Positions 1 through 64,000 of a stretch of DNA of 64,000 nucleotides are shown here, piece by piece. Location of the stretch: assembly GCA_947259575.1 (NCBI GenBank), contig CAMYMU010000039.1, forward strand, positions 1 through 64,000, in the 5' to 3' direction. The translations under genes were made by a program, and so were the position numbers. Origin of the DNA: an uncultured Ectothiorhodospiraceae bacterium. GTDB lineage: Bacteria > Pseudomonadota > Gammaproteobacteria > UBA6429 > Thiohalophilaceae. The notes beneath the pieces were generated by a model. It worked only from the letters and a program-made list of their open reading frames with translations, did no database searches and had not been told where the DNA came from. Within the stretch, counting starts at the first letter, position 1. Each line of letters begins with the position of its first letter.

Positions 1-1
1 A

Positions 2-118
2 CAAGGTCACCCGGATGCAATGCATTCACTGATTACTGCCTATAGCGGCGCCATTCCCGGGTTTAAAAAAGATATGGAAAAAGCCGAGTATTGGTTAGAC
101 ATAAAATCTAAACAATAG
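2..118 (+). CDS. Sel1-repeat protein, C-terminal fragment
   Basis: The open frame enters from the left edge and ends with TAG at 116-118. The last 38 residues show one helix-turn-helix unit of the Sel1 (TPR-like) type: an A-x3-L...Y..G spacing, then an acidic helix ending in A.YW. Sel1 proteins are usually secreted or periplasmic interaction scaffolds. Nothing can be said of the missing N-terminus. A plus-strand terminator follows about 75 bp downstream. The family call rests on a single repeat. Confidence 0.6.
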   Translation, partial: QGHPDAMHSLITAYSGAIPGFKKDMEKAEYWLDIKSKQ

Positions 119-150
119 CTATAACAAGGATTAAACCAATACATAAAAAA

Positions 151-170
151 AGCCCGGAAATTTCCGGGCT
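151..170 (-). terminator. Palindromic terminator facing the porin gene
   Basis: A perfect 20-bp palindrome, AGCCCGGAAATTTCCGGGCT, is flanked on its left by a run of A (144-150). On the minus strand it therefore reads as a GC-rich hairpin followed by a T-run. It lies about 85 bp beyond the porin stop codon and is the likely terminator of that gene. Confidence 0.7.
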
Positions 171-194
171 TGTGAGTAAACCTAACGTTGAGCA

Positions 195-220
195 ACGAGC
201 AGTTCCTTTGCTCGTTTTTT
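195..220 (+). terminator. Rho-independent terminator of the Sel1 gene
   Basis: The stem ACGAGC (195-200) pairs with GCTCGT (210-215) across a 9-nt loop and is followed by T at 215-220. The orientation fits termination of the plus-strand Sel1-repeat gene. With the minus-strand palindrome just left of it, this gives interleaved terminators between convergent genes. Confidence 0.7.
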
Positions 221-254
221 CCCTGCCCTCATTATTCTTTAGTAATGACTTTAC

Positions 255-1310
255 TTAGAACTTGTATTCAAAACCAACTGATACAGAGCTTGGATTACCA
301 CCTGTTGGACCACCTACTTCATCACCATGTCCGCCATCAACAGCTTTGAAATCTGCATTCGCATCATTATCAGTCGATCCATAAGCAGCGTAAACTTTCA
401 GGTTTTTGTCCAGGCTTCGGAAGTACCCAACTGAGATTTTGCTAGCACCAGTAGCTGTTGTGCCTTCTGCGTCATCTGCTTCCAGATATTGAACACGAAT
501 ATCTGAACCCTTGCCAACTTTGAATTTGGCATTAAGGCCAATAACATCACGTTGCCATTGAGCTACGGTATCTGAATCAATATTTTCCCATATCGCTCCG
601 ATTGTACCGAATCCAAATTTGTAACCAAGAGATAGCCGTTTAGCGTCACCATTGGCAATAGCACTATGGTTATCCCATGTTTCATAGGCGGCTCCAAGGC
701 GAAAACCACCAAACTTACCCAGCAAGCCTACGCTGGTTACTTTGTTGTCATTATTATCAACACTACCACCTGATCCTTCTGGGTCTACAGCATATTGGGC
801 CTGGAATTTAATTGCATCATTTTTGTATTCATACATGACGGAATTTTTAACGCGCTCATTAAGTTGGTTGCCATTGATATAACCTGCACCCAAAATTGCA
901 CGACGCTCACCAACGGTATCACCAAAGATTCCCCACTTCGAACCAACGGTTTTGAAAGGTGTATCATAAACACCTAGAATGATTTTACCAAAGTCACCTT
1001 TTAGGCCTCCATAAGAATTACGATTTGCAAAATTACCTGCGGATGAATCATCGAATCTTACTTCTTGTTCAAATTGATAAACAAACTTAACACCGCCAGC
1101 TGGAAGTTGACCTTTAACACCGACTCTTGACGAGTTACTGGATACTGAAAAGCCATCAGTAGTTGTTGCACCATCTGTGTCACTGGAATCAGCAGACAGA
1201 TGAACTTTACCGTAGATTTCTAATTTTTCACCCACAACCTGAACAGCTTGAGCCGATATAGGACTAAGCAATGCTGCCGATACAGCTAGTGAAATAAGTT
1301 TCTTATTCAT
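255..1310 (-). CDS. Gram-negative general porin, probably phosphate-starvation induced
   Basis: 351-residue outer-membrane beta-barrel of the Gram-negative porin (Porin_4/OmpC-like) family. It has a cleavable signal peptide (MNKKLISLAVSAALL... ending AQA), an early strand LEIYGKVHLS, the internal VGVKG and GGLKGDFGKIILG strands typical of porin trimers, and a terminal aromatic F (EYKF). I chose the ATG at 1310 because GGGAGA lies just upstream and the signal peptide starts there. The open frame runs 71 codons further upstream but that part has no protein-like features. A Pho box at 1398-1415 reads toward the gene and a terminator follows it. Next to pho/pst genes it is likely a PhoE-like anion porin; the specificity is inferred. 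Confidence 0.88.
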   Translation of the reverse strand: MNKKLISLAVSAALLSPISAQAVQVVGEKLEIYGKVHLSADSSDTDGATTTDGFSVSSNSSRVGVKGQLPAGGVKFVYQFEQEVRFDDSSAGNFANRNSYGGLKGDFGKIILGVYDTPFKTVGSKWGIFGDTVGERRAILGAGYINGNQLNERVKNSVMYEYKNDAIKFQAQYAVDPEGSGGSVDNNDNKVTSVGLLGKFGGFRLGAAYETWDNHSAIANGDAKRLSLGYKFGFGTIGAIWENIDSDTVAQWQRDVIGLNAKFKVGKGSDIRVQYLEADDAEGTTATGASKISVGYFRSLDKNLKVYAAYGSTDNDANADFKAVDGGHGDEVGGPTGGNPSSVSVGFEYKF

Positions 1311-1397
1311 AATTTCTCCCAAATGAGTTGTTGAAATACAACAATGTTGTCTAAAAAACATCGTGCGAGCATGATGTATGCAAATTGCTTCACTTGT

Positions 1398-1415
1398 ATG
1401 AAAGTTAGATGACAG
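1398..1415 (-). promoter_or_regulatory. Pho box upstream of the porin
   Basis: On the minus strand it reads CTGTCATCTAACTTTCAT: two 7-bp half sites, 11 bp apart. The first matches the PhoB consensus CTGTCAT completely and the second at six of seven positions. It lies 88 bp upstream of the porin start codon, a usual distance for a PhoB-activated promoter. Confidence 0.7.
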
Positions 1416-1532
1416 AATTGTGATCAAAATACCAAGGGGAAATGCCATATGAGCAGGAAATCGCCTTTCCAGAAAATGTAAAAAAGCAAACATGCGGGGG
1501 AAAATCACCCACATTTTCGTCACTTTTCTAAA

Positions 1533-1547
1533 TGAGATTTGTTATCA
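1533..1547 (+). promoter_or_regulatory. Fur-box-like site upstream of fbpC
   Basis: TGAGATTTGTTATCA resembles the 7-1-7 Fur operator (TGATAATnATTATCA) at 11 of 14 symmetric positions. It lies 26 bp upstream of the start codon of the iron-type ABC ATPase. This is consistent with iron repression, but the match is imperfect. Confidence 0.5.
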
Positions 1548-1572
1548 TTTAGAATTAGAGCAAGGAATAACG

Positions 1573-2619
1573 ATGAAGCCCGTCCTGGAAGTAAAAAATA
1601 TCGAGTGTCAGTACCGTGACCACATCGTGGTGCATGATGTGTCCCTACATATAAATGAGGGGAACTTGTTATGCCTGCTTGGGCCCAGTGGCTGCGGTAA
1701 AACAACGGTATTAAGGGCGATTGCCGGATTTGAGCCAGTAACCAAAGGTGAGATCCACTTGCGTGAGAAACTGGTCTCGTCTGCGAACAATACCCTTGCA
1801 CCTGAAAATCGTAAAATTGGCATGGTCTTTCAGGACTATGCGTTATTCCCACACATGAATGTACATGACAACGTCGCCTTCGGCTTGCGGGATATGGGCC
1901 CACAAGAGCGCAAGGCGCGTGTAAAAGAGATTCTTGGCGTGGTCGACTTAACTGACTATGGAGATCGCTACGTGCATGAATTGTCAGGCGGCCAGCAACA
2001 ACGTATTGCCCTCGCCCGTGCCCTGGCTCCCAAACCTGATCTAATTCTCATGGACGAGCCGTTTTCTAACCTGGACGTGGAGATGCGTGAGTATCTGAGT
2101 CAGGAGGTACGTAACATCCTTAAGTCACAAGGTGCGACAGGAATTTTAGTCACTCATGACCAGCTTGAGGCCTTTTCCTTTGGTGATCATATTAGTGTCA
2201 TGAACAAAGGTGAAATCGTCCAGCATGATACGGCTTATAACTTATACCACTCCCCCGACAATTTCTTTGTCGCTGACTTTATCGGCCAGGGTGTGTTTCT
2301 GGATGGTACCTTACTGGCACCGGAGAAGGTTGAGACACCGTTAGGTGTCATATCAGGAGACCGAGCCTATGACTGGCCACGTGGCACCCAGGTCAAACTA
2401 TTGATACGTCCGGATGATATTGTTCACGATGAGGATGGTAATCTTGAAGCACAAATCTGTAACAAGGCCTTTAAAGGTGCAGAGATACTTTATACCTTGA
2501 AGCTGCCTACCGGAATTGATGTGTTATCGCTATTTCCCAGCCACCACAATCACGAAATTGGTGAACATGTGAAAATCCGCTTTGCACCCGATCACATGGT
2601 TGCGTTTAAAACAGATTAA
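1573..2619 (+). CDS. fbpC: Iron(III) ABC transporter ATP-binding protein, FbpC type
   Basis: 348-residue ABC ATPase with Walker A GPSGCGKTTVLRAIAG (about residue 40), Q-loop VFQDYALFPHM, signature LSGGQQQRIALARAL, Walker B LILMDEPFSNLD, H-loop VTHDQ and a C-terminal TOBE-like regulatory domain. This is the architecture of FbpC/CysA-type importers, and the YALFPHMNV stretch fits FbpC. The start is the ATG preceded by AAGGA-N6; the frame is open further upstream without a ribosome site. No binding protein or permease gene adjoins it, so it is solitary here. It runs tail-to-tail into phoU with 2 bp between stops. The Fur-box-like site suggests iron control. Confidence 0.85.
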   Translation: MKPVLEVKNIECQYRDHIVVHDVSLHINEGNLLCLLGPSGCGKTTVLRAIAGFEPVTKGEIHLREKLVSSANNTLAPENRKIGMVFQDYALFPHMNVHDNVAFGLRDMGPQERKARVKEILGVVDLTDYGDRYVHELSGGQQQRIALARALAPKPDLILMDEPFSNLDVEMREYLSQEVRNILKSQGATGILVTHDQLEAFSFGDHISVMNKGEIVQHDTAYNLYHSPDNFFVADFIGQGVFLDGTLLAPEKVETPLGVISGDRAYDWPRGTQVKLLIRPDDIVHDEDGNLEAQICNKAFKGAEILYTLKLPTGIDVLSLFPSHHNHEIGEHVKIRFAPDHMVAFKTD

Positions 2620-2621
2620 GC

Positions 2622-3356
2622 TTATTCGTCGTTCTTATGATGATCGCGCGCATCGTTCCCGACTTGTTCGGATGTCGTATGACGCACGTCTTTACCTTTC
2701 ACCAGGTAGATTACGTACTCACAGATATTTCGGGCACGATCACCAATACGCTCAAGGGCACGGGCAGACCACATCACGCCGATAACACGCGGGATAGAGC
2801 GAGGGTCTTCCATCATATAAGTCATTAACTGACGTAAGATATTTTCATATTCCTCATCAACCTTTTTATCCTGCTTCGCAATTTTAACCGCAGCTTCTGC
2901 ATCCATTCTGGCAAAGGCATCGAGTGCATCATGTAGAATCTTTTGCACACGTTCACCCATATGCCCAATACCAAGCAACGCCTTACTCTCTTTAGAATCG
3001 GCTTCAGAAAATTTGAGCGCCATGCGTCCGACACGCTCAGCTTCGTCTCCGATTCTTTCCAGGTCGGTAATCGTTTTAATGATTGCCATCAATAATCGCA
3101 AGTCACTTGCAGCAGGTTGGCGCCTGGCAAGAATGGTTGTGCATTCTTCATCGATGTCGACTTCGAGACGGTTTACTTTATAGTCATTCGTAACCACGAC
3201 CTCAGCCAGGGTCATGTCCATTGTTGTCAGGGCCATAATTGCATCATTGAGCTGCTGCTCAACGATACCACCCATTTGCATAACGCGGTTACGTACGTCT
3301 TCCAGTTCCTGATTAAACTGTTGAGAAATATGGTGGCCTAAATCTGCTTTTTCCAT
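2622..3356 (-). CDS. phoU: Phosphate signalling protein PhoU
   Basis: 244-residue all-helical protein with two PhoU domains. The metal-binding-like motifs are E..R..RMALKF and ERIGD.A.NI.E (IGDEAERVGRMALKFSEA and ALERIGDRARNICEYVIYL). PhoU restrains PhoR signalling when phosphate is plentiful and limits uptake by PstSCAB. It is the last gene of the minus-strand pst operon, 57 bp after pstB, which is the usual place. Length and motifs are normal for the family. Confidence 0.97.
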   Translation of the reverse strand: MEKADLGHHISQQFNQELEDVRNRVMQMGGIVEQQLNDAIMALTTMDMTLAEVVVTNDYKVNRLEVDIDEECTTILARRQPAASDLRLLMAIIKTITDLERIGDEAERVGRMALKFSEADSKESKALLGIGHMGERVQKILHDALDAFARMDAEAAVKIAKQDKKVDEEYENILRQLMTYMMEDPRSIPRVIGVMWSARALERIGDRARNICEYVIYLVKGKDVRHTTSEQVGNDARDHHKNDE

Positions 3357-3413
3357 GACTCCGCCTCTAACGGTTATTCCGTATATTCACGTTGTAAGTA
3401 ATTCTGTTAAACC

Positions 3414-4253
3414 CTATCCGTAGCGACCGGTAATATAATCTTCTGTCTGCTTTTCAGATGGATTGGTAAACAGCGTATTAGTGTCCGCATGTTCAATCAA
3501 TTTACCCATATACATAAAGGCAGTGTAATCAGAGACACGCGCTGCCTGTTGCATATTATGTGTAACAATAATAATAGTATAATTTTGCTTTAATTCATAA
3601 ATTAGTTCTTCAATCTTCAGTGTTGAGATTGGGTCCAGTGCTGATGCCGGCTCATCAAGCAGCATTACTTCCGGTTCTATCGCAATGGCCCGGGCAATAA
3701 CCAGTCGTTGTTGCTGACCACCAGACATACCCAAGGCATTATCATTCAGGCGATCTTTCATTTCATCCCATAGAGCAGCGCCACGTAAAGCCTTTTCAAC
3801 TGCCTCGTCAAGTTTGCGTTTATCGTTAACGCCCTGAATACGCAGACCATAGGCAACATTTTCATAAACTGATTTTGGAAACGGGTTTGGCTTCTGGAAT
3901 ACCATTCCAATACGGCGGCGCAAATTAGCAACATTTACACGCTTATGATAAATATCTTCCTCATGCAGCTTAATCTCGCCTTTTATCTGGCAACCATCGA
4001 CCAGATCATTCATGCGATTAAAACAGCGCAGCAGTGTTGACTTACCACAACCACTAGGACCGATAAATGCTGTCACACGATTCTTTGGAATCACCATGTT
4101 GACGCCATAAAGCGCCTGCGAACTGCCGTAATGCAAATCGAGATTAGATACCTCTAACGCGATCTCTTCATTCGCAAGGTCGCTTGGACCCACTGGTCGT
4201 TCCAGTGCATCCATATTGATACCGTGCGTTCTAGTTTCACTAGCTTCAGTCAT
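3414..4253 (-). CDS. pstB: Phosphate ABC transporter ATP-binding protein PstB
   Basis: 279-residue ATPase of the high-affinity phosphate importer. It has Walker [20 protein letters not shown], the PstB-specific [19 protein letters not shown]-loop, signature [15 protein letters not shown], Walker [14 protein letters not shown] and switch [13 protein letters not shown]. The first 25 or so residues before the fold are longer than in E. coli. It is 30 bp downstream of pstA and is followed by phoU, so translation of the pst genes is probably coupled. Confidence 0.98.
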
Positions 4254-4283
4254 GATACTGTCACCATTAAATAAAATATTTTG

Positions 4284-5945
4284 TTAACTTTCCAGGGCTC
4301 TATATTTTTCACGTAAGCGATTTCGGATCTGAATCGCAACAATATTCAACGCAATAATCACTAATACCAGTAAAAGTGATGTTGCATAAACTAACGGTCT
4401 AGCGGCTTCCACATTAGGACTCTGGAAACCTACATCGTAAATATGAAAACCGAGGTGCATGAATTTACGATCGAGATGCACAAAAGGTGCATTGCCATCT
4501 AACGGCAAGGAAGGTGCTAATTTTACAACACCTACCAACATCAATGGTGCAACTTCACCAGCTGCCCGTGCAACCGCTAGAATTAAACCCGTCATGATTG
4601 CGGGGCTAGACATCGGAATTATCGTGCGCCACAACGTTTCGAACTTGGTCGCACCCAGTGCCAGGCTACCTTCACGAATACTCTTAGGTATGCGAGATAG
4701 ACCTTCTTCAGTCGCCACAATCACCACTGGCAGGGTCAATATCGCCAGGGTTAATGAAGACCACATAATGCCCGGTGTACCAAACGTTGGTGCAGGCAGT
4801 CCTTCTGAGAAGAACAGTCGATCAATGTTGCCACCGAGGAAATAGACAAAGAAGCCCAGACCAAACACACCATAAACAATAGAAGGCACACCCGCGAGAT
4901 TATTTACAGCAATGCGAATTGTTCTGGTTAGTGCACCCTGCTTTGCATATTCACGCAAGTATACGGCTGCAATCACACCTAACGGTGTAACCAGAACAGC
5001 CATCAGGATAACCATCATCACGGTGCCAAAAATAGCTGGGAAGACACCACCTTCTGTATTTGCCTCGCGTGGTTCATCGCTGACAAATTCCCAGATATTT
5101 GCAAAATAAGTCCCAAGTTTACTGGGTAGTGACATCTGATTAGGTTGATAAACTTTAACAACTGTCTCAAATTGGATCTCACGTTCCTGGCCATCTGCCG
5201 TTCGTGCGATAAAAGAGTCACGTGTAATATCCTGATTAAGTTCATTGAGGCGCTTCTGAATGACCTCATAGCGAGCGTCTAATGCTTTTCGTTTCGCATC
5301 CAGCTCAGCCAGGTTTTCAGGGGTTAAATCATCATCTAGCTCATAACGCTTTTTCAGTAGGCGTAAGGATTCTAGCCCATGGTTAACTTCACCGATATCG
5401 CTTTTCTGGATCTCAACTATCTCATCATGTAGATCCAGCGCACGCTCTTTTCGCTGCTCAAACTCAGACCACAAAGCATCTTGATCTAATTTTAGTTCGG
5501 TACCATTTTCTTTAATTGAGGTAAGGAAACCATAAAAGTTACCCCACTCACGGCGCACCACGACAAGCGCATCATCTGGGGTGGATTTGTTTTTGATACC
5601 AGGTTCAATGATTAACCGGAAATCTGCACCATAAACATCCCGGTTACCGGTCTTCAGGGTATAGCGGGTAATAAACTCCGCATCGCCTGTTAACTTGTAA
5701 CCGTTATCTATTAAAGTTTGAAACGCAGCTTCTTCTTCACCCCAGACCTCGCCCATCAATCTGATTTCTTGACCCTGCTTATCGGTATAATCCATCTGCT
5801 GTACATCGGCCGGCCAGAAGAATCCAAGACCACGCACCATGATCAAGGCCAGCAAACCGAACACCATAATCAAACTGGCACTAACAGCCGCAGCATTTAG
5901 CCAAATCCAGGGACTACCACTTTTAAACCAATCTTGAACTTTCAT
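4284..5945 (-). CDS. pstA: Phosphate ABC transporter permease PstA, long form with coiled-coil insert
   Basis: 553 residues, against about 300 for E. coli PstA. One membrane segment lies at about 18-40, then about 220 extra residues presumed periplasmic, including a charged coiled coil at roughly 165-245 (E/K/L-rich, RLNELNQD), then the ordinary permease core of five membrane helices. The core has the conserved EGSLALGATKFETLWRTI coupling loop that docks on PstB. It ends 30 bp before pstB and starts 12 bp after pstC. Long forms of PstA and PstC occur together in other gammaproteobacteria; the role of the insert is unknown to me. Confidence 0.95.
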   Translation of the reverse strand: MKVQDWFKSGSPWIWLNAAAVSASLIMVFGLLALIMVRGLGFFWPADVQQMDYTDKQGQEIRLMGEVWGEEEAAFQTLIDNGYKLTGDAEFITRYTLKTGNRDVYGADFRLIIEPGIKNKSTPDDALVVVRREWGNFYGFLTSIKENGTELKLDQDALWSEFEQRKERALDLHDEIVEIQKSDIGEVNHGLESLRLLKKRYELDDDLTPENLAELDAKRKALDARYEVIQKRLNELNQDITRDSFIARTADGQEREIQFETVVKVYQPNQMSLPSKLGTYFANIWEFVSDEPREANTEGGVFPAIFGTVMMVILMAVLVTPLGVIAAVYLREYAKQGALTRTIRIAVNNLAGVPSIVYGVFGLGFFVYFLGGNIDRLFFSEGLPAPTFGTPGIMWSSLTLAILTLPVVIVATEEGLSRIPKSIREGSLALGATKFETLWRTIIPMSSPAIMTGLILAVARAAGEVAPLMLVGVVKLAPSLPLDGNAPFVHLDRKFMHLGFHIYDVGFQSPNVEAARPLVYATSLLLVLVIIALNIVAIQIRNRLREKYRALES

Positions 5946-5957
5946 ATCATCGATTCA

Positions 5958-8552
5958 TCACAATGAGCTGTACTTACGGCGCAGTCGTTGACGCACGATT
6001 TCCGCCATGGTGTTAAACAAGAAAGTAAAGGCAAACAACACAAGCGCCGCCAGGAATAGAACCCGATAGTGTGTGCTATCCACTTCTGATTCAGGCATCT
6101 CAACAGCAATATTTGCTGATAAGGTCCGCATGCCCTGGAAGATACTGAAATCCATCACGGGTGTATTACCTGTAGCCATTAATACAATCATGGTCTCACC
6201 GACGGCACGTCCAAGACCAATCATAACTGCCGAAAAAATACCGGGGCTTGCGGTTAATATCACCACTCGAGTTAAGGTCTGCCATTGCGTGGCACCCAGT
6301 GCGAGTGAACCTTGAATAAGGTGTTTCGGTACTGCAAACAATGCATCTTCTGCGATAGAGAAAATCGTGGGTATCACTGCGAAACCCATCGCCAGCCCAA
6401 CCACAATAGAATTTCGTTGGTCAAACGCAATAGTTGAATCTTTCAGGTACCCAGCAACATCACCATCAAATAACAGACTTTCTACAATAGGTGACAAAAG
6501 CGCACCTATTATTACAACGACAACAATCGATACACCCAGTGTTAGCGCTGACTGATAAAATTCACTCTTTATTTTGTTTAGTTGCTGGCCAAACTTTTCT
6601 GATCTTGTAACCAACAGGAAGGCCCAGGGGAACAACAGGCCAGCAATAACCAGATATAAATTTCTATCTAACCATGGACCTAAATGTTTTCCGTACTGTG
6701 TGATATCACCATCAAACCACCACATCTCTAAATAGGGTCCTAAACTGAGAGTTACCCAACCAATCAAGAGTATGGCCGGAATCAGTAAAGCACCTTCCCA
6801 TCCTTCAGGAACCATAAAACGAAATTTTTGTGGGAGTCTTTGCCAGGTATATGCCGCGATCAAAACACCCACCGGCATTGCTAATAACATCAGGAAAATG
6901 CCTACTAGATTATCCTCAACAAACGGCGCCAGCCATAAACCTGCAAGGAAGCCCAGGATAACTGTCGGCAGTGCTTCCATAATTTCGATAGAAGGTTTAA
7001 CCGTCTTACGCATATTTGGAGACATAAACTGTGCAGTAAAAATGGCACCCATGATTGCAAGTGGCACTGCAATCATCATTGCGTAAAAAGCCGCTTTTAA
7101 AGTACCAAATGAAATAGGCACTAATGAAAATTTGGGCTCAAAGTCATTATCCGCAGATGAGGATTGCCAAAGATACTTCGGTTCTTCATGGCTTTCATAC
7201 CAGACTTTACCCCACAACGAACTCCAGGAAATTTCCGGGTGTTCATTGTCGATCGACCACAAGCTGTATTGATTATTTTTAGTGAACACCGACATTGCAT
7301 TGGCACGTGGTGACAAGGCGATATTGTCTATATTCGCGGAGGATAGCGTTCGCCGTAATATCGTATTCTCTGCAGTGGTGTGGTAAATCCCAAACAAGCC
7401 TGACTCATCGAAAGTAAGAAAACCTTTTCGGTTAAACTCAGGGATAATCTTTACAATGGCCGCTGAGTGACTTTCAAACTCACGGTACTTAACTAGTTGT
7501 TCCTGGTTATTTTCATTTCGTACTAGCGACCACTGTGCCAATTGACCGTCAGAGGTACCAACCAGGATTGAAATGCCACCCGTCAAGGAGTTCAACGCGG
7601 TCAGCTCGGAACCAGAATCGGTAACTGTCAGATGTTGAAGCAGCTTCGGTTCTGCTTTGTCCTGTATGTCAAAGAAAGTGATGTAACCACCTTCACTGGC
7701 CACATAGAGTTCACGCTGATCTTTATCAACTAACAGATGTGTAATTGGGGTGGCCGGTGATGGTAGTTCTATTCCGATCCGTTCAAACGTTTCGGTCTCT
7801 TCCAGCAACGACTCTTCTTTTGTGAACGCTACCAACAATAATCTTTTATCAGCCGTGCCTGCAACAAGAGTGAGACCTTCGTCATTACTCTGTACATCTA
7901 TATGAGTCAGAGCCTCATCCTGTGTATCTATTAGTATAGGTTCCGCTCCTAGTGGAGTTTCGATTACAGGTGTAATCAAGCGTTTATCGTTTGGAAATGT
8001 CACCCTGTACTTGTGTCGATAAACCAGGGCGTGACCATTACTTAGCCCAAGTGCAATAGTTGTGGTTGCAGGGTCTGCGTTACCAAAACTGGTGACGCTG
8101 ACACCCTTTGGAAGATTGGGGACATGAGTGAATTTCGTTTCACCGCTGCGCGTATCGAAGAAAAGAAGCTGACCCGTTTCGGTGACTCGTAAACCAACCT
8201 CATTTTGTTCTTCCATCGCCAGGTGCAGTATCTTTGGCCTGGATGGATCTTCGGTAATTTGATCTTCTGCCGATAGGTCCTGTTTGGACTGTTCAGTGAC
8301 TGCAATAGGTTGACTACTCGCAGAGAGTGAAAAGCTGCTTTCCTGCTTGATTTCAGCGCTATGAAAAATAGGGAAAACAACTACTAACAAGTATGCAAAA
8401 ATCAGTGTTATCGCAATGATGATACTGATACCACCAAAGGCCACGCCAAAGCGCATGAACTTGTCCATAAACATCCGAAAACGGAAATAGAATCCCTCGG
8501 ACTGAATGAGCGAATTTCCGGAATTTTTCTGTTGAGAGTCAGGACTAGGCAT
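5958..8552 (-). CDS. pstC: Phosphate ABC transporter permease PstC, long form with periplasmic repeat domain
   Basis: 864 residues, nearly three times E. coli PstC. An N-terminal membrane helix at about 35-60 is followed by some 370 residues of beta-rich repeats (for example HLLVDKDQRELYVASEGGY and SGLFGIYHTT) suggesting a WD40/propeller-like periplasmic domain. Then comes the permease region with the coupling loop QGSLALGATQWQTLTRVV. The start is uncertain: the ATG at 8552 lacks a good Shine-Dalgarno and lies only 22 bp from a Pho box; the in-frame ATG at 8474 is an alternative. It forms a heterodimer with PstA in the inner membrane. Confidence 0.93.
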   Translation of the reverse strand: MPSPDSQQKNSGNSLIQSEGFYFRFRMFMDKFMRFGVAFGGISIIIAITLIFAYLLVVVFPIFHSAEIKQESSFSLSASSQPIAVTEQSKQDLSAEDQITEDPSRPKILHLAMEEQNEVGLRVTETGQLLFFDTRSGETKFTHVPNLPKGVSVTSFGNADPATTTIALGLSNGHALVYRHKYRVTFPNDKRLITPVIETPLGAEPILIDTQDEALTHIDVQSNDEGLTLVAGTADKRLLLVAFTKEESLLEETETFERIGIELPSPATPITHLLVDKDQRELYVASEGGYITFFDIQDKAEPKLLQHLTVTDSGSELTALNSLTGGISILVGTSDGQLAQWSLVRNENNQEQLVKYREFESHSAAIVKIIPEFNRKGFLTFDESGLFGIYHTTAENTILRRTLSSANIDNIALSPRANAMSVFTKNNQYSLWSIDNEHPEISWSSLWGKVWYESHEEPKYLWQSSSADNDFEPKFSLVPISFGTLKAAFYAMMIAVPLAIMGAIFTAQFMSPNMRKTVKPSIEIMEALPTVILGFLAGLWLAPFVEDNLVGIFLMLLAMPVGVLIAAYTWQRLPQKFRFMVPEGWEGALLIPAILLIGWVTLSLGPYLEMWWFDGDITQYGKHLGPWLDRNLYLVIAGLLFPWAFLLVTRSEKFGQQLNKIKSEFYQSALTLGVSIVVVVIIGALLSPIVESLLFDGDVAGYLKDSTIAFDQRNSIVVGLAMGFAVIPTIFSIAEDALFAVPKHLIQGSLALGATQWQTLTRVVILTASPGIFSAVMIGLGRAVGETMIVLMATGNTPVMDFSIFQGMRTLSANIAVEMPESEVDSTHYRVLFLAALVLFAFTFLFNTMAEIVRQRLRRKYSSL

Positions 8553-8574
8553 CAGACGAGGATATCGATCGTAT

Positions 8575-8592
8575 ATGACAGAAATATTACAA
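8575..8592 (-). promoter_or_regulatory. Pho box upstream of pstC
   Basis: The minus strand reads TTGTAATATTTCTGTCAT: half sites matching the PhoB consensus at five and seven of seven positions with the correct 11-bp spacing. It would allow pstCAB-phoU to be transcribed independently of the strongly terminated pstS message. Its closeness to the annotated start suggests either a very short leader or a later pstC start. Confidence 0.55.
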
Positions 8593-8646
8593 AACGATGG
8601 CGGTTCTCACCAGTTTAGTATGTTTTTTAACCACATTAGAAAAATA

Positions 8647-8664
8647 CTGTCATCGTTTTGTCAT
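8647..8664 (+). promoter_or_regulatory. Pho box in plus orientation between pstC and pstS
   Basis: CTGTCATCGTTTTGTCAT matches the PhoB consensus at 13 of 14 half-site positions with an 11-bp period. It faces the opposite way to the genes around it, pointing toward the 3' end of pstS. Either it extends the pstC promoter array in inverted orientation, or it drives an antisense transcript. Confidence 0.5.
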
Positions 8665-8701
8665 AAAAAAACCCCGCCAGAATAACTCCAGCGGGGCTTT
8701 T
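8665..8701 (-). terminator. Intercistronic terminator between pstS and pstC
   Basis: CCCCGC (8672-8677) pairs with GCGGGG (8691-8696). On the minus strand the stem is followed by seven T (complement of 8665-8671); on the plus strand it is followed by a shorter T-run. It lies about 20 bp after the pstS stop and would attenuate read-through, so the binding protein is made in excess over the membrane components. Confidence 0.75.
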
Positions 8702-8720
8702 AACTTTTAGAATACTTAGC

Positions 8721-9689
8721 TTACTGAATCTTGGCTAAGTATTTGCTGATTACCTTGGCAGGTAGAGGGATATAACCATCCTTCAAAACCACTTCCTGTC
8801 CACGCTTGGACATCACCATCTTGATGAACTCACGCTCAAGTGGTGCTAAAGGTTTATTGGGTGCCTTGTTGACATAAACGTACAAGAAACGTGACAGTGG
8901 GTAAGTACCTTTCACAGCATTAGCTGAAGTAGCTTCAACGAACTTGCCGCCTTTCTTTGATAGTGGAACCGCTTTCACGCCAGAGGTCTTATATCCGATA
9001 CCTGAGTAACCGATACCGTTGATAGAGGTTGTAACCGACTGAACAACAGAAGCAGAACCAGGCTGCTCGTTTACATTGTTTTTGTAGTCGCCCTTACAAA
9101 GTGCTTTTTTCTTGAAGTAACCATATGTACCCGATACTGAGTTACGGCCATAAATCTGGATGTCACGGTTTTTCCATGCACCTGAAAGACCAAGGTCACC
9201 CCATTTGCTGATGTTCTTGCTACCACCACACTTGCGTGTAGAAGAGAAAATCGCATCTACATCTTTAATGGTCATGCCTTTAACGGGATTATCTTTATTG
9301 ACATAAACAGCCAGCGCATCAATAGCAACAGGAATTGCAGTTGGCTTATAGCCATATTTCTTTTCAAATGATGCAATTTCTTTAGACTTCATCTTGCGGC
9401 TCATAGGACCAAGATTTGAAGTTGACTCAGTTAATGCTGGTGGTGCAGTAGATGAACCTGCTGCCTGAATCTGAACATTTACATTTGGATAGATCTTTTT
9501 AAAGTCTTCAGCCCACAGGGTCATCAGGTTGGCGAGAGTATCTGAACCAACGCTGCTGATGTTACCTGATACGCCGCTCGCCTTTTTATAGGTTGGAGTC
9601 GCAGGATCAATGCCGGCAGCAGAAACTGAACCGGTGAATGCCAATACAGCTGAAATCGCTGTTGCAGTAATAAGTTGTTTGTAAAACAT
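8721..9689 (-). CDS. pstS: Phosphate-binding periplasmic protein PstS
   Basis: 322-residue solute-binding protein. A signal peptide ([20 protein letters not shown], cleavage near VSAA) precedes a type II periplasmic-binding fold with phosphate-contact motifs [22 protein letters not shown] and [12 protein letters not shown]. It resembles the PstS/SphX branch common in marine bacteria rather than E. coli PstS. It captures phosphate for PstCAB. A strong tandem Pho box lies 50-90 bp upstream and a terminator follows it, so it can be expressed as its own short message. Confidence 0.96.
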
Positions 9690-9739
9690 TTAGGTTGCCC
9701 CTTCAATAAGTAGTTTCGACGCAAGTATGCTACGTCTAT

Positions 9740-9779
9740 GTGACAAATATGTGATCCAAATGTGACAGTAGTATGACAG
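9740..9779 (-). promoter_or_regulatory. Tandem Pho box upstream of pstS
   Basis: The minus strand from 9779 reads CTGTCATACTACTGTCAC, matching PhoB half-site consensus at all 14 positions. A second, weaker unit GGATCACATATTTGTCAC begins exactly 22 bp later. Two boxes one double repeat apart are typical of strongly induced pst promoters. The first box lies only 8 bp beyond the phoR stop codon. Confidence 0.85.
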
Positions 9780-9786
9780 TCGAGCT

Positions 9787-11106
9787 CTATATGACCTGGC
9801 GGATATCACTTTTATGTGTGACTGCATCTTTATTGAAAATACAGCTAAATTCAGAACCACGACCGACCTCACTCTTAATTTTAAGTTTGGCCGAGTGCCG
9901 GTTAAGGGCATGTTTCACGATAGCCAGTCCCAATCCGGAGCCCCCGGTCTCACGCGATCGCGCGACGTCGACACGATAAAACCTTTCCGTTAAGCGCTTA
10001 ATATGATGAGAAGGTATACCGATTCCACTGTCGATAACCCTAAGCACCGCCCTGCCAGATTCATCTTCATACCACTTAATCGTAATATGCCCATTATCGG
10101 GTGTGTAATTGACTGCGTTGATCACCAGATTACTAAATGCACTATCCAGCTCCTTGGCATCACCATATAGAAAAAGCGTCTCATCTACATCCAGCTCAAT
10201 CACGTGGTTTCTTGGGCCGCTGACAACCTGCGCTTCTTCTTTTAGAGTCTGCAACATTTGAGGCACGGCTATAACTTCATGTTTTATTGGTTTTTGCTCA
10301 TTCTCGAGCTTTGACAGCAGCATTAGATCTTCAACCAGACGGTACATACGTTTAGATTGCTGCTGCATGAGCTTTATAGAACGCTGGGTTTGTTCATCCA
10401 TATTTAGATCATCGCCCGACATCGCTTCAAGAAAACCAGACATCACGGTCAAAGGTGTTCGCAGCTCATGGGAAATGTTCGCAATAAAGTCTCGACGAAT
10501 CTGCTCGACTCGTTCAAGCAAGGTCACATCACGTGCTGTTAACAGGCTTTGCTCATGCCCATAAGGGGTCACCTGAATCGCGATAGTTTTATTCGAGTCG
10601 CCGGGTGCAGGCATGCTAAGAATTTCATCCTGATCGGCACGTTGGTAAAAACTAAGAAATTCAGGGTTACGCACCAGGTTGGTAATACGCTGGCCAACAT
10701 CCTGAGGGTAATTCAAGTCCAGCATTTTAGCGCCAACATCGTTCCACCATTCAATCGTGCCGTTGGCTTGCATCACGACAACACCATCTGGCATGGCTTC
10801 TGTCGTTTCACGAAAGCGTGCTAACAGATTTACCAGCCGCCTTTGACGCTTTTTATTGCGCTTTTGTAAACGATAGATCTCGGTGAATAACTGCCCCCAT
10901 AAGCCTGCGGATGTTGGGGGTGAGTATTTTTTACCTTTGGCCAACCAACGATGTAAATGGCGAAGATTGATCAACGTCCAGCTTAAATAACCTGCCAGGC
11001 TAATACACAGAAATAAAAGAACATGATCAAAGACAAGCCCAACAACGATGGCTATAGTCAACAGGGCAACGAGTCGCCAGACTTCTGCGTTCCAGCTATT
11101 ATTCAA
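9787..11106 (-). CDS. phoR: Phosphate regulon sensor histidine kinase PhoR
   Basis: 439 residues, close to E. coli PhoR (431). Two N-terminal membrane helices (about 10-45) without a large periplasmic domain are followed by a PAS-like domain (about 100-190), the dimerisation/phosphoacceptor motif FIANISHELRTPLTV with His213, N-box NLVINAVNYTP, and G-boxes DSGIGIP and GGSGLGLAIVKH. It phosphorylates PhoB when phosphate is low, under restraint from PstSCAB-PhoU. It is read after phoB with a 95-bp gap and before pstS. Confidence 0.96.
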   Translation of the reverse strand: MNNSWNAEVWRLVALLTIAIVVGLVFDHVLLFLCISLAGYLSWTLINLRHLHRWLAKGKKYSPPTSAGLWGQLFTEIYRLQKRNKKRQRRLVNLLARFRETTEAMPDGVVVMQANGTIEWWNDVGAKMLDLNYPQDVGQRITNLVRNPEFLSFYQRADQDEILSMPAPGDSNKTIAIQVTPYGHEQSLLTARDVTLLERVEQIRRDFIANISHELRTPLTVMSGFLEAMSGDDLNMDEQTQRSIKLMQQQSKRMYRLVEDLMLLSKLENEQKPIKHEVIAVPQMLQTLKEEAQVVSGPRNHVIELDVDETLFLYGDAKELDSAFSNLVINAVNYTPDNGHITIKWYEDESGRAVLRVIDSGIGIPSHHIKRLTERFYRVDVARSRETGGSGLGLAIVKHALNRHSAKLKIKSEVGRGSEFSCIFNKDAVTHKSDIRQVI

Positions 11107-11201
11107 GGCTATCTATACCTTTGTATTGAAATCGGTATTGGAAAAGTGCGCGTCCGCTAACGCTGGACTGGGTAAATTCGTCCTGGGTAAATCTTCTGAG
11201 G

Positions 11202-11912
11202 TCAAACCTGCTCAGAAAAGCGGTAGCCTGCACCACGTACGGTCTGAATAAACTTGTCACAATCGTGCTCTTCAAGCGCACGGCGTAGACGACGTATATG
11301 GACATCAACAGTTCGCTCTTCAATATAAACATGATCACCCCAAACCTGATCCAGCAACTGGCTACGACTAAAGACCCGTTCGGCATGGGTCATGAAGAAG
11401 TGTAACAGACGAAACTCGGTTGGGCCCAGTTCTAAAGCCTGATTATTTACAGTTACCCGGTGTCCAACAGTATCCAGTTTGAGAATTCCGGCCTCTAGTA
11501 CGTCCCCATCTGTGTCCCCGATCGACCTGCGTAAAACTGCATTAATGCGGGCAATCAGTTCGCGGGTTGAAAATGGCTTGGTGACATAATCATCGGCACC
11601 CGCTTCCAGGCCCTTGATTTTGTTTTCTTCCTCGCCGCGTGCTGTCAGCATTATAATGGGCACGCGGTGGGTACGTTTCACCTGACGTAGTTTGTTCGCC
11701 AGATCGACTCCGCTAATCCCTGGCAACATCCAGTCAAGCAGTACCAGATCGGGCACGGTCTTGCTCATCAGATCCTGGGCCTGGCGAGCGTCCGCTGCTT
11801 CATGGACATTAAATCCAGCCTTTCCCAACGAGAAGTTCAGCATCTCACGGATCGCGGCCTCGTCCTCGACAACCAAAATATTTGGGTTTTCCTTTGACAT
11901 CATGTTATACAT
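11202..11912 (-). CDS. phoB: Phosphate regulon response regulator PhoB
   Basis: 236 residues with the ATG at 11912. Receiver domain with acidic pocket VVEDE, phosphoacceptor Asp60 (DLVLLDWMLPG), T (MLTARG) and K (YVTKPFS), then an OmpR-type winged helix (LGPTEFRLLHFFM...VDVHIRRLRRAL). The open frame extends 24 codons further upstream, but that part contains a Pho box and is the promoter, so the internal ATG is preferred. Autoregulation by PhoB is expected. It is the first gene of the phoBR-pst block. Confidence 0.96.
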   Translation of the reverse strand: MYNMMSKENPNILVVEDEAAIREMLNFSLGKAGFNVHEAADARQAQDLMSKTVPDLVLLDWMLPGISGVDLANKLRQVKRTHRVPIIMLTARGEEENKIKGLEAGADDYVTKPFSTRELIARINAVLRRSIGDTDGDVLEAGILKLDTVGHRVTVNNQALELGPTEFRLLHFFMTHAERVFSRSQLLDQVWGDHVYIEERTVDVHIRRLRRALEEHDCDKFIQTVRGAGYRFSEQV

Positions 11913-11958
11913 AGTTTGCTCGTTTCCATTGAAAACAAGCCAATTACACGTCAATATT

Positions 11959-11976
11959 GTTACAGGTTCATGACAG
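11959..11976 (-). promoter_or_regulatory. Pho box upstream of phoB
   Basis: The minus strand reads CTGTCATGAACCTGTAAC: half sites CTGTCAT and CTGTAAC, both full matches to the PhoB consensus with an 11-bp period. It is 47 bp from the phoB start. A further TGTCAT lies 8 bp upstream. Confidence 0.75.
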
Positions 11977-12095
11977 TATGACACAGTATTTCAGACCAAT
12001 TGCCTTAATCTTGTGACCTGGCTGACAAGAAATACTGCCTAAATCTGATAGTATCAGCCAGCTATATAATAAGTATAAACCAGGAATATTAGGAT

Positions 12096-12770
12096 ATGAG
12101 ACACCGCCAAAGCCTATTAATCGCACTAAGCCTAATCTGCTTGTTGCCGCTCCAGGCCTATGCTGCCAGCAAATATGTGAGCGATCACTTAGTCATCACT
12201 ATGCGCTCTGGACAGGGTAATCAGTTTGAAATCATCAAAACCTTGGTCAGCGGAACTAAGCTTGAGATTCTGGAAGAGACCGATACGGGCTATACCATGG
12301 TGCGTCTAGAAGATGGCACAGAAGGCTGGGTACGGACCCAGTATTTGGCTGATGAACCAATCGCAGCCGATAAACTGACCCGAGCTGAAGCTAGACTGGC
12401 CAAAACTAAAGAAGAAAATAAGCTACTTAGAACCGAGCTTGGCTCACTGAAAAAATCCAAAGGCAAACTTGACGCCGAACATTCTAAATTACAAAGCGAA
12501 CACAAAACAGCCAGTCAGGAACTGACCCACCTCAACGAAGTTGCGGCTCGCCCCAAACAACTCGAGAGTGAAAATAAGCAACTGCGCCAGGACTACGAAG
12601 AGATCAGTACCAAGCTAGCCGTTATCAATCAGGAAAATCAGGTCCTAAAAGATCGTTCGCAACGTCACTGGTTTATCACCGGTGCAGGTGTACTCATCAT
12701 TGGTATGATCATAGGTCTGGTGATTCCCAAGTTCCGCTTCCAGAAAAAGGATGGCTGGGGATCATATTAA
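12096..12770 (+). CDS. SH3-domain membrane protein of the YgiM family (TIGR04211)
   Basis: 224 residues. A signal peptide (QAYAAS cleavage) leads a bacterial SH3 domain (about 28-90; MRSGQGNQFEIIKTL, GWVRTQYLADEP), then a coiled coil of about 80 residues and a C-terminal membrane helix (ITGAGVLIIGMIIGLVIP) with a basic tail. This is the layout of E. coli YgiM, a periplasmic protein anchored in the inner membrane. It is transcribed divergently from phoB with AGGA before its ATG. SH3b domains often bind peptidoglycan; the exact role is unknown. Confidence 0.85.
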   Translation: MRHRQSLLIALSLICLLPLQAYAASKYVSDHLVITMRSGQGNQFEIIKTLVSGTKLEILEETDTGYTMVRLEDGTEGWVRTQYLADEPIAADKLTRAEARLAKTKEENKLLRTELGSLKKSKGKLDAEHSKLQSEHKTASQELTHLNEVAARPKQLESENKQLRQDYEEISTKLAVINQENQVLKDRSQRHWFITGAGVLIIGMIIGLVIPKFRFQKKDGWGSY

Positions 12771-12831
12771 TTCTGATTCGACAAAAACTGTTCGCAGCCC
12801 AACTATTACATGAGTTCACTAAAAGCTAGTT

Positions 12832-13650
12832 TTATAGATTCGGCTTAGTGGCCAGCTTGAAATCTGGCGCATGTGTTAGATAAATGCTCACCCAAACTGC
12901 AACGGTGAAATAAAGCGACATCCAGGGAATTTCTTCAGCCCAAACATTCCAATCGTAACTAACGACATAACTCTGTGCTGAATCGAGTATTCCCTGGCTA
13001 AATGTCAAATATTGAGCACCGAGTGCGATATCTTCCTGCCAACGCGCCCAGTACATTGGTACATCAACAGTAACCATGAATAACAAGTAACCCGTGCAAA
13101 AGACAATCATGGCATTAAGAAAATATCGATGTCGACCTGAAACGTTTGGCCTCAGTGCAATAAAGCTCATAATTAACAGTGCACCTGCGATCGCCCATAA
13201 CGATTCTTCGATCACGCCACCTAAATAGTGCGTACTAATAACCGCATACCAGGAAAAACCCTCAGCAATAACAATAATGATAATAAGCGCGATTGAAATA
13301 CGTAACGAAAATTGATTGTTAACACCCCGTCCTGCTTCGCGCAGTAAAATAACACATTGTAAAATGAAACTAAGTTCAGCAATGGTAGCGACAGTACGGC
13401 CAACAAGCATTGTTGATAGCCACGAGTCGACGAGACAAATTCGTTCTAAGTCAATCCGTGGGAGAAAGGATCGAAAGGCACAACCAAATACGTAAATCCC
13501 CGATAGCCAAAGTATAATTCTCCGTCCTAAATAAATATCCGGGTTCATTGCAGGTTTGCGCTTTGCAAATAATATAGCTGAATAGAACCAGGCACCAATA
13601 TTCAATATCGACAGAATACTGATAGATAGCCACCATATTTTCACAGCCAT
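12832..13650 (-). CDS. Multi-pass membrane protein of unknown function
   Basis: 272 residues with about seven predicted membrane helices and short loops; no enzyme motif that I recognise. Conserved-looking polar features lie in helices and loops (CAFRSFLPRIDLERICL, VGRTVATIAELSFILQC, DVPMYWARWQED), so it may be an enzyme or receptor-like membrane protein rather than a transporter. The ATG at 13650 is preferred over one 27 bp upstream because GGAAGGA precedes it. It is convergent with the YgiM-like gene. No Pho box was seen before it, although its neighbours are Pho-linked. Confidence 0.75.
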   Translation of the reverse strand: MAVKIWWLSISILSILNIGAWFYSAILFAKRKPAMNPDIYLGRRIILWLSGIYVFGCAFRSFLPRIDLERICLVDSWLSTMLVGRTVATIAELSFILQCVILLREAGRGVNNQFSLRISIALIIIIVIAEGFSWYAVISTHYLGGVIEESLWAIAGALLIMSFIALRPNVSGRHRYFLNAMIVFCTGYLLFMVTVDVPMYWARWQEDIALGAQYLTFSQGILDSAQSYVVSYDWNVWAEEIPWMSLYFTVAVWVSIYLTHAPDFKLATKPNL

Positions 13651-13758
13651 TCTTTTCCTTCCATGCATTAATTTCAAATTAATTTAATTATAGGAAACTT
13701 AACCTAGATCCTTATTGATTGTATTATATTTTTACTTTCACTCGATTAAGGCTGCTCA

Positions 13759-13776
13759 GTGTAATAAATATGTAAT
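13759..13776 (+). promoter_or_regulatory. Weak Pho-box-like repeat
   Basis: GTGTAATAAATATGTAAT contains two TGTAAT units 11 bp apart, 52 bp upstream of the lipoprotein start. Each half matches the PhoB consensus at five or six of seven positions. The region is AT-rich, so chance is a real alternative. Confidence 0.3.
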
Positions 13777-13827
13777 GTTGATCGAATACTTTTACATATC
13801 ACGCTCACAATAATATTGAGGAATACC

Positions 13828-14373
13828 ATGTTACATCTCAAAAATATATTTAAGACCAGCCTTGTCCTTATATTGGCCGCCTATCTTGCAGGCTGTGCGA
13901 CAAACTCCGATACAAGCACCTCTTCTAAAAGCAAGATGGAAATCTATGAAGTACATCACGATGGTCGCATCCATGTTTTCTATGATCGTAAACTTTACAA
14001 AGAATTCTTGACGCTTGGTGAAACCCCATATCGTCTAACTCGAATTGGTGCAGGCCCGAATGGTGAAACTATTGTCTTTGGCTTAACTAAGAAAGACAAA
14101 AAAATGAAAAAACCTGTCACAGCAATCGAATTGTATGACGGTAAAATAAAGCAGGATGCTGTTTATGCTGAAATGCGCAAGCATAATCGAATCTATGTAT
14201 TCAATAGTTTTAAAGATATGGGACCCGTTCGTTCCTTTGGACACCCCAATTACATGTTTAGTCAAATTGGTGCTGGCCCAAAGGGTGAAACCGTTGTCTT
14301 TGTCCTGAACAAGAAAAACAAAAAGAAACGGCCTGATTCATTAATTGCGGAATACAAAAAACACAATTCTTAA
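13828..14373 (+). CDS. Lipoprotein with an internally duplicated domain
   Basis: 181 residues. A lipoprotein signal ends in the lipobox YLAGC (Cys23). The mature part has two copies of a roughly 65-residue unit sharing the pattern R-I-x-VF, a turn, then IGAGP-x-GET-(I/V)VF-x-L-x-KK: once as RIGAGPNGETIVFGLTKK and again as QIGAGPKGETVVFVLNKK. The ATG at 13828 has GAGGA five bases upstream; an in-frame TTG 12 bp earlier is less likely. A strong terminator follows. No function is recognised; a small beta-sheet lipoprotein is likely. Confidence 0.8.
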   Translation: MLHLKNIFKTSLVLILAAYLAGCATNSDTSTSSKSKMEIYEVHHDGRIHVFYDRKLYKEFLTLGETPYRLTRIGAGPNGETIVFGLTKKDKKMKKPVTAIELYDGKIKQDAVYAEMRKHNRIYVFNSFKDMGPVRSFGHPNYMFSQIGAGPKGETVVFVLNKKNKKKRPDSLIAEYKKHNS

Positions 14374-14394
14374 AACAGGTTGAGTGCTGCCGCT

Positions 14395-14432
14395 AAGGGT
14401 TAGAGTATAAACAATACTCTAACCCTTTTTTT
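14395..14432 (+). terminator. Rho-independent terminator
   Basis: A perfect 14-bp stem, AAGGGTTAGAGTAT (14395-14408) with ATACTCTAACCCTT (14414-14427), has a 5-nt loop and is followed by a T-run to 14432. It closes the lipoprotein transcript and isolates the next gene. Confidence 0.9.
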
Positions 14433-14477
14433 ATTCGAGATGACAGCATGCTGAACCATTTTTAATCGTAAATTACT

Positions 14478-15371
14478 ATGTCTGAAAACTCAGCTATCAA
14501 ATACCAAACACTATTCGAGCAGTTAAACTTTCTATTCACGAATCGACTTCCACGCCGCTATGCCACTTTATTTATGGGCTGGTTTAGCAAACTGGAGAAT
14601 CCAATAATAAGCAAGATTTCAATTTGGGTTTGGCAACTTTTTTCGAAGGAACTAGATTTATCTGAGGCAAAAACAACCAACTTCAGCAGTCTCCATGATT
14701 GTTTCATTCGTCAGCTCAAGCCTGACGCACGTAGCATTGATTCGGACCCCAGGGTCATAATTAGCCCTTGTGATGCAATTGTAGGTTCGCATGGCCAGGT
14801 AAACGGCACTGAGTTATTTCAAACAAAAGGTTTTCCCTATACCTTGATGGAGTTGTTTGGAAATAATGAGCTGGTCGAGCGCTACCGAGACGGGCTGTAC
14901 ATTACACTAAGACTTAAAGCTACTATGTATCACCGCTTTCATGCACCAACAGCATGCCAGGTAAAGAAAGTCAATTACATATCCGGTGATACCTGGAATG
15001 TTAATCCCATCGCGCTTAAACGGATTGAGAAACTTTATTGTAAAAATGAACGAGCAGTAATCGATTTAACAATCACGAAACCTGATCACCATATTACCCT
15101 GGTTCCAGTGGCCGCTATTCTGGTCGCCGGCATCAAATTACACTGTCTGCCAAATGTCCTCGATCTCCGATACAAAGGACCGAATCACCTGAAATGCCAG
15201 GCTGATTTAAAAAAAGGCGATGAAATGGGTTATTTTCAACATGGTTCGACAATTATTGTATTTGCCAATAGCAAATTTAGTATTGATAGCAATATTCATG
15301 AAGGCGACACCATCCGAATGGGCCAGGCACTCTTACATATGCAAGAGGAAACCACCAAGTCATTAAACTGA
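14478..15371 (+). CDS. psd: Phosphatidylserine decarboxylase family protein
   Basis: 297 residues. It contains the pyruvoyl-forming self-cleavage motif GST in YFQHGSTIIVFA near residue 258, and the substrate-region motif RYRDGLYITLRLKATMYHR matches (L/I)xPxDYHR-like segments of PSD. Family members decarboxylate phosphatidylserine to phosphatidylethanolamine, or act on related serine lipids, at the inner membrane. It starts 45 bp after a strong terminator. Sited among lipid and Pho-linked genes, it may be a second, specialised PSD with another serine-lipid substrate; that is inference, since the genome's other psd is not visible. Confidence 0.82.
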   Translation: MSENSAIKYQTLFEQLNFLFTNRLPRRYATLFMGWFSKLENPIISKISIWVWQLFSKELDLSEAKTTNFSSLHDCFIRQLKPDARSIDSDPRVIISPCDAIVGSHGQVNGTELFQTKGFPYTLMELFGNNELVERYRDGLYITLRLKATMYHRFHAPTACQVKKVNYISGDTWNVNPIALKRIEKLYCKNERAVIDLTITKPDHHITLVPVAAILVAGIKLHCLPNVLDLRYKGPNHLKCQADLKKGDEMGYFQHGSTIIVFANSKFSIDSNIHEGDTIRMGQALLHMQEETTKSLN

Positions 15372-15412
15372 AATATAAAAGTATTTATTTAATTGCAGGT
15401 TTTTTAACATTA

Positions 15413-15430
15413 CTGACACATTGATGACAT
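15413..15430 (+). promoter_or_regulatory. Weak Pho-box-like repeat
   Basis: CTGACACATTGATGACAT has half sites matching the PhoB consensus at six and five of seven positions. A further CTGACAC lies at 15445-15451, one base off the 11-bp phase. It is 48 bp upstream of the Mpo1-like gene. Confidence 0.3.
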
Positions 15431-15477
15431 AAAACTAATAACGTCTGACACGATATATTTTAAGGAACTACTTTATT

Positions 15478-16080
15478 ATGAAATTTCTCGAAGAATTAAA
15501 AGAGCAGCGATGGGACGACCACCGTTATTACCATCACAGTCGCATTAACCAGACTCTACACTTGATTAGTGCTATGAGTTTTCTTGGCGCCTATGCCTTA
15601 ATTTTTGTTAATCCAGTGATGGCAGCTTTCCTGGGCTGGATCGTGGCGATGGTCACACGCCAAATTGGTCACTTCTTTTTTGAGCCGAAAGGTTATGATG
15701 AAGTTAATCAGGCAACACATGAACACAAGGAAAACATTAAAGTCGGTTACAATTTAAACCGAAAGATTGTATTGCTTACGATATGGGGGTTGTCTCCACT
15801 GGTGTTATATTTGCATCCAAGCCTGTTTGGCCTATTCACTCCATATGTCGGTACTGAGGGTTATCTACACAACCTGAGTATCATTTGGTTATTCATAGGA
15901 GCAGGTGCTTTGATATTCAGGACAGTACATCTATTCTTCATATATGATGTAACTGCTGGATTAGTATGGTTTACAAAAATCCTGACTGATCCCTTCCATG
16001 ACATCAAGATTTATCACAAATCACCATTCTATCTTTTAAAAGGTGAGCTGATGGATCCCATGCACCACGTTGAATCCTGA
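15478..16080 (+). CDS. Mpo1/DUF962-like integral membrane protein
   Basis: 200 residues, four to five membrane helices. The pattern N-x3-H (INQTLHLISA) followed by a helix and IGHFFFEPKGY resembles DUF962 proteins, whose yeast member Mpo1 is an iron-dependent dioxygenase for 2-hydroxy fatty acids. Extra His-rich patches (DDHRYYHHSR, ATHEHKE, IYHKSPFY) could bind metal. AAGGA precedes the ATG. It lies between the PSD-like gene and the convergent aminotransferase. The family link is by motif only; a fatty-acid or lipid-modifying role is plausible. Confidence 0.6.
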   Translation: MKFLEELKEQRWDDHRYYHHSRINQTLHLISAMSFLGAYALIFVNPVMAAFLGWIVAMVTRQIGHFFFEPKGYDEVNQATHEHKENIKVGYNLNRKIVLLTIWGLSPLVLYLHPSLFGLFTPYVGTEGYLHNLSIIWLFIGAGALIFRTVHLFFIYDVTAGLVWFTKILTDPFHDIKIYHKSPFYLLKGELMDPMHHVES

Positions 16081-16091
16081 GAAAAGCTAAC

Positions 16092-16120
16092 TACCCTTCT
16101 GCCGCAACAGCAGAAGGGTA
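16092..16120. terminator. Hairpin between convergent genes
   Basis: The stem TACCCTTCTGC (16092-16102) pairs with GCAGAAGGGTA (16110-16120) around a 7-nt loop. It sits between the stops of the Mpo1-like gene and the aminotransferase. The T-tails are weak on both sides, so a shared bidirectional terminator is likely but not certain. Confidence 0.65.
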
Positions 16121-16126
16121 ATTAGA

Positions 16127-17779
16127 TTATTTAAATACTGCCCCCACGAGTTCACGAAAAACCTGCTTCTTAATAGACTTGTTAGTCAAACTAATATCAG
16201 TCCACCACCAACCATCGGCCTTCATTGCAGTCGCAGCTGAAATAAATCTTTCCATAACAGCCTGATAATCTTCATCACTAAAATTATGACTCATGATAAT
16301 TCGACCAGTACCTACCCAGCTAATTGCGAGACCTTTTGCTCGTAAATAATACTGGAACATCCAGTTATAGCGGCCCGGGCTCGTATAAGTGATTGTCCAA
16401 ACAGATGACATATGACTAACTTTGACAGGTAGCTCAGCTTGAATTAAACGATTATTGAGTTCTGTAACGCGATCATTCCATACTTTTTCATTGTTTGCGT
16501 AGTTCTGACGTATTTCATTCGTATCAATTCTCTGTAAAAACTCATTCATCGTTGCCATAACATAGGGGTGTGAGTTAAACGTTCCGCGCGCAAAACAGAT
16601 ACGGGTTGGTCGATCCTCACGATAGCGTTTCATTAACTTATGTTTACCGCAAACGACACCAACTGGTAGTCCACCACCAAGCGTCTTTCCATAGGTAACC
16701 ATGTCTGCTTTTACATTGAAGTATTCCTGAGAGCCGCCATAAGCCAGCCTGAAGCCCATAAAGACATCATCGATTATAAAAACAATACCACGCTCATTGC
16801 ATACCTGTTTGAGCTCCTGTAACCAGGACGAGTAAGCGTCGCGATCATAATCTGCACTGCGGTCACTAGCAATCAACATCGCATCAGCGGGTGCATTCCC
16901 ATTGGGATGCAAGGCCTGTAACGGGTTCACCAATACACATGCAATATCTTTACGTGTGCGCAATACCTTGAGCGTGTCTGCATCCATGTCCTTCAGGGTA
17001 TATACATCATTGGTTTTACGATCATTGCCTATTCCAGGCTGAACACCATCCCACCAGCCATGATACGACCCGCAAAAGCGGACCAGATATGTCTTACCAG
17101 TATGGTAACGGGCCAGACGTACTGCCTGCATAACAGCCTCGGTGCCAGACATATGAAATGAGACCTCATCCAGGCCTGATATCGTCTTTAGTCGTTTAGC
17201 ATTATCTGCGATAATGGGATGGTAGGGACCAAGCACTGGTCCCAGCTCCTTGACGCGTTCACTGCCTTTCTCAAGGCACTCTTTATAAAAATCATATCCA
17301 AAAACATTCACACCATAAGAGCCTGTCAGGTCATAAGACCAGTTGCCATCCAGATCCTTCACTTGCGTGCCGGTGGACTCTTCGACCAGCGTACCAAGCT
17401 TGAAGTTATCTCGAATATAATTTCGATACTGAAATGGGACACGATAGGCATTGGTAAATAACACATCAGAAATGCTACTTTCAAGTTCCTCACTCATGGC
17501 GACAGATTTAGGAGATTTTTTTGCAAATAGGTCTTTTAAGCGTATGAAACCATTATATCTTTGCTGAATTACATTATCTGGTGCGCCATCACTACTGAAA
17601 AACTGATCTTCTCTATATTCGTAGAAAGGAATCAATTTGGCGATCCGGCGAGACATCTTTGAATGACCTCGCAGCGATGGATGTTTAGCCCTGGATAACC
17701 GCAGTCGAACTTGTACCTTTCGAAGCACAAACAGTCCAACGATAGAATAAATTACATAAAGCCCTAAACTCGTTTCCAT
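16127..17779 (-). CDS. Membrane-anchored class III aminotransferase (glutamate-1-semialdehyde aminomutase-like)
   Basis: 550 residues. An N-terminal hydrophobic helix (about 5-20) and a basic stretch precede a PLP fold-type I domain. Motifs are HMSGTEAVMQAVRLAR (phosphate cup), FCGSYHGWWDG, FIIDDVFMGFRLAYGG (PLP-ring Asp) and the Schiff-base lysine in VTYGKTLGGGLPVG. It is about 120 residues longer than HemL at the N-terminus and is not a haem gene by context. The closest style is the amino-transferring domains of lipopeptide and polyketide enzymes. The membrane anchor, a Pho box 84 bp upstream and the neighbouring PSD-like gene suggest aminolipid synthesis; the substrate is unknown. Confidence 0.82.
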   Translation of the reverse strand: METSLGLYVIYSIVGLFVLRKVQVRLRLSRAKHPSLRGHSKMSRRIAKLIPFYEYREDQFFSSDGAPDNVIQQRYNGFIRLKDLFAKKSPKSVAMSEELESSISDVLFTNAYRVPFQYRNYIRDNFKLGTLVEESTGTQVKDLDGNWSYDLTGSYGVNVFGYDFYKECLEKGSERVKELGPVLGPYHPIIADNAKRLKTISGLDEVSFHMSGTEAVMQAVRLARYHTGKTYLVRFCGSYHGWWDGVQPGIGNDRKTNDVYTLKDMDADTLKVLRTRKDIACVLVNPLQALHPNGNAPADAMLIASDRSADYDRDAYSSWLQELKQVCNERGIVFIIDDVFMGFRLAYGGSQEYFNVKADMVTYGKTLGGGLPVGVVCGKHKLMKRYREDRPTRICFARGTFNSHPYVMATMNEFLQRIDTNEIRQNYANNEKVWNDRVTELNNRLIQAELPVKVSHMSSVWTITYTSPGRYNWMFQYYLRAKGLAISWVGTGRIIMSHNFSDEDYQAVMERFISAATAMKADGWWWTDISLTNKSIKKQVFRELVGAVFK

Positions 17780-17862
17780 TTATATTCCTTGCTACAAACC
17801 TAATACGACAAGGTTGTCATATTTCATTAATCTATATACTACGTACCTTAAAACATATATTT

Positions 17863-17880
17863 ATGAAATATTTGTTACAG
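17863..17880 (-). promoter_or_regulatory. Pho box upstream of the aminotransferase
   Basis: The minus strand reads CTGTAACAAATATTTCAT: the first half site is a full match to CTGT(A/C)A(C/T), the second matches at five of seven, with the 11-bp period. It lies 84 bp upstream of the start codon, similar to the porin arrangement. Confidence 0.5.
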
Positions 17881-17956
17881 TATTGCTTTTGCAGTATGCG
17901 ATACACTAAAGATGATGTGATACTTTGCAGGGAAATCAATCCAAGGACTTGGGAAA

Positions 17957-18190
17957 TTAGTATTGTGGTGAGTTAATTTGAACGGGCTTATAAGTTTTAG
18001 TCTTTCCTTCCTTGTACTTTGCGTTCAGTACGGAGACAAGAAACTGCACATGGGTGCAGACTTCAGATTTCGTTCCAGCCCTTACACCAGTGATATTATT
18101 GTAGTCACTAACAATAATAGAGCGAAACCAGGACTGACCATCCTCGGCTTCTATGTCTTCTGCGCTTAGAACACTTTTTAGCTTATACAT
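17957..18190 (-). CDS. Small hypothetical protein
   Basis: 77 residues, mixed polar composition, no membrane segment. It has a plausible ribosome site (AGAGA, five bases before ATG) and a compact fold-like ending (VCTHVQFLVSVLNAKYKEGK). A shorter open frame on the other strand lacks such signals. It lies between the divergent aminotransferase and arsJ promoters. No family is recognised. Confidence 0.45.
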   Translation of the reverse strand: MYKLKSVLSAEDIEAEDGQSWFRSIIVSDYNNITGVRAGTKSEVCTHVQFLVSVLNAKYKEGKTKTYKPVQINSPQY

Positions 18191-18303
18191 AAATATCTCT
18201 AGATCCGTTATAATTTGGCCTGGCTATAAAAATATCGTGCTTTTGTTTAAGAAATATTTCAATTACATTAAATGCATATTAATTAACTCAAACTGGATGA
18301 GCG

Positions 18304-19515
18304 GTGGAATCTGGCCTCAAAAATTATCTAGTCGTTACACTGAGCTATTGGGGTTTCACTATCACCGATGGTGCAATTCGGATGTTGGTTGTACTCTACT
18401 TTCACCTATTGGGCTATTCTCCCTTTGAAGTCGCCATGCTCTTTTTGTTCTACGAACTATTTGGTGTGATCACCAATCTGTTAGGGGGATGGTTAGGTGC
18501 ACGAATTGGTTTGAATATAACTATGCATATTGGCATGGGGATGCAAATCATTGCCCTGCTGATGTTAACTGTTCCTGATGCATGGCTAAGTGTCGCTTAT
18601 GTCATGTTCGCTCAGGCATTGTCAGGAATAGCCAAAGACCTAAACAAGATGTCAGCCAAGGCCAGTGTAAAAACTTTTCTACCAGAGCACACTGAATCAC
18701 GACTATTTAAATGGATTGCTATACTTACCGGCTCAAAAAACTCGCTGAAAGGAGCCGGTTTTTTTATTGGTGCTGTATTATTGGAAGTGGCTGATTTTCG
18801 TGGCGCCTTATTCATTTTGTCTGGATTCCTTTTCGTGATATTTATCCTTTCGGTAGTACTACTGCCAGGCAAGCTCGGAAAATCTAAAAGCAAGCCGAAA
18901 TTTTCACAAGTATTTTCCAAATCAAGTTACATCAACTGGTTATCTGCTGCGCGTTTCTTCCTCTTTGGTGCGCGCGATATATGGTTTGTTGTCGGCCTAC
19001 CTGTATTTTTGTATTCCGTCCTGGGGTGGAGCTTTTCACAGGTCGGAAGCTTTTTCGCGCTCTGGATTATTGGTTACGGTCTCGTGCAAGCCAGTGCCCC
19101 ATCGCTGATTAGTCGCAGTCACCATGGTAAAGGGCCTGATGGCAGAACTGCTCAAATATGGGCATATATCCTTTTTCTAGTTGTCATCACGCTTGCCATC
19201 TTAATGCAACAAAACTTTGATACAACGATTGTGTTGATAGCTGGGCTTACTGCATTTGGAGTAATCTTTGCGATTAACTCTGCCGTGCACTCGTACCTGA
19301 TTGTCGCCAGATCAGATCATGATAAAGTCTCAATGAATGTTGGATTTTATTATATGGCAAATGCCGGTGGGCGCTTAACAGGAACAGTCCTATCAGGTTT
19401 GATCTACCAATCCTATGGCTTAGCTGGTTGCTTGTGGTGGTCTGCTGGCTTTGTTTTATTGGCCGCATTACTTTCACATAAACTTAGCAGAGGCACTGAA
19501 GTACTACCTGAGTAA
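18304..19515 (+). CDS. arsJ: Organoarsenical efflux MFS transporter ArsJ
   Basis: 403 residues, 12 membrane helices. The N-terminal WGFTITDGAIRMLVVLYFH and the diagnostic SGIAKDLNKMSAKASVK plus LTGSKNSLKGAGFF stretches match ArsJ, which exports 1-arseno-3-phosphoglycerate made from arsenate by a glyceraldehyde-3-phosphate dehydrogenase. The start is a GTG at 18304, which fits the family N-terminus. The partner dehydrogenase gene normally beside arsJ is absent from this window, and no ArsR operator gene is near. It is followed 103 bp later by the Pho-boxed ugd operon. Arsenate enters cells through phosphate uptake, which gives the setting a rationale. Confidence 0.85.
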   Translation: MESGLKNYLVVTLSYWGFTITDGAIRMLVVLYFHLLGYSPFEVAMLFLFYELFGVITNLLGGWLGARIGLNITMHIGMGMQIIALLMLTVPDAWLSVAYVMFAQALSGIAKDLNKMSAKASVKTFLPEHTESRLFKWIAILTGSKNSLKGAGFFIGAVLLEVADFRGALFILSGFLFVIFILSVVLLPGKLGKSKSKPKFSQVFSKSSYINWLSAARFFLFGARDIWFVVGLPVFLYSVLGWSFSQVGSFFALWIIGYGLVQASAPSLISRSHHGKGPDGRTAQIWAYILFLVVITLAILMQQNFDTTIVLIAGLTAFGVIFAINSAVHSYLIVARSDHDKVSMNVGFYYMANAGGRLTGTVLSGLIYQSYGLAGCLWWSAGFVLLAALLSHKLSRGTEVLPE

Positions 19516-19534
19516 TATATTTTACGTCTCTTAA

Positions 19535-19574
19535 CTGTCATATATCTGACCCATCTCTGTCATATCCCCTATCC
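19535..19574 (+). promoter_or_regulatory. Tandem Pho box upstream of ugd-plcP-agt
   Basis: Two 18-bp boxes, CTGTCATATATCTGACCC and CTGTCATATCCCCTATCC, start exactly 22 bp apart, giving four units in 11-bp phase. The first half of each is a perfect CTGTCAT. A CATAAT sequence (19574-19579) at the end of the array could be the -10 element. The start codon of ugd is 45 bp further on. This is one of the clearest PhoB sites in the window. Confidence 0.8.
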
Positions 19575-19618
19575 ATAATTGTTTTAACAATTAATTATGA
19601 CGATAGGTTGAAGCATCT

Positions 19619-21010
19619 ATGAAAGTTACCGTATTTGGTACTGGTTATGTTGGTCTAGTCCAAGCAGCAGTCTTCGCAGAGGCTGGACATGATGTTGTTT
19701 GTGTTGATATAGACGTAGATCGTATTGAGAGTCTGAAAAAAGGCATTGTGCAAATTTATGAGCCCGGACTAGCACCTATCGTAAAACACAACCTTAATGA
19801 AGGCCGTATTAGATTCACAACCGATGCAGCTGAAGGTGTAGAACACGGAAAATTCCAATTCATTGCCGTTGGAACCCCGCCTGACGAAGATGGCTCTGCA
19901 GATTTACAATATGTCCTAGATGTAGCAGCAACAATTGCAACACACATGGTCGAGCCTAAAATCATTGTCGACAAATCAACTGTTCCTGTTGGAACAGCCG
20001 ATAAAGTAAAAGCTGTGGTAGAAGATATTCTCAAACAGCGTGATAAGAATATAGACTTTAACGTTGTATCAAACCCTGAATTTTTCAAAGAAGGGTCAGC
20101 GGTATCAGACTGTACCAAACCTGATCGTATCGTTATCGGGATAGACAATCCATCTGTTGAGCATGCAATGCGAGAACTATTTAGTCCTTTCAATCGAAAT
20201 CATGACCGCATCATTGTCATGGATGTACGCAGTGCTGAGATGACAAAATATGCAGCTAATTGCATGTTAGCGACAAAAATCAGCTTTATGAATGAAATGT
20301 CAAACATTGCTGAGAAAGTAGGTGCTGATATTGAATCAGTCCGACATGGAATCGGTTCTGACAGCCGAATCGGCTATCAGTTTATATACCCTGGCTGCGG
20401 ATATGGTGGCTCTTGCTTTCCAAAGGATATCAAAGCACTTATTAACACATCAACACAACACGGTTATGAGTCAAAAATACTAAAGTCTGTAGAGGCCGTA
20501 AACGCACAACAAAAAGAATTACTGTTTCACAAGATCCACAATCATTTTGATGGTGAACTCGAAGGCAAAACATTCGCTCTGTGGGGATTGAGTTTTAAAC
20601 CCAATACAGACGACATGCGCGAAGCACCGAGCCGTGTTTTAATGAAATTGCTTTGGAACTCAGGCGCAACGATTAAAGCATTTGATCCTGTCGCGATGCA
20701 GGAATGCAAAAGAATATATGGCGAACGTGAAAACCTTATTCTGGTTAACTCTGAAGAAGCTGCTTTAGAAAAGGCAGATGCCTTAATTATCGTTACAGAA
20801 TGGCAACAATTTAAGGCTCCAGATTTTGAAACAATTAAGCTAACACTTAATTCGCCTGTCATATTCGATGGTAGAAACATATATGATCCAAAGACATTGG
20901 CATCCTATGGCATTAACTATTACTCAATTGGTAGTAATAATGTTATAGCTACATACGATAGTGCAAGCGACAAAACACTATTCTCAGATGAAAATACTTA
21001 TGCGGCGTAG
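19619..21010 (+). CDS. ugd: UDP-glucose 6-dehydrogenase
   Basis: 463 residues. N-terminal Rossmann motif [18 protein letters not shown], central helix region with [15 protein letters not shown], catalytic cysteine C266 in [14 protein letters not shown], and the C-terminal domain [18 protein letters not shown]. It makes UDP-glucuronate from UDP-glucose with two NAD+. It is first in a run with plcP and agt behind a tandem Pho box, so the likely use of the product is glucuronosyl-diacylglycerol rather than capsule. Length is normal for the bacterial enzyme. Confidence 0.96.
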
Positions 21011-21042
21011 CTTCATAAAATCATCATATATTTGAAAGAAAC

Positions 21043-21061
21043 CTGTCATCTCTACTGACAA
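21043..21061 (+). promoter_or_regulatory. Pho-box-like pair upstream of plcP
   Basis: CTGTCAT (21043-21049) is followed by CTGACAA (21055-21061) with a 5-bp instead of a 4-bp spacer. The first half is perfect. It sits in the 84-bp ugd-plcP gap, 33 bp from the plcP start, and could be an internal PhoB promoter; the spacing is non-standard. Confidence 0.4.
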
Positions 21062-21094
21062 TACTAATTTTAGTTGAGTAACCGGGATATATTT

Positions 21095-21907
21095 ATGACG
21101 CCAATCCAAGACGTAGGCCCAATAAAATATCGGGCAATCTGGATATCGGATGTACATCTTGGCTATAAGGGATGTAAAGCAGAATATCTCCTCAATTTCC
21201 TTCGCTCTACAGAAACTGAATATCTATTTCTAGTCGGTGATATTATCGATATTTGGTCAATGAAACGTACCATGTATTGGCCACAATCACATAATAATGT
21301 TATTCGCACCATCCTCGGAAAAGCCAAGCACGACACTAAAGTGATCTATATCCCTGGCAACCATGATGAAGAGTTTCGTGCCTACGATGGCATGGTGCTT
21401 GGTAATGTCGAGATACATAATGAATATACACATACTACTGTCGACGGACGATCTGTCCATATGCTGCACGGTGATAAGTATGACGCAGTCATGCAATGTA
21501 GCAAGCTAACAGAATTTGTCGGCAATCTTAGTTATGACTTTATCCTCTATGCTAATCGTATTCTTGATAAGTTACGCCATCGATTAGGTTTTCCCTTCTG
21601 GTCCCTGGCTAAATTCATCAAGAGTAAAGTTAAGAATGCCATGGCACATATCCGAAAATATGAAAATATTGTCGCGGCAGAGGCTAAAAAGAATGGTCAT
21701 GATGTCGTTGTCTGCGGTCATATCCACCATGCAGATATCCGCCTCATCGGTGATGTTATGTATTGTAACGATGGTGACTGGATCGAACACTGCACTGCCC
21801 TGGTAGAGCAACTCGACGGCACAATAGAATTAATTCACTGGTCTGATCGTAAAATGGCCTTGAAGGCCGACTCAGAAGTTGCCCTAGAAATCCCACAAGT
21901 CGCATGA
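21095..21907 (+). CDS. plcP: PlcP-type phospholipase C (calcineurin-like metallophosphoesterase)
   Basis: 270 residues. Two-metal phosphoesterase motifs are all present: SDVHLG (Asp19, His21), VGDIIDIW, IPGNHDEE, HGDKYD and CGHIHHADI. It is annotated in many genomes as an LpxH-like UDP-diacylglucosamine hydrolase, but the WPQSHNNVIRTI and YDFILYANRILDKLRHRLG stretches and the partner agt gene fit PlcP, which splits phosphatidylcholine or phosphatidylethanolamine into diacylglycerol and phospho-headgroup under phosphate starvation. The ATG at 21095 with GGGA upstream is preferred to a TTG 21 bp earlier. It overlaps agt by 4 bp (ATGA). Confidence 0.85.
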   Translation: MTPIQDVGPIKYRAIWISDVHLGYKGCKAEYLLNFLRSTETEYLFLVGDIIDIWSMKRTMYWPQSHNNVIRTILGKAKHDTKVIYIPGNHDEEFRAYDGMVLGNVEIHNEYTHTTVDGRSVHMLHGDKYDAVMQCSKLTEFVGNLSYDFILYANRILDKLRHRLGFPFWSLAKFIKSKVKNAMAHIRKYENIVAAEAKKNGHDVVVCGHIHHADIRLIGDVMYCNDGDWIEHCTALVEQLDGTIELIHWSDRKMALKADSEVALEIPQVA

Positions 21908-22956
21908 AAATAGCCGTTGTTACAGATGCGTGGGCACCACAGACGAATGGTGTTGTTACGACCCTAACCCGCACACGTGAGTGCTTAACCAAGATGGGTC
22001 ATGACGTACATTATGTTACGCCACTGTCTTTCAAAACCATTCCTTTGCCCACCTACCCGGACATACGAATCTCACTTTTTCCTGGCCGAAAGGTTTACAA
22101 GACACTCGATGAATTCGAGCCTGATGCTGTACATATTGCGACTGAGGGTACATTAGGGGCTGCAGCCAGAAGGTATTGTCTGAAGCGAAATATTAAATTC
22201 ACGACCGCCTATCACACCCAATTTCCATACTATATTCGCTTACGTGTACCCATCCCCATCTCATTCAGTTACGCCGTGCTCCGACGGTTTCACGCCAAAT
22301 CTGAACGCATCATGGTGCCGACTGAGTCACAAAGACAGGAATTATTGAAGTGGGGATTTAAAAATGTCGTTATCTGGTCACGTGGAGTTGATACTGAGTT
22401 ATTTAAACCTCGTACGAAATCCTTCATTAAGGACGAACGCCCCATCACACTGTATGCTGGACGTGTTGCCGTCGAAAAAAACCTCGATGCCTTTTTATCA
22501 CTGGATATACCGGGCACAAAATACATCGTTGGTGATGGACCTGACCGCGAAGCACTCAGTAAAAAATACCCCGATGCTAAATTTGTCGGTTTCAAGTTTG
22601 GAGAAGAACTCGCAAGCTATATGGCTGCTGCAGATACGTTTGTTTTCCCGAGTCGCACTGACACGTTTGGCATAGTGATGCTCGATGCCATGGCCTGTGG
22701 TGTACCTGTGGCCGCCTACCCCGTCACTGGGCCTGTTGACGTGGTACAACATGGAGTGACTGGAGTTCTTGATGATGACCTCGGCAAGGCTGTACAACAA
22801 GCACAGGCCCTATCACCACAAAATGCACGCGAATATGCAGAAAAACATTCATGGATGTCGGCTACAGAACAGTTTTATTCACACCTGGAAATAAACAAAA
22901 AGGAAGAAATCGAAGCCTGTCTCGATTCAGATTCAGCTGACAAGCTGGTTTCCTAA
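21904..22956 (+). CDS. agt: Agt-type glycosyltransferase for glyco/glucuronosyl-diacylglycerol (GT4)
   Basis: 350-residue GT-B glycosyltransferase. The N-terminal VTDAWAPQTNGVVTTLTRT, acceptor-side HIATEGTLGAAARRYCLKR and YHTQFPYYIRLRVPIP are typical of the rhizobial/marine Agt and SqdX group. In the donor site the usual E-x7-E is D-x7-D (DTFGIVMLD). Agt adds glucose or glucuronate to the diacylglycerol released by PlcP, using UDP-sugars; ugd upstream supplies UDP-glucuronate. It is translationally coupled to plcP. Its last 24 bp overlap the end of a glycosyltransferase gene on the other strand. Confidence 0.85.
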   Translation: MKIAVVTDAWAPQTNGVVTTLTRTRECLTKMGHDVHYVTPLSFKTIPLPTYPDIRISLFPGRKVYKTLDEFEPDAVHIATEGTLGAAARRYCLKRNIKFTTAYHTQFPYYIRLRVPIPISFSYAVLRRFHAKSERIMVPTESQRQELLKWGFKNVVIWSRGVDTELFKPRTKSFIKDERPITLYAGRVAVEKNLDAFLSLDIPGTKYIVGDGPDREALSKKYPDAKFVGFKFGEELASYMAAADTFVFPSRTDTFGIVMLDAMACGVPVAAYPVTGPVDVVQHGVTGVLDDDLGKAVQQAQALSPQNAREYAEKHSWMSATEQFYSHLEINKKEEIEACLDSDSADKLVS

Positions 22957-24144
22957 ATTATCTTCGCTGATAGTCTGCGGAAGATCATCAGTTATCAAGT
23001 CATGGTATAAATCCACCAGGCGGTTGGTCATTTCTTCCGCCGTCCATTCCTTCACATATTCACGTGCTTCATTTGCAAGTCGTGTTCGCAGGCTTGAGTT
23101 TTCCAATAAACGCTGCGCATTTGCTGAAAATGCCATTGGCTCTTCAATCGTTACCAGGGCACCTTTGCGTGCATTCAAAATGTCCTTAGTGCCCATCACT
23201 GCAGTTGACACAACGGGTACACCTAATGCCATTGCTTCGAGAAGTACCAGCCCCTGTGTTTCTGTTCGTGATGCAAAGACAAAGGCATCGCCGGCACAAT
23301 AACAATCAAGTAAGTCACCCTCTCGTGACAGATAACCAATAAACATCACATTTTCGGTTAAACCTAATTGTTCTACCTGTTTACGTAAGTGCCCTAGTGC
23401 GGGCCCCTCACCTGCAATCACGAAGAGTACATCAGGTATTTTTTTATGTAAGTGCGAGAGCATCTGTAGCAGGAACCCAATATTTTTTTCATGCGCGACT
23501 CGGCCAACATGAACTAATACCGGCCGGTCCTGATCAATACCGTGTTTGTCCCGAAATACATGCCCCTGACCTGACTGGAGCTCATCTAACACAATCCCTG
23601 TCGGCACAATTCTTGTGGCAGTCTTAACACCATATTTAACCAGTACATCCTTCATCGCGGTCGATGGGGTGATCACCATGTCAACGCTATTGCATTGCTT
23701 GCGGGTAAACATGCGCGCCAGATAACGCATCCATGACTTTGGGACATAGGGGAAATAGTGATACAGGTATTCTTCAAAGAAAGTGTGATAAGTCTCAACA
23801 CTGGGGATACCGAGTTCTTTTGCCAGCTTCACGCCCTCATAGTGAGCAATGAAAGGTGTTTGTATATGAAGTAGATCAAAATCCTGCGCCTTCAGTCCGG
23901 GTAGCAATTTCGCGATAAATTTGCGAGACATCATTCGATCTTCTGGATCCAGAATCACCTTGCTTGAAGGAACGCGAATAATATTATCTTCAGGTATCTG
24001 CTCGTCGGCCTGGTCGGCGTAATCCGGTGCAATCAGGGTTACTTCATGCCCCATCGATAATAAAGTTTGTCGAAATAGCTTTATCGATGTTGATACACCA
24101 TTAATTCTTGGAAAATAGACATCCGTAATCATCAGGATGCGCAT
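22933..24144 (-). CDS. GT4 glycosyltransferase, diacylglycerol glucosyltransferase-like
   Basis: 403 residues, two Rossmann domains. N-terminal ITDVYFPRINGVSTSIKLF, acceptor motif HIQTPFIAHYEGVKLAKELG and YHTFFEEYLYHYFPYVP, donor region VHVGRVAHEKNI and ASRTETQGLVLLEAMALG (E-x7-E intact). These stretches resemble 1,2-diacylglycerol 3-glucosyltransferases of the alMGS/Agt-related clade. It could make monoglucosyl-diacylglycerol or extend the Agt product. It is the second gene after the PAP2 phosphatase (24 bp gap) and overlaps agt tail-to-tail by 24 bp. Confidence 0.8.
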   Translation of the reverse strand: MRILMITDVYFPRINGVSTSIKLFRQTLLSMGHEVTLIAPDYADQADEQIPEDNIIRVPSSKVILDPEDRMMSRKFIAKLLPGLKAQDFDLLHIQTPFIAHYEGVKLAKELGIPSVETYHTFFEEYLYHYFPYVPKSWMRYLARMFTRKQCNSVDMVITPSTAMKDVLVKYGVKTATRIVPTGIVLDELQSGQGHVFRDKHGIDQDRPVLVHVGRVAHEKNIGFLLQMLSHLHKKIPDVLFVIAGEGPALGHLRKQVEQLGLTENVMFIGYLSREGDLLDCYCAGDAFVFASRTETQGLVLLEAMALGVPVVSTAVMGTKDILNARKGALVTIEEPMAFSANAQRLLENSSLRTRLANEAREYVKEWTAEEMTNRLVDLYHDLITDDLPQTISEDNLGNQLVS

Positions 24145-24168
24145 AGGGCAGTTCCTTATTATATTAGT

Positions 24169-24708
24169 TTAATAAATAGCGATACCAAGACTGGCAATCA
24201 GTGCACCAATTAACGCACCGGCAATGACGTCGGTAGGATAATGTAAGCCTAAGATGACGCGTGACATGGCGACCAATACAGTAAAAGGAATCAGCAACAA
24301 AGCCAGCTCCGGGTAAAAGTTAATGGCGAGAATTGTGAAGCCCACTGCATGTAAGGTATGCCCGGATGGAAAGCTGTAATGATCCAGCAAACGTGCACCC
24401 GGTATAATGTCAGCACTGGTAGAACAGGGACGCTCGCGACTGGTTAGTTTTTTTAAAGCCTTATAAACAACAAGATTGAGAACCCCAGCAAAGATCATTA
24501 AGATTGAGACAGGGATTGCATCTATGCCATAGATAAAGGGCAAACAGGCAATAAGGCTATACCAGAGCACACCATCACCCAGTCGGCTTACAACTGAAAA
24601 GAACCCTTGTATGATAGGTGCACTTAGCGAGTTATTTACCTGGCGACAGAAAGCGAGTTCTTTCTCAACTGCACGCTGTAACAGCATATGTGTTCTTGCG
24701 TATCCCAT
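24169..24708 (-). CDS. PAP2-family membrane phosphatase
   Basis: 179 residues, about six membrane helices. All three acid-phosphatase signatures are present: K-x6-RP (KKLTSRERP), PSGH (YSFPSGHTLHAVGF) and SR-x5-H-x3-D (SRVILGLHYPTDV). Family members dephosphorylate phosphatidate, phosphatidylglycerol phosphate or undecaprenyl diphosphate at the membrane. Upstream of a diacylglycerol-type glycosyltransferase in the same operon, phosphatidate to diacylglycerol is the most sensible reaction, but this is inferred. The ATG at 24708 has AAGG nine bases upstream. Confidence 0.85.
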   Translation of the reverse strand: MGYARTHMLLQRAVEKELAFCRQVNNSLSAPIIQGFFSVVSRLGDGVLWYSLIACLPFIYGIDAIPVSILMIFAGVLNLVVYKALKKLTSRERPCSTSADIIPGARLLDHYSFPSGHTLHAVGFTILAINFYPELALLLIPFTVLVAMSRVILGLHYPTDVIAGALIGALIASLGIAIY

Positions 24709-24798
24709 ATCAAAATACCTTTACCTGTTTTAACAAGTTTTAGCTTTCGATATGGCAAGTGGGTTACACTTAAATGAACCTTTTATGACGGATTACCG

Positions 24799-25962
24799 AT
24801 GCCAAACTCACCAACTTTAATGGAATCGTTACAGGCTCTGATCGGAACACCCTCAGTGAGTAGCGTACAGCCGCAGCATGATCAGAGTAACCGCCCGGTT
24901 ATCGATCTTTTAGCAAACTGGTTGTCTGACCTGGGTTTTGCCATCGAAATCATGCCCATACCAGGGCAGCCCGATAAAGCGAACTTAATCGCCACTCTGG
25001 GAAAAGGGCCCGGTGGCCTGATCCTCTCTGGCCACACCGATACTGTTCCTTTTAATGAGCAATACTGGACGTCGGATCCCTTCAAGTTGACCGAACGCGA
25101 TAATAAATTGTTTGGTCTGGGCAGTGCCGATATGAAAAGTTTTATGGGGCTGGCAATCGAAGCGGTTAAACAACATGACATGAAACGTTTGCATGCACCG
25201 CTAATACTGCTGGCAACCGCCGATGAAGAAAGCTCAATGGATGGCGCGGTGGCGTTGGTCGAAGCCGATCGGCCAAAGGCAAAGTATGCGATCGTCGGTG
25301 AGCCGACTGGGCTCAAACCTATACGCGCGCACAAAGGCATTATTATGGAGTCGATTCGTCTCAAGGGGCAATCGGGTCATTCCAGTAACCCGGAACTGGG
25401 GAATAATGCGATGGAAGGCATGCACCAGGTCATTAGCGAGATCCTGTTATGGCGTCACGAGCTACAGGCCAGGCATCACGATCCAAGTTTTACTGTGCCC
25501 TACCCAACCTTAAATTTGGGCCACATTCATGGTGGGGATAATCCAAACCGGATCTGTGGTGACTGTGAGTTACATATCGACCTCCGTCCCCTGCCCGGTA
25601 TGTCCAGCGATGAACTACGTGATCAGATTGATCAACGGGTAAAGGCACGCCTCGCTGACAGTGACCTGGAATATGAACGAACGCCATTAATTCGGGGTAC
25701 CGATCCCATGTTTACCGCCGCTGATTCCGAAATTGTGCAAATGGCGGAAAAATTAACGGGTCACCAGGCAGAATCAGTTGCATATTGTACCGAGGGCCCC
25801 TATTTAAATAGTATGGGTATGCAAACCGTTATCATGGGTCCAGGGCATATCGATCAAGCACACCAGCCCGATGAGTTCCTGCCCATGGAACAAATTCAGC
25901 CGGCTGTTGACTTAATAGGTAGCATGATTGAAAAGACCTGTATGGAGAACGATGAGCATTAA
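24799..25962 (+). CDS. argE: Acetylornithine deacetylase
   Basis: 387 residues, M20 metallopeptidase fold. Zinc-site motifs SGHTDTVPF, GSADMKSFMGL, ATADEESSMDGA and HQPDEF, and the substrate motif VGEPTGLKPIRAHKG, are those of ArgE. It removes the acetyl group from N-acetylornithine in arginine synthesis. argA, catalysing the first step, lies 1.8 kb downstream on the same strand with two lipoprotein genes and a repeat between. Its 3' end overlaps the start of the next gene by 11 bp. Confidence 0.94.
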   Translation: MPNSPTLMESLQALIGTPSVSSVQPQHDQSNRPVIDLLANWLSDLGFAIEIMPIPGQPDKANLIATLGKGPGGLILSGHTDTVPFNEQYWTSDPFKLTERDNKLFGLGSADMKSFMGLAIEAVKQHDMKRLHAPLILLATADEESSMDGAVALVEADRPKAKYAIVGEPTGLKPIRAHKGIIMESIRLKGQSGHSSNPELGNNAMEGMHQVISEILLWRHELQARHHDPSFTVPYPTLNLGHIHGGDNPNRICGDCELHIDLRPLPGMSSDELRDQIDQRVKARLADSDLEYERTPLIRGTDPMFTAADSEIVQMAEKLTGHQAESVAYCTEGPYLNSMGMQTVIMGPGHIDQAHQPDEFLPMEQIQPAVDLIGSMIEKTCMENDEH

Positions 25963-26491
25963 ATTATTCAGTCTGTTTGTACTCACCAGCTTAGTAATGC
26001 TGGGCTGCCAATCTGCGCCGCTATTACCCGTACCCAAAACTAACCCCCCTGTTGCCGCCGTGCAGAGCAACCCAGATGCGCACAAGGATCAAATCGTAAC
26101 CTGGGGTGGGGTCATCCTTAGCAGCGCAGCTAAAAAAGACGGGACAGAAATTACCATACTCGCCAAACGTTTGAGCAGCTCAACACGCCCCATCGAAAGT
26201 GATGTGTCACTCGGTCGATTCATTACCAACATTAACGGCTTTCTAGATCCCGCCGTCTTTGCACCAGGACGTGAAATGAGTGTCAACGGTATAGTAACCG
26301 GTACAGAAAATCGTAAAGTCGATGACTATGATTATCTCTATCCGGTAGTGAAAGCCACAACTTATCACCTCTGGCCAGTACGAATAAAATATGAGGACGA
26401 TGATTATTATTGGGACCCATGGTACGGCCCCTGGTACTACCCTTACCCTTATTACCACCGTCCTCATCGGACGATAAAAGAAGTGAGATAA
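25952..26491 (+). CDS. slp: Slp-family outer-membrane lipoprotein (copy 1)
   Basis: 179 residues with the ATG at 25952, which has GGAG four bases upstream and overlaps argE. The lipobox is VMLGC (Cys19). The Slp domain contains WGGVILSSAAKKDGTEITIL and GRFITNINGFLDPAVFAPGRE. Slp proteins are starvation- or stationary-phase-induced outer-membrane lipoproteins of unclear function. The C-terminus is an unusual aromatic tail very rich in Tyr, Trp and Pro (about the last 30 residues), absent from copy 2. Confidence 0.88.
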   Translation: MSIKLFSLFVLTSLVMLGCQSAPLLPVPKTNPPVAAVQSNPDAHKDQIVTWGGVILSSAAKKDGTEITILAKRLSSSTRPIESDVSLGRFITNINGFLDPAVFAPGREMSVNGIVTGTENRKVDDYDYLYPVVKATTYHLWPVRIKYEDDDYYWDPWYGPWYYPYPYYHRPHRTIKEVR

Positions 26492-26493
26492 AA

Positions 26494-26976
26494 ATGCGTT
26501 TAAGCCATCTTGTATTAATAGCATCCGCGTTGTTACTCAACGCCTGTGCAAGTGCACCTTTCAAAATGGAAGGTATCAACCAATCGATCACACCACAGCA
26601 AACCGTCAACAAGCCCGAGCTGTTAAATCAAAAAGTCGTTTGGGGTGGCTTGATTATCGAAACCCGAAATTTTGAAAATACCAGCCAAATTGAACTACTC
26701 AACTATCCACTCAATGAAAACGGCCAACCCATCACCAGCGCACAACCTCAAGGTCGCTTTATCGTTAAATTCAATGGCTTCTTAGAACCCGCCCAATATG
26801 CCAGTGGCCGCTGGTTGTCTGCTCTAGGACAAGTTCAAAAAAGTGAAGCAGGCAAAATAGGCGAAGCTAGCTACCAGTATCCCGTAATGAAAGCTGAACA
26901 ACTGCATCTCTGGTCCGAGTCCTCAGAGTCAGATGTTAAGACGCGGTTTCATTTTGGGATTGGGGTTCAGTTGTAG
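26494..26976 (+). CDS. slp: Slp-family outer-membrane lipoprotein (copy 2)
   Basis: 160 residues starting 2 bp after copy 1 ends. The lipobox is LLNAC (Cys18). The Slp domain follows with WGGLIIETRNFENTSQIELL, GRFIVKFNGFLEPAQYASGR and YPVMKAEQLHLW, clearly paralogous to copy 1 but without its aromatic tail. Tandem slp genes suggest local duplication. Non-coding repeat sequence begins about 80 bp after its stop. Confidence 0.88.
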   Translation: MRLSHLVLIASALLLNACASAPFKMEGINQSITPQQTVNKPELLNQKVVWGGLIIETRNFENTSQIELLNYPLNENGQPITSAQPQGRFIVKFNGFLEPAQYASGRWLSALGQVQKSEAGKIGEASYQYPVMKAEQLHLWSESSESDVKTRFHFGIGVQL

Positions 26977-27090
26977 TTTTTCTTTTCTCTGGTTTATCGA
27001 CATTCCCCTGGCACCCTCTATTTACTTTTTTGGGGGCACTACGAAAGGGGAATCCTTGTTTTGTTTTAAAGCTTTCACCCGCCACTGCGT

Positions 27091-27600
27091 GGCTGAGGCG
27101 AGATACTTTTCTTTGCTTGTCCAAAGAAAAGTATCCAAAAGAAATGACACCCCGTTGCGGGTGTAATCTGTGAGTTTTCCCATTTTTTGCCCTGTCCGGT
27201 TTTGATTCGCCTCCCTGCTCAGCAAAACCGGGCTCGCCGTCCATGGCTCGCTCTATTAATATTTTTTCCAAAAAACAACAAAACGCACACACCCGCACAT
27301 GGGGGATGTACTGCTCACAACAACATTAGAGATTGATTCTTGGTGATTCGTGCTGTGCCTGCTCAGTGAAAACACCTCCATGCGCTTGCTGCGAGAAGAA
27401 ATTGGCTGCAACGCAAGTAAGGCCTGAAAGGGCGAGGCAGGACGCCGAGCCTGCGCGTTGAGACAGGAGGCCGAATCGCGCAGCCTTACTGAGGACTGCC
27501 AATTTATTCGAGTGGATAGCCAAGCGCGGAGGGCCTTTTTTCTTTCGTCTCTTTCTTTTTGGGCAAGCAAAAAGAAAGGGACTCGCTTCAGCGAAGCAAA
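27091..27600. repeat. Hairpin-rich dispersed repeat, copy A (inverted relative to copy B)
   Basis: This roughly 0.5-kb stretch has no credible gene. It contains a perfect 14-bp hairpin (27102-27115 with 27122-27135), a GC-rich core GGGCGAGGCAGGACGCCGAGCC style block at 27430-27451, and a second hairpin (27551-27561 with 27568-27578). In between are the conserved blocks complementary to copy B at 58181-58690 (for example CCCTGTCCGGTTTTGATTCG, CGGGCTCGCCGTCCATGGCT and CCCGCACATGGGGGA). Short open frames here are repeat-derived. It probably belongs to a chromosomal family of intergenic repeats. Confidence 0.75.
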
Positions 27601-27750
27601 AAAAGAATAAATAAAAAATAGCTTCCCCCTCACCAGGGGAAAGACAAAAAACCATCAAATACCACCAAAAAAACCCCACAAACCATTTGACCTGATCTCC
27701 TCATAGGTTATGCTTATAAAACAACTAGATACACCTACTATTTAAAGCAA

Positions 27751-29079
27751 ATGCGAGAAAAAGATCAGCAACAGCGTTTTGTTGAGTGGTTTCGTCACTC
27801 TTCGCCTTATATCCGGGCTTTCCGGGGGCGGACGTTCGTCATTACTTTTGGTGGGGAAATGCTGGCGGATGCTCAGTTTCCCAGCCTGGTGCATGACCTG
27901 GTGCTGCTCAATAGCCTGGGAATCCGGCTGGTGCTGGTGCACGGTGCGCGCCCTCAAATCAATAAGTTACTCAAAGAACGCAAGCTGGATGCAGAGTATG
28001 CCGAGGGCATGCGGGTTACCACGGATGCGGCTCTGGAGTGCCTGAAACAGGCGGCGGGTTCGGTGCGAGTAGAAATCGAGGCCTTGCTCAGCATGGGCAT
28101 CAGCGATATGCCGCTACACAAACTCCCTACCCGGGTGGTCTCTGGCAACTTTGTCACGGCTCAGCCTCTGGGTATCCACGATGGCGTGGACTTTTGTCAT
28201 ACCGGGGTCATTCGTCGTATTGATACTGGTTCTATCGACTGGCATCTGGAAGATGAAAATATCGTCCTGCTCTCGCCCATGGGTTATTCACCAACCGGCG
28301 AGGTCTTCAATCTCACCGCTGAGGCGATTGCCACTGAGACAGCTAAGCAGCTTCAGGCTGACAAACTCATATTCTTGGCCGATGAAAGTCTGTCGGCTGG
28401 CAAGAAGGGATCGGTGTTACACGAACTCACCCAAGCGGAAGTAGAGACGATGCTGGGCGGCAAGAAAAAGCTCAAAGACACAACACGTAATTATCTGGAG
28501 CATGCGCTAAAGGCTAGCATCCATGGTGTAAATCGTGTGCATATTGTTAACCGAAATATTGATGGTGGCCTGCTGCTCGAGTTATTCACGCGTGATGGTG
28601 TGGGCTCCATGATCAGTGCCAAGTCGTTTGAAGACATTCGTGCTGCAAATATTGATGACATTGGCGGCATTATTGAACTGATCAAGCCGTTGGAAGATGA
28701 AGGCCAACTGGTAAGACGTTCCAGAGAAGTGCTGGAGACAGAGATACAACACTTTACCGTAATCGAAAGAGACGGATTGATTGTGGCTTGCGCGGCCTTT
28801 TATCCCTACATCAAAGAACGTATTGCTGAACTGGCCTGTGTTGCTGTGCATTCCGAATATCGCAATGGTGGTCGTGGTCACGAGTTATTCGACTATATCG
28901 TCAAGCAAGCCAGACAGTTGGGCATCAAGCAATTATTTGTGTTGACGACACGAACCGCACACTGGTTCCGCGAGCGTGGCTTTAAACCCGCCAAACTTGA
29001 TGCGCTGCCGGTGAAAAAACGTGCCTTATATAACTATCAACGACAGTCAAAAGTCTATTTGAAGGATCTCGATCAATGA
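27751..29079 (+). CDS. argA: N-acetylglutamate synthase
   Basis: 442 residues. An N-terminal amino-acid-kinase-like domain (ITFGGEML, LVLVHGARPQINKLL, about residues 20-290) is fused to a C-terminal GNAT acetyltransferase domain (ACVAVHSEYRNGGRGHELF acetyl-CoA loop, LTTRTAHWFRERGFKP). This is the classical ArgA layout. It acetylates glutamate with acetyl-CoA, the first and arginine-inhibited step of arginine synthesis. Its stop overlaps the dam start by 4 bp (ATGA). Confidence 0.97.
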   Translation: MREKDQQQRFVEWFRHSSPYIRAFRGRTFVITFGGEMLADAQFPSLVHDLVLLNSLGIRLVLVHGARPQINKLLKERKLDAEYAEGMRVTTDAALECLKQAAGSVRVEIEALLSMGISDMPLHKLPTRVVSGNFVTAQPLGIHDGVDFCHTGVIRRIDTGSIDWHLEDENIVLLSPMGYSPTGEVFNLTAEAIATETAKQLQADKLIFLADESLSAGKKGSVLHELTQAEVETMLGGKKKLKDTTRNYLEHALKASIHGVNRVHIVNRNIDGGLLLELFTRDGVGSMISAKSFEDIRAANIDDIGGIIELIKPLEDEGQLVRRSREVLETEIQHFTVIERDGLIVACAAFYPYIKERIAELACVAVHSEYRNGGRGHELFDYIVKQARQLGIKQLFVLTTRTAHWFRERGFKPAKLDALPVKKRALYNYQRQSKVYLKDLDQ

Positions 29080-29915
29080 GAGCAAATAATAAAAACTCGG
29101 CTCGTCCCTTTTTGAAGTGGGCCGGTAATAAATACCGGATCATGGATCACATTCAGGACATGTTACCCGAAGGTGAGCGTTTGGTAGAACCGTTTGCAGG
29201 TTCAGGTGCAGTGTTTATGAATACTGATTATTCCGAGTACTTACTTGCGGATAACAACATGGATCTTATATCACTCTACCAGATTCTTGCCGATCAGGGT
29301 GAGCAATTTATCGAGCGCTGCGCCCGACTATTCCGCAGTGGGACAAATAAAGAAGAATATTACTATCGTCGCCGCGAAGAATTTAACAAAACCAAAGACA
29401 GCGTTCGCAAGGCCGCTCTGTTTATCTATTTGAACCGCCATGGATATAACGGTCTGTGCCGGTATAACTCAAAAGGCGGTTTCAACGTGCCCTTTGGCCG
29501 TTATAAAAAACCCTATTTCCCCGCCGACGAAATGTTCGCCTTTCATTTAAAATCTACACGCGCTTGTTTTATACATCTGGACTTCGCTGCAGTGTTTAGC
29601 AACTTAAAACAGGGCGATGTAGTGTATTGCGATCCACCTTATGTGCCGTTGTCAAAGTCCTCGAACTTTACGACGTATAGCGCAGGTGGTTTTGATCTTG
29701 ATCAACAACACTTACTCGCGCAACTTGCCGAACAGGCACGACAAAGTGATGTTCCTGTGTTGATTTCGAATCACAATACACACTTTACCCGCAAAGCCTA
29801 CCAAAGTGCTGATAACATCAAGCGCTTACAGGTCAAACGCTTTATTAGCTGTAATGGTTCACAACGTAAACCCGCAAGCGAATTACTCGCGCTGTTTGAT
29901 GCGCAGGTTGCCTAA
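29076..29915 (+). CDS. dam: DNA adenine methylase Dam
   Basis: 279 residues. The SAM-binding motif region RPFLKWAGNKYRI and LVEPFAGSGAVF, the catalytic motif YCDPPYVPLS, and the target-recognition region NRHGYNGLCRYNSKGGFNVPFG match Dam, which methylates adenine in GATC for mismatch repair and replication timing. It is coupled to argA by a 4-bp overlap, an unusual partner. No restriction enzyme gene is near, which favours a housekeeping methylase over a restriction-modification system. Confidence 0.95.
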   Translation: MRANNKNSARPFLKWAGNKYRIMDHIQDMLPEGERLVEPFAGSGAVFMNTDYSEYLLADNNMDLISLYQILADQGEQFIERCARLFRSGTNKEEYYYRRREEFNKTKDSVRKAALFIYLNRHGYNGLCRYNSKGGFNVPFGRYKKPYFPADEMFAFHLKSTRACFIHLDFAAVFSNLKQGDVVYCDPPYVPLSKSSNFTTYSAGGFDLDQQHLLAQLAEQARQSDVPVLISNHNTHFTRKAYQSADNIKRLQVKRFISCNGSQRKPASELLALFDAQVA

Positions 29916-29927
29916 GCTCCTTTCTAC

Positions 29928-30986
29928 CTAATCTAATAAAGCCGGTTGATCATCAACTAATCGTAAAAATTTGAGTTGTTTTGATTCGCGATGTTGACAG
30001 GCACCAAAGATAAAAGGTGCGCGAATATCCTGTAGCACAAAGCGCTGATCCGCAAACCATAAACATTGCATCTCAGGGAATTGATCGACTTGATAAATGG
30101 CAGGATACTCCATGAATCGACGAATCGGTTTCATCCTGTCATGCTCCCAAATAGTATGCCCTAATGATTGAAGTGGACCCAATCCGAATTTAGGCACTAT
30201 ATGCCAGTCATTTTGATAAGCCGGTGTATAAAGCGCATTGATGCGTTTGAACAAACCGTCTGTGGGTACTGCTGTCTTAGGTTTATCTCTATACAGATTA
30301 ATGTAACGGATGTAATAACGATCGTCTGTACTAATGATCAACTTCCAGTTAAGTGGCGATAGTGGTTGCGGGATAACAGCGACATTCGCATTTTGCATTT
30401 TATCGACCGGAGCTGAGGCATAGGCATGCTCAAGCGCCAAGCGCATCCAGTAACTCTGCAACAGGACATATCCCATAAGACAAACGACACCTGCCAAGGC
30501 GATGGGCTTTGCATATTTCTTTATAAACGTACTCAACAGAATTGCGAACAGGATGATTCCTGTGAAATATAAATCAATGATAAACGTAGTTGGGATAGTG
30601 AACCGAATATTACTAAAAGGCGCTAACACCTCGGTGCCGTAGGCAGTAATCACATCGGCAAAGATGTGTATCGACAGACTAAGCAAACACACGGGCAAAA
30701 ACAGTTTCCATGAATATTTATTGCGCGAGAGTTTTGCCAACAACCATGACAACAACAATGCCCAGACTGGAATAAGTACCACTGAGTGTGTGATCCCGCG
30801 ATGAATATTCAGATAAGCAGTAATTCCAAATAGCCGGGAAACAAAATCGATATCGGGAAAGGCGCCGATGAAAAAACCTGCCCAGCTACGCAGCCAAACT
30901 GGTAATTCATCATCAACCCGGCGACTGGCGCGGGCTACCAACATACCGCTTAATGCATGGGTCAGGGTGTCCATATCCTCCATCAT
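29928..30986 (-). CDS. Membrane-bound metal-dependent hydrolase, YdjM/DUF457-like
   Basis: 352 residues. The N-terminus DTLTHALSGML with later FIGAFPDIDF, LNIHRGITHS and HIFADVITAYGTE gives the His/Asp metal-ligand pattern of the YdjM/YbcI (DUF457) family; six or so membrane helices follow, then a soluble C-terminal part of about 140 residues. E. coli YdjM is an inner-membrane protein of the SOS response; the substrate is unknown. It is convergent with dam. The first ATG is used; a second one 12 bp later is possible. Confidence 0.85.
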   Translation of the reverse strand: MMEDMDTLTHALSGMLVARASRRVDDELPVWLRSWAGFFIGAFPDIDFVSRLFGITAYLNIHRGITHSVVLIPVWALLLSWLLAKLSRNKYSWKLFLPVCLLSLSIHIFADVITAYGTEVLAPFSNIRFTIPTTFIIDLYFTGIILFAILLSTFIKKYAKPIALAGVVCLMGYVLLQSYWMRLALEHAYASAPVDKMQNANVAVIPQPLSPLNWKLIISTDDRYYIRYINLYRDKPKTAVPTDGLFKRINALYTPAYQNDWHIVPKFGLGPLQSLGHTIWEHDRMKPIRRFMEYPAIYQVDQFPEMQCLWFADQRFVLQDIRAPFIFGACQHRESKQLKFLRLVDDQPALLD

Positions 30987-31159
30987 GCGTGCTTATCCCC
31001 TGAAAATCAATTTCAGATAAATCAGCAGGTTAAGTACTAAATCGTAATAGTGCGGGTCCGATCACGTTCCGAGATCCCTGGCAGAACTATCACTAAAGTT
31101 AATAAGGGAATAGGCCGACTCATGCATTACAATTAACAATAACCAGAGGTTATACAAGA

Positions 31160-31585
31160 ATGCATGTTTCCGATATTAGAACATGCATGGATGCCAGTTC
31201 GGCGCCCGTAGACAGGCGCAAAATTCTAGTCTTTGAAGAAGATAAATTCCTGGTCAGCCTGATGCACATGCTGCTCTATAGAGAAGGTTTTGATCTATCA
31301 ATCATTACTAACGAGGAAAATGCTCTTGACCATATTCAGGGACAACCCCCACCTGAATTGTTATTCATTAGCCATAAGTGGCTTAATAATGACTTCCCGC
31401 CCGTCATCCAAAGTATGCAACACCATAAGGGCTGGCAGGATGTCTCAGTGATTTTACTGATGAATTATTTTGATGAAGACATGATCGAGCATGCCTTGGA
31501 GGTTGGAGTGAGTGATTATTTGCTACAACCGATCGAACCAAGCGTATTACTCGACGTGATCCAAAAATACATCCTGGTAAAATAA
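31160..31585 (+). CDS. Degenerate response-regulator receiver protein
   Basis: 141 residues consisting of one receiver-like domain after a short N-terminal tail. The first acidic pair is kept (VFEEDKF), but the phosphoacceptor position in PPELLFISHKW is Ser instead of Asp, and the conserved Lys is Gln (YLLQPIEP). It therefore probably cannot be phosphorylated in the usual way and may work as a constitutive interaction domain. No output domain. It stands alone between divergent genes, with the PilB/GspE ATPase gene downstream on the other strand. Confidence 0.75.
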   Translation: MHVSDIRTCMDASSAPVDRRKILVFEEDKFLVSLMHMLLYREGFDLSIITNEENALDHIQGQPPPELLFISHKWLNNDFPPVIQSMQHHKGWQDVSVILLMNYFDEDMIEHALEVGVSDYLLQPIEPSVLLDVIQKYILVK

Positions 31586-31610
31586 AAGTTTCACGTTATT
31601 TCGGGGTCAA

Positions 31611-31704
31611 CGTGTCCATTTTATTCGAGTTAGCCTGGTTGCGCTGAAATGTTATTGCAAAACCTTGGTTGGTCGGGAAAATCTAGCAATGGGGGACGGA
31701 CACG
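31611..31704. repeat. Possible REP-like imperfect hairpin
   Basis: CGTGTCC at 31611-31617 is matched by GGACACG at 31698-31704, with flanking partial complementarity (CATT versus AATGG) and about 80 bp between. It lies in the gap between the stops of two convergent genes, the usual place for extragenic palindromes. Only one copy is visible, so the call is tentative. Confidence 0.35.
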
Positions 31705-31739
31705 CCCGTTATAACGTACCCAATATATAGATTTGTACT

Positions 31740-33527
31740 TTAGTCCTCATCATCAGGTGGCACGACCTTGAGAACCTCTTCAATGGTTGTCATTCCAAGT
31801 GCCACTTTACGTGCACCGGAGATACGCATTTTGGTCATGCCCTGTTTGACCGCCTCGGTGCGTATAGTCTTTGAATCTGTTTCCGAATTAATATGATTGC
31901 GCAACTCACGATCAAGGATCATCATTTCATAAATTCCGATTCGGCCAACAAAGCCTGTGTTGCGGCATTCATCACAGCCAACTGGTTTATAGAAGGTTCC
32001 TTTGCCCGATACTTTCCATGGATGAGTCAGAGTTTTCCATAAGTCCTCATCAACCTCTGTCGGTTCCTTGCAGGCCGGGCAAAGGGTACGCACCAGTCGT
32101 TGCGCCATAATACCGATCACGGTGGCATTAATAAGATAGGCAGGAATACCAATTTCACGTAGTCGAGGAATCGCCGCCGAGGCATCATTAGTGTGTAAAG
32201 TGGAGAGAACCAGGTGACCCGTCAACGCTGCCTGCGTCGCCATTTCAGCAGTTTCTTTATCCCGGATCTCACCGACCATGATGATGTCAGGATCTTGTCG
32301 TAGCAAGGTACGAATACCTGCGGCAAAATCAACACCGATGTTATGTTGAACCTGCATTTGATTAAACTCAGGAAGCACCATTTCGATAGGGTCTTCCACT
32401 GTACAGACATTCACATCAGGTTGTGCAAGTTGTTTAAGCGTTGAGTATAAGGTTGTCGTCTTACCTGAACCGGTTGGCCCCGTTACCAGCACAATACCAT
32501 GTGGTTGCGAAATCATACTGGTCCAGTCGGTGGCATCTTTTTCACTAAAACCAAGTCCGGAAAAGTCTTTCACCAAAACATCCGGGCTAAAGATACGCAT
32601 TACCATTTTTTCGCCAAAGGCAGTTGGCATAGTGGATAAACGTAATTCTATTTCATCACCATCGGGGGTCTTACTCTTGATGCGACCATCCTGGGGGCGG
32701 CGTTTCTCTACCACGTCCATGCGCCCAAGCACTTTCACGCGCGCAATCACAACCGTCATCACCGCGGTAGGCATCTCATAAACAGTGTGCATCATGCCAT
32801 CGATACGGAAGCGGATATTACTCATCTCACGGCGTGGCTCGAGGTGAATATCACTTGCTCTTTGATCAAAGGCAAACTGTAGTAACCAATCCACAATATG
32901 GACAACAGATTGATCATTGGTGTCTAAACGGCCCGAGTTACCGAGCTCAATCAGTTGTTCAAAATTAGTAACACCCGGAATGTCATCGGTGTTTTCTGAA
33001 GTCGCAGTCCTTATAGAGTGACTGACGCTATAAAATTCATTCAGGAAGCGCGAAATATCTACCGGATTTGAAATAACCCGTTCAATTTTTAAACCGCTGG
33101 TATGTTGCAGTTCCTTTTCCCAACTGCGTACAAAGGGCTCAGCAGTGGCAATCGTGACGGTATTCTCCGTAACTTTGATCGGCAGAATTTTATGCCGAGT
33201 GGCATATGCAGAAGACATCACGTTAGTGACAGAGGTAACGTCGACTTTTAAAGGATCAATCCGAAAATAGTTCATACTGGAGCGATTGGCCAACCACTCA
33301 GTCAAACGTTCCAGAGTAAGTTTCTTTTTGGGATTGAGTAAATCAGGCCATTCTTGCTGAGAAATAATAACAAGGGGGTGTATCTCCAGACCACTGCTGC
33401 GAACCGGGATAAGAAAGTCATCCGCAATCTTTTTATCAACACGACCATCTTCTATCAGATCGCTAATAATTTCCTTTATTGTCAAACGGCGATCAATTTC
33501 TTCGAGAGTTGTTTGCTGATGTTCCAT
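31740..33527 (-). CDS. GspE/PilB-family secretion or pilus ATPase
   Basis: 595 residues. N-terminal GspE-II-like domain (about 60-180), then the ATPase core: Walker A GPTGSGKTTTL (350-360), Asp box, Walker B region IIMVGEIRDKETAEMA, His box LVLSTLHTNDA, and the zinc-binding tetracysteine CPAC...CDEC near the C-terminus. Such hexameric ATPases power pilus extension or type II secretion. It is read 2 bp after ptsP, an unusual genetic setting away from other pil/gsp genes, so its machine cannot be named here. Confidence 0.9.
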   Translation of the reverse strand: MEHQQTTLEEIDRRLTIKEIISDLIEDGRVDKKIADDFLIPVRSSGLEIHPLVIISQQEWPDLLNPKKKLTLERLTEWLANRSSMNYFRIDPLKVDVTSVTNVMSSAYATRHKILPIKVTENTVTIATAEPFVRSWEKELQHTSGLKIERVISNPVDISRFLNEFYSVSHSIRTATSENTDDIPGVTNFEQLIELGNSGRLDTNDQSVVHIVDWLLQFAFDQRASDIHLEPRREMSNIRFRIDGMMHTVYEMPTAVMTVVIARVKVLGRMDVVEKRRPQDGRIKSKTPDGDEIELRLSTMPTAFGEKMVMRIFSPDVLVKDFSGLGFSEKDATDWTSMISQPHGIVLVTGPTGSGKTTTLYSTLKQLAQPDVNVCTVEDPIEMVLPEFNQMQVQHNIGVDFAAGIRTLLRQDPDIIMVGEIRDKETAEMATQAALTGHLVLSTLHTNDASAAIPRLREIGIPAYLINATVIGIMAQRLVRTLCPACKEPTEVDEDLWKTLTHPWKVSGKGTFYKPVGCDECRNTGFVGRIGIYEMMILDRELRNHINSETDSKTIRTEAVKQGMTKMRISGARKVALGMTTIEEVLKVVPPDDED

Positions 33528-33529
33528 GT

Positions 33530-35797
33530 TTATCGCCCTGCCCTGACCAGACCACCCATGCCAGCCTTCTCCAGTTTCTTGTGTAGAAAATCACGAATAC
33601 TAGCAGCATCTTCCATATTCATGGCTTCGTCAAGGTATTGTCGTGCACGTTCAGTTGAAAGATTACGTATCACCCATTTCACCCGGTTCAGGCTGGATGC
33701 ACTCATACTCAGACTATCAATACCCATAGCGACCAAAAGTACAACCGCTGCAGGATCACCCGCCATTTCTCCACAGACACTGACCGTCTTACCCATGTCA
33801 TGTGCTGCACGTACCGTATCATGTACCGCCTGGAGCACGGCTGGGTGCAAGGCATCGTAGAGTGAGGCGACCTGAGCATTGTTTCTATCCACCGCCAATA
33901 AATACTGGGTCAAGTCATTAGTACCGATCGAGAGAAAATCGACTAGCTCAGCAAAACGATGCGCCTGGTAGACAGCTGATGGAACTTCGATCATGACACC
34001 GACTTTAGGTTTGCTAACCTCACCATCTTCTTCTTTGAGCTCCTCGTAAGCCCGCTCAATTAAAGCTAAGGATTCTCTTAGCTCACTCATCTGGCTGATC
34101 ATGGGTAATAATATATAGAGATTATCGATACCGACGGCAGCACGGATCATCGCACGCACCTGCACCATAAATAACTCGGGATGATCAAGAGTAATGCGAA
34201 TACCACGCCAACCAAGAAAAGGATTATCCTCAACAATCGGGAAATAGGGTAAGGCCTTATCACCGCCGACATCCAGAGTACGTAATGTGACTGGCCGTGG
34301 CGCAAAGGCAAGCAAGGCCTGACGATAGATTCGGTATTGTTCTTCTTCTCCGGGAAAGTTTTGTCTCACCATAAAAGGAAATTCTGTTCGATACAGACCA
34401 ATACCATCAGCACCACTATTCAGTGACGGTGTAATGTCAGCTAATAGGCCAGTATTAACATTCAGTGGAATTAATTGTCCATCTTCAGTTACTGATGGGT
34501 CATCTCGCAGATTCACCAGTTCCGCCGTTAGCACTTCTTCTTCTTTAGCGAGGCGCTCATACTCTTCGCGTATCTGTTTCGGCGGTGAAATATAAACGCT
34601 ACCACTATATCCGTCTGCGATAACAAACTGTCCATCGATCTTACCTAACGGTAAGGAGGCAGAACCCATCACCGCAGGCACACCCAGAGCCCGCGCTAAA
34701 ATCGCCACATGTGAAGTTCGTGAACCTTTTGCGCTAACTACACCGGTTAATTTTTCTCGCGGGACTTCGGCCAGTTGTGCAGCGGTGATCTCATCACCAA
34801 CCAGTACAGTTGACTCTGGGTAAGTAATCTCACGCTGCGCATCCTGAACCAGGTAATGCAATATACGTCGCGCCAATTCACGTAAGTCTTCTGCGCGCTC
34901 ACGCATATAGGGGTCATCCATTTCCGCAAAGGCCTCAATATGCTCATCGACAGTTCGCCTTAATGCACCAGGTGCCCAGTTACCGTCCATGATGCGGGTT
35001 GCGGTAACACCTCGTAATGAATGACTATCTAACATTAATAGGTAGGCGTCGAATAGTGCACGTTCTTCGGCTGGTAACACATCTTTTAAACGGTTTGAGA
35101 GTTTGGTGATATCTTGTTTAACTGAAGAAATCGCCGCATGAAATGCTTCGATCTCTTTATCGAGATCTTCGACAAATCGATCGGGCACTTTTTCTAATTC
35201 TGATGATGGGTAAATCGCAACTGCAGTACCGATAGCTACACCAGGTGCCCCTGGTAAGCCATCGAAAGGCCGAACCTCGGTTGCCTCATGCTGGTTCAGC
35301 AAACGCTCTATTTCACCACTTACCTCAGCATGTGCCATAGCCCCCGCAAGCTGCGCAGCAATCGTAATTAAAAAGTTTTCCTGTTCCTCATCAAAGCGTT
35401 TTTTTCTGGTTTGTTGAACAACGATCACACCCAATACATTACGTTGATGAATTATCGGTACTCCGAGGAAACCAAAAAACTCATCTTCGCGTGCTTCAGG
35501 GAAATAATGAAATTGTGGATGGTCCTGTGCATTATCAACGTTGATAGGCTCAGCTCTACTGGCAACTAAACTCACCAGACCTTGATCAAAATTAAGTCGA
35601 ACAATCCCAATCGAAGCATAATCAAGACCGTCAGTTGCCATCAGGACATGCTGTTGCAAGATTTCATCTTTCAGATAGACCGAGCACACATCAGCCGACA
35701 TCGCTTCACGCACTTGTGAAACTATTATTTCCAGGGCCTGATCAAGATCGCGGGCATCGTTGACTTCATTGATTATACGGCGCAGCGTATTCAGCAT
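33530..35797 (-). CDS. ptsP: PEP-protein phosphotransferase PtsP (enzyme I-Ntr)
   Basis: 755 residues: an N-terminal GAF domain (about 15-155), then enzyme I with the phospho-histidine motif GSRTSHVAILARALGVPAVMG, PEP-binding GLYRTEFPFMVR and the catalytic loop DFLSIGTNDLTQYLLAVDR with C (VSVCGEMAGDP). It starts the nitrogen-type phosphorelay (PtsP to NPr to PtsN), which responds to nitrogen and potassium status. AGGAG precedes the ATG. It sits 66 bp after rppH, a standard gammaproteobacterial pairing. Confidence 0.97.
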   Translation of the reverse strand: MLNTLRRIINEVNDARDLDQALEIIVSQVREAMSADVCSVYLKDEILQQHVLMATDGLDYASIGIVRLNFDQGLVSLVASRAEPINVDNAQDHPQFHYFPEAREDEFFGFLGVPIIHQRNVLGVIVVQQTRKKRFDEEQENFLITIAAQLAGAMAHAEVSGEIERLLNQHEATEVRPFDGLPGAPGVAIGTAVAIYPSSELEKVPDRFVEDLDKEIEAFHAAISSVKQDITKLSNRLKDVLPAEERALFDAYLLMLDSHSLRGVTATRIMDGNWAPGALRRTVDEHIEAFAEMDDPYMRERAEDLRELARRILHYLVQDAQREITYPESTVLVGDEITAAQLAEVPREKLTGVVSAKGSRTSHVAILARALGVPAVMGSASLPLGKIDGQFVIADGYSGSVYISPPKQIREEYERLAKEEEVLTAELVNLRDDPSVTEDGQLIPLNVNTGLLADITPSLNSGADGIGLYRTEFPFMVRQNFPGEEEQYRIYRQALLAFAPRPVTLRTLDVGGDKALPYFPIVEDNPFLGWRGIRITLDHPELFMVQVRAMIRAAVGIDNLYILLPMISQMSELRESLALIERAYEELKEEDGEVSKPKVGVMIEVPSAVYQAHRFAELVDFLSIGTNDLTQYLLAVDRNNAQVASLYDALHPAVLQAVHDTVRAAHDMGKTVSVCGEMAGDPAAVVLLVAMGIDSLSMSASSLNRVKWVIRNLSTERARQYLDEAMNMEDAASIRDFLHKKLEKAGMGGLVRAGR

Positions 35798-35863
35798 TAA
35801 TGAAGCTCCTGAAACAGGACTGACGGCAAATCAGAATCCCCCAGAGTATATGTGAATGGATTA

Positions 35864-36376
35864 CTACTGATTGATTGGATCAATTAACTTAACAGCCTCA
35901 TCCGGCTTAATTAATGGAATGAGTTCTTCCAGCGCTTTGCAATAGACAGTACGTTTGAAGGAAATCACCTGGTCAACCGTTTCCCGATAATGGATCCAGC
36001 GCCAGGAATCAAACTCGGGCTTTTCACAACGATCAAGACTGACTTTCTCTTCACTATTCGATAGCTTCAACAAAAACCAAACCTGCTTTTGTCCAATGCA
36101 ACGCGGTCGTTGGCGACGATAACGCAAAAAACGTTTTGGGATACGGTAGCGTAACCAACGTGCGGTACGCCCAATCACTTCCACATCTGATTCGGTAAGC
36201 CCCACTTCCTCTTCAAGCTCACGAAACAGGGCCTGTTCTGGGGTCTCATCGGGACGAATCCCGCCCTGTGGAAATTGCCAGGAATCTTCACCCGCTCGAC
36301 GCGCCCAGAACAAATCCCCCTCATCATTACAGAGGATAATACCTACATTTGCTCTAAATCCTTGCCGATCAATCAC
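35864..36376 (-). CDS. rppH: RNA pyrophosphohydrolase
   Basis: 170 residues. The Nudix box GGIRPDETPEQALFRELEEEVGL is complete and the N-terminal FRANVGIILCNDEGDLFWARR is typical of RppH. It removes pyrophosphate from triphosphorylated mRNA 5' ends and so triggers RNase E decay. The start is a GTG (36376). It is the first gene of rppH-ptsP-gspE-like on the minus strand. Confidence 0.96.
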   Translation of the reverse strand: MIDRQGFRANVGIILCNDEGDLFWARRAGEDSWQFPQGGIRPDETPEQALFRELEEEVGLTESDVEVIGRTARWLRYRIPKRFLRYRRQRPRCIGQKQVWFLLKLSNSEEKVSLDRCEKPEFDSWRWIHYRETVDQVISFKRTVYCKALEELIPLIKPDEAVKLIDPINQ

Positions 36377-36564
36377 TTACAAAATTCTCTTCACAAAATT
36401 AGTTAACCACATTGTTTCACAGGCTCTAAAACCTGGCAATCTTAGTAAAGTAAGCACATTTTTCCTTATTTATCAAGGACTTAAAAACATTACCGCGACT
36501 CAAAGGGATGGCTGTCGCTTTTTACGGTAAGATGCCCAGCTTATTCAATTTAAGGGAAAGCAAC

Positions 36565-37236
36565 GTGAGTCTGGCGATTTTTGATTTGGACAATACCCTT
36601 CTGCAGGGTGATAGCGACTATCTTTGGGGGAAATTCCTGGTTGATCAGGGCGAAGTCGATGGTGAGACCTACGAACGCACCAACCAGAAATTCTATGACG
36701 ACTATAAGGCTGGTCAGCTGGATATCTTTGCCTTCCTCGCCTTTAGTCTTGAGCCACTCACCAGAATAAGTCCCGAGCGTTTAACTGCGTTACATGCCCA
36801 GTACATGCAAGAGATTATTCAGCCACTGATTCATCCCGCGGCATTGGCACTGGTCGATAAACATCGTCAGCAAGGTGATAGCTTACTCATCATCACTGCG
36901 ACGAATGGCTTTATCACCGCCCCGATCGCCAAAGCGTTTGGAATTGATGAACTGCTTGCAACCGATCCTGAAATTATTGACGGACGCTACACCGGTAAGG
37001 TCAGTGGCACACCTTGTTATCAGGAAGGCAAAGTGGTGCGCTTGATTGAGTGGTTAAGTGGTAATGATCTGAATCTGGAAAATAGCTGGTTTTATTCTGA
37101 TTCCCACAATGACCTGCCCCTGTTGAACAGAGTGACACACCCGATTGCGGTCAATCCAGATGACACACTTCGTAAAGAGGCTGAGGCAAATGGATGGGAC
37201 ATTATTGATTTACATAGTGAATCGGATTCTCGATAG
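36565..37236 (+). CDS. HAD-IB family phosphatase (SerB-like)
   Basis: 223 residues from a GTG start at 36565, chosen because AGGGA lies seven bases upstream and the HAD fold begins at once (LAIFDLDNTLLQGDSD, nucleophile Asp). Further motifs are LLIITATNGF (motif II Thr) and YSDSHNDLPLL (motif IV), with K in YQEGKVV. HAD-IB members dephosphorylate phosphoserine, histidinol phosphate or lipid phosphates. It lies 9 bp before btuC, so a role in cobalamin-related dephosphorylation is possible but unproven. Confidence 0.85.
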   Translation: MSLAIFDLDNTLLQGDSDYLWGKFLVDQGEVDGETYERTNQKFYDDYKAGQLDIFAFLAFSLEPLTRISPERLTALHAQYMQEIIQPLIHPAALALVDKHRQQGDSLLIITATNGFITAPIAKAFGIDELLATDPEIIDGRYTGKVSGTPCYQEGKVVRLIEWLSGNDLNLENSWFYSDSHNDLPLLNRVTHPIAVNPDDTLRKEAEANGWDIIDLHSESDSR

Positions 37237-37245
37237 TTCATAGCC

Positions 37246-38271
37246 ATGAGCAATACACAAGGTCAACAATCTAACTACGTGCCTAATGTAGCCCGGCAAA
37301 AAGCCTATCTGCAGTTGTTGTTGCTCTTAGCTATTGCCCTGATCAGTTTTATTGTTGCGCTCACATCAGGAAGCCTATCGTTATCTTTTTCAGAAGTGTT
37401 TTCCGCGATGAGCTCTGATACCAACCAACTACACCATCAGGTTGTCTATGAGCTGCGCCTACCAAGAATGATTCATGCGTTTACAACTGGTGCGCTACTG
37501 GCCCTGGCCGGTGCCTTGATGCAAGTCTTATTACGCAATCCTCTTGCTGATCCATACATCCTGGGGATCTCTGGTGGCTCTGCAGTATTTGCCCTGATTG
37601 CCATCGCCCTTGGGCTAGTTGGCTGGATGGTTTCCGCCTCTGCTTTTTTTGGGGCACTGCTGGCTATGTTTCTAGTGTTTGGCCTGGCCCGTGGTCAGGG
37701 CAGTTGGACTGCAAGTCGTTTACTGTTAACCGGTGTTGTTTTGGCTTCAGGTTGGGGAGCGATTGTAAGTTTTGTTCTAACTATTGCCCCACAGGGCAAA
37801 CTGCGTAGTTTGATTTTCTGGTTAATGGGGGATTTAAGTTTTGCTGAAAACTTCTGGCCGTCGTTGATCACACTGGCTATAGGTATTCTGATCTGTCTCT
37901 ACTTTGCGCGCAGTCTGAATGTCTTATCACTCGGTGCTATGCAGGCACAAAGCCTGGGGTTGAATATTAATCGCTTTCGCTGGCAACTATATGTGATCGC
38001 CTCGCTGTTAACTGCTATGGCAATTATACAGGCGGGTAACATCGGCTTCATCGGTTTAATCATCCCTCACCTGCTCCGCCTAATGGGCTTGAGAGATTAT
38101 CGGTTGTTGATCCCCGGTGCCGTGTTAGCAGGTGGTAGTCTGTTAGTCTTCGCCGATACCTTTGCCCGCTCTGCGATCGAAGATACCGCGTTACCGGTTG
38201 GCATCCTGACCGCAGCTATTGGTGTGCCTATTTTTATCTTCCTGCTGTACCGAGGTGTCAAATCGGTATGA
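37246..38271 (+). CDS. btuC: Vitamin B12 ABC transporter permease BtuC
   Basis: 341 residues, about ten membrane helices, FecCD family. Typical segments are VYELRLPRMIHAFTTGALLALAGALMQ, NPLADPYILGISGGSAVFA and the coupling region GNIGFIGLIIPHLLRLMGLRDYR. FecCD permeases also serve ferric siderophores; the B12 choice rests on the riboswitch, btuB and cob genes nearby. It overlaps btuD by 4 bp (ATGA). Confidence 0.9.
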   Translation: MSNTQGQQSNYVPNVARQKAYLQLLLLLAIALISFIVALTSGSLSLSFSEVFSAMSSDTNQLHHQVVYELRLPRMIHAFTTGALLALAGALMQVLLRNPLADPYILGISGGSAVFALIAIALGLVGWMVSASAFFGALLAMFLVFGLARGQGSWTASRLLLTGVVLASGWGAIVSFVLTIAPQGKLRSLIFWLMGDLSFAENFWPSLITLAIGILICLYFARSLNVLSLGAMQAQSLGLNINRFRWQLYVIASLLTAMAIIQAGNIGFIGLIIPHLLRLMGLRDYRLLIPGAVLAGGSLLVFADTFARSAIEDTALPVGILTAAIGVPIFIFLLYRGVKSV

Positions 38272-39044
38272 GCCCCAACAACACATTAAGTTGTACAGAT
38301 CTGTACCTTCAAATAGGCAAAAAAGTCCTATGTGATAACCTGTCTTTACAGATAGAACCTGGCCAAACCTGGGCGGTGTTGGGTTTAAACGGAGCAGGTA
38401 AGACTACCTTATTACATTCTCTCGCCGGTATCCGTGCCGCTAACAGCGGTCAAATTTATTTAAACAAAAAGAATCTAACGGAATTAACACGGCATGAGAT
38501 TGCCACACAGATTGGACTATTGTTACAGACACAACAGGATCCCTTTCCAGGCAAAGTGATAGAACATGTATTGATAGGTCGTCATCCTTATTTAAAGGCG
38601 TTACAGTGGGAAAGCGAAGCCGACTACCAGATAGCCATTGACGCGTTAACGACTGTCGGGCTGGACGGTTTTGAGAACAGAGATCTACAATCACTCTCTG
38701 GTGGTGAATACCAACGCATGTTGATCGCGATGGTGTTGGTGCAACAACCTTCTATCTACTTACTGGATGAACCGATTAACCACCTCGACTGGCAACACCA
38801 ACATCAAATTCTTGGCACACTCACCTCTATGACTGAACAAAAAGCCTGTTCGCTGATGATGGCATTACACGATGTCAATCTTGCGGCGCGTTATTGTAGT
38901 CACACCTTGATGATGTTTGATCATGGACAGATTAAGTCTGGACGGACAGCAGACTTACTCAACACTGAAACTTTAGAAGAGTTGTATCACACACCCATCG
39001 TGCAAATTGAAAATGAACAGGGCCAGATGTTTAGCCCCTCATGA
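38268..39044 (+). CDS. btuD: Vitamin B12 ABC transporter ATP-binding protein BtuD
   Basis: 258 residues. Walker A GLNGAGKTTLLHSLAG, signature SLSGGEYQRMLIAMVL, Walker B IYLLDEPINHLDW, H-loop MALHDVNLAARYCSH. It drives BtuC-mediated import of cobalamin from periplasmic BtuF. btuF itself is encoded 11 kb away on the opposite strand. It is convergent with the ParA-like gene with only 16 bp between stops. Confidence 0.9.
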   Translation: MSPNNTLSCTDLYLQIGKKVLCDNLSLQIEPGQTWAVLGLNGAGKTTLLHSLAGIRAANSGQIYLNKKNLTELTRHEIATQIGLLLQTQQDPFPGKVIEHVLIGRHPYLKALQWESEADYQIAIDALTTVGLDGFENRDLQSLSGGEYQRMLIAMVLVQQPSIYLLDEPINHLDWQHQHQILGTLTSMTEQKACSLMMALHDVNLAARYCSHTLMMFDHGQIKSGRTADLLNTETLEELYHTPIVQIENEQGQMFSPS

Positions 39045-39060
39045 GAAGATGAAAAACGAA

Positions 39061-39750
39061 TTATGATTTGTTTTGTGCCGAGTAAAGATTTGTACGTGGC
39101 TCGATTTTATCCAGCCATTCTATGACGGATTGCCACTGAAGCTTATCTTGCTGAACTCGCTGATCCCACATTTCAAAAATACCAATCCCTCTAGCGGAGG
39201 CACGTACGTAGTTTTGAGTATCACGCAAGGTGGTAATGAAAGGTAACTTCAGGGTCGTTAGAAACTTTTCCAGCGATTGATAGACCAGGGTATTTTTCTT
39301 AGCACGATTGGCAATCACGCCGACTTGAACACCGAAGCTGCGAACTTTGCCGATTAATAGTAATTCTTCGATAAACCGTGTTGCGGCATGAATATCGATT
39401 GGGCTAGGTAATACTGGTACGAGAACCAGATCGACCTGGCGAATGAGTTCCTGTAACTGTTGCCCCATTACCCCGGCCGGTGCATCGATAATGACTTTAT
39501 CGGTGGCAGGTAAGACACGACGATGCCATGACATGGTGACCCCAGAGCTTGGTCGAGAATAGGCCGGCACACCATAGATTTCGCTTTTCTCTTTAGGACG
39601 TAGACTTAACCAGCGCATGCTCGATCCCTGTGGATCGTGATCAACCAGGGCTGTCGACATACCCTCACTGGCAAAATAGCTGGCGAGATTGGTCGCAACC
39701 GTGGTTTTACCACAACCACCTTTAGAATTTAGAACGAGTATGCGTTGCAT
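39061..39750 (-). CDS. Orphan ParA/MinD-family ATPase
   Basis: 229 residues. Deviant Walker A KGGCGKTTVATNLASYFA, switch I DHDPQGSSMRWL and Walker B VIIDAPAG. The ATG at 39750 with AGG upstream begins the fold directly; the open frame extends 31 codons further without protein character. No parB gene or parS-like repeats are adjacent, so it is not obviously a partition gene. Such orphans often position a protein cargo (chemotaxis arrays, pili, carboxysomes). No cargo gene is recognised here. Confidence 0.85.
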   Translation of the reverse strand: MQRILVLNSKGGCGKTTVATNLASYFASEGMSTALVDHDPQGSSMRWLSLRPKEKSEIYGVPAYSRPSSGVTMSWHRRVLPATDKVIIDAPAGVMGQQLQELIRQVDLVLVPVLPSPIDIHAATRFIEELLLIGKVRSFGVQVGVIANRAKKNTLVYQSLEKFLTTLKLPFITTLRDTQNYVRASARGIGIFEMWDQRVQQDKLQWQSVIEWLDKIEPRTNLYSAQNKS

Positions 39751-40017
39751 GTGTACCTGGCTTGTTGTGTGTCCAATAAGAATAGCCCCAACCAGACAAA
39801 TTAAAATGGTATTAGGCCTCAATTTTGGGCAATTATCCCACATTAAATATGGTTAATAAATGCGCATTTGGATCTTTATTATAGACCACTGATTTTAATA
39901 CTAAAATTATTGCTGTTATTGTGCGCAATAGTTCCGATTTTGACGCTTTTCAGCCCGCTAGCAGCCTCGCTTGACAAGACTATGCCCTGACCAGCATGAT
40001 CCCTGCCACTTGACCAG

Positions 40018-40220
40018 ACTTTTGGTGCCCGATGGATTTTCATCCAGACGGTGAAACGGGAAGTTGGTGTGAATCCAACGCTGCCCCCGCAACGGTAATC
40101 AAGTTAAGGGACAAATCAGATGCCCTTTAGGTGAATCATCACAGCCACTGCCATATTGGTGGGAAGGCGATTCACTTAGAACCTACGGTTCAGCTTGTAA
40201 GCCCGGAGACCGGCCAGTTG
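40018..40220 (+). ncRNA. Cobalamin (AdoCbl) riboswitch upstream of btuB
   Basis: The conserved elements appear in order: the GGTGCCC opening with a P2 stem, GGGAAGTTGGTGTGAATCCA, CGCTGCCCCCGCAACGGTAA, the B12 box ACAGCCACTGCC (40141-40152), GTGGGAAGGCG and the closing AAGCCCGGAGACCGGCC. It binds adenosylcobalamin and lowers expression of the B12-uptake genes. The expression platform downstream appears to hide the btuB ribosome site. Confidence 0.95.
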
Positions 40221-40269
40221 TCTTTTCTTTAGGTGTGCGCGGGGGGCGTACGACAGGATAGAACCTGAA

Positions 40270-40321
40270 TTTTCCTCTGTGCACGAATTACCACTCCGCG
40301 GGTGCGCGAGTTTGAGGAAAA
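40270..40321 (+). promoter_or_regulatory. Ribosome-site sequestering hairpin of btuB
   Basis: TTTTCCTC (40270-40277) is fully complementary to GAGGAAAA (40314-40321), which contains the btuB Shine-Dalgarno. A secondary pairing of TGTGCAC with GTGCGCG extends the stem. This suggests translational control by the riboswitch just upstream. Confidence 0.6.
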
Positions 40322-40328
40322 AATAATA

Positions 40329-42176
40329 ATGAAACCTGTTTTACCTGTTAGTGCCCTTGTTGGCATCATTTTATCAACTCCAACAGTAGCAGAACCAACA
40401 CAGTCCACTAAGGAATCTCCTATTGTTGTAACCGCGAGTCGTACCAGTGAAACAGCAGACGACTCACTGGCCTCAGTCACGGTGATTACGCGTGAAGATA
40501 TTCAACAAAGCCAGGCACGTGAAGTTGCCGATTTATTGAAAATGCAAGCCGGTATTGATATATCAAAAAATGGTGGAGCTGGAGCGCTCACCAATATCTT
40601 TACCCGTGGAACAAATTCAAATCATACTTTAGTACTGATCGATGGGATGCGTGTCTCCTCAGCCACAACTGGAACTTTTCCACTTGAGAGTCTGACACTC
40701 AATGACATCGATAGAATTGAAATTGTTCGTGGCCCACGTTCAACTCAATACGGCTCTGAAGCGATTGGCGGCATCATCCATATCTTCACGCGTAAAAATA
40801 AATCACACTACGCCAGGATTGGCGCCGGCAGCTTTGGTACCCAACAAGCTTCAGCAGGACTGGTGGTCGGAAAGAAGCATCGCCTTCGAATCAACGGTGG
40901 TTACGAACAAGCCGATGGCTTTTCGTCAACCAATCCTAATGCTGGTTTTTTTTATAATCCAAACAATAACCCGCATCGAAAAAGCAACGCTAATATCGGC
41001 TACTCCACAGATATCGATGACTCGATGCAACTGGAGATATCTGCTTGGGGAAGTAACGGTCAGACTGTTTTTGACCAGGATGCGTCTACTCAAGGAGTTA
41101 GTGATTCGATCAATCGAAACATTAGCGGTAACTTTGCTCAACAAGTCAACGATACCTGGTCGCACAAACTTTTGTTGGGATCTTATTATGATAACCTGGT
41201 TACGACTTCCAGTTTTCCCTCAGATATCACGACTGAACGCCTGCAGCTTGACTGGCAACACGATATTGCGCTTAGCGATTCATATTTGTTACTGGCAGGA
41301 TTTACTCGCTATGAAGATAAAGCCACGAATATTGACACCAGCATACCGACAACCGTGTACGACCAACGTATTGACAACAATGCCGTCTTCGCAAATTTGA
41401 GTTATACGGGCGAGTCGCATGATTTTTTATTTTCTATTCGTGAAGATAATCACAGTGCCTTTGGAAGTGCGACAACGGGACTGGCCTCCTGGGGTGTGAA
41501 AGTTACCCCCGATATGCGTATCACCGCAACCATCAGCAATGCCTTCCGGGCACCTAGTATTAATGAGCTCTACCATCCAGGCTTTCCATTCGGCGGCCCT
41601 CCATTATATGCCGGTAATCCAAACCTCAAGCCTGAAACTTCTGATGGTGGCGAAATTGGACTACGCTGGAATATAAGTAAAGAACAAAAACTGAATGTGA
41701 CCTATTTTAGCAACTGGATAAATGATCTGATTACCTATGAGGGCACCAATTTCCAGGCAATTAATATCGACCAAGCCCGAACAAAAGGTTTAGAAATACA
41801 ACATTCACTTCGCGAAAATAAATGGACGTTTGATACTAATATTACTCTGCAACGTGCATACGACGCAGAAACAAGGCTTGATCTTATTCGACGCCCACGC
41901 GAGAAAATTGGAATGACACTCTCGCATGCACATAACAAAGATGCCAGTTCACGCTTAGAACTCCTCTATAGCTCTGAAAGACTCGATGGCTCCAACAAAG
42001 ATACCGTCCTACACAGTTATACTTTGTTTAATCTGGCGACACGCTTTAAAGTCGACAAGCAGATTTGGTTAGATGCACGAATGGATAACATCACCAACAA
42101 ACAGTATGAGCTGGCACGTGGTTTTAATACGCCAGACCGATCAATCTTTATTGGCATTACCTACGAAGTTAATTAA
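40329..42176 (+). CDS. btuB: TonB-dependent vitamin B12 outer-membrane receptor BtuB
   Basis: 615 residues. A signal peptide ending near PTVAEP, TonB box SPIVVTASR, plug domain (about 40-150; VADLLKMQAGIDISKNGG, GPRSTQYGSEAIGGIIHIFT) and a 22-strand barrel ending in an aromatic residue pattern (FIGITYEVN). ATG at 40329 is used; an in-frame GTG 27 bp upstream would bypass the GAGG ribosome site. The B12 riboswitch directly upstream fixes the substrate as cobalamin. tonB follows 11 bp later. Confidence 0.95.
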   Translation: MKPVLPVSALVGIILSTPTVAEPTQSTKESPIVVTASRTSETADDSLASVTVITREDIQQSQAREVADLLKMQAGIDISKNGGAGALTNIFTRGTNSNHTLVLIDGMRVSSATTGTFPLESLTLNDIDRIEIVRGPRSTQYGSEAIGGIIHIFTRKNKSHYARIGAGSFGTQQASAGLVVGKKHRLRINGGYEQADGFSSTNPNAGFFYNPNNNPHRKSNANIGYSTDIDDSMQLEISAWGSNGQTVFDQDASTQGVSDSINRNISGNFAQQVNDTWSHKLLLGSYYDNLVTTSSFPSDITTERLQLDWQHDIALSDSYLLLAGFTRYEDKATNIDTSIPTTVYDQRIDNNAVFANLSYTGESHDFLFSIREDNHSAFGSATTGLASWGVKVTPDMRITATISNAFRAPSINELYHPGFPFGGPPLYAGNPNLKPETSDGGEIGLRWNISKEQKLNVTYFSNWINDLITYEGTNFQAINIDQARTKGLEIQHSLRENKWTFDTNITLQRAYDAETRLDLIRRPREKIGMTLSHAHNKDASSRLELLYSSERLDGSNKDTVLHSYTLFNLATRFKVDKQIWLDARMDNITNKQYELARGFNTPDRSIFIGITYEVN

Positions 42177-42187
42177 GCATAAGAAAA

Positions 42188-42820
42188 ATGACTCGAAAAC
42201 CACTCCAAATAGCAGTAATTATTTCGGCTTTGCTGCACATGATTATACTCACCGCCTGGTGGACTGATCAGGATAAGATCGTGGTCGCCAGTCTCACACA
42301 GGGAACACCACTGACAATTTCAATCAACCCTGCAATGCCTGAACAAACCAAACAAACAGTTGCTAAATCTAAACCACCAAGCCAACAGGCCAAAACGGTG
42401 GCGCGCATAGAAAAAAGCATGAGCAAGAAAAGCCATGCGCCCACCACAACAGATACAGCAAAAATTATTGAGTCCGAAACTAAACCAGAACAAGCCAATG
42501 AAAACCAGGAGCGTGACTATGCTCTGTTGAATAATAACATGGTAAATTATCTCAGTTCTGAGTTTAAACTTCGCTTTAAGTATCCAATACTGGCACGCAA
42601 ACGCGGCTGGCAAGGCGAAGTAGTTTTGGCTTTGGATATCAATCCGCGCGGAAAAATTTCGCAGGTGGTCATCCAACGTAGTTCAGGCTACAAAGTACTG
42701 GATCGAAATGCGGTCAAGACATTTGAAGGAATTGCCGAGTTATCACCTGAACTCAGCACCACCCTGGCAAAAGAACATCACCTTTTCATCCCAGTTGTAT
42801 ATAAACTGACTGGCAGCTAA
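42188..42820 (+). CDS. tonB: TonB energy transducer
   Basis: 210 residues. An N-terminal membrane anchor with the transmembrane His motif (ISALLHMIILTAWW), a Lys/Pro/Thr-rich periplasmic linker, and the C-terminal TonB fold (YPILARKRGWQGEVVLALDI, VIQRSSGYKVLDRNAVK). Placed between btuB and the adenosyltransferase, it is probably dedicated to BtuB. No exbB/exbD is in the window, so it must share them with another locus. Confidence 0.9.
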   Translation: MTRKPLQIAVIISALLHMIILTAWWTDQDKIVVASLTQGTPLTISINPAMPEQTKQTVAKSKPPSQQAKTVARIEKSMSKKSHAPTTTDTAKIIESETKPEQANENQERDYALLNNNMVNYLSSEFKLRFKYPILARKRGWQGEVVLALDINPRGKISQVVIQRSSGYKVLDRNAVKTFEGIAELSPELSTTLAKEHHLFIPVVYKLTGS

Positions 42821-42841
42821 CTACTATATATAGGTAACACT

Positions 42842-43399
42842 ATGGGACATCGACTATCTAAAATTTATACCCGCACAGGCGACAAGGGCACAACCGGACT
42901 CGGCGATGGTACAAGGGTAGAAAAAGATCATTTACGGGTTGAGGCCTATGGCACCGTTGATGAACTAAACAGCCATATCGGCGCAGTACTTGCCCATGAT
43001 TTACCTGATACCATCGTCCAGTGTCTGCAAGGTGTACAACATGACTTATTTGATCTTGGTGGTGAGGTCTGTGTACCTGGACACCAGGCAGTCATGGCCA
43101 GTTATACAGAAAGACTGGAACAAGAGTTGGATGCGCTTAATGAAGACCTTCCGGCACTAAAAGAATTCATTCTACCTGCTGGTGGCCATGCCACTTCGCA
43201 ATGCCATGTAGCACGCACGGTTTGTCGACGCGCTGAGCGACGCCTCTACTCACTCAGTAAAATTGATAACGTCAGCGAGCAAACCATGGCTTACGTTAAC
43301 CGTCTCTCAGATCTGCTGTTTGTTATTGCGCGAGTGCTAGCACGGCATGAAAATGGTCAAGAGGTTTTGTGGCAACCCAATCGTTTAAATAAAGCATGA
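42842..43399 (+). CDS. pduO: PduO-type ATP:cob(I)alamin adenosyltransferase
   Basis: 185 residues. The ATP-binding N-terminus IYTRTGDKGTTGLGDGTR, VDELNSHIG and the C-terminal HVARTVCRRAERRLYSL are diagnostic for the PduO family, unrelated to CobA. It transfers the 5'-deoxyadenosyl group to cob(I)alamin, completing the coenzyme after uptake. It lies 21 bp after tonB, in the riboswitch-led operon. Confidence 0.95.
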   Translation: MGHRLSKIYTRTGDKGTTGLGDGTRVEKDHLRVEAYGTVDELNSHIGAVLAHDLPDTIVQCLQGVQHDLFDLGGEVCVPGHQAVMASYTERLEQELDALNEDLPALKEFILPAGGHATSQCHVARTVCRRAERRLYSLSKIDNVSEQTMAYVNRLSDLLFVIARVLARHENGQEVLWQPNRLNKA

Positions 43400-43491
43400 G
43401 CCCCCCTGAATGCTTTACTCAGCAATTGTAGACTTGCTAAGCTAACCGCCGTAAATAATTAGCAACTATATTAAGCGCAATGGAGTATGTT

Positions 43492-44262
43492 ATGAAAAAT
43501 CCTGTAATCCTGGTGGGTGTCGGTGAAATGGGCAGCGTGTTTGCACGTGGTATTTTGCGACTCGGCTATCCAGTGATTCCGGTAACACGTGAGATGGACA
43601 TGCAGGAAGTTGCAGCGGATTATCCCGAACCACAACTAGTGTTGGTATCGGTTGCTGAGAATGATCTCCACCCTGTGTTAGAAAAATTACCGACACAGTG
43701 GCACGATCGTGTAGGCTTGCTACAAAACGAATTATTACCACGAGACTGGAATAAACATTCTTTTAACAATCCAACCGTCATCTCGGTCTGGTTTGAAAAG
43801 AAAAAAGGCCAGGACTTCAAAGTATTGATCCCCTCTCCCGCTTTTGGACCGCAGGCACAACTATTGGTTGATGCATTGGCATCACTCGATATCCCTGCCC
43901 GTGTGGTTGCCGATGAAAATGCCTTGCTTGATGAACTGGTGATTAAGAACGTCTATATCCTGACTACCAATATCTCCGGTTTGATAACCGCTAGCGATGT
44001 AAACGACCTTTGGCAAAATCATCGCGAGCTTGCCACTGAAGTGGCCAATGAAGTTATTGATTTACAAGAATGGCTGACCCAATCTAAATTTGATCGAGAG
44101 CGCCTAATAGAGGGCTTCGTTGAAGGTGTAAATGGTGATTTACAACATATGTGTATGGGGCGTTCAGCGCCAGGCCGTTTAACCCGTGCACTCGGCCTTG
44201 CTGACGAAGCTGGATTGGCAATACCTAAAATGCGCGAGATTCACGCTGCCAAAGTTCAATAA
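43492..44262 (+). CDS. NAD(P)-binding protein of unknown function, ketopantoate-reductase-like fold
   Basis: 256 residues. An N-terminal dinucleotide-binding motif VGVGEMGSVFARGILRLGY is followed by a helical C-terminal half (EVANEVIDLQEWL, GRLTRALGLADEAGLAIPKM) as in 6-phosphogluconate or ketopantoate reductase-type enzymes. The catalytic Lys of PanE is not evident. The ATG at 43492 has GGAG six bases upstream; the ATG 12 bp earlier does not. It follows the adenosyltransferase with a 92-bp gap, so linkage with B12 is uncertain. Confidence 0.7.
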   Translation: MKNPVILVGVGEMGSVFARGILRLGYPVIPVTREMDMQEVAADYPEPQLVLVSVAENDLHPVLEKLPTQWHDRVGLLQNELLPRDWNKHSFNNPTVISVWFEKKKGQDFKVLIPSPAFGPQAQLLVDALASLDIPARVVADENALLDELVIKNVYILTTNISGLITASDVNDLWQNHRELATEVANEVIDLQEWLTQSKFDRERLIEGFVEGVNGDLQHMCMGRSAPGRLTRALGLADEAGLAIPKMREIHAAKVQ

Positions 44263-44268
44263 TTTAGT

Positions 44269-44508
44269 TCATGCAAGTTCACTAATCACCCACTTATCGA
44301 GAAATAAATTGCGTTGCGAAGTAGTCAACTCAGATGACTCGTCGCTACCACAATTAAAATCAATATAAGCAGGACCGCTTACTGTTAGCAACTCAACCGA
44401 GTTTATTTTTTCGATATCTCCATTGATCGTTTCAAGTGTCACCATTAAGTTATCCAGCAAGTCCTTGCTCTCAGACTGTATATTTATCGATAGTGTATAT
44501 TTGCGCAT
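44269..44508 (-). CDS. Small hypothetical protein of the sortase operon
   Basis: 79 residues, acidic, no signal peptide or membrane helix. AGGAG lies six bases before the ATG at 44508, and the start is 23 bp after the sortase stop on the same strand, so it is likely the last gene of the target-sortase unit. The N-terminal part looks like a beta-alpha fold (YTLSINIQSESKDLLDNLMV). No family is recognised. It is convergent with the preceding reductase-like gene, 6 bp between stops. Confidence 0.6.
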   Translation of the reverse strand: MRKYTLSINIQSESKDLLDNLMVTLETINGDIEKINSVELLTVSGPAYIDFNCGSDESSELTTSQRNLFLDKWVISELA

Positions 44509-44531
44509 CACGAACTCCTGCTTAATGTTGT

Positions 44532-45164
44532 TTAGATTAACGATGCCGTTAGACCGGTAGCCAACTCTGGTCTGACTTGATCTGGCTTAACTGCCTCAGC
44601 AAACACTACATAACGTAGTGGACCATTGCTGCTTAGCGCATCAAATGGATAACAAGTCACCAGGGTTAACCAGTGGCCTTTAACTGGAGCGCGAATGCCT
44701 TTTTGTCGAGAATCAACGATCTGCATGTCTTCGACCTGATAGCGTTTCACCTCGCCGGTTTCATCCTGTACATGAATATATTGGCCAAGGCGAATATTCT
44801 TCAGGAAACGAAAATGTGTATCACGGTGTGCACTGATCATGGTTAGCCCTGCAGACTTATCATAAAAAGTCTTAACATTACGCCCCAGGGCAAATGCCAA
44901 ACTATTACCCTGATCGCCTTCTAATACAATTTGATCGATACCCAGCTCTGGCACCTTCAAGCGCGCTATCGGCCAGGTGCGAGCCCAGGGCCAGGGTCGG
45001 ACCTGTGAGTTGCCAGCCAGTGTTTTGTGCCATGCCGATTCCAACAGTGACTGTGCAATTACCGCTTTGACCGGAATATAAAATGCGCTGGCAAGAAAAT
45101 AGATCGCCAGGATTAAAAATATGGCGCCTAGCCAGCGTAATAAGCGGTCACTTAAAAATCTCAT
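44532..45164 (-). CDS. Class GN (proteobacterial) sortase
   Basis: 210 residues with the ATG at 45164, which overlaps the target's stop (ATGA). One N-terminal membrane helix (about 10-30) and the sortase barrel with catalytic His113 (SAHRDTHF), Cys171 (LVTCYPF) and Arg184 (GPLRYVVF). This is the 'marine sortase' type of Gram-negative bacteria that works with a single dedicated substrate. An in-frame TTG upstream is disfavoured. It acts at the periplasmic face of the inner membrane. Confidence 0.93.
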   Translation of the reverse strand: MRFLSDRLLRWLGAIFLILAIYFLASAFYIPVKAVIAQSLLESAWHKTLAGNSQVRPWPWARTWPIARLKVPELGIDQIVLEGDQGNSLAFALGRNVKTFYDKSAGLTMISAHRDTHFRFLKNIRLGQYIHVQDETGEVKRYQVEDMQIVDSRQKGIRAPVKGHWLTLVTCYPFDALSSNGPLRYVVFAEAVKPDQVRPELATGLTASLI

Positions 45165-46288
45165 CGTAGGCAACCACCCTCGACAGATTGATTGATTCGG
45201 GGCAAGCTCGAATAAAACCGTAATAGAATGATTCTGACCGATAGTGCAAGTAACACGCAGACCAACCCAATCAGTAGTTTGAGATGTAAATCTGTTCCCG
45301 TTTGTGTACTCAAAGGAATAATGTTGTTTAACTTGTCTGAATTGTTACCTTGGTTGTTACGTGGATGAATCACAGAAGAAGTACTAGCCATCAGTTGTGT
45401 GCTGGCGGTAACAGGATTAGGCGCAAAAGCCTGCAGCGGAGCCTGAGCTCTCGATCCAACATCGCCTTGTGGCAACAAGCCCGTCTCAGGTGTCCAAACT
45501 AGAATAAAATCTCTGCTGTCATAAACGACATCATCCTGGAAGCGTATACTATAACGCCCCGCGCCATGACTTGATTTGTAAATATTGTGAGACAAGCTCT
45601 CAACATCACTAAGCGGATGACCTGCATCAAGTTCGAGATGCAAAGACACTGGCTGGTTACGAATCGCCATTGGCATCCGTAATTGGAATTGTCCTTCGCT
45701 ATATACAACAGGTTGTTGGAAAATTATTTTTACCTGTACTCGCTCGTTTGGTCCAATCATTCCGATTGAAGCCACAAACATATCTGGAAATTGTTCAGCC
45801 AGGGCGTGTCGGTTAGGAAGTATTAGTCTCTCGGTATGGCGATCACCGATAATAAATTGCGCAACTTCCAGTACAGCATCTTCCGGCAGAGGAAAAAAAT
45901 AAATCCCTCCAACTTTTTCTCCAGTTGTATTGATAAAAGTCTGCGTTACCGTGGCGCGACTTGTCGTATTCGTTACGCGCAAGCCGAGGTCGGTATTCGA
46001 TAATATTGCGGCCGAAGCAAGCTTGGACTCAATCCGCGCCATTTCCTCATCTGAAGCCTGATCTGAGGCTTCATCTGAATTGAACAAATACAAGGTACTT
46101 TCTTTTGTATCCTTAAATTGTGAGTGTGACTCTGATGCCGTAGCAACCTGGACGAAGGAGAAAAACATCAGAAAGGCGATCAACAATAGAATATGTTGTA
46201 ATAGATCCAGCCCTTTTTGCACGACTCTTGCTAAAAGTGATGCCCGGGTTGACGGGTAATAGTTTTTTTCTACTGTTTTCTGCCACAT
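45161..46288 (-). CDS. Proteobacterial sortase target protein, VIT domain only
   Basis: 375 residues from the ATG at 46288 (AGAGAG before it). A long signal/anchor (about 28-50), a VIT domain (about 80-220; LRVTNTTSRATVTQTFINTT, GGIYFFPLPEDAVLEVAQF), a short linker, and a C-terminal helix (LLIGLVCVLLALSVRIILL) with basic residues. Family members (TIGR03788) usually carry a von Willebrand A domain after VIT and an LPxTG-like signal. Here the vWA domain is missing and the presumed signal is STQTG. The gene is intact, with no frameshift seen. It is coupled to the sortase. Confidence 0.85.
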   Translation of the reverse strand: MWQKTVEKNYYPSTRASLLARVVQKGLDLLQHILLLIAFLMFFSFVQVATASESHSQFKDTKESTLYLFNSDEASDQASDEEMARIESKLASAAILSNTDLGLRVTNTTSRATVTQTFINTTGEKVGGIYFFPLPEDAVLEVAQFIIGDRHTERLILPNRHALAEQFPDMFVASIGMIGPNERVQVKIIFQQPVVYSEGQFQLRMPMAIRNQPVSLHLELDAGHPLSDVESLSHNIYKSSHGAGRYSIRFQDDVVYDSRDFILVWTPETGLLPQGDVGSRAQAPLQAFAPNPVTASTQLMASTSSVIHPRNNQGNNSDKLNNIIPLSTQTGTDLHLKLLIGLVCVLLALSVRIILLRFYSSLPRINQSVEGGCLR

Positions 46289-46594
46289 AATCTTTCTCTC
46301 TTTGATTTTTGATGAGCCCTTTTTATCTCGTGTTTTGTCATGTTTGTTCCAGCGTGCCATCCTTGGCTTTGGTCTATCCTTTAACGCGCCGGTGTTTACT
46401 ACAGGGTTAATTCTGGCGCCCGGATATGACCAGGCAGCGTATGAAATCAGGTGCCACTGGGATCAAAAATGACCAATAATGGCAATTGCAGTTTTCGAGA
46501 TTTATTCTTTGCATAACTGTGCTAGTGTTCTTTACGAGAGAGGGGCCTGGTGCTAAACATCGGCACAGGCTTTAGTAAAGAGACAGGAGAGAAA

Positions 46595-47287
46595 ATGAGT
46601 AAAACTATCGCCATCGTAGAAGATGAACCGACCATTCGGCAGAACTATGCGGATGCGCTCGAAAAGCAGGGCTACGAGGTCCAACAGTATCCTGGTCGCG
46701 AAGAAGCCATGCAGGCTTTCAACCAGCGACTGCCGGATCTGGCACTGCTTGATATCGGCTTGAATGATGAAATCGATGGTGGTTTCGAACTGTGCCGTGC
46801 CCTACGTTCCATGTCAGAGACCTTGCCGATTATTTTCCTAACCGCCAGAGACAGCGACCTTGATACGATTTCCGGATTACGCCTGGGCGCAGATGATTAT
46901 TTGACCAAGGATATCAGTATCCCGAATCTTTGCGCCCGCATCAGTGCCTTTTTCCGACGACTGGACAGTGCCAAGCAACCCACACAGCAAGATGAACTAA
47001 TTGAACGCGGTCCCCTGGTAATGGATATGAACCGGTTTACCGCTCATTGGAATAGCGAACGGGTAGACCTGACACTCACAGAATTCTGGATCGTCCATAC
47101 CCTGGCCTTACGTCCAGGACACGTTAAAAATCGTGATCAGTTAATGAGCGATGCAAAAATCGTAGTTGATGATGCAACTATTACCTCACACATCAAACGT
47201 ATCAGAAACAAATTTACTCACCTGGATAAAGACTTCGACTGTGTTGATACCGTCTATGGCATGGGTTATCGCTGGACCGAAAAATAA
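46595..47287 (+). CDS. pdsR: Sortase-system response regulator PdsR
   Basis: 230 residues. Receiver with VEDEP, phosphoacceptor Asp in LALLDIGLNDEIDGG, LTARD and YLTKDISIP (the usual K-P is K-D), then an OmpR-type winged helix (LTLTEFWIVHTLALRPGH, ITSHIKRIRNKFTHL). AGGAGA precedes the ATG at 46595. It is divergent from the sortase target and 43 bp before the kinase. The arrangement is that of the proteobacterial dedicated sortase system regulator (TIGR03787). Confidence 0.9.
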   Translation: MSKTIAIVEDEPTIRQNYADALEKQGYEVQQYPGREEAMQAFNQRLPDLALLDIGLNDEIDGGFELCRALRSMSETLPIIFLTARDSDLDTISGLRLGADDYLTKDISIPNLCARISAFFRRLDSAKQPTQQDELIERGPLVMDMNRFTAHWNSERVDLTLTEFWIVHTLALRPGHVKNRDQLMSDAKIVVDDATITSHIKRIRNKFTHLDKDFDCVDTVYGMGYRWTEK

Positions 47288-47330
47288 TAACCAGATAAAG
47301 TAACCACGACTTCATACTTTAACTAACAAT

Positions 47331-49481
47331 ATGGCCAGGCGACCCTTCCCACGATTCCGCATCAGTATTCGCGTCAAGCTCATGCTTGTTGCCTCGACCC
47401 TGTTGATCATTCCCTGGGTGGGTACGATTTATATTCAGGAGATGGAATCTTATCTTCGTAAACAACAGGAAGATGTGTTGTTAACACGCACACAGATGGT
47501 TGCATCTGTCATGCAAAGTCGACCTGACTTGTTCAATACCCAAACTGTCGCCCCGCAACCAACCCAGCGCATTTATCATATCTTTGTACGACCATTACGT
47601 TCTCGCATTCAGTTAGATGGCTATCTCGACGATTGGGCTCCGTATGAAGAACGCATGCAGTTATTTGATGCCAGTAATGCCTTCAAGGGATCAGAGTCAA
47701 ACTCCCTGTCGTATCAACTGCAACTTGGAACCTATGGCAAACACCTTTATGTTGTTTTTAGAATCGAAGATGACAAAATCACTTACCGCCGACCGAATAG
47801 TCGATTCCTACATGAAAGTGATCATCTATCGATCGCGATGGAAGACAAGCAAGGCAGACTCAAACGCTATATTGTCACCACACTTGCACCTGGCTGGGTA
47901 AATGCACATCAGGTCTCTGATGATATATACAATCCTGATCCAATACGTCCAGAGACTCGAATTAAAGGTGAGTGGCAGGAAACAGCAACTGGCTATAATA
48001 TTGAACTACGTATCCCGCTGAGCAATTTAGGACAACGAATAAGTTTTGCCATCGCCGATGTTGATAGTAGCGAAAGTCGCGAGATTGATACCATCATCTC
48101 AACCGCCGGACTAGAAGACCTTGAAAGTCTGGGTACATTGATGTTTCCCTCGCAAGAGGCAGAAACGCTACTGAACCGATTGCAAAGACCTCTTACCCGT
48201 ACCTGGGTCATTGATCAGAATAATCGTGTCATCGCCCGCACTGGATCCCTCGTGCAACAAGATGAAGATCTTACCGATCCTGAAGCAGAACCAAAATACA
48301 GTCTGTTAACGGGGTTAATGTCTCTGTTCTATAAAATGATTTTGAAACAACCCGCTACAGAATTCCATGACGAATTGCTTAATGCTTCGAGACTTAATAG
48401 TGAAGAATTTCGTCGAGCCCTACAGGGTACGCCAGATATACGCTGGCGGCAAACACCTGACAAAGAGGTGAATATATTAACCGCGACATTTCCAGTCCTA
48501 AATGGTGACCAGGTCATTGGTGCTATTGCTATTGAGCAAACCAGTAACTCGATCCTACTAGTGCAAAACCGCGCCATGGAGATAATGTTTAATTTGAGCG
48601 CACTCGCATTTTTGATTGCCAGCTTTGTCTTACTGGTCTTTGCAACTCGTTTATCACTACGGGTGCGGCGCTTGCGTGATGCGACCAACGAAGCTATTAC
48701 CAGTGACGGACGAGTAGTAGGTGGAATCAAAGCTACCCAGGATAGTGATGAGATCGGTGATTTATCGAGAGGTGTCTCTGATATGCTGGACAGGTTGTCA
48801 CAATACAATCGCTACCTCGAGAGTATGGCAAGTAAGCTATCACATGAATTACGTACGCCGATCACTGTAGTACGCTCATCGCTTGATAACCTGAATGAAT
48901 CAACTGATCCAAGCGATGTAAAAACCTATAGTGGCCGGGCTCGCCAGGGTATTGAAAGACTAGATAACATTCTGACTCGCATGAGTGAAGCCACACGGCT
49001 GGAACAAACCATGCAAAGCGAAAAACTCAGTACATTCAATATTGCCAAAGTAATCGAAGGCTGTATTGAGGGTTATCGGCAAGTACACACTGACATCGAG
49101 TTTTGTTTTCAATCTACGCATGATGATGAATATAAAATAACAGGCTCTCCCGATCTAATCGCTCAATTACTGGATAAACTAGTCAGTAATGCGATCGACT
49201 TTCATACCCCCGGCACACCAATTGATTTTCATTTAAGTCGGGATAGCGCTGTTACTAAACTGGTCATCACCAATACCGGACCTACCTTACCGGATGAGAT
49301 GCAGGCAAACCTGTTTGAATCTATGGTTTCGGTCCGTGATAAAAAAGGTGAACAACCACACCTTGGCTTGGGACTGTACATCGTCCGTCTAATCACTGAG
49401 TTTCACCGCGGTAAAGTCTTTGCCAGGAATCGTAGTGACAACTCTGGTGTTGAATTTCATATTGAGTTACCTGGCGATTAA
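47331..49481 (+). CDS. pdsS: Sortase-system histidine kinase PdsS
   Basis: 716 residues. A membrane helix at about 15-35, a large periplasmic sensor (about 60-410) whose first half has the look of a family-9 carbohydrate-binding fold (IQLDGYLDDWAPYEE...VVFRIEDD), a second helix at about 420-440, HAMP, phosphoacceptor SKLSHELRTPITVV, N-box DKLVSNAIDFH and a G-box (HLGLGLYIVRL). It pairs with PdsR. The carbohydrate-like sensor is my reading of the pattern, not proven. No clear Shine-Dalgarno precedes its ATG. Confidence 0.9.
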   Translation: MARRPFPRFRISIRVKLMLVASTLLIIPWVGTIYIQEMESYLRKQQEDVLLTRTQMVASVMQSRPDLFNTQTVAPQPTQRIYHIFVRPLRSRIQLDGYLDDWAPYEERMQLFDASNAFKGSESNSLSYQLQLGTYGKHLYVVFRIEDDKITYRRPNSRFLHESDHLSIAMEDKQGRLKRYIVTTLAPGWVNAHQVSDDIYNPDPIRPETRIKGEWQETATGYNIELRIPLSNLGQRISFAIADVDSSESREIDTIISTAGLEDLESLGTLMFPSQEAETLLNRLQRPLTRTWVIDQNNRVIARTGSLVQQDEDLTDPEAEPKYSLLTGLMSLFYKMILKQPATEFHDELLNASRLNSEEFRRALQGTPDIRWRQTPDKEVNILTATFPVLNGDQVIGAIAIEQTSNSILLVQNRAMEIMFNLSALAFLIASFVLLVFATRLSLRVRRLRDATNEAITSDGRVVGGIKATQDSDEIGDLSRGVSDMLDRLSQYNRYLESMASKLSHELRTPITVVRSSLDNLNESTDPSDVKTYSGRARQGIERLDNILTRMSEATRLEQTMQSEKLSTFNIAKVIEGCIEGYRQVHTDIEFCFQSTHDDEYKITGSPDLIAQLLDKLVSNAIDFHTPGTPIDFHLSRDSAVTKLVITNTGPTLPDEMQANLFESMVSVRDKKGEQPHLGLGLYIVRLITEFHRGKVFARNRSDNSGVEFHIELPGD

Positions 49482-49634
49482 TTTAGCAACCCTGCTTATC
49501 CTCAAAATCATATTTCATCACTTTTTACACCTAACTCATCTTTTTCTTCCCCTGTTCGTGCCATATTCTTTTTGTTTAATTGTATCCGTAGACATTGAAC
49601 GGGTTCAACGCCCATAACTAGAGAGGATACAATC

Positions 49635-50276
49635 ATGAAATTTAAATTAGCGAAAAACAAAGTTGCAATGCACATCGGTCTGGCATTAGCAGCAGGTGTA
49701 CTTACCGTCGGCTGTGCTGGAAATGGAGCAAAGAAGACACAAACAGCTGAAGTTAAACCATCAGCCCCTGTTATTACCATTGTGCAAAATGAATCAGCCA
49801 CTGAAACTAAACTACAGGAAACCATGCAAGAAGAGGCACCAATCGTTATTGCAGAGGATGCAACTATTACTGAAAACTCTGCTGCGCCAGTTATCCAGTA
49901 CCCCGATGTTGATACAAGCGAAAATACCCAACCTGAGCAATTAAGCTTCCAGTTTGGTTTTGACAAATCAGAGCTCAGCGAAGAAGACAAAGAAATTGTG
50001 ATGAAGCATGCTCGCTTCCTGGTAGATAACCCTGAAATGGTTCTAAAAATCCAGGGCCATACTGACCACCATGGACCAAAGGTCTACAACGAGTATTTGA
50101 GCAAAAAGCGCTCTGAAGCTGTTGCAAAGATCTTGATTGACCAAGGTGTTCAGGAATCACAATTAAAGATCATCGCCATGGCAAACGAAGCACCTCTGAC
50201 TGATGCAGAAGATACACGTCTGAATCGCCGCGTAGAGCTTGAATATAGCGAGATGAATCTGGTTAGCAATAACTAA
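49635..50276 (+). CDS. pdsO: Sortase-associated OmpA-like protein PdsO
   Basis: 213 residues. A signal peptide with a possible lipobox (TVGC, about residue 26), a low-complexity Thr/Glu/Pro linker, then an OmpA C-terminal peptidoglycan-binding domain (FQFGFDKSELSEEDKEIV, IQGHTDHHGPKVYNEYLSKKRSEAV, RLNRRVELEY). The strong AGAGAGGA site precedes the ATG. It matches TIGR03789, the peptidoglycan-associated member of the Pds system. A large terminator follows directly. Confidence 0.9.
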   Translation: MKFKLAKNKVAMHIGLALAAGVLTVGCAGNGAKKTQTAEVKPSAPVITIVQNESATETKLQETMQEEAPIVIAEDATITENSAAPVIQYPDVDTSENTQPEQLSFQFGFDKSELSEEDKEIVMKHARFLVDNPEMVLKIQGHTDHHGPKVYNEYLSKKRSEAVAKILIDQGVQESQLKIIAMANEAPLTDAEDTRLNRRVELEYSEMNLVSNN

Positions 50277-50290
50277 TATTAGACGCCTTT

Positions 50291-50364
50291 AGGGATCAGA
50301 CAACCCGTCACTGATCGTTCCCTCCTCCTGTTCTCTCCAATCAGTGAGTCTGGTCCCTTTTTTT
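50291..50364 (+). terminator. Two-tier terminator after pdsO
   Basis: The outer stem AGGGATCAGAC (50291-50301) pairs with GTCTGGTCCCT (50348-50358), an inner stem TCACTGAT (50308-50315) with ATCAGTGA (50340-50347), followed by T at 50358-50364. It ends the plus-strand sortase regulator operon. Confidence 0.85.
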
Positions 50365-50368
50365 AATC

Positions 50369-50484
50369 AAGTCGCTGAAACGGCGTTGACTACGTTGTAA
50401 AGGGACTCACCAATACTCATTTACCATATGTAAATTCCGTTTGTCTCGTCCCTTTACGCCTTGTCACCATCCGTTTGAGCGACT
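50369..50484. repeat. 116-bp palindromic element between pdsO and btuF
   Basis: AAGTCGCTGAAACGG (50369-50383) is complementary to CCGTTTGAGCGACTT (50471-50485) at 14 of 15 positions, and GTAAAGGGAC to GTCCCTTTAC inside it perfectly. A small hairpin ATTTAC/GTAAAT (50419-50435) lies in the loop. No T-tail follows. The right arm ends on the btuF stop codon. It looks like a MITE-like palindrome or a structured 3' RNA of btuF. Confidence 0.6.
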
Positions 50485-51368
50485 TAATATTTTGTTTTTA
50501 ATTTTGTTCGAGCTTCATCGGCCTGCTTACACATTATCTCTGCTGCATCTAGAATACGAGGCGATTGCCGTTGAATAAGGTCGGGGTGAATAAAAAACAA
50601 ATTACTCTGTTCGACTGCGTTTATCGTTGGCCATTGTCGCCACTTGTCTAACCACTCTGGCTGCGCTGATGCCATGCCACTGGCAATAATCACATCTGGA
50701 TTATGTTTGATGACTGATTCAACCGTTACCTTCGGTGCAATAATCATTGCATCTGAAAAGACATTCCTTAACTTGCATAATTTCATTACTTTACTGATAA
50801 CGTGTTGCCCGTTGATAGTATAAACAGGCTGGTGCCATACTTGATAAAAAGCATTTAATTCTGTTTTATCTTTGTTATCTTCCTGTAAACGTCGCAGTCG
50901 TTGATTAAATGACTTGGCAACTTGATTGGCTTCTTGTTCAAACCCGGTCAATATGCCTAGATTCTTAATTGTTCTGGAGATATCAGTTAACTCTCGTGGT
51001 TCACTGCGATATACAGGGATATTCAGTTTTTCTAATTGCGTGAGCTGTTGTCGATTGTTGGCACTTGACCAGGCTATGACCAGGTCGGGTTTGTAAGATA
51101 GCAAACGTTCCATAATAAAGCGTTCATAATTCCCAATCTGTGGTTTGCTTTTTGCCGCTTCTGGAAAGTTACTGAACTGCACCGTTGCAACCAGTTTGTC
51201 CTCAGCACCAAATGAATAGATCATCTCTGTCAATGAAGGTGCCAGGGTAATCACACGTTGCGCTGGTTTACTGAGTTCTATTGTATTTTGTTCGTCGTCA
51301 ACCACAGAGACTGCAATGACGGAATAGCTAACAGTCCACAACAAAAAAGCACTAAAATATTTCGTCAT
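50484..51368 (-). CDS. btuF: Periplasmic cobalamin-binding protein BtuF
   Basis: 294 residues. Signal peptide (about 1-20), two-lobed class III binding fold: VITLAPSLTEMIYSFGAEDKL, IGNYERFIMERLLSYKPDLVIA and the long connecting helix ILTGFEQEANQVAKSF. It delivers B12 to BtuCD, encoded 11 kb away on the other strand. It overlaps cobS by 4 bp and is last in the ampD-cob operon. Its stop codon lies at the end of a palindromic element. Confidence 0.88.
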   Translation of the reverse strand: MTKYFSAFLLWTVSYSVIAVSVVDDEQNTIELSKPAQRVITLAPSLTEMIYSFGAEDKLVATVQFSNFPEAAKSKPQIGNYERFIMERLLSYKPDLVIAWSSANNRQQLTQLEKLNIPVYRSEPRELTDISRTIKNLGILTGFEQEANQVAKSFNQRLRRLQEDNKDKTELNAFYQVWHQPVYTINGQHVISKVMKLCKLRNVFSDAMIIAPKVTVESVIKHNPDVIIASGMASAQPEWLDKWRQWPTINAVEQSNLFFIHPDLIQRQSPRILDAAEIMCKQADEARTKLKTKY

Positions 51369-52120
51369 GATGCTAAAAACTCAACGGCAGCAAAATCCAA
51401 TAACACCAGAACTTCAATGATTTCGATTAAAGCACCTGCTGTATCACCTGTCGTTCCGCCGAGACGACGAACCAGCAGAATGCGATAGAGAAAAACAGCT
51501 AACACTATCGAAACTAATATATAGATCGCCTTCCACTGCAAAACAACCAGGGCAAGCAAACCAACCGCAGCAACCATTGCCCAGGCCAGCTGGCGGGGCA
51601 TTGCTAATGTAAGTTTTTCAGCAATGCCATTTGCTCGGACATAATTTGTTGTAAGCAACAGACCAATCACTGCCGTCCTCGCTAGTATTGGTGTAACCAG
51701 TACAGCTAATAATAAATTACTATTAATATCATTCAATGCCAGTATTTTTATTATCAATAGCAATACGATTGCCACGATAGCTGCCACACCGACATGTGTA
51801 TCTTTGAGAATCGACAGGGTCTTATCGCGATCACCATGACCCCCCAACCAGGCATCTGCGGTATCTGCTAATCCATCCAAATGGAGTGCGCCTGTTACAA
51901 CAACCCAAACCATAACTAGCAACGCGGATGCAAGTAAGCTATCAAAGACACTAAGGAAAAATATACTCGCCAGCAAAACGAGGCCAAGTAACAGCCCAAT
52001 CAAAGGATAAAATAAAATCGAATAACCTTGTGTAGCTCGATCCTCTTGCCCCTTAAGCCAATCAGCGGGGACCGGAAAGATGGTAAGGAAACTAAGTGCA
52101 GCAAGAAAACTTTGCCACAT
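51365..52120 (-). CDS. cobS: Adenosylcobinamide-GDP ribazoletransferase
   Basis: 251 residues, polytopic. The N-terminal FLAALSFLTIFPVP and the catalytic Asp-rich motif GALHLDGLADTADAWLGGHGDR are typical of CobS. It joins alpha-ribazole phosphate to adenosylcobinamide-GDP at the inner membrane, making adenosylcobalamin phosphate. Its ATG overlaps the cobC stop (TAATG). Confidence 0.95.
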   Translation of the reverse strand: MWQSFLAALSFLTIFPVPADWLKGQEDRATQGYSILFYPLIGLLLGLVLLASIFFLSVFDSLLASALLVMVWVVVTGALHLDGLADTADAWLGGHGDRDKTLSILKDTHVGVAAIVAIVLLLIIKILALNDINSNLLLAVLVTPILARTAVIGLLLTTNYVRANGIAEKLTLAMPRQLAWAMVAAVGLLALVVLQWKAIYILVSIVLAVFLYRILLVRRLGGTTGDTAGALIEIIEVLVLLDFAAVEFLAS

Positions 52121-52725
52121 TACAGTTTACCGTCATGAAAAATAAGCTGTGGGTAAAGCTTTGTTAGGTCATTTCCTTGATCAACTAAAATTCGCGTTAG
52201 CCCAGCGTTAGAAACTTTTATCCTGAATACATTTTCAATCGGCATGCCCAACATGTACTGCAAAGACATCCTGATCACACCGGCATGACAGACAATCAGG
52301 ATATGTTGATCTGTATGCTGGGAAAGTAACTTAACCCAGGCGGATTCAATTCTCTTCCTAAACTCAACAAGTGGTTCGGCTCCATCGGGGCGATTGTTAA
52401 CCGGATCTCGCCAAAAAGCTTCCAGGGCGCCTGGCGTTTGCTGTTGAATTTCATTTGCAGTCATCCCTTCCCAGCTGCCAAAGCCTATTTCCATAAATTC
52501 TGGAGCAAAACTAACTGTCAACTTATGCCGTTCAGCTAGCTCATTAGCAAAATCGGCACAGCGCGAAAGTGGCGATGAGATAATACTATCCCATGGGCAG
52601 TGATCAGCAACGGCAGCACGCATCTGTTGCCAGCCTTTGTCGCTTAAAGGGTCGTCTATCTGGCCTCGATACTTGCGGCCACCTACCGGTTCACCGTGAC
52701 GAATCATATCTATCGTTGTTGTCAT
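52120..52725 (-). CDS. cobC: Alpha-ribazole phosphatase
   Basis: 201 residues of the histidine phosphatase superfamily: catalytic RHG in MIRHGEPVGG, second Arg in SPLSRCADFA and a later His in VCHAGVIRM. Between cobT and cobS it is CobC, removing phosphate from alpha-ribazole-5'-phosphate or adenosylcobalamin phosphate. The start overlaps the cobT stop by 4 bp. Confidence 0.92.
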   Translation of the reverse strand: MTTTIDMIRHGEPVGGRKYRGQIDDPLSDKGWQQMRAAVADHCPWDSIISSPLSRCADFANELAERHKLTVSFAPEFMEIGFGSWEGMTANEIQQQTPGALEAFWRDPVNNRPDGAEPLVEFRKRIESAWVKLLSQHTDQHILIVCHAGVIRMSLQYMLGMPIENVFRIKVSNAGLTRILVDQGNDLTKLYPQLIFHDGKL

Positions 52726-53786
52726 TCTGTTCCCTTCCCGGCCACACCTGCCTGGGAAAATGTTGCCATCTTATTATGCAAAGCCAGGGCATGTCGGATG
52801 ATCGACACTGCGACCGCTGCGCCACTGCCCTCACCCAAACGCATGTTTAAATCGATCAGTGGCTTAGCTGACATTGCGGTTAGGATATGAATATGGCCAG
52901 GTTCTTGTGATTGATGCGAAAACAAAAACCAGTCAGACGCATCTTTGTTAAGTGCCTGAGCATACATGGCTGCTACTCCGGCAATAAAGCCATCCACTAA
53001 CACCGGGATCTGATGTTGTGCACAATAAATATAGGCACCAATCAGAGCAGCGATCTCAACGCCGCCAAAACAACGTAGTTTGTCGAGAACCGTTACCGCA
53101 TCCTTTTTATGAAAGTGCAAGGCCTGTTCGATAACAAAACGCTTATGATTTACACCTTGTTCGTCAAGACCTGTTCCCGGCCCGGCAAGTTGTTCCACAC
53201 TCATCTCAAGCAGCGATGCCGCCAGTGCAGTCGCGCTAGTGGTATTGCCAATCCCCATTTCGCCGCCAATAAATAATTGCATACCATTAGTGATCGCCTC
53301 TTCGGCAACGTCACGTCCAATCACAAACGCTTTATCAAGCGCATCAAAACTCATGGCAGGATGTTTTGAAAAGTTGGCAGTTCCGTCAACTACACGTTTT
53401 ACTACTACATTAGCGGATTGACTCGCTGCTGCATTCACACCCACATCCACCACGGTCAGGGTCGCATCTAGCTCTTTGGCAAGCACACTAATCGCGGCTC
53501 CACCCTCAACAAAGTTTTCTACCATCTGTGCGGTTACTGCTTGAGGAAAGGCGCTGATATTTTCTTCTGTGATGCCGTGGTCACCGGCAAACACCGCGAT
53601 ATGAATGTTATTCAACTCAGGATTTTTCTTACCTTGCATTGCTGCGAGCGCAATAGCAATGTCTTCCAATCGACCTAAGGCACCTGGCGGCTTGGTAAGT
53701 TGACGTTGATGCGCACTTGCAGCATCGGCGATTTCCTGATCTGGTTTACGAATAACCTGCGTTAGCCAATCAAAATTCTGATCCAT
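52722..53786 (-). CDS. cobT: Nicotinate-nucleotide:dimethylbenzimidazole phosphoribosyltransferase
   Basis: 354 residues from the ATG at 53786. Motifs are LTKPPGALGRLEDIAIALA, FAGDHGITEENISAFPQ, GEMGIGNTTSATAL and the C-terminal Glu region RLGEGSGAAVAVSII. It activates dimethylbenzimidazole as alpha-ribazole phosphate for the lower ligand. Starting at the in-frame TTG 12 bp upstream would overlap cobU; the ATG begins one base after cobU's stop. Confidence 0.95.
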   Translation of the reverse strand: MDQNFDWLTQVIRKPDQEIADAASAHQRQLTKPPGALGRLEDIAIALAAMQGKKNPELNNIHIAVFAGDHGITEENISAFPQAVTAQMVENFVEGGAAISVLAKELDATLTVVDVGVNAAASQSANVVVKRVVDGTANFSKHPAMSFDALDKAFVIGRDVAEEAITNGMQLFIGGEMGIGNTTSATALAASLLEMSVEQLAGPGTGLDEQGVNHKRFVIEQALHFHKKDAVTVLDKLRCFGGVEIAALIGAYIYCAQHQIPVLVDGFIAGVAAMYAQALNKDASDWFLFSHQSQEPGHIHILTAMSAKPLIDLNMRLGEGSGAAVAVSIIRHALALHNKMATFSQAGVAGKGTE

Positions 53787-53787
53787 G

Positions 53788-54333
53788 CTAAGACTCAAAG
53801 CCCCCTGGTTGATATTTTATCCTGTTCGGGATGCCCGCAATCATTTGTGTCACTCGCTGACAACGTGCAGCTAGAGCCTGATGCAGGCGACCCGCTTCAT
53901 CGACAAAACGGCGTGTCTCGACGCCCATCGGTACAATCCCCATCCCCACTTCATTGCTAACAAAAATAACGGATGAGGTTAACTCAGACAGGCTTGCCAA
54001 TAATGAATCTACCTCTTGATGCATTAGTTCTTTATCACGCATTAATAAATTTGTTAGCCACAACGTCAGGCAATCAACGATGATATATTCTGAGCTGGCA
54101 TTGTGTTGTTTTAAAATACTGGCTAACTTGATCGGTTCTTCTATGGTCTGCCAGTCGTGGGGACGCGTTGCCCTGTGATGTTCAATACGATCGGCCATCT
54201 CACTGTCTTCTGCCGTCGCCGTCGCGATATACAAGACGTTCGCTGTACTAACCTGCTTGATAAATGCCTGTGCACATTGTTCTGCGTAGGCGCTTTTTCC
54301 AGAACGCGCACCACCTAGTACCAGCTCGAGCAT
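53788..54333 (-). CDS. cobU: Adenosylcobinamide kinase/guanylyltransferase
   Basis: 181 residues. P-loop LVLGGARSGKSAYAEQCA, then ATAEDSEMADRIEHHRATRP with the guanylylated His, VDCLTLWLTNLL and VSNEVGMGIVPMG. It phosphorylates adenosylcobinamide and adds GMP. Together with cobT, cobC and cobS it completes nucleotide-loop assembly and so allows salvage of cobinamide. Confidence 0.96.
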   Translation of the reverse strand: MLELVLGGARSGKSAYAEQCAQAFIKQVSTANVLYIATATAEDSEMADRIEHHRATRPHDWQTIEEPIKLASILKQHNASSEYIIVDCLTLWLTNLLMRDKELMHQEVDSLLASLSELTSSVIFVSNEVGMGIVPMGVETRRFVDEAGRLHQALAARCQRVTQMIAGIPNRIKYQPGGFES

Positions 54334-54342
54334 AAACTTAAG

Positions 54343-55206
54343 TTAGACTACCCAGCTAGCTATGACGATAATCGCCAGGAAAGTGATACATGCCAGAACA
54401 GCACGCTTAGCCAGGGAGAGACACGCAATAATCGAATCTATATTCACCTCATTGTCTGTACTACAATCGTGAATGTGTAAAGCACCCAGGCCTGCTTCAA
54501 ACAGTAGTCCATCACTATCAGACTGCCACAGGTCTGAAACCTTGCGTAGTGAATGCATCACATCCACGAAACTACCGACTACCGCAAAACACAACACCGT
54601 TAAACGCGCGGGTACCCACATCAGGATCTGATAAAGATCTAACACGGCATTGGCAAAGCCCGATTGTGTACCGGTGAAACGATCCTGGAGTAGACATGCC
54701 ATACGAAACAATACCGCGCCCACGGGGCCGAGAACAATAAACCAGAAAAAGACACCTAGTATGCTGCTGCACACTTTAATAAATAGCGTTTCTTTTACGT
54801 ACTGTGACGTCGCGACGGGATCGGGATCTGCCTCACGTCCCAGAATTTTTTCTGCATGTATATGGGCCTCAGCCGCATCGCCATCTTGTAAGGCTTTGAT
54901 GTAATCCTTAGTTTGTCGAATCGGGTCACTCGGTCCTAACGACATAGATAAAACCGCGACACCAAATGCAAACTCAAACACACCCCATACGCCACCCAGC
55001 ATGGCCGCGACTAACCAGACGGCAAATATGACAGGGGCAATAATCGCGAGCACCACAACCGGCCCATCACGAAAACTGTTTGATTCCGTTTTATGCGTGA
55101 CCCAATCCGTTAATTGAGAAAACCAGTCGAAGCGCCGCCAATCCTCGAGCTGCTTTACAGTCAGCTCAATACCAATGCTTAGAATAATGGATATGAAAAA
55201 AATCAC
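54343..55206 (-). CDS. ampE: AmpE-like integral membrane protein
   Basis: 287 residues, four to five membrane helices. The pattern follows AmpE: N-terminal ISIILSIGIELTVKQLEDW, middle IHAEKILGREADP and TLFIKVCSSILGVFFWFIVLGPVGAVLF, then GFANAVLDLYQILMWVPARL. AmpE is a membrane protein of beta-lactamase-induction loci with a fold related to cobalamin CbiB. It is between ampD (37 bp) and cobU (9 bp), so the ampD pairing favours AmpE, while the cob operon leaves a CbiB-like role open. Confidence 0.85.
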   Translation of the reverse strand: MIFFISIILSIGIELTVKQLEDWRRFDWFSQLTDWVTHKTESNSFRDGPVVVLAIIAPVIFAVWLVAAMLGGVWGVFEFAFGVAVLSMSLGPSDPIRQTKDYIKALQDGDAAEAHIHAEKILGREADPDPVATSQYVKETLFIKVCSSILGVFFWFIVLGPVGAVLFRMACLLQDRFTGTQSGFANAVLDLYQILMWVPARLTVLCFAVVGSFVDVMHSLRKVSDLWQSDSDGLLFEAGLGALHIHDCSTDNEVNIDSIIACLSLAKRAVLACITFLAIIVIASWVV

Positions 55207-55243
55207 AGGCTATGAGGTCCTTTCCGGCTTTTATCTGGTTAGT

Positions 55244-55825
55244 TTATCCTAATCTTTCATCCAGCACATGAGCCAATTTTGCCCAATCAAACGCAGATCC
55301 CGGGTCAGTCTTGCGGCCAGGGGCAATATTCGAGTGCCCAGTTATACGATCTCGCGATATTGCAGGATATGCGGTTAAAATCGCCTCAATTACCGCCCCC
55401 AGTTGCTGGTACTGATTGCCCGTATACTCAACCTCATCCGTGCCTTCTAGCTCAATACCTATCGAAAAGTCGTTACACGCTTCTCGTCCTTCATATTGTG
55501 ATTTACCCGCATGCCAGGCCCTTTTCTGAAAGGGGACAAACTGGATAATACTGCCGTCCCGACGAATAAACAGATGTGCTGAGACCCGCATATCCTTAAT
55601 TTCATCAAATCCAGGATCTAGGGTGTGATTGAGCCGGTTGGTGAAAAAATGCTCTACATAGGGGCCTCCAAACTGGCCCGCTGGCAGGCTAATCCCGTGC
55701 AACACTATCAAGCTGATATCGTCCGCAACCGGGCGATCGTCACAATTAGGCGAGGCTATATAAGGGATATCCATCAGCAAGGATGACGGCTTGTCGACCT
55801 TAAGATCCATTTTGATTATTTCCAT
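55244..55825 (-). CDS. ampD: 1,6-anhydro-N-acetylmuramoyl-L-alanine amidase AmpD
   Basis: 193 residues. Zinc ligands are seen in SLIVLHGISLP, RITGHSNIAPGRKTDPG (His and Asp), with AHLFIRRDGSIIQFVPFQKRAWHAGKS and CNDFSIGIELEGTD typical of cytoplasmic AmpD. It cleaves anhydro-muropeptides during cell-wall recycling and so limits beta-lactamase induction. First gene of the ampD-ampE-cobUTCS-btuF run. The first ATG is used. Confidence 0.95.
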   Translation of the reverse strand: MEIIKMDLKVDKPSSLLMDIPYIASPNCDDRPVADDISLIVLHGISLPAGQFGGPYVEHFFTNRLNHTLDPGFDEIKDMRVSAHLFIRRDGSIIQFVPFQKRAWHAGKSQYEGREACNDFSIGIELEGTDEVEYTGNQYQQLGAVIEAILTAYPAISRDRITGHSNIAPGRKTDPGSAFDWAKLAHVLDERLG

Positions 55826-55923
55826 ATAGCGCGTCCTTTATCCTCGCCTTCTAAAAGAATTTTGATATTATCAGGTGCAACGACACTCCCTTCAATAAAA
55901 ACAATCCAGGAGTACCCGCAATC

Positions 55924-57327
55924 ATGGACAATATCGCCGCCTTGCTTTCCACTATAGAGAATGACTACGTATGGGGTCCGGTTACGATCCTGCTACTGGT
56001 CGGCACCGGTTTGTACCTCACCATTGGACTTGCCTTCATGCCGATTCGAAAATTAGGCACAGGTTTCAAACTGCTGTGGCAAGGGCGTAAGGAAGACCGA
56101 AGCGAAGGTGATATCAGTCCGTTTAATGCATTAATGACGGCCATGTCGGCAACCGTTGGTACGGGTAACATCGTCGGTGTCGCAGGTGCCATCGCAATCG
56201 GCGGACCGGGTGCAATTTTCTGGATGTGGATCACCGCCCTGGTTGGCATGGCAACAAAATATTCAGAAGCTGTGCTTGCAGTGAAATACAGAGAAACCGA
56301 CGAGCGCGGTAAACACCAGGGTGGCCCGATGTACTACATCAAAAATGGCCTGGGTAAAAACTGGACCTGGCTTGCCTTTTTGTTCGCCCTGTTCGGCGCG
56401 CTGGCAGCATTTGGAATCGGTAATGGTGTACAGTCCAACGCGGCCGCAAATAACATTGCCGTATTGTTTGTCAACGAAGGCTGGATTAGCAATGAGTCCA
56501 GCGGTACGGTGATCTGGATAACTGGGGCCATCCTAAGCATCCTGGTGGGACTGGTGATCATTGGTGGCGTTCATCGCATTGGTGCCTTTGCCGGTAAGAT
56601 CGTTCCAATCATGACACTCTTTTATGTTGGGGGCGCCCTTTTAATTATCCTGACCAACATCACCGCTGTCCCCGCTGCCATCTGGTTAATCCTGGATCAT
56701 GCATTTACAGGCTCTGCTGTAGCAGGTGGTTTTGTCTGGGCCGTCATCATGACAGCCATCCAAGCAGGTGTTGCCAGAGGCCTGTTCTCTAATGAAGCCG
56801 GTCTGGGTACCGCACCGATTGCACACGCTGCAGCAAAAACTGATGACCCGGTTAAGCAAGGCACAATCGCAATGTTGGGTACCTTTCTCGACACAATTGT
56901 TATCTGCTCGATGACGGCTTTAGTTATCATTATTATGAATGGTTGGACCCAAATCGATCCTGTGACCGGTGATCTTATGTCTAAAGCCGCGATGACATCT
57001 TATTCCTTTTCTCAGGGACTGAGCGGTTATGGCCAATATATTGTTAGCTTTGGCATGATATTTTTTACTTTTACCACCATCATCGGCTGGAGTTTTTATG
57101 GCGAGCGTTGTGCGGAATACTTGCTTGGGGTTAAGGTGATTATTTTTTATCGCATATTTTGGGTCGCCGTCGTTTTTTTAGGTACAACCTTAAAGCTAGA
57201 CGTGGTGTGGACCATCGCAGGAATCTTAAATGGACTGATGGCCATTCCAAACTTGATCGGTTTGCTTCTGCTAAGTCCAATTATCTTTAAGCTGACAAAA
57301 GATTACTACGCCAACAAACCTTTATAG
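55924..57327 (+). CDS. Sodium:alanine symporter (AGCS family)
   Basis: 467 residues, about 11 membrane helices. Family motifs are FNALMTAMSATVGTGNIVGVAG, GPGAIFWMWITALVGMATKYSEA, RGLFSNEAGLGTAPIAHAAA and WSFYGERCAEYLLG. It couples Na+ to uptake of alanine or glycine. It is divergent from ampD and 2 bp before nadC, apparently co-transcribed. The alanine link with AmpD-driven peptidoglycan recycling is suggestive only. Confidence 0.93.
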   Translation: MDNIAALLSTIENDYVWGPVTILLLVGTGLYLTIGLAFMPIRKLGTGFKLLWQGRKEDRSEGDISPFNALMTAMSATVGTGNIVGVAGAIAIGGPGAIFWMWITALVGMATKYSEAVLAVKYRETDERGKHQGGPMYYIKNGLGKNWTWLAFLFALFGALAAFGIGNGVQSNAAANNIAVLFVNEGWISNESSGTVIWITGAILSILVGLVIIGGVHRIGAFAGKIVPIMTLFYVGGALLIILTNITAVPAAIWLILDHAFTGSAVAGGFVWAVIMTAIQAGVARGLFSNEAGLGTAPIAHAAAKTDDPVKQGTIAMLGTFLDTIVICSMTALVIIIMNGWTQIDPVTGDLMSKAAMTSYSFSQGLSGYGQYIVSFGMIFFTFTTIIGWSFYGERCAEYLLGVKVIIFYRIFWVAVVFLGTTLKLDVVWTIAGILNGLMAIPNLIGLLLLSPIIFKLTKDYYANKPL

Positions 57328-57329
57328 TC

Positions 57330-58172
57330 ATGCAAATAAACTTGGAAAATGTTAGTGAAAGTATTACTGAACAAGTCAGGCTCGTACTACTTGAAGATGT
57401 AGGCACCGGCGATGTCACCGCAAACCTGATCGATGCCCAACAGACATCAAATGCAAAAGTGATCACACGCGAAGCAGGCGTCTTATGTGGTCAGGCATGG
57501 TTTGATGAAACATTTAAACAAGTTAATTCTAACATAGAGATTGACTGGCAGGTCAAAGAAGGTTCTCTGATAAAAGCAGAGCAGACACTTTGTACGATTA
57601 CAGGCCAAACTCGCGCGCTACTGACGGCAGAGCGAGCCGCCCTAAACTTTTTACAAACACTCGCCGGCACAGCGACGACAACCAAACAATACGTCGATAA
57701 ACTGGAAGGCACTGGCGTTCAAATACTCGATACCCGCAAAACCATCCCCGGCCTTAGACTTGCACAAAAATATGCCGTGCACTGTGGCGGAGGAAAAAAT
57801 CACAGGATAGGTCTCTATGACATGATCCTGATTAAAGAAAACCATATCGCCAGTTGCGGCTCAATAACCACCGCCCTGCAAAAGGCGCAAGCCGTAAACA
57901 ATGAAATTGAAATAGAAATAGAAGTAGAAAACCTTGATGAATTAGAACAAGCCTTAAACGCAGGTGCAAAACGCGTCCTGCTCGACAACTTTAGTATTGA
58001 AACACTCAAGCAAGCCGTCAGCCTAAATCAACAACGAGCCAAACTGGAAGTATCAGGCAACATCACCCTGGAAAATATTCGGGACTATGCGCTGACGGGG
58101 ATAGATTATATTTCCAGTGGGGCTATAACCAAACATGTTAGGGCATTGGATTTGTCTATGCAGTTTGTATGA
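57330..58172 (+). CDS. nadC: Nicotinate-nucleotide pyrophosphorylase (carboxylating)
   Basis: 280 residues. LLEDVGTGDVTANLI, LDTRKTIPGLRLAQKYAV with HCGGGKNHRIGLYDMILIKENH, IEVENLDELEQAL, LLDNFS and EVSGNITLENIRDYA are all NadC signatures. It converts quinolinate to nicotinate mononucleotide in NAD synthesis. ampD and nadC are neighbours in many gammaproteobacteria; here the symporter lies between them. Repeat copy B starts right after its stop. Confidence 0.97.
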   Translation: MQINLENVSESITEQVRLVLLEDVGTGDVTANLIDAQQTSNAKVITREAGVLCGQAWFDETFKQVNSNIEIDWQVKEGSLIKAEQTLCTITGQTRALLTAERAALNFLQTLAGTATTTKQYVDKLEGTGVQILDTRKTIPGLRLAQKYAVHCGGGKNHRIGLYDMILIKENHIASCGSITTALQKAQAVNNEIEIEIEVENLDELEQALNAGAKRVLLDNFSIETLKQAVSLNQQRAKLEVSGNITLENIRDYALTGIDYISSGAITKHVRALDLSMQFV

Positions 58173-58180
58173 GTTTTTTC

Positions 58181-58690
58181 GCTCTCGCCGAGAGCGACCT
58201 ACTTTCTTGTATCGACAAGAAAGTAGGCAAAGAAACTCTTCCCCTGCGCTTGCCAAGCATTCGCTGCTTATTGGCTTGCTCAGTGAAACTTTGTGATTCG
58301 CCTTCCCTGGCTCATCACAAAGGCTCGGCTTCCTGCCTCGCCCCGTTCGGGTTTCAATTGCGCTTAGCCAAACGCCTCTCATGGCGCGCAAGGGAATTAT
58401 CCACTGAGCGATTACAGTGTTAGTTACCCAGAAGTTATCTCTGCCGTTGTTGTGAGCAAATCTCCCCCATGTGCGGATGTGTGAGTTTTCGTGATTTTTG
58501 AAAAAATTAGAATAAGAGCGAGCCATGGACGGCGAGCCCGGTTTTGCTGAGCATGGATGCGAATCAAAACCGGACAAGGCAAAAAATACTAAAACTCACT
58601 GTTTACATCCGCAACGGGGGTGTCGTTTCTTTTGGATACTTTTCTTTGGACAAGCAAAGAAAAGTATCTCGCTTCAGTGAAGCGAAAAAG
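58181..58690. repeat. Hairpin-rich dispersed repeat, copy B
   Basis: It begins 9 bp after nadC with hairpins GCTCTC/GAGAGC (58181-58195) and CTACTTTCTTGT/ACAAGAAAGTAG (58199-58226). A GC-rich core at 58322-58343 differs from the reverse complement of copy A at one base of 22. Blocks near CCCCCATGTGCGG, GCGAGCCATGGACGGCGAGC and AATCAAAACCGGACA follow, then a perfect 14-bp hairpin (58635-58648 with 58655-58668). It is inverted relative to copy A at 27091-27600. No credible gene lies in it. Confidence 0.75.
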
Positions 58691-58784
58691 AGATATACTA
58701 ATAAAGTAGATTCCCTGCGCCCAGGAAATGACGAGAAAAAAATAGGAATAGCGAAGAGCCTCAGAAAGACGAAAAAACCTAAAA

Positions 58785-60506
58785 TTACATCCCCGGAGCC
58801 GATAACTCAAAAACAACAAACTCCTGCTTGGTCAACATCACATTCCCCAATCTCGCAGGTAAGGTTCGGTTGTCTTCACGCAATAATCTTAAAGGTGACC
58901 CAGGGACAAAATCATAATCGTGTTTGGCGACCAGACACCATTTGCTTTCCATGCTTTGGAAGATAATAACGCCGGCACCGTCAATACCTGTTCCTCCGAC
59001 AGGTTGATCACTGTAGACAACAGCTGACTCGGCATGATTAGAAAATCGTACAATCGCAACTTCAACTTGTTGTTCATTAGGTCGATTTATTCGCGACACA
59101 TAACCTAGCAGCGGCCGCTCGACATCGGCATTGGGGTTAAAGGATACGAGTTGTCCAATTTGAATCGGATTGGTATATGCACTTTCACGGGTTAACACCA
59201 ATATACCACCGGTACTGAAGTTAACAATTTCCCACTTTGTATTGCCTCTCTCACCGGCATCCATCATGGTCACCATCGGTGAGACCCCGGTAAGCTTATC
59301 TCTGAACACACGCGTATTGGTTTTGTGTTTGACTTCGTCATTGGCCATGCCCATCAGCAAGTCAAATGTGTCACGGAAACTGAAATGTAGTTTCAAGTCT
59401 TCATGGCCAAAGGCGGCATGGCGTTTTTGTTTTCGTTCACGAGGGCGTAAGCCAAACAACATTGTTTCTAATAAAGGAAAGCGTTCTATCGCCTCAAGAT
59501 CCAATAACGGCCGACTTAATTTATCTATATCAAACTGGCCAATAAATTTCATCTTTGCCAGGGCTTCATAGTCTGCAACCAGGCGATTATAAAGATTGGC
59601 ATAATCGATACGAATCCGTTGCGCCGCCATATGCTGTTCGCGCTGAAAAAGTGGTGGCCCTTTTTGATCTACGTGTGTGACTAACCAGCCTGGCTCCAGT
59701 TCGGAATTGTCATCAGTATGGATCTGGATCGCATCCTCGACATAATTAAGATAAGCATCCGGCGTATGGAATAACCGAGTTGACCAGCTTGGTGCATCAA
59801 GCAAACCAAATAGCTGAATCGATATGAATAACTTCTTTGCGGTTGAATGTGAAACTTGCTGCACAGAGTTTGATTTTTTATGCCAGGTGCCTATGCTTCC
59901 TAATAGATCATGCTCCTCATCGACATCATCATGTACAAGCAGTGAGAAAAATACTCTATTCACGTCTTGCCAATTATTCGCAGGTAATTTTTGATGGCGT
60001 AGAGCCATAAAGCGCTGTTGGATTCGCAACAGCTCTAGAATGCGCAGCCCGGTCTCAATGGATTTTTCGCGGTTGCGTCGATACCCTAGCGTCTTGGCTG
60101 AATAAATATCTTTAAAATAGTGTTTATAGGCAATCGCAGCTTGTTCGGTTATGTCGACACAGCCCAACACCACTTCTCGGCGCTCTTTGCTTTCGGGAAG
60201 TGACAACACCTTTGACTGGTAGGTCTGGTAATACTTGGCCATGGTCGAGTAGATGTAAGCAACCACGGTTCGAACAATTTCGATGCGTTTATCATTTTTG
60301 ATATTGTAGCGATTGACCTGACTCAGCAGAGAGGCAGCTTCCTGCAGTTGCTTAACTGGCGAAGACTTCAGCCCAGTCAGTTTCTTTAAAGCTGTTTCCT
60401 TGGTAATTGCCGCCTTAGGCGGGCTTTTGAAGGCCGTCGGCAAGTTAGCAAACTGGCCCAAGGCCTTGCTTCCTTTTGTAATTTTTATTCTTGCTGCTGA
60501 CGCCAT
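58785..60506 (-). CDS. Large protein with a C-terminal PilZ-like domain
   Basis: 573 residues from the ATG at 60506; no good ribosome site is visible and an in-frame GTG lies 78 bp upstream. Residues about 40-380 are helical, like a repeat or scaffold region. The C-terminal part (about 400-560) has a PilZ-like beta barrel: KWEIVNFSTGGILVL and IQIGQLVSF, preceded by charged RERKQKRHA that may act as the c-di-GMP-binding arginine loop. A c-di-GMP effector linked to motility or envelope is plausible; the canonical RxxxR then D/NxSxxG is only partly met (NFSTGG). Confidence 0.65.
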   Translation of the reverse strand: MASAARIKITKGSKALGQFANLPTAFKSPPKAAITKETALKKLTGLKSSPVKQLQEAASLLSQVNRYNIKNDKRIEIVRTVVAYIYSTMAKYYQTYQSKVLSLPESKERREVVLGCVDITEQAAIAYKHYFKDIYSAKTLGYRRNREKSIETGLRILELLRIQQRFMALRHQKLPANNWQDVNRVFFSLLVHDDVDEEHDLLGSIGTWHKKSNSVQQVSHSTAKKLFISIQLFGLLDAPSWSTRLFHTPDAYLNYVEDAIQIHTDDNSELEPGWLVTHVDQKGPPLFQREQHMAAQRIRIDYANLYNRLVADYEALAKMKFIGQFDIDKLSRPLLDLEAIERFPLLETMLFGLRPRERKQKRHAAFGHEDLKLHFSFRDTFDLLMGMANDEVKHKTNTRVFRDKLTGVSPMVTMMDAGERGNTKWEIVNFSTGGILVLTRESAYTNPIQIGQLVSFNPNADVERPLLGYVSRINRPNEQQVEVAIVRFSNHAESAVVYSDQPVGGTGIDGAGVIIFQSMESKWCLVAKHDYDFVPGSPLRLLREDNRTLPARLGNVMLTKQEFVVFELSAPGM

Positions 60507-60843
60507 AAGTTTAGAATTAACGCTCAAATAAAAAGACACCCGTGGTGCCAATAATAGTCCTGCCAATCTTGTGCTTATAACCACATATATTTTATAGTCT
60601 AATCCCTGCTCATAATATACGCAATTTCGTCTTACAAATTCGAGAACAGAATCAAGAAATGTCCCACCACAGTTGGATTGTATTCAGCTAGACGTTTGAT
60701 CATAATCTATAAACTGGGCAAAATCTATTAACTAACTGTTTTTATTTGAATTATCAATGTTTTATAGATCCTGCCAACTGATATTCAATTGATCAAAAAG
60801 ATCGAATCTTAGTATGGTCTTCATTTAAAAGGTGGGAAGTATT

Positions 60844-60875
60844 ATTGGAAATTATAAAAAAGTGGTGCCGGAGAG
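60844..60875 (+). repeat. Duplicate of the tRNA-Thr 3' end and flank
   Basis: These 32 bp repeat positions 61005-61036 with one mismatch. They include the CCA end, discriminator and the first acceptor-stem bases of the adjacent tRNA (minus strand), plus 19 bp beyond it. Between the two copies lies a 129-bp GC-rich stretch containing GTACATCCATGTACATC. It may be an integration or insertion scar at the tRNA. Confidence 0.6.
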
Positions 60876-61023
60876 GCCGCTCTCGGCCTTGGCCCAGGCC
60901 AGCCTCTCGACCATCCAGGTCTCACCTCCTCCCTGGCCTACGCGGCATTCGTACATCCATGTACATCAGGAATTACCCAATCCTCCAAATTCTTTACACA
61001 CATAATTGGAAATTATAAAAAGG

Positions 61024-61099
61024 TGGTGCCGGAGAGAGGAATTGAACCCCCGACCTTTTCATTACGAGTGAACTGCTCTACCGACTGAGCTACTCCGGC
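61024..61099 (-). tRNA. tRNA-Thr (anticodon CGT)
   Basis: A full cloverleaf reads on the minus strand: acceptor GCCGGAG/CTCCGGC with discriminator A and encoded CCA, D-arm GCTC AGTCGGTA GAGC, anticodon loop CTCGTAA (CGT, reads ACG), T-loop TTCAATT. The length is 76 nt with CCA. The top pair of the anticodon stem is mismatched (G opposite A), which is tolerated in some tRNAs. Confidence 0.93.
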
Positions 61100-61196
61100 T
61101 AAAATTTTTCTGGCGCAAATTTTTGATCAAAAGCTTAACTGGACAGAATTATACTAAAGAGAGGCGCGAAAGTGTGATTGGATTGTTGTAATCGAT

Positions 61197-61619
61197 TTAG
61201 CTGGATTGACGCACACGAATAATGACATCAACGGCTTCGGCTTCGGTCCCTTCGGGTAAGGGAGGTAGATTTGAAAGATTTACCGCTTCTGAATCCACAT
61301 CAATCAGCTCACCTGAGTCGACGTTATAAAAATGGTGGTGGCTAGATGTGTTCGAGTCATAGAACACTTTCGTGGGATCAACAATCACTTCACTGAGCAG
61401 GCCTTTGCTCGCGAATAAACCCAGGGTGTTATAGACGGTCGCTTTTGAGACCAGCGAGCTCTCCGAATTGACTATCGCCAGCACCTGCTCCGCAGAGAGA
61501 TGTTGTGGCTTGGCAAACAATATCTGTGCAATTTCAACACGTTGCTGAGTAGGCGTGACCCCGGCTTGCTTGAGACGCGCAATCACGTCGACCCTGCTTG
61601 TATTTGATTCTACAGTCAT
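61197..61619 (-). CDS. Fur-family transcriptional regulator without CxxC zinc motifs
   Basis: 140-odd residues from the ATG at 61619. The winged helix has AGVTPTQQRVEIAQILF and VSKATVYNTLGLFASKGL; the metal-sensing HHHFYNVDSGELIDVD follows. Cys pairs that bind structural zinc in Fur and PerR are absent (no Cys in the protein), as in Irr-like members. It may sense peroxide, haem or manganese rather than iron alone. It is divergent-free: thiO ends 22 bp beyond the region upstream on the same strand. Confidence 0.88.
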   Translation of the reverse strand: MTVESNTSRVDVIARLKQAGVTPTQQRVEIAQILFAKPQHLSAEQVLAIVNSESSLVSKATVYNTLGLFASKGLLSEVIVDPTKVFYDSNTSSHHHFYNVDSGELIDVDSEAVNLSNLPPLPEGTEAEAVDVIIRVRQSS

Positions 61620-61685
61620 ATTCTCAAGTATAGACGACCTTTTTAGACAAAGTCTAGAAATCAACCAACTTCCCTGCCTAAATTA

Positions 61686-62780
61686 TCACCTTTCTAGCCC
61701 ATAATCTCGCGGCTCTAAGATAGGTGTTCGTTGCAGGATCAGGTCTGTGACTAAGCGAACCGAGGCAGGTGCAAGCACGACACCATTTCGGAAATGACCT
61801 GCATTCAAAAAAAGCCCCTCCAGGCCTGAGATCATACATATATATGGTATACCGGCTGTACTCTCCGGGCGCAGCCCAGACCAGTGGTTCTCTAATTCGG
61901 CCTCGGCCAGAAAGGGAAACAAGGCCTCAGCAGTGTGGCGTAATTCTAACAGTGCTTCCTGGGTCGTCGACTTATCGAAGCCCACATCTTCCTGTGTACT
62001 CCCTGCCAGGACCCGACCATCCCGTCTTGGAATTACATAATGCCCCTCTGACAAAGTGATGCGTTTTATTTGTCCTGGAGAAGTTCGGTACATCAACATC
62101 TGGCCGCGCAAGGGCTTGATCGGAACCTCGATATTCATGCTGGTAAGTAAGCGCGCACTCCAGGCCCCGGCGCAAATAACCACGACATCCGCCTCATGCT
62201 TGTCCTCACCTACAGACACACCTCGCACCTTTTTGCCCGAAACTAAAAAGCCACTTACTGGGCTATTCTCCAACAGTGTAATCCCACGTTTCAGGCAGCT
62301 CGCCCGCAAGCTTTTGATTAGTCTGGGATTTCTGATCTGGGCGATCTCGGGAAATAACAGTCCCTGAGTATGAGCCTCCGCTAGCTCAGGTTCCTGCTCA
62401 TGCAGCATCCGCTCATCCAGTCGTTCACAGGCTATACCATAGTCCCGAGCCCAATTTGTTGCCTTGGCAAACATGGCATCAGCTGTTGTTTGATTGGCCA
62501 GCACCAACAAACCGCTTTGAGTCCATTGTGGGTCAACACCCCCTTCATCGATTAACTCTTCGGCCAATTGGGGATACTGCTGCTGACTCCATTTGGCCAA
62601 GGCATTCACTGAGTCGGCATAATCCCAGGGATACAAAGGGGAAAGAATGCCCCCTCCCGCCCAGGATGATTCGCGACCAATTTGACCTTGCTCAAGTAGG
62701 GTGACCGTGGCTCCTGATTTCGACAGCTCTCTCGCCGTCATCATGCCCAATAATCCCCCACCCACTACGACTGCTTTCAT
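61686..62780 (-). CDS. thiO: Glycine oxidase ThiO
   Basis: 364 residues. N-terminal FAD-binding VVVGGGLLGMMTARELSKSG with LLEQGQIGRESSWAGGGILSP, then DVVVICAGAWSARLL and the C-terminal ENHWSGLRPESTAGIPYI and LFLNAGHFRNGVVLAP signatures. The DAO family enzyme oxidises glycine to iminoacetic acid for the thiazole ring of thiamine. No other thi genes are visible here. It is divergent from the minor-pilin genes. Confidence 0.93.
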   Translation of the reverse strand: MKAVVVGGGLLGMMTARELSKSGATVTLLEQGQIGRESSWAGGGILSPLYPWDYADSVNALAKWSQQQYPQLAEELIDEGGVDPQWTQSGLLVLANQTTADAMFAKATNWARDYGIACERLDERMLHEQEPELAEAHTQGLLFPEIAQIRNPRLIKSLRASCLKRGITLLENSPVSGFLVSGKKVRGVSVGEDKHEADVVVICAGAWSARLLTSMNIEVPIKPLRGQMLMYRTSPGQIKRITLSEGHYVIPRRDGRVLAGSTQEDVGFDKSTTQEALLELRHTAEALFPFLAEAELENHWSGLRPESTAGIPYICMISGLEGLFLNAGHFRNGVVLAPASVRLVTDLILQRTPILEPRDYGLER

Positions 62781-62839
62781 TCTTTCCCCTGCTTAGTAAC
62801 TAATCATAAAATGTTTCACTAATGCCATTATCCTATGGT

Positions 62840-62855
62840 TGTGAAACAAATCACA
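62840..62855 (+). promoter_or_regulatory. CRP/Vfr-type operator upstream of the minor-pilin genes
   Basis: TGTGAAACAAATCACA is a perfect TGTGA-N6-TCACA palindrome, the full consensus for CRP and its Vfr homologue. It lies 91 bp before the pilin gene start and 60 bp before the divergent thiO start, so it may serve either direction; Vfr control of type IV pili is known in Pseudomonas. Confidence 0.65.
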
Positions 62856-62945
62856 CTCATGTTAAATCAATAAGTTAGACTTATTTCACTGGACTATTTA
62901 CCAGAACCATTTGTCCTCACAAAACGACGTTTTATCGAAAGATAC

Positions 62946-63497
62946 GTGATCATCACTAATAACTCCTCTATAACTGCCTATATGAATACTATGAATTGCG
63001 CGCCAAAAAAATATATTGGGTTGAAGCAGACGAAAGGCATCACCCTGATCGAGCTGATTATAACCATGGCCATGGTTGCCATTCTTATTGGATATGGACT
63101 GCCAAGATTAACGGGCTCATCGCAGAACAGCCGGCTCACCGCCGCGATTAATTCTCTCTCCGGTGATTTTGCTTTTGCTAGAAGTGAGGCAGTGACCCGA
63201 GCTGTTACCGTACGGGTTGTATCAAATGCTGGCAACGACTGGTCCAATGGCTGGATTGTGGAAACCGTGCCCGCCGTTGGCCTACCCGTCACTATCCGCA
63301 CGACACCTGGGATGGCAACCAATCTCCTACTCACCGGGGATGCAGGAAACCTCACTTATAATAGCGACGGCACTCAGACTGCTGGTCTGCTCACTTTTAC
63401 GGCCTGTAAAACGGGCGATGTAACGCCTCATGGTCGCGAGTTGCGCGTCATCGCTACCGGCAGAGTTAAATTAGTAACCGGCGCGGGCTGTCCTTAA
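62946..63497 (+). CDS. fimT: Type IV minor pilin, FimT/FimU (GspH) family
   Basis: 183 residues if the GTG at 62946 is used; ATGs at 62982 and 62991 are alternatives without better ribosome sites. The class III prepilin signal TKGITLIELIITMAMVAIL with Glu at +5 is followed by FAFARSEAVTRAVTVRV typical of GspH/FimT, and a C-terminal Cys pair (TACKTGD...GAGCP). PilD cleaves before the Ile/Thr of the helix. It primes or caps the pilus. pilV follows 13 bp later. Confidence 0.9.
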   Translation: MIITNNSSITAYMNTMNCAPKKYIGLKQTKGITLIELIITMAMVAILIGYGLPRLTGSSQNSRLTAAINSLSGDFAFARSEAVTRAVTVRVVSNAGNDWSNGWIVETVPAVGLPVTIRTTPGMATNLLLTGDAGNLTYNSDGTQTAGLLTFTACKTGDVTPHGRELRVIATGRVKLVTGAGCP

Positions 63498-63510
63498 CAC
63501 CAAACCAATT

Positions 63511-63999
63511 ATGAAGACACTGACTATGCAACCTTTAAAAAAACAAGCTGCTTTTACCTTACTGGAAGTCATGATCGCCCTGGTTATTTTTTCTATCGGC
63601 TTGCTTGGTCTGGCCGGTCTCCAGTCCGCAGGCATTCGTAACAACCAGGTTTCATATGCACGTACGATTGCGCAACAACTTGCCTATGACATGTCAGATC
63701 GCATCCGTAATAATCCCGGTGTGAACTATGCCGCCGTCGCAGGTGCCGCAAATGACTGCATTAATGGAACCTGTAATAGTGCAGCACTGGCCGCCTTTGA
63801 TGTCTTTGAGTGGAATTCCGCGATCACGGCACCGAATGGACCGCTTCGAAATGCGGCGGGCTTTATAACTAACAACGGCGCAAATGGATTTACCATTTCC
63901 ATTGGCTGGGATGAAAATGGAATCGGCGCCGTCGCAACCGGTTGCAATCCAGCCGCGCCCGCCGGCATCGTCTGTGTATCGGTTGATACTATTCCATGA
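63511..63999 (+). CDS. pilV: Type IV pilus minor pilin PilV
   Basis: 162 residues, complete: the frame ends with TGA at 63997-63999 at the window edge. The prepilin motif is AAFTLLEVMIALVIFSIGLLGLAGLQ, with the PilV-like continuation NNQVSYARTIAQQLAYDMSDRIRNNP and a Cys-containing C-terminal domain. A second ATG (63526) is an alternative start. It is part of the minor-pilin (fimU-pilVWX-Y1-E) operon whose rest lies beyond the window. Confidence 0.92.
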   Translation: MKTLTMQPLKKQAAFTLLEVMIALVIFSIGLLGLAGLQSAGIRNNQVSYARTIAQQLAYDMSDRIRNNPGVNYAAVAGAANDCINGTCNSAALAAFDVFEWNSAITAPNGPLRNAAGFITNNGANGFTISIGWDENGIGAVATGCNPAAPAGIVCVSVDTIP

Positions 64000-64000
64000 A

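Follow-up and report, generated by a model that had tools for sequence, protein, structure and literature searches.

Phospholipid renovation by the PlcP-Agt enzyme pair is already known from several bacteria. In marine heterotrophs such as SAR11 plcP lies directly upstream of an agt homologue with a Pho box upstream, and the products are MGDG and GADG (available part of PMC4796936). The locus described here shares that gene pair and a Pho-type array but, unlike the marine system, its run is headed by ugd; the terms "ugd" and "UDP-glucose dehydrogenase" each have 0 occurrences in the main text of that source. The Pseudomonas aeruginosa system (PMC8528852, in the part available) has PlcP (PA3219), two GT4 enzymes (Agt1 and Agt2) and Pho boxes in common with our locus, and its products, glucosyl- and glucuronosyl-diacylglycerol (DAG), are those predicted here, although its agt2 is at a separate locus; the same two terms have 0 occurrences in its main text. 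Methylosinus trichosporium OB3b also has a plcP-agt operon, required for GADG as judged by deletion, and "dehydrogenase" and "aminotransferase" are absent from the main text of that report (PMC9239053, as far as available). Among the open-access matches listed, no report linking ugd with plcP was apparent. What sets this locus apart is that ugd is built into the same predicted switch, and the neighbouring psd-orf200-amt3 part of the island is more unusual than ugd-plcP-agt, no described function for it having been found. We regard it as quite probable, from sequence comparisons, that the locus directs a PhoB-induced replacement of phospholipids by glucuronosyl-DAG, and probably also by glucosyl-DAG, which would make it a variant form of PlcP-Agt renovation.

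Layout of the island and its PhoB-type array

The window, meaning the whole analysed stretch of 64,000 nucleotides from an uncultured Ectothiorhodospiraceae bacterium, contains ugd, plcP and agt in that order on one strand, as open reading frames and family matches bore out (Table 1). The plcP and agt genes overlap by ATGA, and the ugd-plcP gap is 87 bp if plcP starts at the ATG at 21098, a TTG at 21074 being also in the open frame. A terminator scan found no terminator-like site in that gap; two weak sites lie inside ugd, and the scan total of 5 is no higher than the 6.0 in shuffles. The upstream neighbour of ugd is arsJ, which is not known to be linked to the lipid pathway; for its arsenate-type GAPDH partner there were 0 genome matches over cut-off and three partial ones, two of them at contig ends.

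Table 1. Genes and elements of the island and the phosphate-related genes of the window
Feature	Description	Position	Strand	Basis of name
array	PhoB-type, four 11-bp-spaced units (3, 7, 4, 7 of 7 vs CTGTCAT)	19524..19563	+	
ugd	UDP-glucose 6-dehydrogenase, 463 aa, GGSCFPKD at residue 263	19619..21010	+	
plcP	metallophosphoesterase, phospholipase C type, 269 aa from ATG	21098..21907	+	
agt	GT4 DAG glycosyltransferase of Agt/GTcp group, 350 aa	21904..22956	+	
gt2	second GT4 glycosyltransferase, convergent with and overlapping agt	22933..24144	-	
pap2	PAP2-family lipid phosphatase	24169..24708	-	
psd paralogue	phosphatidylserine-decarboxylase family, HGST at 255, YHR at 151	14478..15371	+	
orf200	small membrane protein, divergent Mpo1-like	15478..16080	+	
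amt3	class-III PLP aminotransferase, N-terminal hydrophobic helix	16127..17779	-	
arsJ	organoarsenical efflux MFS transporter	18304..19515	+	NF033734, 599.5 bits vs cut-off 400
phoB	PhoB-type response regulator	11202..11915	-	position beside phoR
phoR	sensor kinase	9787..11106	-	PF11808
pstS	pstS-type phosphate-binding protein	8721..9689	-	place and PF12849
pstC	permease, long form	5958..8552	-	TIGR02138, 200.1 bits vs cut-off 196.45

The original prediction had a complete module beside phoBR-pst. The window does carry phoR together with genes for a PhoB-type regulator, a Pst-type binding protein and a PstC permease, but the closest of these, phoB, lies some 7.7 kb away from ugd and is separated from it by seven further genes. 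The word complete understates the island, which further includes psd, the Mpo1-like orf200 and the aminotransferase gene amt3, all three also met beside plcP in other lineages.

Pho half-sites were scored at 11-bp spacing by their matches to the E. coli half-site CTGTCAT. Four half-sites had been proposed before ugd, and a PhoB-type array does exist there, with units matching at 7, 4 and 7 of 7 positions at 19535-19563, but the frame beginning at 19535 (7, 4, 7, 1) is one unit off, its fourth member being no half-site because it matches at 1 position of 7. The four-unit total in that frame is 19/28, for which 0.65 occurrences are expected per window by chance. The frame beginning at 19524 reaches 21/28, the top four-unit score on the + strand of the window, and aligns in 11-bp register with the arrays of two genomes of the same genus, G001 and G003, that of G003 being weaker (20/28). 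The three-unit score of 18/21 is the sole score of at least 18 on either strand and was reached in 0 of 40 simulated windows, a statistic picked after the site had been seen; the two-unit score of 11/14 is not unusual, 6.7 being expected per window. A second Pho pair, claimed before plcP, was rejected, as there is a lone exact CTGTCAT at 21043 whose best in-phase partner scores 3/7, and no such site in the short ugd-plcP gap of G001.

Across genomes a triple of at least 17 precedes two of 12 ugd genes, cluster-borne or not (those of the window and of G001), and 5/109 plcP genes, with 0.0 expected from upstream-region shuffles in each case. The upstream regions of plcP are without such a triple in 104/109 cases and without a pair of at least 12 in 100/109, and many of these site-less genes may sit inside operons or use diverged sites. 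Pairs of at least 12 were likewise seen at 0/57 agt, 0/14 gt2 and 0/3 arsJ loci. In the window CTGTCAT pairs of 12-13 of 14 lie upstream of phoB, pstS and pstC, with 12/14 for the PhoB-type regulator and 13/14 for the pstS-type gene. With direct repeats of the CTGTCAT type phased at 11 bp ahead of ugd, as in Pho regulon promoters, PhoB control of ugd-plcP-agt is a well-supported prediction.

PlcP, Agt and the predicted glycolipids

PlcP carries the metal motifs of metallophosphoesterases (DxH, GDxxD, GNHD, HGD and GHxH), and GNHD, HGD and GHIH are invariant in all 22 rows of its alignment. Phylogeny had been named as the check that PlcP is not a true LpxH, and PlcP passes it: 21 PlcP and five LpxH-like rows split at 100/100. 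The genome moreover encodes a separate LpxH at another place, which reaches 297 bits where the cut-off is 134 and PlcP scores 29, and misannotation of an LpxH is ruled out by the split and this separate gene. Its assignment as a lipid-remodelling metallophosphoesterase, and not LpxH, is well supported on these comparisons.

The proposed PlcP-Agt pairing likewise stands, since agt is directly 3' of plcP, overlaps it and encodes the GTcp signature. Its motifs GRVAVEKN, FPSRTDTFG and YHT correspond to GRVAxEKN, to FPSxTDTFG with its Asp and to the catalytic His, the signature published for GTcp, a DAG glycosyltransferase from Candidatus Pelagibacter HTCC7211, with which the Agt of the window shares these motifs and the His/Asp type by a sequence-only match (available part of PMC8231724). 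Among named plcP loci, the best 80 of at least 581 and so leaning to near relatives, agt is directly downstream in 46, or in 44 of the 75 with at least 1 kb of room. Agt is thereby well supported as a putative Agt-type DAG glycosyltransferase.

Sugar specificity of Agt cannot be deduced from its sequence. Glucuronosyl-DAG, the surrogate lipid originally proposed, is soundly predicted, given that ugd comes first in the run and that no other close UDP-glucose dehydrogenase gene was found in the genome, but other products are likely too, because an Agt relative uses several UDP-sugars and because gt2 and the PAP2 phosphatase gene lie downstream. That characterised relative, GTcp, takes UDP-Glc, UDP-GlcA and UDP-Gal, and the SAR11 enzyme slightly prefers UDP-Glc, with kcat/Km of about 71 against 60 for UDP-GlcA (PMC8231724, in the part available). 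The best NCBIfam match of gt2 is alpha-monoglucosyl-DAG synthase (161.4 bits, under the cut-off of 400), and in 24 relative loci, the window left out and two loci being from G003, gt2 lies no more than 8 kb from plcP in 12, and pap2 does so in 11.

It is therefore conceivable, if rather doubtful, that the main surrogate is a neutral glucosyl-DAG, or a two-sugar lipid made by Agt and gt2, with ugd serving a minor acidic lipid or being a passenger. The GTcp kinetics and the gt2 match favour this, as does P. aeruginosa, where Agt1 takes only UDP-glucose and Agt2 UDP-GlcA (available part of PMC8528852), and so does the loss of the operon ugd in G003. Against it, ugd is the one close UDP-glucose dehydrogenase gene found in the genome, stands directly 3' of a conserved Pho array and occurs by plcP in several other lineages.

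Ugd and its association with plcP

Ugd has the NAD-binding, central and UDP-binding domains of its family and the catalytic Cys in GGSCFPKD. It scores 477.7 bits against the TuaD equivalog, below the cut-off of 700, and 469.6 bits against the NDP-sugar dehydrogenase subfamily, above the cut-off of 189.8. In the genome, which is about 96% complete, the sole other UGD-like match is 26% identical.

The ugd-plcP-agt order, which had been suggested for search in other genomes, proves ancestral in the genus, but it is rare elsewhere and other gene orders occur. Its ancestry follows from G003, where a 31-codon remnant of ugd (87% identical) persists between array and plcP; since G003 has lost the operon ugd yet kept plcP-agt, with another ugd on contig C38, the gene is dispensable in the operon. 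Only three of the 80 named plcP loci have ugd near, and in the class draw at least three of at least 52 genomes with both genes have them within about 7 kb. One of those three, G157, was set aside as a further ugd-plcP genome, its ugd being beside an NAD-dependent epimerase gene with other ORFs before plcP. The order is plcP-agt-ugd in L101 and L145, and in L123 ugd is convergent with plcP-agt. L121 has ugd by plcP with no close agt and was kept as that alone, its GT4 gene scoring 134 bits against agt and being about 5 kb off. In a Ugd tree with L145 on a long branch and two forks unresolved, the Ugds of the window and G001 group with three non-cluster Ugds (100/99), apart from the plcP-adjacent Ugds of these four loci, and so ugd is found beside plcP in lineages that the tree separates.

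A rival role for ugd in surface polysaccharide or LPS, with an incidental position under a Pho box and ahead of plcP-agt, is suggested by genus g14 (G016, G035 and G027), where ugd homologues 70-71% identical neighbour thrS-like genes or NAD-epimerase and NDP-sugar-type genes (named by inspection) and PlcP was not found. This we consider improbable: no polysaccharide gene adjoins ugd in the window, comparison of the genome with a putative UDP-GlcA 4-epimerase gave no close match (best 30%), and array and gene order are ancestral in the genus.

In the favoured glucuronosyl-DAG reading, phosphate starvation would lead PhoB~P to bind the array at about 19524-19563 and to switch on a single ugd-plcP-agt transcript. 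PlcP, a predicted Mn-dependent hydrolase, would then strip membrane phospholipids of their phosphate head group to give diacylglycerol and freed phosphate, Ugd would convert UDP-glucose to UDP-glucuronate, and Agt would transfer glucuronate, and probably glucose too, to the diacylglycerol. The acidic glucuronosyl-DAG would replace phosphatidylglycerol, with glucosyl-DAG also formed, and ugd inside the switch would secure the UDP-GlcA supply in a genome where no other close UDP-glucose dehydrogenase was found.

The neighbouring psd-orf200-amt3 genes

The Psd-family gene of the island has a paralogue on a different contig (32% identical). The Mpo1-like orf200 scores 22 bits against PF06127, below the cut-off of 24, although all 16 members of its family match PF06127 at E<=0.1. 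A fold search with its model (pLDDT 87.5) gave no useful match, the best Foldseek hit having an E of 0.69 and the best VIA hit a Z of 4.1, a null which shows neither a new fold nor a lack of kinship. For amt3 the class-III aminotransferase family assignment is clear (115.5 bits against a cut-off of 30.5), with GKTLGGG at 364, in which the PLP lysine K365 is invariant in 18/18 rows, and with the fold to match: the solved structure ranked first is PDB 6kfm, the AMT domain of mycosubtilin synthase, with a Z of 32.9, 30% identity and an rmsd of 2.4 across 416 residues, and other class-III aminotransferases come next at Z 28-30. Unlike that domain amt3 is stand-alone, has an N-terminal hydrophobic helix and occurs in lipid gene clusters.

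By these gene comparisons the psd, Mpo1-like and class-III aminotransferase module recurs beside plcP in other lineages. In the class draw, which is the unbiased figure and whose Fisher tests ignore relatedness, amt3 is present in 8/229 genomes, six of which also have plcP, four of them within 5 kb. The module may make or modify a phosphorus-free aminolipid, whether by adding an amino group to, or reshaping, the DAG, glucuronosyl-DAG or a fatty chain coming from PlcP, Agt and Ugd. No description of the gene set was found among the open-access matches listed, nor anything on a bacterial Mpo1 among the listed Mpo1/DUF962 matches.

More speculatively, the island as a whole could yield a modified lipid, in which case psd, orf200 and amt3 would share the PlcP/Agt lipid pool and glucuronosyl-DAG or DAG would be an intermediate to an amino-containing phosphorus-free lipid. 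The class-draw counts speak for this, as do a natural fusion of amt3 with an orf200-like domain (G127), the second Psd-family gene, a genome (G008) with agt, orf200, amt3 and psd together at a distance from plcP, and the presence of ugd at 5 of the 20 module loci, which were partly picked for nearness to plcP. Against it, amt3 was not detected at cut-off in 58/64 plcP genomes, the aminotransferase is present in G081 and G221 where plcP was not detected, and in the window none of psd, orf200 and amt3 is preceded by a good Pho pair, with few such pairs in relatives (pairs of at least 12 at 0/17, 2/16 and 1/20 loci). We would similarly offer only tentatively the idea of an undescribed pathway in which a membrane-anchored amt3, the Mpo1-like membrane protein orf200 and a specialised Psd-type pyruvoyl decarboxylase would give the starved cell a cationic or zwitterionic substitute for phosphatidylethanolamine, next to the acidic glucuronolipid that would replace phosphatidylglycerol.

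If the predicted glucuronosyl-DAG pathway holds, the organism would in starvation make its own UDP-glucuronate on the same signal that redirects DAG, and an acidic stand-in for phosphatidylglycerol would be a designed output and not the by-product of a loose enzyme. The presence of ugd by plcP in separate lineages would then be a genomic marker for likely makers of glucuronolipid, and psd-orf200-amt3 may offer a concrete route to finding a phosphorus-free aminolipid in sphingomonads and in gammaproteobacteria, among them the Burkholderiales.

Identity and proposed working of ugd-plcP-agt

The genome that holds the window (3.45 Mb, 70 contigs, completeness 95.85%) carries ugd, plcP and agt as real genes in the order originally predicted, judging by coordinates and Pfam domains. 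A tree splits 21 PlcP from five LpxH-like sequences at 100/100 and a separate LpxH of this genome lies on contig C46, and so an LpxH identity for the window plcP is rejected. Ugd has all its domains and GGSCFPKD. No second close Ugd homologue was found in the genome (~96% complete), the next being 26% identical and on contig C51, which by inspection also holds sugar-epimerase and O-antigen-type genes. A protein of locus L142, putatively a UDP-glucuronate 4-epimerase and placed by Pfam only as an NAD-dependent epimerase, gave as query no match above 30% identity in the genome. Agt contains GRVAVEKN, FPSRTDTFG and YHT and shares the signature motifs and His/Asp pair given in PMC8231724 for GTcp, the DAG glycosyltransferase of Candidatus Pelagibacter HTCC7211 (SAR11). 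The Asp form occurs in 41 of 46 Agt homologues at the 80 named plcP loci, the best 80 of at least 581 (the other five being unmatched by the search pattern), and homologues of gt2, a second GT4 glycosyltransferase, that match the pattern have Glu (two at those best 80 loci, 12 in relative loci).

Features of the window and of compared loci
Feature	Sequence	Positions	Description
CTGTCAT pair	window	1415 (-)	13/14
CTGTCAT pair	window	8647 (+)	13/14
membrane protein	window	12832-13677	281 aa
arsJ	window	18304-19515	organoarsenical efflux; between amt3 and Pho array
ugd	window	19619-21010	all three UDP-glucose dehydrogenase domains (Pfam)
plcP	window	21098-21907	calcineurin-like phosphoesterase (Pfam)
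agt	window	21904-22956	GT4-type glycosyltransferase domains (Pfam)
phosphodiesterase	L037 (G001)	7662-8936	GDPD family (PF03009); between amt3 and ugd
ORF	L031 (G003)	9768-11042	425 aa
amt3-orf200-like fusion	L149 (G127)	10507-12717	
Ppx-like and polyphosphate-kinase-like ORFs	L101 (MED781)	3926-7750	divergent

With lipid chemistry borrowed from characterised relatives, most likely PhoB would drive PlcP cleavage of phospholipids to DAG, Ugd would supply UDP-GlcA and Agt would glycosylate the DAG. Published accounts describe GADG (glucuronosyl-DAG) and MGDG chemistry in P. aeruginosa (PMC8528852), SAR11 (PMC4796936, PMC8231724) and M. trichosporium (PMC9239053). Since GTcp takes both UDP-Glc and UDP-GlcA (PMC8231724), Agt is expected by analogy to give a mixed product. 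Two further genes, gt2 and the PAP2 phosphatase gene pap2, are convergent with agt and probably form part of the plcP-agt programme: of 24 relative loci (window left out, two from G003), 12 have gt2 and 11 have pap2 no more than 8 kb from plcP. The pap2 product could yield DAG from phosphatidate. The core finding is sound and its novelty modest: PlcP-Agt renovation is known, and the predicted built-in UDP-GlcA supply makes this a variant of it.

The Pho array and the history of the gene order

The PhoB half-site of E. coli is CTGTCAT, and Pho scores here are matches to this consensus of another organism. The array predicted before ugd stands but its frame does not, as units read from 19535 match at 7, 4, 7 and 1 of seven positions, and one unit further upstream at 3, 7, 4 and 7. 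The three-unit score of 18/21, a statistic picked post hoc, is unique within the window and absent from 40 simulated windows; the two-unit score (6.7 expected) and the four-unit total as first framed (0.65 expected) are not unusual. Comparison with congeners is the stronger argument: plcP was found in two of three same-genus genomes, G001 and G003, and in both a four-unit array in matching register lies 5' of ugd or its remnant, the third units sharing a TGACC core. Upstream of pstS, phoB and pstC are CTGTCAT pairs of 12-13/14. The further Pho pair proposed before plcP reduces to a single exact half-site with a best in-phase partner of 3/7 and no counterpart in G001. The two tabulated pairs are perhaps other predicted Pho sites of the pst region.

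In G003 the stretch from array to plcP opens with 31 ugd codons (87% identical) shortly before plcP, and because of this remnant the array-ugd-plcP-agt order is, by sequence comparison, judged to predate the split of these species. Its plcP-agt now stands directly behind the ugd promoter region, and another ugd lies on contig C38 in a setting that by inspection is polysaccharide-type.

Across the 80 named plcP loci, the best 80 of at least 581 and leaning to near relatives, agt directly follows plcP in 46; three have ugd no more than 8 kb away. The class draw (229 genomes) has plcP in 64, ugd in 158 and both in 52, with the two within ~7 kb in at least three of these 52; in one, G157, proximity is probably incidental. 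The order ugd-plcP-agt is found in the window and, as far as readable, in G001 (contig ending inside plcP), and plcP-agt-ugd in L101 and L145; ugd is convergent with plcP-agt in L123, and with plcP, no agt close by, in L121. The Ugd tree does not unite plcP-linked Ugds. A starred branch (100/99) holds those of the window and G001 together with three non-cluster Ugds; L101, L145 and an L121/L123/L146 group fall elsewhere, on forks that are less firm. In L101, from a marine gammaproteobacterium, the tabulated ORFs are by inspection directly upstream of plcP-agt-ugd.

Neighbours and the psd-orf200-amt3 module

No GAPDH gene adjoins the window arsJ, a homologue of which is at the matching place in G003 and not in G001. 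An ORF equal in length to the GDPD-family gene of G001 stands in the matching place in G003, and no such ORF lies between amt3 and ugd in the window. The 281-aa membrane protein has homologues in four other amt3 loci (L031, L047, L147, L150); at E<=0.001 it matches nothing in Pfam, and at E<=0.1 nothing in NCBIfam.

Upstream of ugd-plcP-agt are psd, orf200 and amt3. The window psd is, from its sequence, probably a specialised paralogue, because another Psd-family gene (32% identical) lies on contig C59. The orf200 product is a divergent Mpo1-like membrane protein (16/16 members match weakly). The amt3 product, a class-III aminotransferase, carries a hydrophobic helix at its N terminus; in a fold search the mycosubtilin synthase aminotransferase domain ranked first (Z 32.9), ahead of many class-III enzymes at Z 28-30, including glutamate-1-semialdehyde aminomutases. 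The three appear to form a single pathway linked to lipid renovation, on these observations. In the class draw, amt3 occurs in 8/229 genomes, with plcP in six of the eight and within 5 kb of it in four of those six (Fisher p 0.007, or 0.018 without the window's genome, kinship ignored); in G127 amt3 is fused to an orf200-like domain (two sequences read side by side); in G008 a stretch away from plcP combines agt with psd, orf200 and amt3; and ugd is present in five of 20 module loci, which were partly chosen for nearness to plcP. The module's product may be a phosphorus-free aminolipid, and of all the findings this module most deserves follow-up.
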